This document shows, piece after piece, positions 1 through 64,000 of a stretch of DNA of 64,000 nt. The position numbers were made by a program, and so were the translations under genes. The DNA comes from Ectocarpus siliculosus (Eukaryota > Sar > Phaeophyceae > Ectocarpales > Ectocarpaceae). Position 1 is the first letter of the stretch, and the number at the start of each line of letters is the position of its first letter. Location of the stretch: assembly GCA_000310025.1 (NCBI GenBank), contig FN649736.1:1036736-1100735 (forward strand). Reading direction: 5' to 3'. The notes beneath the pieces are model-generated. The model saw nothing but the letters and a program-made list of their open reading frames with translations, ran no database searches and was not told the DNA's origin.

Positions 1-54
1 GAGGCAACACCGCCTACCGTTGGTAGCCGCCGCCTCAAGTAAAGACCGACGGCA

Positions 55-300
55 ACGAACTTTTCACCCAAGTGTGGGACTCCGTCGCGCCCCAAGGGAT
101 GATGTCCGGGGAGACGAAGGTACGGAGAAGTCCGTGACGTGTGTAGCTGGAGCGGGGGGCAAGGGGGGACAAGAAACAGACCGACTGATGGCGATTCCCT
201 GAGTTTCTATCCAAGCAGAATGTTATTATAAGCAATAGTGTCCTTCGTTTGTGTCCCGTTTTCCATATGAGGATGTATCGGTATTGTGAGCAGAAAATGA
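55..300 (-). repeat. Inverted copy of repeat module G
   Basis: Read on the minus strand, this matches the plus-strand module at 1400-1640 and 8815-9060. Shared blocks include ttgccccccgctcc, ttctccgtacctt and cgtcattttctgctcacaat. The opposite orientation shows that the repeat field is not a simple head-to-tail array. Confidence 0.75.
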
Positions 301-845
301 CGGGTGCAGTACAGCAGCAGAAAATCGCAAGCCACGTTAAGGCATTGTTTCTTCCGATAAGAGACTCGAGTCTTGTTCCAGCGACCCCACATGTCCAGCT
401 TCACAGATGGTAGAAGATACCAAGTGTGCGATCCGGCACGCATCGACAGAACTCTACAGCATAATGCATAGCAGGCCGTCGATCGTCACGGAAAAATTCC
501 CAACAGACTAATGTCGATACGGCTTCCGCAACATTCATGGCAAGGGCAGTGAGAGGAAGCCAAACGCATTCACAACAATCGCACCATAGAGCACCCCTTC
601 CGAAAAAGCTGGCGATTTGCTCCACGAATGTCAAATAAGTAAGCAAACACATGAACACGGACGCGGCCTTCTTGTCTTGTCGTGAAGCGAAACACGTGTG
701 TGTGGTGATTCGATTTCGGCAATGCGACGAGAGTTTCAACGAACCTCATGTATGCCATATATCCAAGGCACGCACTGCGGTAGCCTTGCCGTTACAATCT
801 CCACCTCCTGCCACATCAACCTTCGACCAGTCGTGTTGGTTTCTA
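300..845 (+). repeat. Repeat modules B and C, copy 1
   Basis: Module B (about 155 bases, ending ccaagtgtgcgatcc) is followed by module C (about 390 bases, containing caggccgtcgatcgtcacgg and gtgattcgatttc). Other copies: 1705-2270, 7000-7530 and 9150-9510. Identity by eye is about 75-90 percent. No protein recognised. Confidence 0.8.
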
Positions 846-906
846 AGGGTTTAACACGTGCTAAACGTATGGGGTTCATGGCGGAAGGTATCAAGAACAC
901 ATAGAA

Positions 907-1190
907 ATGAATGCAAACACTCTCAGCACTCGATACACTCCCTCCGACCATGAGCAATCCGCGGCACCCCTGCGCCCCCCCTACCCCTACCCTTCCCCTG
1001 TCCGTGTTTCTCTTACCAACGCCGCGGGGATTTCGCCCTCGAACTCGCTCACCAGGCTGGTGGCGAAGCACTTCCAGAGACTGCCGCAGGAAAGAGGGGG
1101 TCGCGCACGACATACAACTCCGGTTGTTCGCATTTGGCGTATTTGCATCGTGCTCTTGGGTTGATGCTTGTTGGCGTCGTTATGTAGAGT
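907..1190 (+). repeat. Repeat module A, copy 1
   Basis: Contains ccatgagcaatccgcgg, a C-rich tract and ctcgctcaccaggctggtgg. A second copy is at 8340-8580 and a rearranged relative at 6556-6815. Confidence 0.75.
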
Positions 1191-1705
1191 ACACGGACTG
1201 ATAACTTATCCATCATAGCATCAAAGAAACACGTCTTGTGCTGTATAGGGCAGAGAGAGCCGACCGTACACGCAGGGTCTCACCATCACTCGACACTTGC
1301 GCCGGGAAATACTGCCACGAAGATCCTCTACACACAAACGTGTTACACTACACGGCTTTCCTCTGCTTTCACAAAATCAGGTGCACCCGAGACGCTTGAC
1401 AAAACGTCATTTTCTGCTCACAATGCCGGTACATCCTCACATGGGAAACGGCACGCAATCGAAAGAATATACTGTAACTTTCCTGTTGGGACCGAAGCCT
1501 AGAGATGCAAAGTTAGTCAGTCTGTGTTTCACCCTCTCTTGCCCCCCGCTCCGGCCAAACACATCACCGCCTTCTCCGTACCTTGTCCTCCTCGTCCATC
1601 ATTCCTGATGGGTGGGACGCGGGCCCACACTGGCATGTTCGACGTCGTCCGGCTCTTCTTCGGACTTGGACGAGTCTGTCCCGGTCTGGAGTAGCGAGAC
1701 AGAGG
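1190..1705 (+). repeat. Repeat module G, copy 1
   Basis: Matches 8580-9150 over its whole length, with shared blocks such as gccgggaaa, cgtcattttctgctcacaa and cgtcgtccggctcttct. An inverted copy is at 55-300. Confidence 0.8.
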
Positions 1706-2878
1706 CATGGTGCAGCAGCAGTAAATCGCAAGCCACACTGACGTAGCATTCCTTACGATATGAAAATCGAGCCTTGTTCCAGTAACCGCACCCCTCCCCA
1801 CTCGTCCAGCCTCACAGATAGAAGATACCAAGTGTGCGATCCCCGCAAGCACCGACAGGAGTCTGAAATACTATATCAAACAACGGGGACCGTCGATCAT
1901 CGTAGACACTTCCCCAACAGACCAATTATCAACACGATTTGAACACATTCATGCGACGCGCAGCAAGAGGATGCAAAACGCATTGACAACAAATAGGAAC
2001 ATGGAGCACCCCTTCCGAAAAAGCTGGCAATTCGCTCCACGAATGCCAAACAAGTACGCGAAAACACGGAACACGGACGTAGCCTTCTTGTTCTTGTCGT
2101 GAAGCGAAAAACGTGTGTGTGTTGATTCGATTTCCGCAATGCGACGAGAGAGTTTCAACGAACGCCATTCATTCCATCCATCCACGGCACGCACGCTAGG
2201 CTAGCCTTGCCATTACTATTTTCACCTCCTGCCAAATCAATCTTCAACCTGCTAGTCAGGCGTCTTCTTTTCTAGGCTCAAACTCCACCCCTCGCCTGGT
2301 GGTTGGCACCAACCCGTGGGCCCGTGCTCGCCCCTTGCGACCCCTTCCCGTCCAAGGCGGCAGTAGCGGAAGAGGTTCCATCGACGGTGTCAGGGTCCTC
2401 CGGCCAAGGGGCGACCTCGGGCCCACGGATTGGTTCCAAGCACCAGGTGAGGGGTAGAGGTTAAGCCCGGAAACGATCATAACAGCAGACGACAACCGAG
2501 CGAGAAAACGGACAAAAACCGAGGTCGGCCTGGGATGCCAGATGGATATGGCAATGCACGTGCATGACCTGGCCTGACTCACCCCCGGACAGCACACTAG
2601 CACCAAAGTAATGCAGACAGCAAGAGCAAGAGCAAGAGCAAGAGCAAGAGGACGACGGAACTGCACCAGAGGCGTGCTTTGTTGCATGACAGCAGTGAGA
2701 CTAGCCAGCGAGGTACATGCCGTTGCATTCCCTTGGGTATATTAGCTAGCCAATGTCACGATGGGAAGCAGCACCTCTCGACACAAGATTTACTCCAGTT
2801 TGCTACTGACAGCGAATGGTCACGTCTCGGACGAACAAACAAGGAGACTTACCCCAGCTAACAATCGACACCGCACGA
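1705..2878 (+). repeat. Repeat modules B-C-D-E, copy 2
   Basis: B 1705-1860, C 1880-2270, D 2280-2660 and E 2686-2878 follow each other in the same order as at 9150-10062. Module D contains ggcggtagcggaagaggtt-like blocks and a (caagag)n tract at its end. Module E starts catgacagcagtgagac and ends aacaatcgacac. Confidence 0.8.
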
Positions 2879-3049
2879 TGACGTTCGTTCCAACACTCCT
2901 CTCCCCCAATCTTACCGATGAGCAATTAAGGCTGTATGCAGTACAATCAATTTCATGTGCGACATTACCTCTCCCATGGCTCTCTGGTTGGTTGTTGTGC
3001 TCTTGCTCTGCCTTTCCCTTAGCCACCTTCTTAACCGTCGCGGGCATGA

Positions 3050-3420
3050 CAGTAGTGAGATGAACCAGGTGCCGTTGAGGTCGTTTAGGTAATTTAGCCA
3101 GCCAACGTCAAGTTGGGAAGCACCTATCCATACTAGATTTACTCCGGTTTGATACTGACATCGAATCCTCTCGTCTTTGTCGTTTCGCGTTTGGCGTTTC
3201 ACGAAAGACCGCTTTCGTGTGCCATATTACCTCTTTCGTGGACGTCTCGGGCGCTTTGCCCTTGGCCTTGCTCTCATCCCTGGCCTTTCCCTTAGGCTCG
3301 CACGATCTGCTTTCGGTGGGAACCGTGCGGGCCATGGCAGCCGCGTTGTTCTTTGGCTGCCTGACCTGACGCAGGCTGAGTACAGGACGGGATGAAGCAT
3401 GGGCAAGTGGATGCAGTAAG
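3050..3420 (+). repeat. Repeat modules E and F, degenerate copy
   Basis: 3050-3170 repeats module E (ttagccagccaacgtcaagt). 3225-3410 is module F, ending gggcaagtgg, as at 8310. The block adds a partial extra unit between the main copies. Confidence 0.7.
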
Positions 3421-3480
3421 AACTCCCTCAAGACTCCAGAATCGTTGAGCTGTGACCTCCCGCCACTACGCCCCTCCATC

Positions 3481-3776
3481 CCCTACCCTCTTCGCCTCTG
3501 CTATCCTGCCGCTTCCTTTTCAGGGAAAGCAAAGGTGAATTCATACTCCTTCATCACGTGCAGCCCGACACCGGGGGTAACCTTGGGGCAGGAGCATTAC
3601 CACCCCGTCAACTTGATCACTGGGGCAACGGTTGTTCATATATCGTTGTGGAGGCCACAGCAATATGTGGAAAATTGCTTCCCGCGTGACCAAGGGTGAA
3701 GGAGTATGCAAGGGCACCGCCTTTGCTTTCCCTGAAAAGGAAGCTGAAGGATAGCAGAGGCGAGGAAGGCAGGGGG
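3481..3776. repeat. Foldback element, arms about 80-90 bases
   Basis: The left arm 3481-3561 is the inverted copy of the right arm 3684-3776. Both contain gcttccttttcagggaaagc on opposite strands. The spacer is about 120 bases. Probably a foldback or MITE relic. Confidence 0.7.
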
Positions 3777-3779
3777 GTG

Positions 3780-4640
3780 GGGGGGGGGCGAGTGGTCACA
3801 ACTCAACGGTTTTGGAGTTGTGAGGGAATGCTCGCTACAGTCACACATGGAACCGACACCACAAGTCGCGAATAACGCCTTTGACATGTAGCGCGGTGTA
3901 CTTTTACGGCAACACAAAAGAAGATGAAACGAATTTGAATGCTCCGAGGTATGTCACACACATGGACGCGATGTAATTGATAACAGAGCTTGAGAACTTG
4001 GAGAGTACGTCCATCATTTCCTGACGTCACACGTCCATTCCTCTCGGTTGCCGTGCCATAGGCAAGCTTTTTCCCTCATGACAAAGGCAAATGAAATCAG
4101 ATCGAAAACAACTCCGGTGGAAAACAGCCAACCCACCTCTCTAAAAAAAAGGTACCAGGCTGTTGGCTTGATTGAAAGACGGGGGGTTTTGGGCTTACGT
4201 ACGAATTACATAGAGCCAGAACACGATAGCGAGCGTCTTTCCTCTATGATGGACATCACGGCAGTGCGAAGAAAAGCAACGCACAGCTATAACATATCTC
4301 CGGAGTCGGCTGTGGCTTGTGGAAAAGAAATGACCGCAGCAGCGACTCCTGGAAGCGTTCCAATTTCCAGTATAGACAATACGTCAAACACCATGCAAGA
4401 CCCGGAACACAGAGCGAGGGTGGAGCTTCCGTCCTGACGGGAACAAGCGCACACCCAAATGCACTATAATGCTCTCAGGTGGTTAAAAGGTGCGGGTCAC
4501 GCGGGCTTCATCCCCAAGGCGAGGCAGAGGGTACCCTTCGGCTCCACCCTTCGGATACAGAGTATATGTAGAAAAAAACACCGAGGCAGCGCAAACTTGC
4601 ACACAAAAACAAAATCACCCACACTACTGCTGTTAGTTTT
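3780..4640. other. Non-coding stretch, nothing recognised
   Basis: No repeat module, exon pair or RNA gene is visible here. One 129-codon open frame at 4048-4437 lacks any family motif and is not called. Confidence 0.5.
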
Positions 4641-5045
4641 GCTAAAACGCCCATGGGGCACCCATGGACAGCCCATGAACTGACCACGAAGTGCCCACCG
4701 TGGGCACTTCAACCTAGAAGTCACCACCCGGGACATCAACCTAGAACTTAGCCATCCGCACATCAACCTAGAACATAGCCACCCACCGCCAACCTAGCAC
4801 GTACCGTGGGCTTGGGGTTAGGGGTAAGGTTGGCATTTGGTTTCTTAGCCGTTCCAAAGCAGACAATCTATTGTTTAGGAGCACACTGGCTCCGACTGAA
4901 GGGCACTCATTGGCCGCCCATGGGCTGCCCATGCGCTGCTCATGGGCTGCCCACGGGCTTCCCATGGAGGGCTGCCCACGAGCATGCCCGTGAGCATGCC
5001 CGTTGGCATGCCCATAGGTAGCCCATGGGTGTTCCATGGGCGGTG
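4640..5045. repeat. Minisatellite cluster: CCCATGGG-type and ~30-bp repeats
   Basis: At 4640-4690 and 4905-5045 a 10-11-base unit of the form gcccatgggct recurs more than ten times in degenerate form; its core is palindromic. At 4706-4800 a unit of about 30 bases built around catcaacctagaac recurs four times. Between them, 4806-4832 carries ggggttaggggtaagg, telomere-like. Confidence 0.7.
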
Positions 5046-5210
5046 TAGCTAAACTGTAGAAAGTGTGGGAGACCCCAAAAAACGCGGGGGCAGCACGCTT
5101 CTTTATTAACCCTTCACGGGAAAAACAATGAACAAAGGCGTGGGATGCGCTCGCTCATAACACCGAATGCCGCACATGGGCATCATCATGAAGAGGCCCA
5201 CACCCTAAAG

Positions 5211-5444
5211 TGTTACATTATATATCTCGCCTGAAAGCTGACACCATGGAAGAACCTCCGGCCGATGCTCCTCCAACAGAGCTACTAGCCATTCCTCCTC
5301 AAGCTTTAACTGTAGACCGCATTGGACAATTGGACAACTCTACAGTTGAAGCTTGAAGGAGAAATGGCGAGTACCTCAATTGGAGGAGCTTCTGCCGGAG
5401 CTTCTTCAATGGCGTTGGCTTCCCGGGGAGATACATAATGTAAC
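5211..5444. repeat. Foldback element with ~103-base arms and short loop
   Basis: Arms 5211-5313 and 5339-5444 pair over their full length at about 80 percent, with a loop of about 25 bases. Matching blocks on opposite strands: gttacattatatatctc with its partner near 5440, ctccggc, gctcctccaa, caagctttaactgtag. It could be a MITE or give a hairpin transcript. Confidence 0.75.
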
Positions 5445-6032
5445 GTTGAGATAAAACATGTTCAGTGTAACCGAGGGGGGAGGTATGCACGGGGTCGGCG
5501 GTCAGGCACATGGTCTTGGAGACGGGGAGCTTTGCGTGGAAGCTCCTTAATCAGCAGCGATACATCTTCCATTTTCAATATGCGAACTGCCGTCAAGTGC
5601 ATAGCTCTCTGCTGCAGCTGCTGCTGCTGCCTCTTCTTGAGATATCTCTATCTTCAAGATGAAAAGATCGCCGGACATGCCTGGCGTCTCCTTCGCAGCA
5701 ACCAAGCATTCTCGCAACCACGACACAGCATCTGGTACGATAGCGCTACCCTTGTGTGCTCCTGCATCATGCCATGCCATCCAATGAATCGCTCATTCTG
5801 ACCAGAAAAGCACGCCAAGTCTTGGAAAGACAGCAGCAGCACCAACGCAAACACATATTTGTGGCGGCCTTTCCTGCAGAGGATCCGGCGTCGGTGTCGA
5901 CGGTGACTTTGGCCCTGGGGGCCAGCTCCTGCGCCAGATCAGCGCGGGCCAATGTGAGCCGCCCGTAGGCCGTGCGGTCCTCCCTGTCCCCTCCCTCCAC
6001 TAGATCTTCGAAACCCTCTACGCCACGGAGGG

Positions 6033-6102
6033 AATGGGCACGGCCTAATGGGCACGGCCTAATGGGCACGGCCTAGTGGGCACGGCCTAATGGGCACGGC
6101 CC
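6033..6102. repeat. Minisatellite, five copies of a 14-base unit
   Basis: The unit aatgggcacggcct is repeated five times without gaps, with single-base changes in the fourth and fifth copies. Confidence 0.95.
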
Positions 6103-6555
6103 GTGTCCATTCGCTCCGTCGTGTAAATGGTCAGCGAGACAGAGTGGAGGGAGGGGACAGGGGGGGGGAAAGAACACGCCACAACGATTGAATCGTTTTG
6201 AGGGGGGGGGGGCGTGATAAGACCGAGAGATTTACCTCGAGCAGAAAAGAAAAGAGCCCGACATTGGATGTAGGTTTCGGAAGCTTTCTACTCCGATTTC
6301 AGTGCTGTTAAACAAACAAAATCTGGGTTGTACACAAACGGAACGTTCATTGCATAAGTCACAACCAAACAGGGTTAGTTGCCGTAGACACCTGACTTTG
6401 AAGCTTTGGACGCATACTGAGACCGCGATTCACGTGCAAATACAGTCTATGGATCAAGACCTTGGATGAGCCACCCTGTTTGCTAGGTGAAACCAAATCT
6501 GTATCACAACACACGCGCGAGACATCATTAACACAACAACACCTGCAGCATACTC

Positions 6556-6815
6556 CGATCATGAGCTACCCGCGGTATCCCTTCCCCCTATCTATGCCCT
6601 ATCCTTCCTTACCCGCGTTGCTCATACCTCGTCCTCTGGGATGTTGACCCGGAACTTCCTGACGAGATGGCTAAGTTGTGTGGTCGTGCGCAATTCCATC
6701 TTCGCTGAGGCTGCGGCAGCCCTTGGACCGGTTCACGAGCCATCTCGTCAGGGAGTTCCGGGAGAACACCTCAGAGGACGAGGTATGAGAAACGCGGGTA
6801 AGGAAGGATAGGGCA
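6556..6815. repeat. Module A relative arranged as an inverted repeat
   Basis: Arms 6599-6671 and 6739-6811 are inverted copies of each other (tccttacccgcgtt and ctgacgagatggc shared), separated by about 67 bases. The left flank shares the catgagc..cgcgg entry of module A. Confidence 0.75.
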
Positions 6816-6829
6816 CAGGGGAGGGGGGG

Positions 6830-6960
6830 GGTACCCATCGTCGTGCGTGCCGTAGCGCTAGACCATTGACCTCGCATCCCTACGAAGCCGGGACGGAGCA
6901 CGCCGGGTTCTCACCGGACCAGGCTCTCACATCTCCAAGCGCGAAGCACCGTGAGGTATT
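6830..6960 (+). repeat. Dispersed repeat H, copy 1
   Basis: Follows a poly-G run and contains gtgccgtagcgctagacc, catccctacgaagccggg and tctccaagcgcgaagcacc. Related copies: 61509-61617 (clean), 50448-50570 (corrupted) and, weaker, 38990-39062. Confidence 0.75.
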
Positions 6961-6999
6961 CGGCGAGTCGCGTGAAGGATGCACTGCGTCCTGCTAAGG

Positions 7000-8330
7000 G
7001 TGTTCGGTATCTTGTGTTAAGGTTGTTCCGATATGAGACTCGAGTCTTCTTCCAGCAACTCCCACCGCCCCGTACATGTCCAACTTGGCACACGGAAGGA
7101 AGACACCAAGTGTGCGATCCTGCAATCCCCGACACTGTAGCATAGCAGGCCGTCGATCGTCACGGAAAAATTCCAAACAGACCAACATCAATGCGGCCTT
7201 CACAATATTCATGCTACGGGCAGTGGGAGGACGCCAAACGCATTCACAACAACAGGAGCAGAGATCACTTCCGTAATAGTTGGCAATTCGCTCCAGGAAT
7301 GCCAAATATGAAATCAAACCCACGAACACGGACGTAGCCTTCTTGTTCTTGTCGTGAAGCGAAACACGTGTGTGTGGTGATTCGATTTCCGCAATTCGAC
7401 GAGAGTGTCAACAAACCTCATAATATGTCATATATCCAAGGCACGCACAGCAAGAGGTAGCCTTGCCGCTACAATCTCACCTCCTCCCACATCAAACCTT
7501 CGAGCAGTCGTGTTCACTTCTAGGCTGTACCTCCACCCCTCACCTGATACTCTGGTACGACCCGCGGCTCCATCGGGGGGAACTGCGACCCCTTCTCGCA
7601 GGAGGTGACGGTAGTGTAGGCGGTAGCGGAAGAGGTTCCATCGGCGGTGTCAGGGGTCCACACCAGAAGACACGGACCGGGCGGGAAGGAAAACGGACAA
7701 AAACCGAGGTCGGCCAGCGATATCAGATAGAAGTGGCGATGCACGTGCATGACCTGACCTGACTCACCTCCGGACAGCACACTAACACCAACGAAGTGAG
7801 ACAGCAAAAGCAAGAGCAAGAGCACGACGGAACTAACTGCACCAGAGGCGTGGTAGGGTATGTGCCATGTTCTACGACTGCTCGAAGCATGAGAGCGGTG
7901 AGACGAGCGAGCGAGGTGCCTGCCGTAAGGTCGGTTGGGCTGTTCAGCCAGCCAACGTGAAGTTGGTGAAGCAGGCCTATCGGGAATAGATTCGCTCTCG
8001 TTTGCTACTGAAGTCGAATGTTCACGTCAATGAGAAGGCATGAGGTTATCCCAGCTAGCAATCGACACCGCTATCACATAGTGCAAAGATATTTCTTCCT
8101 TGTCGTTTCACGTTTAGAATTTCACAACAAGCCTCATTGCATGTGCGACATTACCGCTTTGCCCGCCGTCCTGCGCTGTTTGTCCTGGTACTCGCCGGTG
8201 GCCTTGCCCCTTTCCGTTTCCGGGCGCACTCGTGGTTGGCGCCGTGCGGTCCATGGCAGTCGCTTCCTTCTCCGTAGTGCTTCGGCTGAGCACGGGGCAG
8301 GGTGAAGCGTGGGCAAGTTGACACAATATC
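7000..8330 (+). repeat. Repeat modules B-C-D-E-F, copy 3
   Basis: The most complete unit: B 7000-7137, C 7137-7530, D 7530-7840, E 7888-8075, F 8100-8330. With A and G at 8340-9150 it defines a period of about 2.15 kb up to the next module B. Confidence 0.8.
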
Positions 8331-8339
8331 AAGTATTCC

Positions 8340-9150
8340 CTCCACCATGAGCATTCCGCGGCACCCCCTACCCCTACCCTTCCCTGTCAGGGTTTCTCTT
8401 GCCGGTGCCGCGGGGATTTCGCCCTCGAACTCGCTCACCAGGCTGGTGGCGAACACTCCCAGAGCCTGCCGCCGGAAAGAGGGGATCGCGCACGAGATAT
8501 AACTTCGGTTGTTCTCGTATTGACATCTCTGCATCGTGCTCTTGTGTTGATGCTTGTTGGCGTCGTTACGTTTACGTAGAGTACACAAACTGATACCTCC
8601 TCCATCAAAGCAACACATATTTACTATAAAATGCTGTAAAGCCAGAGAGAGCCGACTGTACACGCAGGGACTCACCAAACAATAGGGAACCACTCAACAC
8701 TTGCGCCGGGAAACGCTGCCACGAGGATGCGCTACACCCAAACGCGTGACCCGTGCACGGCTCTCCTGTGCTTTCATGATATCAGGTGCTGCCATCTTAA
8801 ACCCGCGCTTGACAAACGTCATTTTCTGCTCACAACGCCGGTACATGCTCACATGAAAAAAGGCCCGCAACCGCAAGAATATACTGTAGCATTCCTGCTG
8901 GGACGGGAGATTCGAGAAGCATTGTTAATCGGTCTGTGCTTTATCCTCTCTTGCCCCCCGCTCTGTTGAAGATATCACCGAAACACATCACTACCTTCTC
9001 CATATCTTATCCCCTTTGTCCATCTTTCCTGGGGGCGGAACGCGGGCCCACACTGACGTTTCGACGTCGTCCGGCTCTTCTCCGGACGTGGACGAGCCTG
9101 ACCCGGTCTGGAGTGCGCGCAACACCGCCTACCACGAGCGAGAGAGGGGC
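8340..9150 (+). repeat. Repeat modules A and G, copy 2
   Basis: A 8340-8580 and G 8580-9150 follow in the same order as 907-1705. Shared blocks include cgcctcgaactcgctcaccagg-like and ctcacaacgccggtacat sequences. Confidence 0.8.
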
Positions 9151-10062
9151 ATGGTGCAGCAGCAGTAAATCGCAAGCCACGTTGAGGTAGTATTCTTTTC
9201 GATGTGACGGATCGAGTCCTGTTGCAGTAACCACACCCCTACCCACTCGTCCAGCTTCACAGATAGAAGATACCACGTATGCGATCCCCGCAAGCACCGA
9301 CCGGAGTGAACACGGAGGTAGCCTTCTTGTCTTGGCGTGAAGCGAGACACTTGCGGGGATTCGACTTCTCCAATGCCGAGTGTCAACGAACCTCATTCAT
9401 TCCACCATCCACGGCTAGCACGCTAGGCTAGCTAGCCTTGCCGTTTCAATTTTCACTTCCAGCCAACAATCAACATTCAACCTGCTAGTCAGCCGTCTTC
9501 GTTTCTAGGTTTTACGTCTAGCCTCACCTGGTAGGCATCACCGACCGACGGTAGCTTCTTGGGGAACTGCAACCCCTTCCCGCAGGAGGTGACGGTAGTG
9601 CAGGCGATAGCGGAAGAGGTTCCATCGACGGCGTCAGGGGTCCACCGCAGACGAGATAGAAAACGGAAAAAAAAAAAAAGGGGTATGCCGGAGATCAGAT
9701 GGAAGTGGCGATGCACGTGCATGACCTGACCTGACTCACCTCCGGACAGCGCACCAGCACCAATCGAAAAAGACAGCAAAAGCAAAAGCAAGAGCAGGAG
9801 CACGACGGAACTATACCAGAGGCGTGGTAGAGTATGTGCTATGTTCTGTGCATACGACTGCTTGGAGCATGACAGCAGTGAGACTAGCCAGCGAGGTGCC
9901 TGCCGTTGCATTCCCTTGGATCATTTAGCCAGCCAAAGTCACAGTGGGAAGCAGCACCTATCGATAATAGGTTCGCTCTCGTTTGTTACTGACATCGAAT
10001 GTTTAGGTCAACGACAAGGGCGAACAAACCAGGACGTTATCCCGACTAACAATCGACACACC
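9150..10062 (+). repeat. Repeat modules B-C-D-E, copy 4
   Basis: B 9150-9305, C 9305-9510 (shortened), D 9510-9830 with an A12 run at about 9667, E 9869-10062. It leads directly into the inverted repeat around the first gap. Confidence 0.8.
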
Positions 10063-10835
10063 TAGAAGTTTGGCACTTCACAAAATGCCTCCTTTCATTT
10101 GCGACATTACCTGCTTGGCCGCCACCCTGGGCGCTTGGCCCCTGCCGTAGCCCCTGCCCTTGTCCTTGTCCTTAGCCTTGGTCATACGCTTGCCCAATCT
10201 TTGCTCGGCGGGGACCGTGGAGTTGCCGTTTGTGTCGATTTGCCCACGCTTCACCCCGCCCCAAGGGGAGCCGAAGACAGATAGAACAGCAATACAAGCA
10301 TGTCCCANNNNNNNNNNNNNNNNNNNNNNNNNNNNNNNNNNNNNNNNNNNNNNNNNNNNNNNNNNNNNNNNNNNNNNNNNNNNNNNNNNNNNNNNNNNNN
10401 NNNNNNNGCGCCAGGAGGGCCTGAAGAAAGATCGAACAGCAACAGAACCCTGTCCAAGGCCGCTGCCTTGAACTCCACGGTCCCCGCCGAGCAAAGATTG
10501 GGCAAGCGTATGACCAAGGCTAAGGACAAGGACAAGGGCAGGGTCTACGGCAGGGGCCAAGCGCCTAGGGTGGCGACCGAGGAGGTAATGTCGCACATGA
10601 AGGGAGGATTTTTGCGTGAAGTGCCAAACTTCTAGGTGTGTCGATTGTTAGCCGGGATAACGTCCTGGTTTGTGCATCGTCATAGACGTGAGAGCATTCG
10701 ATATCAGCATCGAGCGGGAGTTAATCCATCATCAATGGTGTTGCTTCCCCAACTTGAAGTTGGCTGGCTACCATGACCCAAACGAACTCAACGGCACCTG
10801 GCTCCTCTCAATACTGTCATGCCCGCTAAGGTTAA
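9869..10835. repeat. Large inverted repeat (modules E and F) around assembly gap
   Basis: The left arm 9869-10290 and right arm 10420-10835 are inverted copies, with long near-identical tracts such as gcccttgtccttgtccttag and cgcttgcccaatctttgctc on opposite strands. Similarity is highest over about 10040-10240. The spacer is the N gap and its edges. Confidence 0.85.
10308..10407. other. Assembly gap of 100 N
   Basis: The gap sits in the spacer of a large inverted repeat (arms 9869-10290 and 10420-10835). Hairpin formation during cloning or sequencing is the likely cause. Confidence 0.95.
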
Positions 10836-10859
10836 CAATGGGGCCAAGGGCGGCGGGAA

Positions 10860-12025
10860 GGGCAAAAGGGCATGAGCGCCGACGACGGGTGCTAAAGAGG
10901 TAAAAGTCGCCGATAAGTCACGATTTCACCATGCAGACGCACACCAGCAAAAAGGCAAAAGTTGCATCTGTCCAAGCTGTGCGAGAGAGTAAGTTGTTGT
11001 CGAGGTCGACCCTGACTTGAGTGTAGCAGGGACGCATTTGGGGTTGTGCACGTGAGCCGCCTGGAGCTGCCAGAAATATCTGTACGAGTATTGGCTAATT
11101 TCCAACAGCAGCAGAGAGAGAGGAGGCAAGTAAATGAGGAATGTGCTTCTGCCGTCGATGCGTGTTGTAAGAACTCATGGTGAGCGAAATAGTAACTCTT
11201 TTTTCCGGGTTTTCTGGCCGCCAGGCCGTGGAGATTCTCATTGGCGGCCTCCATGCACAGCACGATGTTCACAAAGTCTTCTTTCAATGGACCACAACAA
11301 GACTCAACCTAACGCTTTCCACGATTTTGTAGGTACTCCGTCCTTTTTGTCACGGATAACCGTAGTATTTCGGCGGTTTTGTTTGACGGGGCACCGCCAC
11401 CAAGGCCCCGGTTCGCGCGGGTTTAACACGGCTACACAAAACCACATAATATATAGAGAAACAAAAACTTTCAAACGGTGACCCGCACCGCACCGCACTA
11501 TAACGGTATGTGGAGGTAGATATGTGATCGTGCATGACCATGGTTATTTGGGTTATCAGATGCTATGACGTGACGCCATGCAAGACTCGGGCTTTTGACC
11601 GAGGCACTACCATCTGTTCAGTGTCTATTGTGTGTGTGTGCGTGCGTGCGATCGGGTTTGATCGTGTGCGGGATCTGTGAGCGTTGACTTGGGTTGCGTT
11701 GGAAGACAACGGGAAAATATCAATCAAGAGGAAAGAACAAAGGAAAGCAACAACAACCTGCATCTGTGATCGGACAAGAGAGTTCACACAGCCCACCGGT
11801 CAAATCTCATTACAGCACCGTCAATCATCGAGTTAAAATAGTCGCACGGCACCGCACCATCACATTTCGAGATGAAAAAAGCCGCACCGCACCACACCGT
11901 GGCCATGTCAAGAAACAAATCACCGCACCCCGACGTGGTTCTACATTGTTAACACTGAAAGGGCGAGATGTTGGGCTCTTACGCCTCAAGAGAGGGGCGG
12001 AGGGTAGATGTGAGGGCAGGAAAGT
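10860..12025. other. Non-coding stretch with short CCGCAC- and GT-rich tracts
   Basis: No exon pair or known repeat seen. A (GT)n tract is at about 11628-11645. CCGCAC-type short repeats occur at 11485-11500 and 11845-11935. Confidence 0.5.
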
Positions 12026-12040
12026 CCGAAAAAAAAACGA

Positions 12041-15000
12041 CACGGCCAAACAACCCACCGGTGGGGTAATTCCTTAACCTGGGGTGGGTAATTTCTTAAC
12101 CACCCCACCGGTGGCGTGGTTAACGCCTAAACACCACACCACCTGTATCTCGCTCTACAAGACTCCAATCAGCACAGGACTTCAATGAATGTGTTGCTGC
12201 GTTGCAGGGCTATCATTGGACCCATCGTTGGGCCGAAACGGCACAGTCTTGGTGGTGTCACAGTTGGTGGGGAAGATACCGCCGCTACCCCACTGGTGGG
12301 GAAGATGACGTTATTTTCCCCACCAGCTGGATCTCCCTCTACAAGGCCCCGATCGACACACAAGCACCTGTAGGAATGTGTGGTCGATGCACGCACAGCG
12401 CACAGCAGCGGGCAGCACCTGGGGCGGCGAACAGGTCAAGAAATCCCGCCGCATAGCGCCAAACGCCTGACTGACGTGGGAACCGAACACTGCCTTCTCC
12501 TTGGTAGAGTACATAGCCTTGCTTACCCCACCAGCTCTATGTCATCATACAAGCAGTCGACACAGAACATGCGCAACTGTGTAGCTGCGCCGAAGGGCTA
12601 TCGATTGGTTCATCGTTAGGCCTAAAGGTTTCCGTTCAGGTGCTACCACGGCCGGTGGAGTAAACTGCGGATGGATGTGCCCCACCCGTGGGGGAATTGT
12701 GTCACCCGTGGGGAATTGTGTCTACGATACCCCACCAACATGAACCTCGCACTTACAGTAGAAGTGTAAAGTTGATGCATGCACAACATACAGCACACAG
12801 CAGCTCTGCACCACTGCAGCACAGCAGCCAATATAGACGTCACAGGGGGGGGGGGGGGGAGGCTGGTCTGGTACAAACATCCCACCGCACAGCCTCCAAA
12901 AATGTCGGGTGGAAATTTGCGGACCTACGGTCGCTGTGGCCTTTTTCTGTGGGACCGATCAACCAATATGCCAGCGTATCAGAACCGAACCCGGGATGGG
13001 GCCCGCAGGTACGAAATATTTTGTCAAGAAAAAAAGGCTCAAATTTCACGGAAAATAAGAAAAAAGGCCTAAGAAACACAGCTCAATCTCTCCCACAACA
13101 TAATAAGAAACGTCCCAAGAAGAAACATGATCGTGCGATACCCCAAGACAAAGTAAACAAGGGGTAGACGCTGGGGGAGCGTTTCCAAAGAAGAAGCATC
13201 CCACTGCTGCTGCTGCTGCCATGCTCCCACCCCCTACCTAGCTCATGTCATGTAATTTTTGGTAGGGGCAGAGAGTGGTCATTTTCGCGGCGCCCCCCGC
13301 GCTCCAGCGCCGCCGCGGGCTGCGCTACCCATTGCTGCTGTACTTCTGTACTGCCACAACCCCCAATGTTCATCGCACCGAGATGTCGGTATAATGCTTG
13401 ATGTATTGTTTTCTTCGCCATCAGAAATAACAAAATAAGAGAATCAGCAGGATGCGACAGCCTAAAGGAACGAACAAGAAATCCGTTGAAGAAATTGGCG
13501 ACTTCGGCTGGTCCTTCTGCCAAGAATAAGAAATTTGGGCTCGACTCAATTTTAACATTTCTTATCTCCGGGCCCTATCTGTATCTTTAGCGCATACCAC
13601 CGGCAAGACCCATGGCGAACTCTCAGCTTCAAGCGCTGGCAAAGGTTTCATTCATTCTTCAGTGTCTCGACCGACCCTCTTGTTCCGATTCCCCCCACCC
13701 TTGCCCGACCATGTCTCATAAGCTGATCTCGACGTATGGCGCACGGCTCGTGACATCGCGGGTACGTCTCGATAGGGCATTCCAAAATCATAGTCAGTCG
13801 CCAAGTTTGATCGACTTCAGGATGCAGTCACTCTTCTATTGATCTTTGGAACTATTTCGAAAACAAACCAACCTCTCGTCTCCTCTCCTCCTCCACCAAT
13901 TGTAGAAATATTGTCGGAAATGTATGAGTATCACGTAGGCCGGTGGGGCTTTCCGGCCCTCTCGCTCAATGAATTTCGGAGAAATGAACGTCACTTCTCT
14001 TGTCTTGTTGAAAATTTTCCGAATAACAAAATCTCAGGTTGATGGCCGGTGGGGCTTTCCGCACCCCTGGCTCCAAATATATTTCGAAGAAATTAATCTC
14101 ACTTTCCTCCTATAATCAAACCTAAGCTTCAGTGGCGGACCGAATCAATTCTTGTGGCCCTCTTGTTCCGATTCCCCCACCTTTGCCCGACCGTGTCTCA
14201 AAGCCTGATCTCGGACCTATGGCGCACGTCTCGCGACACGTTATTCCACAAGTGTGCGACCATGCGCCATGTTTCGGCCCTGATGAACGTTCGACGTCTA
14301 TTTCAGAGGTGGTCTAGTAATGAAAATATGAACGCCGAGAGAGTTTCCGACGCGGCCTACCATAAAGCCAATACGTCGTGTTAACACGAAAGCACATGCG
14401 GTGCGCCGATGCGCCGTCATGCTGCATACGCCAGAAGTGTGTGACCGTGTGCGACCATGCGGCGCGCTGATTCTCTCCTCTTCACGGTTCACCGTCTTCC
14501 CGTCTCGGTCGCTCTTTTTTGTCACCTTGTTTAATGGCAGTTTTCAAAAAGTCGAATCTCACCTGGGGATTCAGATGGCTGAATTCATTCGTTGTGAAAG
14601 CCTATGTCAACAAAATTGTGAAATATCAAATGTATTTCAGAAGCTGGGTTTGTTTTTTGTTTTATGTCGATACACTTATTTTGGGTACTTGGCCTGTGGC
14701 CACGGTTAGAAGGTAGAGTGACTTACTGACGGCGCAAGCGAAAATATTTGTTGACCACAACAACGAACGATGACCGGCGAATTCCTTTACGTGTAGAACC
14801 GCACCCTTTCTCTTCGACAGACAAGAATCCTTGGTAGACTTCAAAAAAATGGGTTTATAGTGTTGTGCGGTGACCAACTTGCTTTTCTACGGTCGTCCCC
14901 CGAGCAGCTCTTCTTCCTTTTCTTGTTTCCACCCGCCATCGGTTCGTGACCTACCAACAACACAGTACACTCAGCCAACAGCTGAATAAACCCGCAAAAC

Positions 15001-16459
15001 CCAGATCAGCTTCAGGCAAGCAACGCCGACGATGATACTCGTCGCGTTGATTTATCATAATGGAGTATTCGAGGCGTATATTCCAAAAAACGGGGACAGC
15101 AGGGAGCCATGTCTTGGCTGCGGCTATAATCCGTCATGAACTGTATGTTGACACTTGTTTTGTGTGGCGAGAGACACAACCGAACGCTCATCACCGCAAC
15201 AAACTGGAGGTTCCAACGGGTAGCCTGTGGGCGACGAGCTTCCTGCTTGCCCTCTGTTGCGCAAGGTGCCGCAGAATTTGTAGACCTTTTTTTTTTCTAC
15301 TTGCAGCGCGACATTGATTATTGATGGAGCGACGCACTATTATTACTTGTAGCGGCTGCAGTAAATGAAGAATGGATCACGCCGTAACACATACATTACT
15401 CTAAAACAGAGCGCCGACTATTGGACACGATGTATCCAATGCGGATGACACGGTGCACGCACGGAACCGCACGACAATATGTGGAATGTACGCATACGAA
15501 TTTTCCTCTTCGAAGTTCATGCACATGTGATGCATCTCTCGCGCGCAACAGCAGTGGGTATTCTACTCGTAGATTGGTGTTTCGCGGGTAGTGGGGAAGA
15601 CAAGCTATCCGCTTGACTTGTGTGGGGCTGTGCGAAGGGATTTGTCGACTTGTTCTCCCCCGCGTCTGCTGCTGCTGCGGTGTGTGTGCTGTGTGTTGTG
15701 TACTGTGTGGTGTACGCTGTGGGTGCATGAACATCACGCTCTAACCATGGCGCCTGTGCTTCGATTGGAGTCTTGTACGGTGATATACAGCTGGTGGGGT
15801 ATATACCACGGGGGCATAGTCAAATATTCGTCGTTTACCCCACCGGCCGTGGCACCACCAAAACGTGATCATTCGGCCTCACCATAGGTCCCACGATACC
15901 CCTGCAACGCAGCAATACATTCGTGCATGTCTTGTGTCAATTGGAGTGTTGTGAGGGCAGATCCAGCAGTAGGTCCCTGGAGGTGTTGAACGAAGCCTTC
16001 TGCAAGGAAGTCTGCGTGCAAGAATACGGAAGGCAGTGTTCGCTACCCACGTCAGGTGTTCGGCGCTATGCGGCGGGATTTCTTGACCTGTTCGCCGCCC
16101 CAGGTGCTGCCCGCTGCTGTGCGCTGTGCGTGCATCGACCGCACACTCCTACAGGTGCGTGTGTGTCGATCGGGGCCTTGTAGAGGGAGATCCAGCTGGT
16201 GGGGTCATTAACGTTATCTTCCCCACCAGTGGGGTAGCGGCGGTATGTTCCCCACCAACCGTGGAACCTCCAAAACTGTGACGTTTCGGCCCAATGATGG
16301 GTCCAACAATAGCCCTGCAACGCAGCAACACATTCATTGAAGTCCTGTGCTGATTGGAGTCTTGTAGAGCGAGATACAGCTGGCGGGGTGTTTAGGCGTT
16401 AACCACCCCACCGGTGGGGCGGTTAAGAAATTACCCCACCGGTGGGGTGTTTAGCCGTA
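12041..16459. mobile_element. 4.4-kb element with ~400-bp terminal inverted repeats
   Basis: The left end 12041-12460 and right end 16065-16459 are inverted copies at roughly 85-90 percent by eye, both starting with acgg(c/t)(c/t)aaac and runs of ccaccggtgggg. A 13-base direct repeat, ccgaaaaaaaaac, lies just outside both ends (12026-12038 and 16460-16472), as expected of a target-site duplication. Degenerate internal repeats extend the similarity to about 12.85 kb and back to 15.58 kb. No transposase was recognised in the middle, so it is probably non-autonomous. Long TIRs with a 9-13-base duplication suggest a Mutator-like element; that is inference. Confidence 0.75.
13674..14240 (+). repeat. 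Internal direct repeat in the TIR element (~480-base period)
   Basis: 13674-13760 and 14157-14240 share ccctcttgttccgattccc and gcccgacc(a/g)tgtctc; 13940-14020 and 14041-14115 share a ggccggtggggctttccg block. They look like two rounds of an older tandem duplication. Confidence 0.7.
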
Positions 16460-16799
16460 CCGAAAAAAAAACAGAAGAAATGAAACTCGCGTGCGCTCAG
16501 AGAAACAGAAACCGAAAGAAGAATTATTTTCCGCGTTCTTGGAATCGGTCAAGACTACAATACAGCTGTATTGAGCGGGGCGGAAAAGTCACCAAACGCC
16601 TTGTATGTGACTGAGCAGATGATCACCATCCAAACATGCAAACCCCACACCAAAAGCACCGCACGAACGCACGAACGCACGAACGCACGAACGCTGGTTT
16701 TGCGTCATAATGTTCCTGTAGTACCCGCACTGACAGAACCTCGAGGATTGGCTGGCTGGGGTTCTTACGTTATTTCTACTGCTGCACAGAAGTAGGTTA
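16460..16799. other. Short spacer with an (ACGAACGC)n tract
   Basis: A short tandem repeat of cgcacgaa lies at about 16660-16692. Nothing else recognised. Confidence 0.6.
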
Positions 16800-17000
16800 C
16801 GGTCGTGGTCCCGGTTTAGCGGTCCACACAAAATGTCACAAAACGTTGTAACTGCTATTGAGGGCATCGCCGCAAACCGGATTGGCAGTTTTATACAGTA
16901 GTAGTTTTGACTATCGAGGTGCAGCCGTGCCACGAGATTTTGGGACCGCTATTCAGGGCATCCCGCGAAACAGGGAACCGCTAAACCGTGACCACGACTG
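16800..17000. mobile_element. 201-bp mariner-type MITE flanked by TA
   Basis: Terminal inverted repeats of about 25 bases: left c(g/a)gtcgtggtc(c/a)cggtttag, right its complement ending at 17000. TA dinucleotides at 16798-16799 and 17001-17002 fit a Tc1/mariner target duplication. It is too short to encode a protein. Confidence 0.8.
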
Positions 17001-17002
17001 TA

Positions 17003-20000
17003 GTCTATGCTACAAATGGCCGCTGTACAAGTCACGTCTATCGCTAGGTTGTACAGCAGTAGTCCTACAGCAGTTTGGTCTCACCTGGTGCTCAACTTCG
17101 TAGATTTTGAGTTATTCCATTTCTTAACTCGCGCTAGCTGTACAAGCAGCAACATTTTCCTCCCGTCCTATCCCTGGTTGACGCCGGTGCCAAGTGGTTG
17201 TGAGATCTGATCACGACACACTACTACATCTGTACCTGCCTACAGTCCTTTGACTCGTACTTGCTCACCTCGATTTCATCTACTGGCCGTTCGTGGATCC
17301 TGTGCAGGCAACGCATTTCGTCGTTCCACCTTGCACAGATTCATCGGTATCTGGTAGGTTTTTGGTGTGTGTGTGAGGGCGTGGGGCGTGGGGCGTGGGG
17401 GTTGTCGCGTCATGGTGCATGTGGAACTGCGGCGGAATGCGGTTGTGCCGAGGAGGAACAAGAGCAAGTTGGAAAACCATAGTACCCACGGATTTTCTTC
17501 GTTTCTTTCGGTCAAGGCCTGGTCATGTAGGTGAGTTCTCTTTCGCAGCGGAAATAGCAAGCATAAAGAAGTACAGCAGAAGTCGGTACAGGTACGTACG
17601 CACTTCTCGGTACAGTTTGGGGGACAGCGTTAATAAGTTTTTGCTATTTTCGGTTGAAGAAAAAATAATCATGAAGAAGAGTTGTGGCAAGGGCGGGTTG
17701 AAACATTGCCAACCAACCTTGGATGTGCAACGGGAGAAAGGTGGACGTGTGTGATCAGAGCGGCACCGGGCAGCAAGTTTTGGTGAAGTATTCAAACAAG
17801 TCCTTCGGCACAAGAAGCGGGAGCCGCGCTGTTGTAGCCAAAGTCACCGTTGCCTATGTGACCCTGTGTAGAGCAGCGATGCTGGAAGCGCCTACAGTCA
17901 GCACGGGAGTGCTCATCGTTTGGTTCGGGCTGGTGGCCGTTATGAGCCTCGGCGGTGTCGGAGAACAAATAATAGGCGGGCGGTTGCGGCTGTGTGGACA
18001 GACGCAGGGATTGCTCATCCCCCGAGCGGGAGCTCTTGTGATGCGGATGTAATATCTGCGGCAGGGTGCAGAGGGCGAAGATTCCCAAGGGTCGTGGGGA
18101 AACTCGATGGACTATAAAGCGCTCGCGTGACAAAGCAGGTATGTATGTACTGTAGGTGGCGCACGGCAACTACAGTTAGTTGCTGTTGTCTTCACATTGA
18201 ACAGCACCTAAATAATAAATGGAGCGGGCGATGGTGCCCGAGCAGTAGGATCGATCTGAATCAATGTGACTGTCGAAGCAGGCCGAAATACCAGACTGGG
18301 CATGGTGACTGGGCGAACTCGTGGTCATCGCTACTTGTGGGTGATGACGGTAAGCGAAGTATGCGAGTCGTTGAGCGAAGTTGTGGCCGCGAGTGTAGAA
18401 CAGGAGAGCTCCAAGTAGTACATGCAGCATGCACCGAAGCAATTCAAGGACCAGAACATAGTATCCAAGTGTGAAAAAGAGAGCGACCGAAGAAAATGAG
18501 CTGCAGGCAGAGTAGATCGATGTCGCAAACCAGTTGTGACGGGATTGGGCAGCGTGGGAGGCATCCGCCCACCGTGCCAGGTGTCTAACGTGGATGGATG
18601 CTCTCTACTGTAGACTTCATTTTATACTCTCTTGAACTCACCTGGATTGTTTAGCTCGCTCGCTTGGACGGTGACAACTGGCAAACAGGGGGGGCACACC
18701 TGCCCAGGGTATCCCAGCAACTAATTCCAACTGAAACGGCATGCTTCAAGCATCTATTCGGGGATCTTGTCTATTCGGGGATCCTGGCTGCCCGTGGATC
18801 CGGGGCTTTTCGCATGCGTTGGGTGAGCAGAAGATCTACCCGCCCAAAACTAGGGATACATATCCAAATCCTGGAACACAAGATATCTGTAGCAATACCG
18901 AACCAATGCTGCCTATCAACGCGATCGCGCAACAACTTTAATTGTTCCCTCAAGGACGGGACGGAGAAGAAGCAGGCGGGTGACAGCGTGGACTGGAGGG
19001 AGCATCGCGCCTACATGCCGAAGAATTGAACGTGATGGATGGAGAGCGTGTCGTGCGTCGAGAACAACTTGCCTGGTGATTTCTTTAATCGTTAATCTCT
19101 GTTGCTGGTTGCTATGATTTTCCTTTTTCGAGTACAACCAGGGGGTCACATCCCTCTCGGGGTGGGGATGGTTGTCTTGATGTCCGAATGTACCGCCGAA
19201 AAAATGACTCCGGGCGTGACATCGTAGAGGTTGTTCTTTAGAATGAATGCTGCTGTCGACGTCGTGCTGCTCTGGCGAACAAAGTAGAGAAGCAACAGGA
19301 AACCTATCTGATGCGTTGCGAAAGTACTATATAGTCTAGGTCATATTCTTCTACATAATTTTGTTATGGTCCATTTGCCGTTTTTCCTGGTAATTCGTGA
19401 GGAGAGTTTCTTTATAGATCCTCTCTCGTACCGGGTAGGGAGGTTGCTTGAGGTGCTCGGAGGTTGTTTTCGACTACGGGCCTCCGGGGGTTACGACGTG
19501 GATATTGCAAATAATATGCGGCGGAGCTCTTGCCTCGCTAACGTGTGTCCGTCACTCGTTGGTGTAGAAAGGAACTTGAGTTAATCCTATTAATTCAGGA
19601 TGCTGTTTTCGACCAGCATGCGCGAGTATCACAACGAGGTACATGTGCCGACATGAAAACATGATGTGTCAGTCTGTGTGTGCCCATTCTTGCCACAGAT
19701 GTATAAGATGGTGGGGGCGGACTTTCGGAAAACAGTGGAAGATCTTTTTGAGGGGCAGAATCCCCTCTCGTTTCGCAATAACGCTTGGCGGTGAGCTAGA
19801 TGAACCGTCGTGACGTCACTACCGCTCGAGGCCTACGTTGATAAAACGCTGAGCGCATTGATGCACCCACCAAGAACAACAACGACACCAACCAGCGCAT
19901 GCATTGACAGCCTTGTGCAAAGCATGCCATCCGCACCAGCCTAAGACACTGGCCAAAACCATACCCACTGCTGGGACAACATCTGCGCACCGGGCATAGT

Positions 20001-21074
20001 GACGGTAACCTTGTGCCGAGTAGCACCCCTTGATCAGACACTCTGCCTACGAGCGTACACGCGTACTAAACGCCACAAAATGCGTGCAGCCCGGGGCACA
20101 CCCTCGCACCCTCCCTCCAATCGTTGTACGTCGCAAGCTAAAATGTTTTCACCGAATACATGGTACGCTTCTGGCCGAGGAAAAACAAGCTCCAATCCCG
20201 GTCACGTTCACTTAAGGAAGATTGAAACTACAGACAGTACACGTGAGGACAAAGAAAACGAAGTGCCCTGCATTCTTATGAAATATTCCAGGGAGCATTG
20301 GGCACAAATACACACAGGCCATCAGTACGAGTCGCGGTTCTGGTCGACACTTCCCAAAGTAGAAAAAAAGAAAGTGTGCATGGAACCTACATAGTGCAAC
20401 GCCGCACTTCGCAAGAAACAGAAACGCCATCGACATCAATCACACACGACGGTGAGCAAGTAAAGAGCACCACTGAACCGAAGCGTACCGTGACCACACA
20501 AAAAAATATTCCTGTGTCGACAACAACAGGATGTCAAATCCTGCCGAATCCCACGATCGCTCTCGTCCTCTCCCTAAAAAAAAACAAATCGATGCACAGC
20601 CAACGGCGTGGTACAGATAGAGAGCAAAATTTCCGCTCCGCGATGGCACAACCAGCAATGTAAACTCACACCCGTCGCATTCTGGTTTGCAAGTTCGGCG
20701 TCCCTGCCCTCCTTCATTCCACACCGTAGTCAAGCAACACCTAGACATACAGCTCCAACCTCTCCTGAGGCCACGACGAAGGAATCCCTACTACTGGTTG
20801 ATGAAACCTTATGCTTACCCTTCGCCAAAAATGGCCGCAAAAAAAAACTGCCGACCACTCTCGTCCTTAGATCCCAACCTCCCTTCTCCCGCTTCTCCAC
20901 AGATCAAACATAACCAAACCGTCATCCGTTGGGGAAATGACCCCGAGCACCGATAAGATGAATCGGAAAGCATGCACGCCTTGTTGAAAAGCACGCACGT
21001 GCGCTTTGTTCGAAGCCGGGAGGTCCTTGACGTGTCGTAAAAGCCCAGCACATAGAGTGGGCATGCTCCCCCTC
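17003..21074. other. Gene-poor interval
   Basis: About 4 kb downstream of the receptor kinase stop codon. Short open frames (for example 109 codons at 17723-18052 and 131 at 19999-20394) have no motif, no splice context and no bias, and are not called. A small direct repeat of ctattcggggatc is at 18757-18783. Confidence 0.55.
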
Positions 21075-24000
21075 TCAAGCTTCCTCCTCCTTCACGTCCT
21101 GGTTGATCTCAGCCAGGCTCTGGGCGAGGTCGAGGAGAGACCCCATGTCCTTGCGCTCGGTAGGATCAGTAGCCAAAAAGTGAGGGAGGGATTCGAGCAG
21201 CTGGAAAATTGGAGCGGCACGAAAATGAGGGGGGGGGGGGGGGGGGGGGGGGGCAAAAAAAAGGGGGGGGATTCAACCCCCTGGAAAGGGGGGGGGGGGC
21301 CCCAAAAAAAGGGGGGGGGGGGGCTTTTTAATTTTTTTGGGGGGCCCGGGGGAAAACCCCCCCCCCCCCCCCCCCCCCTGTTTAAAAAAAAAAAAAAAAG
21401 GGTCCTTTTTTTCCCCCCGGGCAAAAAAACTCAAACCCCCCAGAGGCCCCCCTTTTTTTTTTTTAAGGGGGCCCCCCCCGGGCGGGGTTTTCCCCCCCCC
21501 CTTTTTGGGGGGCCCCCCCCCCCCCCCCCGCCCAAGGGAAAAAAATTTTTTCCCCCCCCGGGCCTTTTTCCCCCTTTTGGGGGAAAACCCCCGCCCTTTT
21601 GCGGGAAAGCCCGGGCCCCCCTTTTTTGGGGGAAAACCCCTTAAAGAAAAAATTTTTAATTTTCCCCCCGGGGCCACCCCAGAAAAAAGGCCCCGGTTTT
21701 TTTTTTTTTCCCCCCCCCCCCCCCCAAAACCGAGGGGAGAAGGGGGAGGGGGGGGGCCCCCCCCCCCCCNNNNNNNNNNNNNNNNNNNNNNNNNNNNNNN
21801 NNNNNNNNNNNNNNNNNNNNNNNNNNNNNNNNNNNNNNNNNNNNNNNNNNNNNNNNNNNNNNNNNNNNNGGGGGGGGGGGGGGGCTTTGAATATTTCTCG
21901 AGAGGTCCAGGGAGAACTCCCATGCACATGCACACCAGCTGTTCAGATGAAAGCAACGATTGCTTCGTTTTATCCCCGTTGTCATACTACTTCAGACCCA
22001 CTGAAGGCCTCCCTTTCTATTTTCTAAGGCACGCCAGCCCGGTCCGGTTCTTCACCCGCCCATTTTCGGTCGTACCCTCCGTACCCTCCGGCCACAGGCA
22101 ACGCAGTCTTGTCCCCCACCGGGCCTTTTCCGCTCTGCTTGGAGTAATCGCCATGCATTTGCGTGAGTACGTCTGGTCCCACTTATTCTGGACGATACAC
22201 CTTACGGACAAAGTTCTGAATGTATCGGCCGGAGCAACACCGGAAGAAGGCCACAGGTTTTTTTTTCTTTCTCACAGCTCTACATCATAGTCTAGGGCAG
22301 ACAGCGAACGGGCGGCACTACCCTCACCATCTCAGGCGACTTGAGGGCCGGGTCGAGCTTGTCGGCGGAGAGCATCATCGCCGCGAATGATCCGTCCGCC
22401 ATCGTCCTTTTGGTCATGTCGATCTAAACGTGCGGCGTACACCAAGCAAGATCAGTACCGAGAAGGGGAGGAGGAGAGAGCGCGTCGGGAGAGGGAGAGG
22501 AGGAGGTGTTGCGGAACGTTTCTTGCTTGGTGTGGTACACATTCACCACAAAACCCCAACTTTTTCTGCTAGAATCGAAGACACACGCACGCGGTGGGTG
22601 CAGGGAGCAGGGGAGAGCGTAGCGCGCCGATCTATCAGTGATGCCGACCGGAAAGTCTCATGAGCAAGATCACCGACGCCGGCGAGCCGCCGGCCACTAG
22701 CAAAAGGCTCTACATGCCAGGCCTATCCCAAACACATTCAATTGTACCACATGATTTACCTGTGCCAATTCCTTCTCTGCCGAAATGTCTTCACCCAGGG
22801 TCATGCGCTGGAACAGCTCCTTCAGCCTGGTCATCTCGTCGGAATTGATCAGGGCCTGTGTCCGGTGCACGTCATGCGGCCGCGACCGGCAACATAAAAG
22901 CAACTGGCGTTACTCATCGCTACTCGTCAAGTCCGAAAGGAACTGGCTGCCGTACCGTCGGTCGACCAATAACCATCTATGTACATCGTCAATTTTTGCA
23001 AAAGCACAATTGCTGATTGAAGGTTACCCTCTCCAGGGTACACAACATGACAAGGAACGGCGGTGTCGTGCCCGAAGGATTTCGTGGCAAACACCTGTCG
23101 GAGAATGTAAATGCGTTCACACGACACTGCTGCACCCAGGCGCTCTCCTCTCACCATGTTGGCGTACAGGTTGGGAGACCTCAGCTCCTTCCTCAGGCAG
23201 ACCATGAGGAGCACCATCGCCACGCCCACTACGTCTTGCCCCGCCGCACCCGCCACAGGCTCCCTCGACATGCTCTCAAACGCCATGTATCCCGGGGTGC
23301 CCATCATCGCCGGGCAACTCTCACCGATTTCTGGGGGGTCGTGTTTTGTGTAGCACGTGCAGAAAGCACGTCGAAGTAGGAACAGCAGTTCGAGGAATTG
23401 CACAGGGGGAGCGCTTAAGTGGGAATCTCCTTCACCTACTCAAGTGAAAACAGCGACATATCCCGTTCGAGGCAAGCCCTTGTCCCTGCTACCCAAGGAG
23501 AGACAAGACCGACTTACCGGCGCTTAGTCAAGCGTTTCTACATATGTTTTGGTCGAGAATTACTTCCCTGTTGTACACTGTATCGCTACCATCATTTTCT
23601 CCTGTGGTATGACAGGTAACGGCAATCTCCTCACTGTCCTCAAACGTACGTCGCCAAACTCAACCAACTAACTATCGGAGGGTGGGGGAATGGCGCGGCG
23701 AAAGCGCTCGACGCTTTTCGAAACATGCCTATCACCGACCGCCTTCAATAGATGGCCTGGCGTTTCGCATTCCATGTCGCGTGCATCTGCTCACTTCCAA
23801 AAAACACGCCGGCTCGACCAACTACCGTAAGGTTGCGAGTCAGTGCATACGGGTGTCATCGATTTTTAAAGCGTAATTTCTCCACAACAACCAGGAGGTT
23901 ACCACTGAGGAAAAAGGCGGTTTTGGAAGCATCTCATCGAGAGCTTTTCTGGGAAGTATCAGTTGGCGCTCGCACCCTGCTGGTTGTGGAGAAATTACGC

Positions 24001-27000
24001 ATTGAAAATCGATCGCACCCCTGTGCGCTGACTCGCAACCTTACGGTAGATAAAGCACCGAGACGTTTTCAACCCACGTACAGCACAATCTAAAACATGT
24101 GCGGATATCAGTCGGCGACGAGCTGCACATACTCGTATATGCATGGCGATAGTGACCCCCTCTCCACCGCGCACAAACGGGTAGGAAATCCTCAAGACGG
24201 AATTTGCGCCAAAAATTGTTGTCAAGTTTATCTACCTCTGGCAAAGCCGAAGTCCGCCAGCTTGCCGTGCAGCCCGAGCTCCTCCGTCTCAAAGACAAGG
24301 AGGTTGCCCGGCTTAATGTCTCGGTGCACGATGTTCATACCGTGGAGGTGTTCCGTGGCCCGCGCCAGGTCAACCACCAGTCTATGCACACAATGGACAA
24401 TGGAACATAACAACGTCAGCCAAGAAGCGGGGGAGGGGGGGGCGCCGCAGGGGAAGGGAAACATGTTCAGATCAGTCCAGGTCCAACGCAAACAAGCGCA
24501 GAGTAAAGAAGCAAGGCACCCGTATTCACAAACAAACGGCGACGTTCAAGTGGAAGCATACGTGCTCTGAAGCTCAGGCATTCATGCCGATGAACATACG
24601 CCACGGTTACAGTGCATGGCGCATCAAAGAAAAACGTTGGGTAACTTTTAATGGATTGGCCTATTTGTGCTACACAGATATGGCTGTCAGTACTTGCCTC
24701 AACTTGTCCCCGATGGCGAAAGAGTCGTTGTTCATGCGAGACTCCAGGTCGTCCGTGGCCTTGGGCATCATTATCGGCATCAAGGGGGATGAATCGTCTA
24801 CGGCGAGTGCGCCGAGCAGGTTGTCGTGGGGCTGTCCAGCCAGCCTGAGGGACAAAGAAAAAACAAAGAGGATGCATCGCCGGGGGAGGAGGTCCTGGGG
24901 TGCGGAAGTGGAGCAATGCTGCAGTAAAGAAGATCTTTTCGTGCCCTTTCGTACCCTCAGCCAACGACAACGTTAATCACCTACCATGAACTTCAATACA
25001 ACCTGATGCCCAGTTCTCCGCGGGTTAAAAACTGTGGCAACACGTTAGCATAGTAGTCTCACCGGGCAAAGACCATCATCTCGACCAAAGCAGCGTGCTT
25101 CGTGTACTCGTCAGCCCCCTAAGTCACAGGAGGCACCGAGAGGTAAAGGGGTGGTTAGCACTAGCGTTGTCAAGCGTGGCTGCTAGCCGAACCATAGAGA
25201 CAATCAGTGCTGCAGTTCCCAGCTTCAGCTCGATCGACAGAGGGATGGCAGCGAAGGCAGGCAAGGAAGGGGCAAGATGATAATTTCCCTCTTAGCACAG
25301 GCCAGGCTCTCGAAAAAACAAAAAACTGCCGTCATCTTATCTTTAGGCACACACTGGCCACGTAGAACACCATCACCTTCGCCACGGTCTTGAGCGCGAA
25401 GCACTCCCCGGGAAAGTCAGCAAACTCGACTTCCTCCACCTTCCCGCACTTTCCCTGCCCGAGCCCCCTGTGCACGGTCAGGCGCTCCCTGTCGTGGCTC
25501 ACGACGCCCATCACGTGCTTGACGGTGGTCGCCATCTCGGCGATGCCGGTCTCCTCGATGGAGTTCGCCACGAAGAGCTCCTGGATGCTGCCCTCCGCCG
25601 CCGTCCCTGCGCTCCTCGCGAGGCCCATCTCCTCCGTGTGGTCGACCTCTGCCGGGGCTGGTCCTGCAGCAGCCCCGTGCTCGTCGCCCGCCGCGAGAAC
25701 CCCCTCCTCTCCGCCGTGCTGCTCCTCCGACAGAAGGTTCTCCAGAACGACGGCCTGCCCCACCAAACGAAACGGGCGGGTTGTGTTCGTTGCACATTTG
25801 TCCAGTCATGCGGCAGCCGACGGCCGGAAAATGCGCCATGATTTGGCACATGCCATGGAAAGACGGGGGTGGGGGCGGAACACCCGACATGTCACGCCTG
25901 GAACGTGACCCCAACAAAGACTATAACTTCGATCATACTACATACCGTACCGCAATGACGGGATGGCACAAGCACATAAATCGCTATTGATTAAGAAGCA
26001 TCGGCGTACATACCAAGATCCGCCGGACAGGCATCCCGGGCATTTGATGCACAGGAATTCTATTCCTGGAATTTTGTTGTAGGGCAATACGGTTACCATC
26101 CAAGACGGGGCTTCACGCAGCACTGCTCCTCTTCCTTCCGGAGTTTGTGCCTACATACGACCTTGGACGAAATTGAGATTCTCATGGAGGGCTGCAAGAA
26201 AGGACGTCTCAGTCCTTACTGCTCTCCAACAATAATACGTGCCCAGGAACAAAGGCTACACGTGCGAAGCTGGCGAAAATACCCCCCGGGAGCTCACCTC
26301 ATGTTCCTGTTCGGCAAGGGCGTGCTCAAGCTCGCCTGCATGCTGCTCCGCACGAACTGCGCGACCCTCCCATTCCTCAATCTCGGCGCGCTCCAAGCTC
26401 TCGGCGGCGTGATCGCTGGCCCTCTGCGCGCGGAGCTGGCTCCTTAGCTCATCTTGCCGCGCCTCGCCCACCGCCCTGTCGTGGTTGAGGCGGTCGGTAG
26501 TGGCGGCCTGATGAGCTGACAGCTCGTCGATATTCTCTTGGGCTTCGCCCTCGCGGCGACTCGCCTCGGCTGCGCCCGCTTCCAGGGTGTCTCTCCGCTG
26601 GGCTAGAGCTCGCTGCCGCTTTTTCAGGCCCCGGCGCCGCGGCGTCTGGTCGATGTCGTCGCCTGGCGGCGGCGGTGCTGCCGCCGTCGCTGCTGGCGTC
26701 GGCTCTACGGTGCACTCCGCCCCAGGGCTCGCGGCGGCGCCAAGTGCTGTACGCTGCTCTTCAACGCTGCGCTGGTCATCTTTTTCCTGGACGTCGGCGG
26801 GAAAAGGGGTTGTCGTCGGTGCTCCACCCTCCTCGATATCGGCGGCCCTGGAAACCTCGGTCGCCAGCGGTACCGTCGTCGGCAACACTGCTGCTGCTGC
26901 GTCCCCCTCCTCCAGTGCGGGCGCAGTCGCAGACTCGGCGGCTAGCGGTACCGCCACCACCACCTCCGGCGACCCCCCCTGCTCGAGATCTACGGCGCCT

Positions 27001-28306
27001 TCCGCTTCGTCGCGGGCCGCGCCGGTGCGCACCCGCGCCTCGTTGTCGCCATCTGGAGTCGTTCGCTTTCGCCGGCAGCACTTCCAGAGAACCAACGCGA
27101 GGAACCCGATCACCAGCACCACCCCTCCGATCTGCGGAGTGGGAGCATGTGGAACAATCAAAGCAAAAAAACAGCGGTGGTCACCTGTGTGCTTTTCCTT
27201 TGCAGAAATAGTCTGCAGAAATAAGCAGTCTTCGCTTCGTGGATGGCATGTAGTCTACATTTGGTGCGGTTACCGGGATAAAAACCCCTTTCACGAACTA
27301 AACGGCGAGCGTGCTCTAAATCCAAACTCAAGCTATAATCAGCCAGGGATTGCGTAGCGTAGAAACCGTTCGAGGCCTCCATCAGCGGTCCACCACCGCG
27401 CGATACAAAAGTACCGCATGCTCAACAGCTGCTCCATACCCAAAAGCGAACAGCCGTGGGATGAAAGGGCAAGAAGAGGCGCTCGCGAACAGGAACCACC
27501 CATTCAGCAAAATAACAGCTCTTGCCAAACTTTGGCCCAATGCTTATGGCTTCCAACCGGCATCCTCTTTCATTGCTGCAGAGAGACACAGCGAAGGTTC
27601 ACAGCCCACTCAGTTGACGATGCTAGTGCACTGCTGCCCATTCTATGGTCTCACCTTTACGTTGGCCCCGTCAGTGCTGTTCGTGCTGTTCGTGTCACCG
27701 GGGGCGGCGAAATCATTTTTTTCACGCCCTTCTTGCAGACGGCGCGACCTGCGCGTGTGGCGGCAAACCCACCCCGTTCGCGAATCAGATACCGCACAAG
27801 GGCAACAAGCAGCCCTAGGGGAGAAGCCAGAAAACTAGCATAGAGGAACACAAGTCTTATCGACAGCAATATGGCAACCTTCGGGACATTTATCCTACAT
27901 GTAGTCTATAGACCGCAAACAACTGCTAACAGCAGTTGGACAGCAGCTCCGGCCTGTCATCTACTCCAAAGAAAAGGGCGGACATCCAATAGTGCCTACA
28001 CGACGTTGCCGAAGAGAACCAACCCACAAGATCGACAGAGCTGCAGTATTGAGACCGGGTTGTTATCTCAACCGAACGCCGTTACCGCTGTACGATTTGA
28101 AGGCATGTTTCTCTACACGCGCGACCCCGCAGCACCAGCAGTACAGACTTGACCGGTGCAGACTCGACTTACCCTGCTGCTGGACGCCACCCTCCACTTT
28201 TCGAAACGAGGTAGGTGTCCGTGCGCTGTTCCCAGCGGGTCGACGCGGGATCCATGCCACTCATCATACTCCATCTCGAGCCTACGCTTGTCACCGGCCT
28301 TTCTCG
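21075..28306 (-). CDS. Single-pass receptor-like Ser/Thr protein kinase (5' exons unresolved)
   Basis: Inferred exons, 5' to 3': 28306-28173, 27748-27655, 27131-26298, 25754-25377, 25118-25063, 24844-24698, 24381-24236, 23330-23155, 22855-22760, 22423-22328, 21200-21075 (TGA); phases agree, about 760 residues. The ectodomain end has NSTNST glycosylation sequons. The membrane span is IGGVVLVIGFLALVLW, followed by KCCRRKR. Next come about 250 Ala/Pro/Glu-rich residues with a coiled coil, then the kinase: GLGQGKCGKV loop, ALKTVAK lysine, LVEMMVFAR helix C Glu, VHRDIKPGN, ADFGFAR, GTPGYMAFES and a C-lobe ending DPTERKDMGSLLDLA. All catalytic residues are present, so it should be active. The ectodomain upstream of 28306, including the signal peptide, could not be assigned. 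Confidence 0.8.
21222..21769. other. Homopolymer-corrupted duplicate sequence at a contig end (assembly artefact)
   Basis: This stretch consists almost only of runs of one base. It aligns, run by run, first with the clean sequence at about 21165-21235 and then with 21872-22330. For example the corrupted ggctttttaattttttt matches ggctttgaatatttctc at 21882, and the tract near 21440-21470 matches aaggcctccctttct at about 22003. It is a degraded read past a poly-G tract, not genome. Open frames here are meaningless. Confidence 0.8.
21770..21869. other. Assembly gap of 100 N (probably spurious)
   Basis: The gap lies in the last intron of the minus-strand receptor kinase. The corrupted sequence to its left copies both flanks in continuous order, so the two contigs appear to be contiguous through a poly-G tract. 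The true distance is then shorter than shown. Confidence 0.75.
23155..25754 (-). other. Kinase catalytic core of the receptor kinase
   Basis: Five exons carry the N-lobe and catalytic loop. The Gly-rich loop (GQGKCGKV) and Lys (FALKTVAK) are in 25754-25377. The helix C Glu (AALVEMMVFAR) is in 25118-25063. Strand 4 and the hinge (QPHDNLLGALAV, PLMPIMMPK) are in 24844-24698. HRD and DFG are in 24381-24236. The P+1 loop and helix F (GTPGYMAFES, GQDVVGVAMVLLMV) are in 23330-23155. The intron before the HRD exon begins with the GC donor TTGAG|gcaagt; only this choice keeps DKLRLVVDLARATEHLHG intact. Confidence 0.88.
23825..24046. mobile_element. 222-bp TA-flanked MITE in a kinase intron
   Basis: Inverted ends of about 70 bases start ccgtaaggttgcgagtcag at the left and mirror it at the right. 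TA is present at 23823-23824 and 24047-24048. It sits wholly within the intron between the HRD/DFG exon and the P+1-loop exon of the minus-strand receptor kinase, so the reading frame is untouched. Confidence 0.8.
26298..27131 (-). other. Transmembrane and coiled-coil exon of the receptor kinase
   Basis: One 834-base exon encodes the membrane span (GGVVLVIGFLALVLWKCC), a basic stop-transfer, a long region with repeated short motifs (LEQGG, DIEEGG, ALEEGD and PLA(A/T)E), a Pro-rich stretch, and from RRRGLKKRQRALAQRRDTLE about 110 residues of Ala/Glu/Arg-rich coiled coil ending HALAEQEHE|gtgagc. A cytoplasmic coiled coil suggests oligomerisation. GC content is much higher than in the flanking introns. 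Confidence 0.8.
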
Positions 28307-28492
28307 CTGAAAGAGCAGCAGCAAGTTCAAGGTAGGCGGAGCGGCGAGCAAATTTCAAATTTCGAACACAACAAGTCGCGCCGCGTTCGTTTTTTTTTAT
28401 TGTCACGTGTTGCGGTTCGCGTGAAACCGACGCCTGCAAAGTCACCTTCCCACTGGCTACTTCCCACCGATTCTCTGTCTCTCTTTCCCTCG

Positions 28493-28512
28493 CCTCTCTC
28501 TCTCTCTCTCTC
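28493..28512. repeat. (TC)n microsatellite
   Basis: A tc dinucleotide run within a wider pyrimidine-rich tract, about 28470-28545. Confidence 0.9.
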
Positions 28513-28959
28513 TGCCTCTGTATGTCTGTCTCTCTCTCGCCCCCTCTGTTCGTGTACACACTATGGTGTAGACGTTAGAGCATGGAGCTGAAGGTAACGG
28601 GGGATCATCATAGCGTGCAGATTACCGTAGGTTGCGGCGAGCAACGCGAACAAACGAGAGTTGAAGAGTCAAATCGACACAGCGTGCATCTTTTTCAATA
28701 CAAGTACTCTTGCCCGTTTTCAGAGTACGATGTAGACCTTTTACCGTTGAAGATCACCAATTCTACCGTCAGCCTCGAGGTTTTCTTCCTCCCCCGTGCC
28801 TGCGATCGCTTGGATTGACCACGGTTTGACTGCACTACGGTCAAGAAAGCCTACGATGCATAGCGCGAGAGTGGTGAACGCGGCGGTGGTCCACGGTTAC
28901 TTGGGTTATAGCCTAACAGCTTCCGCCCCAACCTCTCCTATACCGGTCGGGCAGACCTC

Positions 28960-29590
28960 CGTCAGCAACGACTTACACCCGTCCTCACGCAGACATAGAA
29001 CTCACCGTAACCCACAACTGCATACGTCTCGATACCTCGCGGTACTGGCGTTGTACTGATGCTGTACAGGTGGAATCGGGTTCTCGGCGAAATAGTTACA
29101 GACTGCGCGTTGTACAATCTTGAACGGCCGCCGAACAAACAACATCGACACCACAGCCGCTCGCAACGGCCAGACGGAGACAACCCGAGGCCGGCGTCAT
29201 CACCGAAACTAGACAGGGCCGTCCACGTGGGCGAGACGCTGCTTACTCTATGTGTGTGTCCGAGAGCACGAGCCGGAACGTATAGTCTAGTCCGCCCGAG
29301 ACGCATGATGACACGACGGTGGTCAGCAACCAACCTGTCTATATTTACGGCAACCGTACACGGAACCAAGGCTGTAGAACTTCCTTCTCACCCCATCCAA
29401 CTTGTTCGTCTTTCTGTCGCGAGTAAGCCAGTCCCTCCATCGCTTGACCTTTCGGCCTTCGTCCGCACCGACATCAGCAGGAACTTGCTTGCTTCTCGAA
29501 AGCCCCATCGCGTTGTCTCGCCGCGAAACAAGCGCCTTTGACAACTCTTGTTGCTTGCGCGAGACTGACCAAGGACCACCCAGATAGACC
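28960..29590 (-). other. Possible further 5' exons of the minus-strand receptor kinase (weak)
   Basis: A short stretch at about 29014-28973 reads VVGYGEFYVCVRTG and ends in GGT|gtaagt in phase 0, the phase needed by the exon at 28306. A second donor, GATGGG|gtgaga near 29385, follows an open frame. Neither has an independent family match. The interval 29.6-31.3 kb shows no convincing exon. A leader exon must exist somewhere upstream of 28306. Confidence 0.2.
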
Positions 29591-31319
29591 CCAAGTAGTT
29601 TATCTTCGTCTCTCTCCTATCATGCGCCTAGTGCGCTGTTCTTGCTGTTGGCTGTTGCTCCCTTTGCAAGTATATCTACTGCAGTAGTCTCCTCTTTTGC
29701 TTTCGCTGGAAAGTCCAGGAGGAAGTCGTGAAGAGTGATCTGGTGATGAGGCTCAGAAATGTCAAACTGGGGGTCTCAACAGCGGGTATCCCTCCCCCCC
29801 CGGGATTCATAATCATTTACGGGTACACACCCAACGTTCATGAAAAAAGCATTACATGGGGCGCTAAAAAACCAACATAGCGGAGTTCATGTTCATGGAG
29901 CTCGCAATGGATCATTTGGTCTTTGGGTAGACGCGTGGTCTTTCGTTAGGAACACGGCTTAACAGGGTGAAAAAGTGGGATTGGGGCTCGCCCACGGGCT
30001 AGCGTCATGAAGTCAAAGTTATGCACATGTAGACTATCAAACGCCAACGAACACTGCACAAACCGGGGTCCTCATCAAAGACGGGTTGAACCGAGGGCAG
30101 AGGACCAGGGGCTAAAGCGTTCACGGCAATGGCAAGTGTACAACGGGCGGGAGTAGGTCGTGATCGCAAATAAACGCGGAAGTTACACACATCTAGCTGC
30201 GGGTTTTCCCAAGTGATCGTTACTTGGAGATGGAGATCGTTTGTTTTTTTAAGCGGGGCTAAATGTATGGCCTGTGTGGCTGCACAGATTTCAGCAGTGC
30301 TTGAGCCTCAGCTGGAGACGTATTGTGTCTCAGCTCGAGACCATGGCGTCTAGATTGAGTGCACATGACATGCAAACGAAGGACGAGGGTTCATATCAAC
30401 TCTGAGGCTCCGGGCTGGAGCCCACCCATCACCGTCTCGACAACTTGGTACCAATCAGCAAATGCGACCACACGTGGAACGAATTGCTCAACCTTGCGTT
30501 TATTTTTGCCCCAGGATCGTCGGATACCGCCAGCTTCGCTGAGACCCCGTGTCTTACGAAAAGAAGCAACCAATACGGCAACCACTTTCCCTTCATTCCA
30601 AGCGACCAGGTACCAGTCTACGACACAAACGCAATGGGGTTGCGAGAAATCAAATGCAACAGAACAGCTCACGTTGGAATATTCACACAGACGAATCGCA
30701 CACACAAAAGACAAACAACTGCTGTTGGTATCAAATGAACGGGCTGCGCCTCCTTGACAACAAAGCCACGAACAAAGACTATTACTAAGGAGCGGACAGG
30801 CAGTAACCCTGACCTGAAAATCTGACAAAACGAGGAAACACTACGAGGGAGCACCCAAATGTAATTGTAGTTCGACCGAAAGAGTCGCAACACTTGAAAA
30901 AAAAAATGTTCAAGAGCGCGTGCTGAGGCAATGGTCTGCGGTGATCAGTAGCAGTGCCAGACAACGCTTGATACCTCGCTTGTCTACACGCGCAACTAGC
31001 GGGCCACACCCTTCGAAACGAGTAAAGACTAAACTCACTCCTTTCGCCGTCCCAAACACAACTTCCAGCACTAGAAAACCCCTTCCGCACACTTTGTAAC
31101 AAACCCGAGAAAATATCCGCCAAGAGTCTGTCCTCTCCCCCTTGGCCGCACCTATCCGGAGTGGCGAGATACCGCATAGACATGACAAAAAATCTGGCAG
31201 CTTCCATCGAAGCACTAACAACAGCGCGGAGGGTGGCAGCACAAAGCAAGCAGGGCATATTCTTCCTCCACGCATCGGGTTTCCGAAATGACTCAATTTG
31301 GGGACGTGGCCCGGCCGGC

Positions 31320-47504
<16,185 letters not shown>

Positions 47505-48468
47505 AACACTGAAAGCAAAGGAGGCTTAAGGTTCCGTGTAGTAGTGCTCCCACTCTATTTCTCTCTCCCTCACTGCTACCCGCGCTACAAGCTAGAACGC
47601 GCTACTTCAGGTTTTCAAGAAGAACAGAGAGGCACACGCATTATGGGGTTTGGTAGAGAGTCGGAACAGAAAGGCGGGGGGGGGGTCTGGGGGTGAGAAA
47701 TAATTTTTTTATTCGAACTCGAGCCGAACTACTGATGGGGCGGTTTCATCTCGCAACCTCAAGCCAAAGACGAACCGTCCGGCCGCCTGTGCCCAACAGG
47801 AAGATCAGACAAAAACGACCAGCGCTCTCCCTTTCTTGCATGCAGACAGGGGGTGCACAGCGGACGTCGGCAATAGTCTGTAGCGACACGAACGCAGGTG
47901 AGAAGAGACACGAGGGATGGATGTGGATGTGTGTGATTCCCGAACCTGCTGGCCGGCTGGTGTCGCTCACGAGAAAAAAAAAATGCGGAGCGAAACCAAA
48001 CGAAACGAATTATGCTGATTGATGAGCATGCATGCGTTCAATTCGGCCTCGGTGGACCCTTCACGTGTGGATGTGTGCTGTGCCGAGTCGGAAGCAGATA
48101 TCCAAACCTCCAGACCGATTTGGAGGGTGGCAAGCGCCCCATCCGTTGTTATACCTCTGCAAAATGGTTGATGTCAAGCAAAATCGAAGAAGAACGAAGA
48201 ACATGGGTCGGGCGGGCGGACAGATTTTTTTCGAGATTTGATTATGATGTCCGCCCTCTACAATATCCGATGAGCGGAGAGGTCCCTTGCGCCGCCAATC
48301 GACGGTGAATGCTGCTGCCTCTCGTTGATCGACGGCTTCCTTGCTTGCTCAACTAACTCCCCGACAACCGAAAAATTCTCTTCGAAGTCTGGACAACACT
48401 GGAGCATAAATTCTGTATGCAGTATGCAAATGCAAGCTGTGCCACACACACACATACATCATTCATGC
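47505..48468. promoter_or_regulatory. Shared upstream region between two divergent genes
   Basis: About 960 bases separate the candidate start of the EDR2-like gene (minus) from that of the RCC1 receptor kinase (plus). No coding signal was found. It should hold both promoters if the tentative first exons are right. I see no certain core promoter element. Confidence 0.35.
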
Positions 48469-48557
48469 ATGCATGTAGTCTATGTTTTATTATTTCTGTA
48501 CCTGTGCTGCATGCCCTCTTTGCTTCTATTCGATACTGCTTTCAGCCTACAGCGCAT
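48469..48557 (+). CDS. Candidate first exon with signal peptide of the RCC1 receptor kinase
   Basis: An ATG opens a very hydrophobic 29-residue stretch (MHVVYVLLFLYLCCM..) that ends in a consensus donor, CAT|gtaagaa, in phase 2. That is the phase required by the exon at 51210, which starts with one base. The leader would suit a secreted ectodomain. The intron would be about 2.65 kb and contains the third assembly gap, so another leader exon in or near the gap cannot be excluded. Upstream ATG codons in the same frame exist. Confidence 0.4.
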
Positions 48558-51500
48558 GTAAGAACAAGTAAGTCCAGCACCCAGCAGGTTTACCCCCCCA
48601 CTCACTGCAAAGACTTTCAACACATGGATGGTCCGTGCATCCCATCGATGATAATAGCTGCCAACCCAATTGGAAAAAAAACGAAAAAACAGAAAAAATT
48701 GGAATTTAAAATGGATTCTCGTACCCTCCTTGCGCGTGTAGACTACAGTATGTAGGTGCAGCTCGTGCAGCGACCTTGCAGCTTTTTACCTTTTTTTGGC
48801 CCGTGACTTTGTAGGCTTACTATTGTAGCCCTAAACCCGTCTAGCGCCGCGGCTTAGACTTACACGACACAGCTTTCGATCAAGCAAGCCAGTCGTTAGC
48901 ACCTCTTCGTCGGCTGTGCGCACTTCCTTCCGCAGGGGTGCGGCATCAAGGCGGAAGCATTCCGGCGACTTTTTTGGTATATAATAATGTGAAGTAAAAA
49001 CGGTGGCATGAGGGTATGTGTATGCATGCATCACACCGCGTCCGTGTTGATGTTGTAAAGTCTACATAGCCTAGCCCTCTTGTTTCGCTCTTGTGGGCAC
49101 CGACCATCATTGGCATCAGGTGGTGGACACGCACGGCGGTCCGGTGCTAGCAGAGATGGAACGGTTTCATATTTGTGTCGATACAACACGCGCCCCCCCC
49201 CCCCGGTAATCGCGGCACCATTCGGTGGATCTTTCGGGAGAAAACCTGCTAGGCCGGATCAACCATCCTTGTTGTTATGTACTCCTATGTTTACCACACA
49301 TATATTTATTGTAGTATACCTGGTGCGTCTTACCGTACTTCGTAAAACAACACCCGCGGGGAGATATCGATGTATGTATGCAGTATGCCGCTTGGGGAAT
49401 CGTAGAAACAAATGTAGGGCTCCCTAATCTGTGAAATTCATTCATTGCTCTCCTACAGCAGAACAGTAGACCCTTGTCGATGGACGGAGATAGACGGATT
49501 TTATTCAGAAGAATCTGTGTGTAGTATTGCCTACAGAAAGTTGCGACACGCTCCTGGCTGTCCGCTCATAAATCTGGAGCTTACTGCACGTGTCGTAGAC
49601 CCCCGCAAATTCATCATGCCACCCGATCGAACCCTATGCATACGACAGAAGAAGTGAGGGTACCTGTTTTTCCCCCGAGTCCCTCGTGTTCCTCGCCCCC
49701 AATAGATCCTAGCAAGCGCCTAAGGCCATCCCAGTGGAAACGATGAACGGACGCTCCCAAGGCTGGCCGTCATGATGTTGGTCGGGGGGGGCGGGGGGGA
49801 GGTCTACCTATTGTAAATTGTAAAGTATTTATTCATAGCTGTGGTTCTACTGCTGTGTACAGTAGTACAACATGTTGAGTGCGGCTATTCAATGGATAAC
49901 CCACACAGATGATTGATGTACTCCTAAAAAGCACCGTCCGTTTTTGTCTGAGGTATCGGCTCACCGGTGCACATGCCCACCACACCCTATTGTTGTGGAA
50001 AACAACAACTCCGGTAGTCTAAACACGTACAGTACTTCAGCTAGGGCCAAACCTAACTCAGTGTATGTAACCGGGACGTCTTGCGGCGGAGTGAACGGTT
50101 CTTGACTGGAATGCGGGGGCAACGCCATCGTTGGTAGAAAGAAAGTCACCACTCCTATCTGCTGCTGTTCTCACTGTGTAAGCGTCGTACGTATGCTTAG
50201 GAAACAAAAAGTAAGGAGTATGCATAGCTCGCATGGGCTTTGGCAACGACGACTACGGTGGAGTTGAACATAAGGAGTAGAACGGTGGCAGTCTTGCGCA
50301 ACAAATATCGCCCGCAGTAACACCCCCCCCCCCCCACCGTGGAAGTTGCTAGGGTCCCTCCGACTTCTCTCCTCGCGAAAATTAACCCCCTCACGCCACC
50401 GGTGATGACATGGATAGAGTATGTGTACGGAGGGGGGGGGGGGGGGGCCCAAATCGGGGATGCCCAAATCCTTAAAACATTGACCCCCCATCCCCACAAA
50501 ACCGGGAAGGAACACCCCGGGTTTTCCCCGGAACAGGGTTTCACATTACCAAACGCGAAACGCCCGGGGGGATNNNNNNNNNNNNNNNNNNNNNNNNNNN
50601 NNNNNNNNNNNNNNNNNNNNNNNNNNNNNNNNNNNNNNNNNNNNNNNNNNNNNNNNNNNNNNNNNNNNNNNNNNNNNNNNNNNNNNNNNNNNNNNNNNNN
50701 NNNNNNNNNNNNNNNNNNNNNNNNNNNNNNNNNNNNCACATACAGTGGGGTAGGGGGGGGGGGGGAGATATTACTCCCGTTCGATTGCCTGTTGTACACC
50801 AGTACCTCGTGTGCATCAACCGCGTGTGTCCAATGACCCGTTGGGTTCGATCGAGCGCCGCCCCCCCCCCGTGTTGACTGTAGGGGTTGGTGTAGTGCAG
50901 GTGCTAGAGATGGTTGTGAGCGATTGCTTGTGTTTGGTTCTTGCTCTAAATGGGGCGTTTCCGACCCTCCGGGGGCCACCTATTCGTGATTTAGGCCATC
51001 AAGAAGAAGTACGCTAAAAAGCTACAACGTCACTTAAGCCTTCCGCCGCCCCTCCCGCCGCCCCCCCCCGGTCTGATTCATTCACACGGATGCTTCACTT
51101 CTCGCGGTAGCCTTTCCCAGACGCGGCAAAGGAGGCGTCCGAGCACGATGCGACGCTTGGAGCTGCGCAAGTTGTCGCTCTTGTGTCACATTTTCCACCT
51201 CTGTATTAGCTTTCTGGTGGAGGTGGCCGATTCGTCAACGACGCCAACAGGACCTACCGTCGCCGGAGGGCTGTTCCACACGTGAGAAGACGGGCAGGGG
51301 TTGTGGTTCGGGGATGGGCGGCGATTTTTGGGCCGCGTGCCTCCCAGCGTCTGGGGGCTGGTTACCTTCCCTCTTCTTTCATGTCTGGCAGATGGCGGTG
51401 ACGTGCTGAGGATACGTCCCTTCGCGATGCGGCAGGGGGATCGATGAAAATAGCATTTCACCCACGTACTGCTGTAGGGCCAATGAGAGAGCCCGTGAAC

Positions 51501-54500
51501 TTGTATGTATACAGTTGAAGGTTTTATCTCGAGAGGGGTGAAATCATCGTGGTGGACGTTTAGTCGTTCTTTTCTCTTCGTCTCTCTTGCGCCTATTGTG
51601 AGGAGTGACCCTACGCTGTAACCGTCACTCCGCGCGGCGTGCGCAGAATACCACATGCATGATGTTTCGGTGGATTTTTTGACGCGTGTTGCCCTTCGAC
51701 CATGAACGACGGGCGAACAAACACCCCCCCCCCCCCCTGCCGGTAGAGTCCTTTGACTTGGAAAGCGCGTGGAAAGCGTGTTGGTTTTCCTTTTTCCCGC
51801 TGTGAGACCGACGTCTCCCCGCTCGTTGGCGCGGTCATGCTAATTCAAGAAACACTCACACGCGCGCGAAACAGGTGCGCGGTGTTATCGGACCTATCGC
51901 TCAAGTGTTTCGGGGGGGGCAGCGCCCTAGGAGTGACAGAGCTGGAACCCGGGTCGTCGGTGGAACATGGCTTCGGCAATTTCGGCCAACTGGGCACCGG
52001 CAACAATGAAACCCTCGGAGATGAGGTGAGGGCGGCGACCGTGACCATTCCCGGGATGGATGCCGGGATGTAGTAGCTCATACGTTCATACCATCAAGTG
52101 GTACTTACACTGCGGCAGGGCAGTCGGAACCCCTCGGGGCGCGCTTCCATTGTGTTATCCCGCACCGATGTACCATGTAGGCGAAGTCCCAAGCCGTTCC
52201 ACCCCAACGCAAAGAAGAACGGCCAGCTTGCGTTCGTGGGGAAACGTACCGTCTGGTTACACGGAACTTGCTCTATGCCATTGAACTATAATAGGACGCG
52301 AATACCACAAGATGCTTGGGGGAAAGGATCGACGCCCAGCACTCGTTGACGATTCACCCCAAGGGCACAGTTTATCTACCACCCCGCGCGCTCTTGCCAG
52401 CGCTGGCAAGACAAATTTTACTGCCATCTGCCACCGTACTCTGACAGCCAGCAATGTGCTTGCTTTTCGGACTGTTGGTTGTCTGTCGCGCACGTGTCGT
52501 CGCTGCTTGCTTGTTTGCCTTCAGGAGGACGAAATGAGTTCCAATCTGCCGGAGGTTGATCTCGGAGGTAACACGGTGCTGCAGGTAGCGGCCGGACAGA
52601 GCCACACGTGCGTCCTACTGGCCTCGGGGAACGTGGCGTGCTGGGGTTTCAATGAATATGGCCAGGCGAGCGAGCAACAGGGGTTCGGGTCGGTAGATGT
52701 ATGCTCAGGTAGCCGTTTCCGGGCGTAGCGTCGTACTAAGGTGGCTTGGAGCTTTTACAGTGCGCTGCCACCTTATCCAAAAGTTGCTTGTGCTATCCGT
52801 GTTAACACGGTTGAAAAACGTACGAATTTGGGAGATGCTCGATTGCTGCCGTCGTCTTGTACTCACGCCACGGCAGCCCTTTGAAGCGATGGAACATGGT
52901 TCTTGCGCATCATACCACGCCGAACGGACGGAGATGGGTGTGACCCGTACTTGGCTATGTTGTACAGTATCACCGGGACAGTCGGCTTGCGCTGCTGTTG
53001 TCGTTGCCACTGTGGCAAACCTGCTGCCGCACGTGCGGTGAGTCGTTTCGCGTCTGGCCTCGCCGTGTTACGACATGTAGCTTTTCGGCTCGGCACCGCC
53101 CGTTCCCTCCCGTGCGCTCTTTTCGTGCAAATCGTGCAGTGAAATCGGTGAAACGATCAGCGCATGTCCCAAGGCGACCCACGTCTTGCCGTTGCCTTTG
53201 CTTTCGGGCTTGCCCTGGTTAGCCTCCGTATTTATTGCCTCCTTGTCTACTCTGACGTTCTCCCTGGTCGCATGTCTATCATTGGGTGCCGCCGTTATTG
53301 TCGATCGCACAGCTCGGTCTTGGGGACACCGAGCACAGAGGAAACTCTTCTTCCGACATGGGGGAGGGTCTGGCTGTCGTAGACCTGGGGACGGGTAGAA
53401 CGGCAACCCACATCGCTTGCGGACAGTACCACACGTGCGCCATTCTCGACATTGGGGCCCTGAAGTGCTGGGGGTACAACTCCTTTGGCGCGTGAGAACT
53501 ACATTACTTGTATTGCGATTGACTGAGGGGGGGGGGGCAGTGATGATGGGACCTACATTGTACGTTCATTCCGTTTCTGTCGGCTGTGACATCGTTCTGG
53601 CAGCGTGTCGGACTGCTGTTTTCCTGCTAGTTTTGGGTTTTCTTTGTCCCTTTTTCGTTGTTTGGCCCCATTTACTGCCGTCGCTCGCAGGTTTAGGGCT
53701 AGCTTTGCGTGTCGTCTTGCTTCTCGAACACGTTCGTGGCCAGACGGCATATGCACGATTTGTGGTGTCCTTACGGTGGATGCCTCACTCTTGTTAGCGC
53801 GTGATGGTGGTCGTGTGATTCCTCCCTTCCCTCCTCAAGCGCACCCCAAGCACTGGCGCCTTCCACGGCAATATGAGACCACGTGATTTTCCGAAGCACT
53901 CGTCGCGGTGTGACTGACCGGTCCGTTGGAAGGGCCCGATACAGCTGTCTGTCTCTGGCGACCGCGCAAAAGATTCAAGAGTAGTCTAGTGATTCGTCCC
54001 TGACATTGGCTTGACCTTGTCTTTTCTCGTGCGACGTGCTCTTGGCTGCTTGCTCAGGTTGGGGCTGGGAGACACAGACAATCGGGGAGAAGCGAACGAT
54101 ACAATGGGTGACAATCTACCGTTTGTCGACTTGGGTACTGGTGAGATAACTATTGCTTGTACAACTAGACAATTTTTCCGCCCAGGCCAAGTAGGAAGAC
54201 ACGCATGCATACATGGGTTCACATTTACGTTTACATCAATCGGACGGGGGGATTTTCATCTCTTCCCTTCTTTGTTCCCACCACGCCGAGAAGAAGAACA
54301 GTCCTAAGTCGAAAAAGCCGGCGCTCTCGTCGAGATACGGAGCGTGTACACATAATGTCAACGTTTCGCGTGATGTTGATACCAACCAGAACGGGCCTTT
54401 GATGTCGGTGTAAGCTAACGTTCGTTGGGTGGTGCAAAGCGAGGTCAGGTGTGTACCGCGACCAAGGGTACGATGCCTTGCAACGCTAATCTCACGTGGC

Positions 54501-57500
54501 CCACGAGCTCCCCCGACTAGAACTCATCTAACTTAACTTTCAACCTCGTTGGCGTCTTCTTGTCGCCCGTTCTGCTTGCTCCTGTCCATCGGTGGCGCCT
54601 TCTTTGGTACCGGGGGACGGTTCGGTTTGGCAGGACACACGGCCTTGGCCGTGTCGGGAGGCAGGCATCACACTTGCGCTATCTTGGACAATGAAGCGTT
54701 GAAGGTGAGCCAGCGTCGGACATAGGTTGACACTGGCTGACTTGATTGCTGTGAGCCGCTTGTACAGCGCGCCGGGACGTGAGTACGCCCATGGACGTTG
54801 GGTCGTTGCTCTGAGGGTTCCCAGAAAAACAATCACAAAGTAAAGGGATTTTCATACGATCAATCTCGCCGTGGAGATACCTTTCATGTATAGGGTTCAA
54901 CCCCCATGCCTCTCGTGTATGGTGGTTATTTTATTTTTTTGCTCGAGACAACCCCTAAGTGGGGCTTCAGGATACCCGCCCCAACTCCTGCAACCCATGT
55001 ACGCCATTACCCCCCGAGATATGCTGAACGCAATCTGGCCTACACCAGCTAGTTTGTATAGTCCCGACGTAACATACGCATCTCCACCAACATCTTCTTT
55101 GGTGCCCCACCTCGGTCGATCGTGTCATGACGTCATGGCAACAGTGTTGGGGGGCGAGGAACGATACCTCGTCCAACTACGGCCAGCTGGGGCAAGGCAA
55201 CACTGACGGTATCGGTATCGCCCCAGGCCAGATGGGAGACAATCTACCCGAGGTCGACCTCGGGACAAACCGGACAGCTGTGGCTTTGGAGACTGGCTGG
55301 CACCACACGTGAGCGTATCGAGGCTGCGGGTACACGGACTGTGAATGAATATAATCTGTATCTACATGTATAGTGAGTTGTTGTTTCTGAAGATTGCTGA
55401 AGCTGAAAACTTGTTTTTTTCTGAAGCTTTCTGAAGCTGAAATCTCTGCTGTTTCGTTCTCGTCTCGAAGCTTTGCTGCTGCTTCGCCACGGACCCATTC
55501 CCGACACCGGTTAGTGTCCGAGGACCCAAGAGCCGTAAGTCACCTCCCTATCGCGCGCGACACACACGCTCGTTCTTAGCATCGTTTTGTGTTTCACCCG
55601 CGGTGCTTTTCTCGCGTACACGGGCGAGACGCCTCGCATGCGACACCTTCGCCACTGCTCGGCTCTAAGAGCGGCGAAACGCGCACTTGTTATTAATAAT
55701 AATGCGTTCCTTTTGCCGAATCGCGCCCCCCCTCTCTCTTGCACGGAAAGGTGCGTGATCCTGGACAACAAGGAGCTGCACTGCTTCGGCAGGAACCACG
55801 ACGGCCAGCTGGGGCAGGGGGACACCGAGGATCGGGGGTACACGGCCGGGCAGATGGGAGACGACATGGTCGGGGTGGATCTCGGCGAAGGAAGGCACCC
55901 GGTGGCCGTGGCGGCGGGGCGGTGGCACACGTGCGTGCTGATGGACAACGATGAGGTGAAGTGCTTCGGTGTGAACACCGTCGAGGACCTGGGCGCCGGG
56001 CAGCTGGGCCTCGAGGACCAAATCAGCCGAGGCGGTTCCCTGGACACCATCGGGGACAACCTGCCGTCGGTGGATCTCGGCACCGGGCGCGTGGCCGGCT
56101 GGGTGTTCGCGGGGTTCGACCACACGTGCGTTATTTTCCAGGACTCCTCGCTCAAGTGGTGAGTGATAGCACGCGATTGTAAACACGACACGACTTGCTA
56201 CATATGTATTGTGCGCATGCATGTGTTTCGACTATTCTCCGCGCTGTTTAGTCCTTTGTGCGTCCAAAACCGCTCTTCTTGATTCTCTTATTTTCTGGTC
56301 GCGACTTCTGGCATCATGTGTGGGTTAAAGATTGGGGCCACAGATTAGAGGCTTTGTCCGGGCGCCCATTCTCCGGTTTTCTGTCCTCTAATTCTGCGCA
56401 TTTCGTGGCTTGTGCGTACGAATGTTTGCTGCTTCGGGTGTTGCTGTAGGAATAGGAGGCCGTTGTAACCGTTTCTTTTATTTCAGTGCGTCGTGCTATC
56501 TCGCTCAAGTCTTACATTTTGTAGTTCGGCGTAACTAACTTTCCCAAATGGCGTGTGACTTCAAAGCATGAGGATGTCATACGAAAATGGTGGAGAAATT
56601 CCGCGACCTTGAAGACAATCGTTCCAACTGTTTTTGGGCCCCATTCGCTTCCAAGTTTTTTGAAACTGTCCATTTGTTTCGGCTTCGAACTCTCTTGGCC
56701 ATTTCCAAAAATGTTGAAGAAAGGCGCCCCTTTCAAAACGCCTCTTTAACGCGGCGAAGAAGGTTGTACTGCAACCTCCTTTTCTTCCGACAAGCCTCTT
56801 TTTTTTCTCCTGGAGCAGATTGGGGCAGACTTCCACCCCAAACCCACGTGGTGCGTGAAAGGGTCCATCTAGTCTCGATTACTACTCTGTGCAATCCTGT
56901 TTCGTCGGCCCGTTGCCTTGAAGATTCATACATTCGGTCGCTAGAGGCCCGCCTGTCTACCCAATCCCCTCGCAGCTTCGAACTCAATTTGATTTTAGGC
57001 ATCATCCCCGCCGTCCACCATAGACACTCGTGTCGATTGCCAAGCACCTAAGGCCCCCCCGTTCCTGGCGCCGCCGCCCCGTGAATGAAGCTGGGGTTTG
57101 AACGCGTCTGGGCAGCTGGGTCTCGAGGACACGGATGACAGGGGGGCCGATATCGAGACCATGGGTGTGGATTTGGCTGCGATTGAGCTTGGGGGGCTGG
57201 AGGTGGCGGTTTCACCCTCACCTGTCGTTTTCGACGACGACGACGACGACAACGATGACGACGATGATGATGATGGGGAGGTGGTGGTAGAAGACGACGA
57301 CGACGGCGACGCTCTCGGGAGCGCGGATGGAGACGACGAGGTGCTGAGCACGGTAAGGGTTACGGTGGTAGCGGCTGCGAGTCAGCCGTGGGGCAACGGC
57401 AACGCCCGAAACGTGCCGGCGACGACAACGCCAATACCATCATCCTTTTTTTGTCTTTCGTCAAGCTTTGTTCCAATCCAGAGATATTGTACAAACTACC

Positions 57501-60500
57501 ATCGAGTGTTTACAGCAGTATGTAGTTTCTTTTATTGTTTCTCTCGTGACGGTTCGGCCCTCTGAGTCTTGCCGTGTCGAAGAAGTGTGCAGCGTTGGTA
57601 GTACGGTCAGGCTGTTGGCTTGGTTGGGTGGATTGCTGTTTCACTTTAACACGGGGTGTTTGGCTTCGGGGTTGTTGCTGTTTTCATACCTTACCCCGAT
57701 TGCTTGTCACGACAACGACACGGTGGTCGTGGCGGCGCGTCTGTCGCCTTGTCGGTACGATGTATATTGCAACATGCCCGCGCAACTTGAAGAAGAAGCC
57801 CGTTCGTCAAACACGATGACACCGAAAACTGACAATGATTTGGCCTTTCACCGTTTTAGTCTTGCTCGTCTTGGGTGGATGTTTTCCCCCCACGCGCCCC
57901 AGGAATGGATAATAGCTATTGCCCTCACTGCGGTGGCCGGAGCGATTTTCGTCGTGGGCATCATGTTTCTCTGCTGCTGCCGGCGTCTGGGGAGGCAAGG
58001 CGGCAACTCGGGCTTCTGCAAGAAGAAGATGAATCCCTCCGTGACCACGAGCGGTGAGTATCCGACCGACGCTTGCGAGCCGTTGTCGGTGGAAACTGGG
58101 AACGTGATTACGGTACGAGTCAGCCTTCTGCGGCCGTGCTCTTCTTGTGGCGCTCGCTCACTGCGGCGTTTGCCGGAGCGAGCTGCCATCTATTGGTTTT
58201 ATGGTCAGCCCGGTGGTCTAGTTGGTATCCTCGAAATCCTCAAGAGGTCAGGTCAGGGGTTCGAATCCCGGCGTAAGTGAGCTTTTCTTGCAAAGTTTTT
58301 CTCTCGCTTCCGCTCCTGGCCTAGTGGATAGCGCTAGTTCTTGTGTACGCAGAGGGAAGAGAGTGCTAAACTCTTCTCGCATTAAAAATCGAAGGCAAAG
58401 TACCGCGGGAGGGGAGAGTAGAGAAGGGCTCTTCTGTGTGACCACGAGTTGGAGTAAAACGGCACTATTATAGTGCTGTGAGCGCTGATTTGAAGCGAAG
58501 AAAAAAAAAATTACAATGATACCTCCGGCAACGCCGTAGCATCGCTCGGATGTAAATTGTTGCCCGCGCGTGAAGGTGCGGGATTGTTGTCGCCAGAGTC
58601 GACCCCGTGAACGAGCCGAACATGTGAACGCAAACGGTCGTGTGTTTATCTTGTTGCATACTTTACGTTGATTTTGGGCAAGACACGCGGATATCCACAT
58701 GAGACGGGATTGGAACTGGGACAGAAATGTATACCACGGGTCTCACCGAGAAGAAAATTGCACCGTTTCTAATTGACTTGCGCCCTTTGGGCCACTTCCT
58801 TATCAAACAGGTACTCATCACGAAGCCGAAGCCGGCCATCGTACGGGTGAGGATGACGACGCTCGTGGACTCGAAGGTGACAAGACAAGGGGCTCTCTCG
58901 AGATGAGGATTAGGATTCGGAAGGGTTGCCGTCTTCAACTCGGAGCAAGACGAGAACGTCGTATGCATACGCAAGGGGTTGAAAAGCTATGATGACGCGT
59001 ACCCACCACCACCAGAACCTCCTGCGTACACAACTTCGGCGTTACAAATTTGTACCATGACCAGCAATCTAGCGCTCGCCGAAATGTGTGTTTGCAATGT
59101 TCCCGAGGAGGTCTGTGTCCAGTTCCGCCACAAAGTACGCTTGTACGTATGCGAACGGACTCAACCCTTGTGAAACGCACACCAGACCTCATGTTTCCTA
59201 CCACAACGCGCTGTGCCCCTCCCTGTACCTCTCCCTCCCGCGCGGCACTGAACTGCTGTGATCCTTCCGCAGACTTTGCCGCCTTCGGACCGACCCACAT
59301 GGTGGGGGCTACGCGGAACACGCACCCCCCCAACCACGGCGGGCAGACACCCGGCAGCCAGACGCACAGCGTTTCTCTTTCAGGTTAAGCCGGAACCCTT
59401 AGTGGCGCTCACGCCAAGTGCACCAGAGGCAATTTCACCCTTCCGTGGGTCGAGAAGCCGATGCTTCGTGCTCGTAGTAATGGTTATGATACTCAGTTGT
59501 CCCTCACCGCATGTTGTTAATAGTTTGTAGTGCCGAGGTATTTGGCCGTCCGTCATAGTTCGGGCACCCGGCACATCAACGTGACAAGTTGATTGTTCCA
59601 CCCGTGTCACGCTATTTCAGTGGCCTTATGCACGGGCATGCAGCCTTAATCAGGGACCAACTAGTGCGTCCCTGTGCTCGTCGCGTGCACCTTGGGCAGT
59701 TTTTGCTCCTTTTTTGGAGAGCTTACCTCCCCCCCCCCCGCCATTGTTTCCAGGCGGCGAAGTCCGCGTGGGCGCGGTGGGCTCAGCGGGGGCAGCGATT
59801 ACCGGAGGCGTGGCGCTCGGGTGGAACATGGTCGGTGTGCTCGCGGAAGGCCTGCCGTGGATTGGAGTGGCGTACCACATGCTGAACGAGATTGCCGACA
59901 GCGTGGACACCAGGAACGCGATGCAGGTGTCAGAACGACGGGGCACATTTTTTTTTTTTTCTGGAGGGATTTTCAGGATGCTGTGAAAGTTTCGTCGGTA
60001 GCGTTGGTTGTGGGGCTCGCGTTCGGTGCTTCGCGTACCTCTCTCGGTGTCCAAGGTTTTGTAGGTACTGTGGTTTTCTCACAGGAGGCGTCAAAGACGA
60101 GCGGGGCGTTGTTTGCAGGTCGTACGCTCTTCCCAGCCAGGGACCGTGGCGATGTGCGTCATGCCCACAAAACCGTTGACTCGCGGACATTCATCGCATT
60201 GCCAAAATGCAGATGCATAACATAAACACCCGCGGAGGCACACACTTCGAGTTCGCCAGGTCTCTTATTCTTCAGCAGGACAAACGCAAAAGCGTACATC
60301 CGGCGTACTTTCAGCACCGATGTCGAATAATAGTACGTTTTGGCCTCGATGTCCATGTGCAAGACCCCTTTGTTGTTCTGGTTTGCTTAAGCCATCTATC
60401 CAACACTGTCATGTTTATCCGTGTACGACTTCATGCCGGAGAGTCGAACCAAATAAAAGTCCCCTTAGCCATGCAAGGCACCGCTCTTAACACGCACGCG

Positions 60501-63500
60501 TGCTTCGCTCCCTGCTTGCTGCGTGGTACTTAGGGCAACATGGTGAAGATCAAGAGTTGGGCCATCAGCCTGCGTGACGTTCTCGTGCAGATGAGCCGTC
60601 AGATGCAGGTCAGTCAAGTCACGGACATGGGACAGCTTCAGTCTCGCAACGGTCGGAGGAGTGCGAAAGCGAGCGATTGTCCGCTGGGGGAGGGGAGGCA
60701 GGCACTGCGACAGTGGTGTAGACTAATCCGCTTGTCGGCATGTTTCCAACGAGCGTTTGTTGCTGTCGCCAGAAAAGGGGGAAAACCTCCTCCAACATCT
60801 CGTCCTCTAGGTGACCCCAGGTTTCCAAAAGATGACATTATTCCGATTCGCAATAAATGTCAGTTTCCTCCGACACAGAGGCTTGTGTTGTTTTTTTTCC
60901 GATGATGTAAGAGCAAGCTGCAATTGTGTGTGGTGCGCGTGTGCATTTTCTTGGTCCCATTCGGTCTGGGAGCCAAGTCTACACCGTTCGTATGTATACG
61001 TGTTTTGACGAACCAGCCAGCCGGGGGTCACACAGACAGGAACGAAAGCAAAACACACGGGGGGATTTCACGGATGGCGGGAGATAACCCCAGCCTGCAG
61101 TCGCGCTATCCATCATCCATCAGTCGATTGAAACACAACCCCGGTTGCCGTTTCCTGTTGCATCCGCCGCTCGCTGCCGTTCTCCTACTCTTGCACGACA
61201 TGCAACGGTTGCCTGTCATCGTCCGACGCCTTCCCACCACGTGACGCCACCCCTGTCCGGCGATGGTAGACCCGGCCGGCGGTGAATGCTCGCGCTCTGC
61301 AGCACATGTCGACGGACGTCATGAGCAGCCTGCAGACCCTCGTGGATGTGAGTGGTTCGATTCGGCCCCGCGCGTAGCAGGCGAGGGTAAAGGGGCTACG
61401 CGGTGGGGACCGGCGCAAGGAGAGGGTGCCGCACGAGACCAAACCTTACCTTGTCTGAGGCGTGCTTGGGTGTGTGTGTTGTGTGTGTGTGTGGGGGGGG
61501 GGGGGGGGGGGTACTCATAGCCGTGCATGCCGTAGTCGTTAGACCGGTGACCTCGCGCATCCCTACAAAGCCGGGACGGACGGAGCACGCCGGGACTTCT
61601 CACTGGACCAGACTCTGGTGGGGGGGCGGGAATAGTTGACTCTCCTCCATTCTTGCAATAACGCCCTCCACCACTAAGTAGGCGTCATTACCGCTTTGGG
61701 TGCTCGCCTGCCCTGGGTCTGCAGACCACTTTCTGCAGACCACTTTGGGGTATTAAGTCCTTCCGCCGAGCGTCTCACCCACCGATCACCACCAATCATG
61801 ACGAAGGCTCCGGCCTTTGAAAACATAATAAATTGGCGTATTTCGTGACGAATAATATGCAACCCCCATCAACCCAAATTTTCTTGGAATATTGTCTGCA
61901 GACGGTCGCCTCGTACAACGCGAAGGGGACCTTGGCGCAGTATGCCTCTTCTCGCTCCTGCCAGAGGGCCGTCGACGCCGCAGACACCGCTCTCCGGGGG
62001 GCACTGACCAAGCTCAGCGTAAGCCCCAACAGGCAGCCTCGCCGGTTAACCACAGGAGTGGAGAGTTGTTAGCCTTGCCTCCTGCTTGAAGACGCCCGGC
62101 AGAATCGAGACCCTCTCCTCTCAGCGCGCACAAACCATTTTTGCGCATGCAAAGGGAGAATTTTTTATGAGTCTGGAGCACGCGTGTACGCTGCACCCAA
62201 GGGCAATGGGTGTATGTTGTTCGTAAGAGGCTCGACGACGTTTGCTAAACGGTCTTAAAGGGGTGGCTCTCTCCCTCTCTCTCTCTGTGTTTGCTCGTGG
62301 TGTGTTCCCGCTGCAGGTCGGGCAAGGCGCCGAGCTCATCACCATGGTGGGGCGCCTGCAGGGCGTTGGGCTGGTGGTGGACGAGAAGCTGGACATGATC
62401 ATCGAGCAGCTCCGGAGGCAGGAAGAATCCGCGGCGAAGATGGAGCTCAGTCTCGCCAAGTACTCCGCGTCCATAGCTGAGGTGAGAACGAGGGGGGCAC
62501 CCGATAGTCTGTCTGTGCAGGTTTTTCTAAGTGAGCAAACATACAATACTCCTCCTACTGGATAAAGTAGGTATGTGTAGAATCCGCTATGTTGGGGTAA
62601 GGGTTACGGGTTAGGGTCTGCGTGCCCCCTTCCTGGTCGTATTCGTGCAAAATAAACTTGCTTTTTATGTTCTTTGCGTAGGCAGTCCGGGCCGCCGCTG
62701 CTGTTGTTGTTTCCCAGCTAACGGGCTGTGCGCAACTTTTATTAAACATGCCGATCTGCGAAGTCATAGGCGTGCACAAGGTCCACGCACGGACAATTAA
62801 AAAAGGTTCAAGTCTTGTCCGCGCGTCTGCCAAACAACTCCACGCCATAGAACCTCCGTGCCGAATTGGTCTCCGACAATTGTTGGGTGCAAGTTTTGAT
62901 GTGACACCCGAGAGGCTGAGACTCGCGCGCATTCTTTCCCCCCTACTCTTGTCCCCCCCCGCCCCCGCCCCCGATTTGCCGGCGACAGGTTCTCGGACGT
63001 GTCTCTAGCGTCGGCAGCTCAAGCGGTGACGGGAAGGAACGACCACGCTCCAATGGCAAGGTGCGGGTCCCGCGGGAGGGGCGCGTCGCGTGTGTTGCCG
63101 TGCGTGCGAAAAAGTCTCGGTTGGCGTAGCGTCTACATACTCCCGTAGACTCTCGCGATATGGCGGCTTAGGCGTTTCGATCGGTGAACAGTACCCAGGG
63201 CGCCAACAACGCGGATTTGCCCCACATCGCCACCCACGTCCCGCATTTGTTCTGAATCGTTGTTCCCTTTGCTTGGTAGCACTGCCGTTCGTAGTGCTCC
63301 CCTCAGCACCTTGGCTTGAGATTACGTGCGTCTTGCCTGCTGTTATTCTACCGCCTCGCGATGTAGACGTTGCGTGAGCTCGGGAAGGAGCAACTGTACA
63401 AGCTACAAATTTCCAAGGACGACGTGACTTACGCCAGCAAGAGGCCCTTCGCCTCTGGGAGCTACTCCGAGGTATACTACGCTAAGCTCTGGGTGTTGGT

Positions 63501-64000
63501 TTGGTCCTGTCTCCTTCATCTATTGCACTCTGTAGAGATCGTCTTCGGCAGACGGAGGGACGTACGCATCGTTCTGGATGACGTCAAGTTGATAGTTCGT
63601 GCTTGATTCTTACGTTTTTCTAACCTCCCTGCGCGCATCCGTGCTTCTCCGTGGTTGGCAGTGAGGGCACCAAGAGTGCAGTCTTTGCGTTGGTTAATCG
63701 AAGGACGGTAGTGGCACGGTAGATATCGTGAAAGACGTCAAGGATAGTGTATCAGCATCGCTCGGATTGTTTGCCGTAGGTGTGGCGAGATATCGCACAG
63801 CATCAAGCGCTCCTCGACGTCTTACTCAAAACACTATTTGGTTATCGGGTAGGTTTACGAACACCTATCTATGTTGCGAAATGCCGGTTGCAGGTGTATC
63901 AAGTCATCCACGAGGGAGTCGTCAAGGCCGCGAAAAAGACGAACCTGGCACGGTTAGGGGTGGGCAAGAAGGACATTGACCGCGTGTTCGAGAGATTTGT
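48469..64000 (+). CDS. RCC1-propeller receptor-like protein kinase (3' end outside window)
   Basis: Inferred exons: 48469-48557 (tentative signal peptide), 51210-51281, 51875-52025, 52525-52665, 53313-53491, 54058-54140, 54634-54704, 55145-55308, 55751-56158, 57091-57352, 57903-58053, 59273-59383, 59754-59926, 60534-60608, 61303-61347, 61902-62018, 62317-62481, 62989-63060, 63367-63471, 63894 to the window end. Every junction has an AG acceptor and a GT donor (one GC) and keeps phase, giving about 913 codons. Order: hydrophobic leader, seven RCC1-like blades each with an HTC..KC(W/F)G Cys pair, an Asp/Glu-rich linker, one membrane span at about residues 542-564, a CCCRR stop-transfer, a helical region, then a kinase N-lobe with GSYSEVY and Lys in VVKAAKK. 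It should be a plasma-membrane receptor sensing something outside the cell. The ligand cannot be predicted. The kinase C-lobe lies beyond the window. Family assignments rest on motif recognition, not on a search. Confidence 0.82.
49000..51209. other. Long first intron of the RCC1 receptor kinase, with gap
   Basis: No exon recognised. It holds C and G runs at about 49192-49204, 50324-50337 and 50431-50447, a corrupted repeat H (50448-50573), the third gap, and another poly-G run after it. Confidence 0.5.
50574..50736. other. Assembly gap of 163 N
   Basis: The gap follows a poly-G tract at about 50431-50447 and a base-smeared copy of a dispersed repeat (50448-50573). It lies inside the predicted first intron of the RCC1 receptor kinase, and a missed exon could be hidden in it. 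Confidence 0.95.
51210..57352 (+). other. Seven-bladed RCC1-like ectodomain region (ten exons)
   Basis: The translated exons carry seven copies of the pattern HTC-x(6-9)-(L/V)xC(W/F)G-xNxxGQLGxGDTxxRG-MGDNLPxVDLGtGr. The seven HTC tripeptides fall at FHTC, SHTC, YHTC, HHTC, HHTC, WHTC and DHTC. Seven units match the canonical RCC1 beta-propeller. Most blades hold a Cys in HTC and a second in KCWG or KCFG, as expected for disulfide-stabilised extracellular blades. Intron positions repeat within the unit: three fall at HT|C in phase 2, others at GQ|LG or inside TG. Intracellular RCC1 proteins such as Ran GEF lack this regular Cys pair and a membrane span. Confidence 0.85.
57091..57352 (+). other. 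Acidic Asp/Glu linker exon after the propeller
   Basis: This exon finishes blade seven (KCWGLNASGQLGLEDT) and continues into a run with about 22 Asp within 30 residues (VVFDDDDDDNDDDD.., then EVVVEDDDDGD). It is joined in phase 0 to the membrane-span exon. It is therefore predicted to lie outside the membrane, directly beside it. GAC/GAT codons are mixed, so this is a coding tract and not a pure triplet microsatellite. Confidence 0.75.
57903..58053 (+). other. Single membrane span of the RCC1 receptor kinase
   Basis: The exon encodes EWIIAIALTAVAGAIFVVGI followed by MFLCCCRRLGRQ. That is one uninterrupted hydrophobic helix of about 22 residues ending in Cys and then Arg residues, a typical type I stop-transfer with the Arg-rich side in the cytosol. 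The acceptor is a C-rich tract ending CCCCAG and the donor is GCG|gtgagt in phase 1. Confidence 0.85.
58207..58278 (+). other. tRNA-like sequence (tRNA relic or SINE head)
   Basis: A pol III A-box-like tggtctagttgg and a perfect B-box-like ggttcgaatcc are spaced as in a tRNA, but the acceptor stem and most of the D and T stems do not pair. A second A-box-like tggcctagtggatagcgc follows at 58317 without a B box. It lies in the intron after the membrane-span exon. More likely a tRNA-derived SINE or pseudogene than a working tRNA. Confidence 0.45.
61509..61617 (+). repeat. Dispersed repeat H, copy in a receptor kinase intron
   Basis: Directly follows a poly-G run, as at 6822. Shares gccgtag, catccctacaaagccggg and the ttctcac(t/c)gga(c)cag block with copy 1. 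Located in the intron between the exons at 61303 and 61902. Confidence 0.8.
62590..62690 (+). repeat. Dispersed repeat T with telomere-like motif, copy 2
   Basis: ggggtaagggttacgggtta opens the copy and gcgtaggcagtcc closes it, as at 38093-38190. In an intron of the RCC1 receptor kinase. Confidence 0.75.
63367..64000 (+). other. Start of protein kinase domain (truncated by window)
   Basis: The first kinase exon ends GSYSE|gtatac. The next, from 63894, continues VYQVIHEGVVKAAKKTNLAR. The join gives a Gly-rich loop and beta 3 with Lys in AAKK at the usual spacing. Later catalytic motifs (HRD, DFG, APE) lie outside the window, so activity cannot be judged. Using the later possible donor at 63492 would insert seven residues and shift the apparent Lys to Gln. 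It fits the family less well. Confidence 0.75.

Follow-up and report, generated by a model that had tools for sequence, protein, structure and literature searches.

Joining the exons at this locus revealed a 24-exon gene that spans 51148 to 68839, equivalent to C11:1087883-1105574, and extends 4.8 kb past the window, by which we mean the whole 64,000-nucleotide stretch of Ectocarpus DNA that was analyzed (Table 1). The translation stayed in phase over all 24 exons and gave 1237 amino acids followed by one stop; AG acceptors were present in 23 of 23 introns and GT donors in 22 of 23, the one other donor being GC. From the N terminus, the predicted protein consists of a signal peptide, seven RCC1-type blades, an acidic linker, one membrane span, a helical region, and a kinase. 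The exons were joined by eye, which leaves some freedom in the gene model; independent support came from Pfam and from a paralogue on C21 in the same genome.

The original prediction for this locus was confirmed in part. The in-phase join of blades, acidic linker, membrane span, and kinase was borne out by the splice sites, hydropathy, and Pfam, while the start, the end of exon 17, and the extent of the gene had to be corrected. The start had been assigned to a leader at 48469; this leader could be spliced in phase (judged by eye), but it is not needed, given the ATG at 51148. The gene most simply starts at this ATG, which has an in-frame stop upstream at 50992 and would begin a signal peptide that leads straight into blade 1. 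The same arrangement is seen in the C21 gene and in L029, a third, truncated propeller that is also on C21. For exon 17, use of the donor at 63492 would make the glycine-loop region 7 residues longer than in the C21 gene, and 63471 was taken from the alignment with that gene. The prediction covered 48469 to 64000; the window edge cuts exon 18, and the kinase runs to 68839, which is position 4839 of the adjoining piece L009 (window numbering is reached by adding 64000). Assembly gaps and a low-quality stretch (L009:2770-4320) lie near the gene. A tRNA scan found one tRNA in the window, at 25883, and none inside the gene, and Rfam gave no match at gathering scores.

Table 1. Exons of the gene in window numbering, with the predicted features that they encode. 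Exons 19 to 24 lie outside the window.
Exon	Feature	Coordinates	Strand	Basis or remark
1	Signal peptide and start of blade 1 (MRRLELRKLSLLCHIFHLCISFLVEVADSST...VAGGLFHT)	51148..51281	+	Hydropathy peak at aa 9
2	Blade 1 with insertion	51875..52025	+	Hydropathy profile, Pfam
3	End of blade 1, start of blade 2	52525..52665	+	GC donor
4	Blades 2-3	53313..53491	+	Hydropathy profile, Pfam
5	Blade 3	54058..54140	+	
6	Blades 3-4	54634..54704	+	
7	Blades 4-5	55145..55308	+	
8	Blades 5-7	55751..56158	+	Hydropathy profile, Pfam
9	Blade 7 and acidic linker	57091..57352	+	
10	Single membrane span (IIAIALTAVAGAIFVVGIM) and basic stop-transfer	57903..58053	+	
11	Start of helical region	59754..59926	+	No ATG in open frame from stop 59582 to exon start
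12	Helical region	60534..60608	+	
13	Helical region	61303..61347	+	
14	Helical region	61902..62018	+	
15	Helical region	62317..62481	+	
16	Pre-kinase linker	62989..63060	+	
17	Kinase start, glycine-rich loop	63367..63471	+	Donor corrected from C21 gene
18	Kinase strand 3 with KAAKK	63894..64000 in window, to 64039 in L009	+	
19		64597-64681		
20		65134-65295		
21		65692-65790		
22		66287-66351		
23		67797-67934		
24		68317-68839		

The joined protein was searched with profiles, as the original prediction had proposed. WD40_RLD (1.5e-54), RCC1_2 (4.2e-48, seven stretches), and PK_Tyr_Ser-Thr (1.6e-47) all scored above their curated Pfam cut-offs, and the RCC1 and kinase matches are far beyond chance. 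Of the eight Pfam families that the whole protein matched at E 1 or below, none was an LRR family, and NCBIfam gave no match for the propeller. The signal peptide was called from hydropathy only. Each of the seven blades carries the motif C-X9-C[WF]G and is probably stapled by one disulfide. The ectodomain also contains six N-x-S/T sites, candidate positions for glycosylation. Among solved structures, the propeller matched UVR8 best (7.4e-36 alone and 1.3e-49 with a two-protein profile), and the seven-bladed RCC1 fold is common to UVR8, RCC1/RPGR, and the algal propeller. UVR8 and RCC1/RPGR are not known to be membrane receptors or to carry a kinase. In the excerpted text of PMC4617170, the RCC1 and BLIP-II templates are described as being without the regular cysteines.

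Between propeller and kinase, the linker has Asp or Glu at 24 of 47 residues, and hydropathy over 19 residues reaches its maximum of 2.69 at residue 534, pointing to a single membrane span. The term "helical" for the following region is a reading of the sequence by eye. A family name for this region was dropped: Pfam up to E 1 listed only Amastin (0.079, below the Amastin cut-off), the best PDB match was only 0.6, and there was no match in the C21 gene (best E 2.3), which has no helical region. A related kinase on C7 is preceded by one weak genome match to this region (C7:1552244, E 0.97), which a separate tblastn search did not reproduce. The region may resemble the four-helix N-terminal domain of MLKL-type kinases. 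In the kinase, the motifs SGSYSEV, KAAKK, HRDLKSANC, DFG, and APE are all intact. The protein has what defines a receptor protein kinase, namely an extracellular domain, one span, and a cytoplasmic kinase with K, HRD, DFG, and APE, with the topology predicted from sequence. Within the best 60 of 2436 PDB kinase matches, the nearest were an EGFR construct, CTR1, RIPK1, and other receptor tyrosine kinases, and none was an RLK/Pelle kinase by name.

The paralogue, at C21:2979438-2990745, has the same domain order on one strand within 11.3 kb. Its propeller is identical to that of the window gene at 191 of 415 aligned residues (46%) and its kinase at 107 of 276 (39%); this kinase was the best genome match outside the window gene (3.2e-22, the next being 4.4e-16, among 70 matches listed). 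Three kinase introns fall at the same place and phase in the two genes (SER/VVS, K/ISDF, and AY-S/FGV), and C-X9-C[WF]G is found in 7 of 7 blades of the C21 gene, that is, in 14 of 14 over both. The C21 kinase, which has HRN in place of HRD, and DYG, is probably inactive.

The paralogue bears on a concern raised with the original prediction, that the locus may hold two separate genes. In that case one of two neighboring genes would encode a secreted or membrane-anchored propeller protein (51148-58053 plus a short tail) and the other, beginning around 59.7-63.4 kb, a cytoplasmic kinase of its own. The longest intron of the gene (1700 bases), between the membrane exon and the helical exon, could hold an unseen first exon of such a kinase gene. 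Kinase-free propellers of the same subtype are common in prokaryotes (none of the 79 loci described below, of up to 10 kb each, matched either algal kinase at E 0.01), and the L029 propeller has no kinase match in C21:2459001-2475000. Two features of the C21 gene also speak against one gene: its propeller-to-membrane junction (exons 4 and 5) does not join in phase in the model, from which an exon or boundary is missing, and it has no helical region. However, a C21 gene in which a related propeller and a related kinase stand in the same order argues against two separate genes and largely answers the concern. In addition, exon 11 has no in-frame ATG upstream and therefore needs an upstream exon; it requires phase 1, which the membrane exon (exon 10) supplies. 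We consider two genes unlikely and proceed with one.

A second question is whether this one gene is still active. A receptor that no longer signals, or a decaying copy, would be in keeping with the HRN and DYG of the C21 sister, the truncated L029 propeller, and the nearby assembly gaps and low-quality stretch, but the window gene keeps an uninterrupted frame of 1237 codons, with a third-position GC of 0.76 versus 0.54 for intron GC, and its kinase motifs are intact. We consider loss of signaling or decay very unlikely.

The best-described protein with a similar plan is plant CR4, for which the excerpted text of PMC4617170 gives a signal peptide followed by seven RCC1-like repeats with paired cysteines, predicted to fold into a propeller outside the cell, and then a single membrane span and a kinase; the crinkly repeats are defined there by C(X10)CWG, and some members of the CRINKLY4 family (CCR1 and CCR2) have kinases thought to be inactive beside others. 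The algal gene has the same order of signal peptide, seven RCC1-like repeats, span, and kinase, and both groups include members with a probably inactive kinase beside others. This likeness would be expected of a true CRINKLY4 family member, acquired by descent or by transfer from the plant lineage. In contrast, the cysteine spacing is X9 in all algal blades and C-X10-C[WF]G occurs in 0 of 14 over both genes, no TNFR-Cys region is present (0 cysteines from the last blade cysteine to the membrane in the window gene), the KD/ESAF juxtamembrane motif is absent from the algal protein, and the algal profile reaches no better than 2.9e-6 with the solved Arabidopsis ACR4 ectodomain, 7a0j, against 1.3e-49 with UVR8. 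The absence of RLK/Pelle names among the best 60 of 2436 kinase matches may also weigh against membership. Because of the X9 spacing, the weak ACR4 match, and the missing TNFR-Cys region and KD/ESAF motif, we do not place the gene in the CRINKLY4 family, and such membership appears extremely improbable. Compared with CRINKLY4, the acidic linker and helical region are additions of the algal gene, which looks like a separately built counterpart of these receptors. The original claim of an independently evolved propeller receptor kinase is supported in part, in that the CRINKLY4-like plan probably had a separate origin.

The closest propeller relatives found were prokaryotic, with seven blades and the same cysteine spacing; identity was 50% to an Elusimicrobia protein over 443 residues and 48% to a Myxococcus protein, and the relatives included Myxococcota, Elusimicrobiota, Bdellovibrionota, Chloroflexota, some archaea, and others. 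At least five copies of C-X9-C[WF]G were present in 77 of 79 relative loci (78 from a scan plus L114), a count biased by the scan patterns, which themselves contain CWG; most relatives spanning the whole propeller had seven such blades. A loose phrase like MGDxLPxVxLGxGRTA between blades (a 15-protein consensus) is common to the algal and prokaryotic propellers; only 3 of the 79 loci contain at least three copies of its narrow form. With seven of seven blades paired and this degree of identity, the window propeller falls within a cysteine-paired prokaryotic RCC1 subtype, which the original statement that RCC1 propellers are usually intracellular had overlooked. Among 20 other RCC1 loci fetched from the same genome in addition to the C21 gene, other RCC1 places lying outside this comparison, L029 had the motif and 19 did not, where the same pattern found only 3 of 7 blades in the window gene and five motifs in L033, some being split by introns; a looser pattern added one isolated match each in L011 and L022.

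A propeller tree was built by a quick method from 63 rows, made up of both algal propellers plus 61 of the 79 loci; 18 loci were left out because their best single match to the window propeller covered less than about 400 query residues or failed a filter. In this tree the algal propellers stand at separate places among prokaryotic sequences. A single algal clade was not rejected and in fact had the better score (p-AU 0.743), so the tree decides nothing on the number of transfers. The best reading is a receptor kinase lineage that may have been fitted with a bacterial-type secreted propeller. It is possible, though we put it forward tentatively, that an algal lineage took up a bacterial secreted cysteine-paired propeller and joined it with a receptor kinase that it already had, giving an intact and dead-kinase pair. 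The CRINKLY4 plan would then have been invented independently a second time; the relatives compared for this were prokaryotes plus the same genome. If this capture is true, the bacterial-derived ectodomain might still respond to signals from bacteria or cell walls.

Taken together, these results are probably best explained by a single gene encoding a receptor kinase of the serine/threonine type that crosses the membrane once, with a secreted-type, disulfide-bonded propeller, ligand-driven signaling, and a C21 partner. We infer that the signal peptide would direct export of the N-terminal half, where a closed seven-bladed RCC1-like propeller with one disulfide per blade would be spaced from the membrane by the acidic linker. 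A putative ligand on the propeller may then draw receptors together into dimers, upon which the inner kinase would phosphorylate partners, and the C21 product, with its predicted inactive kinase, may act as co-receptor or regulator. A bacterial-type secreted propeller subtype would in this way be coupled to a eukaryotic receptor kinase module.

In complex multicellular lineages, communication between cells is believed to rely in part on receptor kinases. If our reading is true, evolution arrived at the CRINKLY4 plan on two occasions along different routes, here with an outer domain related to a bacterial subtype, and the two algal genes would offer a concrete receptor pair, one active and one probably inactive, whose ligand can be sought. 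No brown-algal propeller receptor kinase appeared in the literature searched, including the available portions of PMC3268121, PMC8307928, PMC6742357, PMC8774072, and PMC11461277; the 2010 Ectocarpus and 2024 brown algal genome papers were outside the search and may note one. As far as the excerpts of PMC3268121 and PMC8307928 go, the brown-algal receptor kinases described so far carry leucine-rich repeats and are held to have evolved independently. The Ectocarpus LRR receptor kinases differ from the window gene in having these repeats where it has a propeller, and a gene on C7 combines four LRR motifs and a membrane span with a kinase related to that of the window gene (best exon 1.3e-8).

We added 20 kb of downstream sequence to the window (C11:1036736-1100735 of the 189 Mb, 492-contig genome) and joined exons through their splice signals and reading frame. 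The resulting gene model comprises 24 exons from 51148 to 68839 and, after one correction, 1237 codons plus a stop. All 23 acceptors are AG and 22 donors are GT, with a single GC donor after exon 3; introns, measured before exon 17 was corrected, are 298 to 1700 bases long, and GC content is 0.76 at third codon positions versus 0.54 in introns. The correction, of seven residues, set the end of exon 17 to 63471 from the alignment with a second propeller receptor kinase gene, on contig C21. In the exon 1 frame, a stop at 50992 is followed by a first start at ATG 51148, which opens a hydrophobic leader, a signal peptide as predicted by hydropathy only, with blade 1 directly after; the C21 gene and a third propeller, L029, have the same layout. 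The leader that the original prediction placed at 48469 could, judged by eye, be joined in frame, but the model does not need it, and we dropped it.

Pfam, run on the protein as it stood before the seven-residue correction, returned WD40_RLD (1.5e-54), RCC1_2 (4.2e-48, seven stretches), RCC1 (9.8e-27, six stretches), and PK_Tyr_Ser-Thr (1.6e-47), all over cut-off, and the RCC1_2 and kinase matches on one joined protein bear out the predicted RCC1-like ectodomain with a kinase. The outer half of the protein has six N-glycosylation sequons, 24 of the 47 linker residues are acidic, and the strongest hydrophobic stretch by hydropathy is IIAIALTAVAGAIFVVGIM at residue 534. No family was found for the region between membrane and kinase. 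The kinase motifs are intact (glycine loop, KAAKK, HRDLKSANC, DFG, and APE), HRDLK being usual in serine/threonine kinases. Among the best 60 of 2436 PDB matches, an EGFR construct came first and CTR1 and RIPK1 next, followed mostly by receptor tyrosine kinases.

Features of the window propeller and of related loci
Feature	Location	Strand	Remark
Window propeller, blades 1-7	aa 38, 116, 176, 236, 301, 361, 426 (starts)		
Window propeller, C-X9-C[WF]G pairs	aa 46, 124, 184, 244, 309, 369, 434 (starts)		one per blade
C21 gene	C21:2979438-2990745		second receptor of same order; loci L033, L032, L034; modelled from sequence
L029 propeller	L029:3177-6557 (C21:2465001-2475000)	minus	third cysteine-paired propeller, with signal peptide
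C7 gene	C7:1543001-1557000		LRR-type, with membrane span, further exons, and kinase; loci L115, L031

Among the 70 genome matches listed for the window kinase, the best outside the gene itself was C21:2988346-2988615 (3.2e-22); RCC1_2 matches precede it by 5-9 kb on that strand. As modelled, the C21 gene encodes, in order, a signal peptide, seven C-X9-C blades, an acidic stretch, a membrane span (GNGDSGDGGDAG), a juxtamembrane part that is long and of low complexity, and a kinase. Its propeller is 46.0% identical to that of the window gene over 415 aligned residues and its kinase 38.8% over 276; three kinase introns have the same place and phase in both genes, and the remaining ones differ. 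Only these two genes, among the matches listed, combine RCC1 and kinase matches within ~10 kb on one strand. Since the C21 gene has the same order, this order has been retained across a duplication, and two unrelated neighbouring genes would not readily explain that. The prediction of a single gene rather than two thus gains support from a relative that repeats the order propeller, membrane span, kinase and is related in both parts. Counting against this argument, no in-phase join was obtained from the C21 propeller exon to the membrane exon, and we therefore consider an exon or boundary to be missing from the C21 model. Its kinase reads HRN at the HRD position and DYG at the DFG position and so is probably non-catalytic, making the C21 protein a probable pseudokinase receptor.

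CR4 members, according to an excerpt of PMC4617170, start with a signal peptide, seven C(X10)CWG repeats, and a TNFR-Cys domain and, past the membrane span, carry a juxtamembrane KD/ESAF motif ahead of the kinase; the CCR1 and CCR2 kinases are described there as likely inactive. In contrast, all 14 blades of the window and C21 genes have X9 spacing, no extracellular cysteine follows the last blade, and KD/ESAF is absent. Against solved structures, a profile of the two algal propellers matched UVR8 at 1.3e-49 and the ACR4 ectodomain (7a0j) at 2.9e-6. The likeness to CRINKLY4 raised originally therefore stands in outline, in which the algal receptor would work alike, but we rejected membership on the cysteine spacing, TNFR-Cys, KD/ESAF, and the ACR4 score.

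We fetched 20 RCC1 loci of this genome; the HTC...CWG-type motif was absent from 19 of them and present in L029. As a control, the pattern recovered three motifs from the 10 kb of the window gene and five from L033, fewer than there are blades because introns split some. The Ectocarpus genome may hold more cysteine-paired propellers. The L029 propeller, with about five blades found, is 61% identical to the C21 propeller over a stretch and 45% to the window propeller over 191 residues (147 bits), while the best motif-less locus reached 33% over 207 (78 bits). No kinase or membrane match lies beside the L029 propeller in C21:2459001-2475000, and this propeller looks truncated.

Relatives were sought in the Ectocarpus genome, which alone represented eukaryotes, in prokaryote genomes, and in viral contigs. 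In prokaryotes, a scan with the alignment of the two algal propellers turned up 180 confirmed relatives, the best 80 of which make up 78 distinct loci; the viral contigs added one more (79 in all). The best relative, from an Elusimicrobia MAG, shares 50% identity with the window propeller across 443 aa (391 bits); a Myxococcus dinghuensis protein is at 48% over 441 (372 bits). Because introns cut algal genes, algal and prokaryotic bit scores are not comparable; identities are the fairer measure, and by these the C21 propeller stands at 46%. Five or more C-X9-C[WF]G motifs occur in 77 of the 79 relatives, a count biased by scan patterns that contain CWG; none of the 79 has two or more C-X10-C[WF]G motifs, or a match to either algal kinase near the propeller. 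A narrow form of the inter-blade phrase reaches at least three copies in only three of the 79, and a looser form, roughly MGDxLPxVxLGxGRTA, is present in the 15-protein consensus. Thus, a cysteine-paired propeller subtype is common to Ectocarpus, bacteria, and some archaea. The viral propeller (IMGVR_UViG_3300020471_002086, L114), also cysteine-paired, is 41% identical to the window's and grouped with archaeal ones in a quick tree (support 93, not starred). That tree set the two algal propellers at separate points between prokaryotic branches, but a single algal clade was not rejected and scored higher (p-AU 0.743). Separately, an excerpt of PMC6742357 reports a kelp transcript that is specific to females, contains RCC1 repeats, and was annotated as HERC3.

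Excerpts of PMC3268121 and PMC8307928 attribute LRR receptor kinases of their own to Ectocarpus or brown algae. The whole-genome search found a kinase related to the window kinase on C7 (best exon 1.3e-8), which reads HGDLKSAN and is preceded by four LRR motifs and a membrane span. With a related kinase behind LRR motifs, ectodomains have likely been swapped on a shared kinase module. Within the window, a minus-strand open frame at 22927-23439 with GTPGYMAFESM is possibly part of another kinase-like gene.

Most likely, a ligand would bind the window-gene propeller, and receptors would then pair, with the C21 protein as inactive partner and phosphorylation by the kinase. Ligand, pairing, and output are what we infer from an anatomy read in sequence; the bacterial-type propeller and the six sequons are in keeping with a cell-wall location and name no ligand.

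Within the intron that follows the membrane exon, 58200-58280 looks like the A and B boxes found in tRNA-derived repeats; ARAGORN called no tRNA there. Downstream of the window (L009, position plus 64000 in window numbering), an N run at L009:3336-3435 separates two copies of one stretch around kinase exon 23 (L009:2770-3330 and 3700-4320), one of them very error-rich; this duplication is an assembly flaw. The window itself has three N gaps (10308-10407, 21770-21869, and 50574-50736), and the flanks of those at 21770 and 50574 are homopolymer-rich and of low quality.
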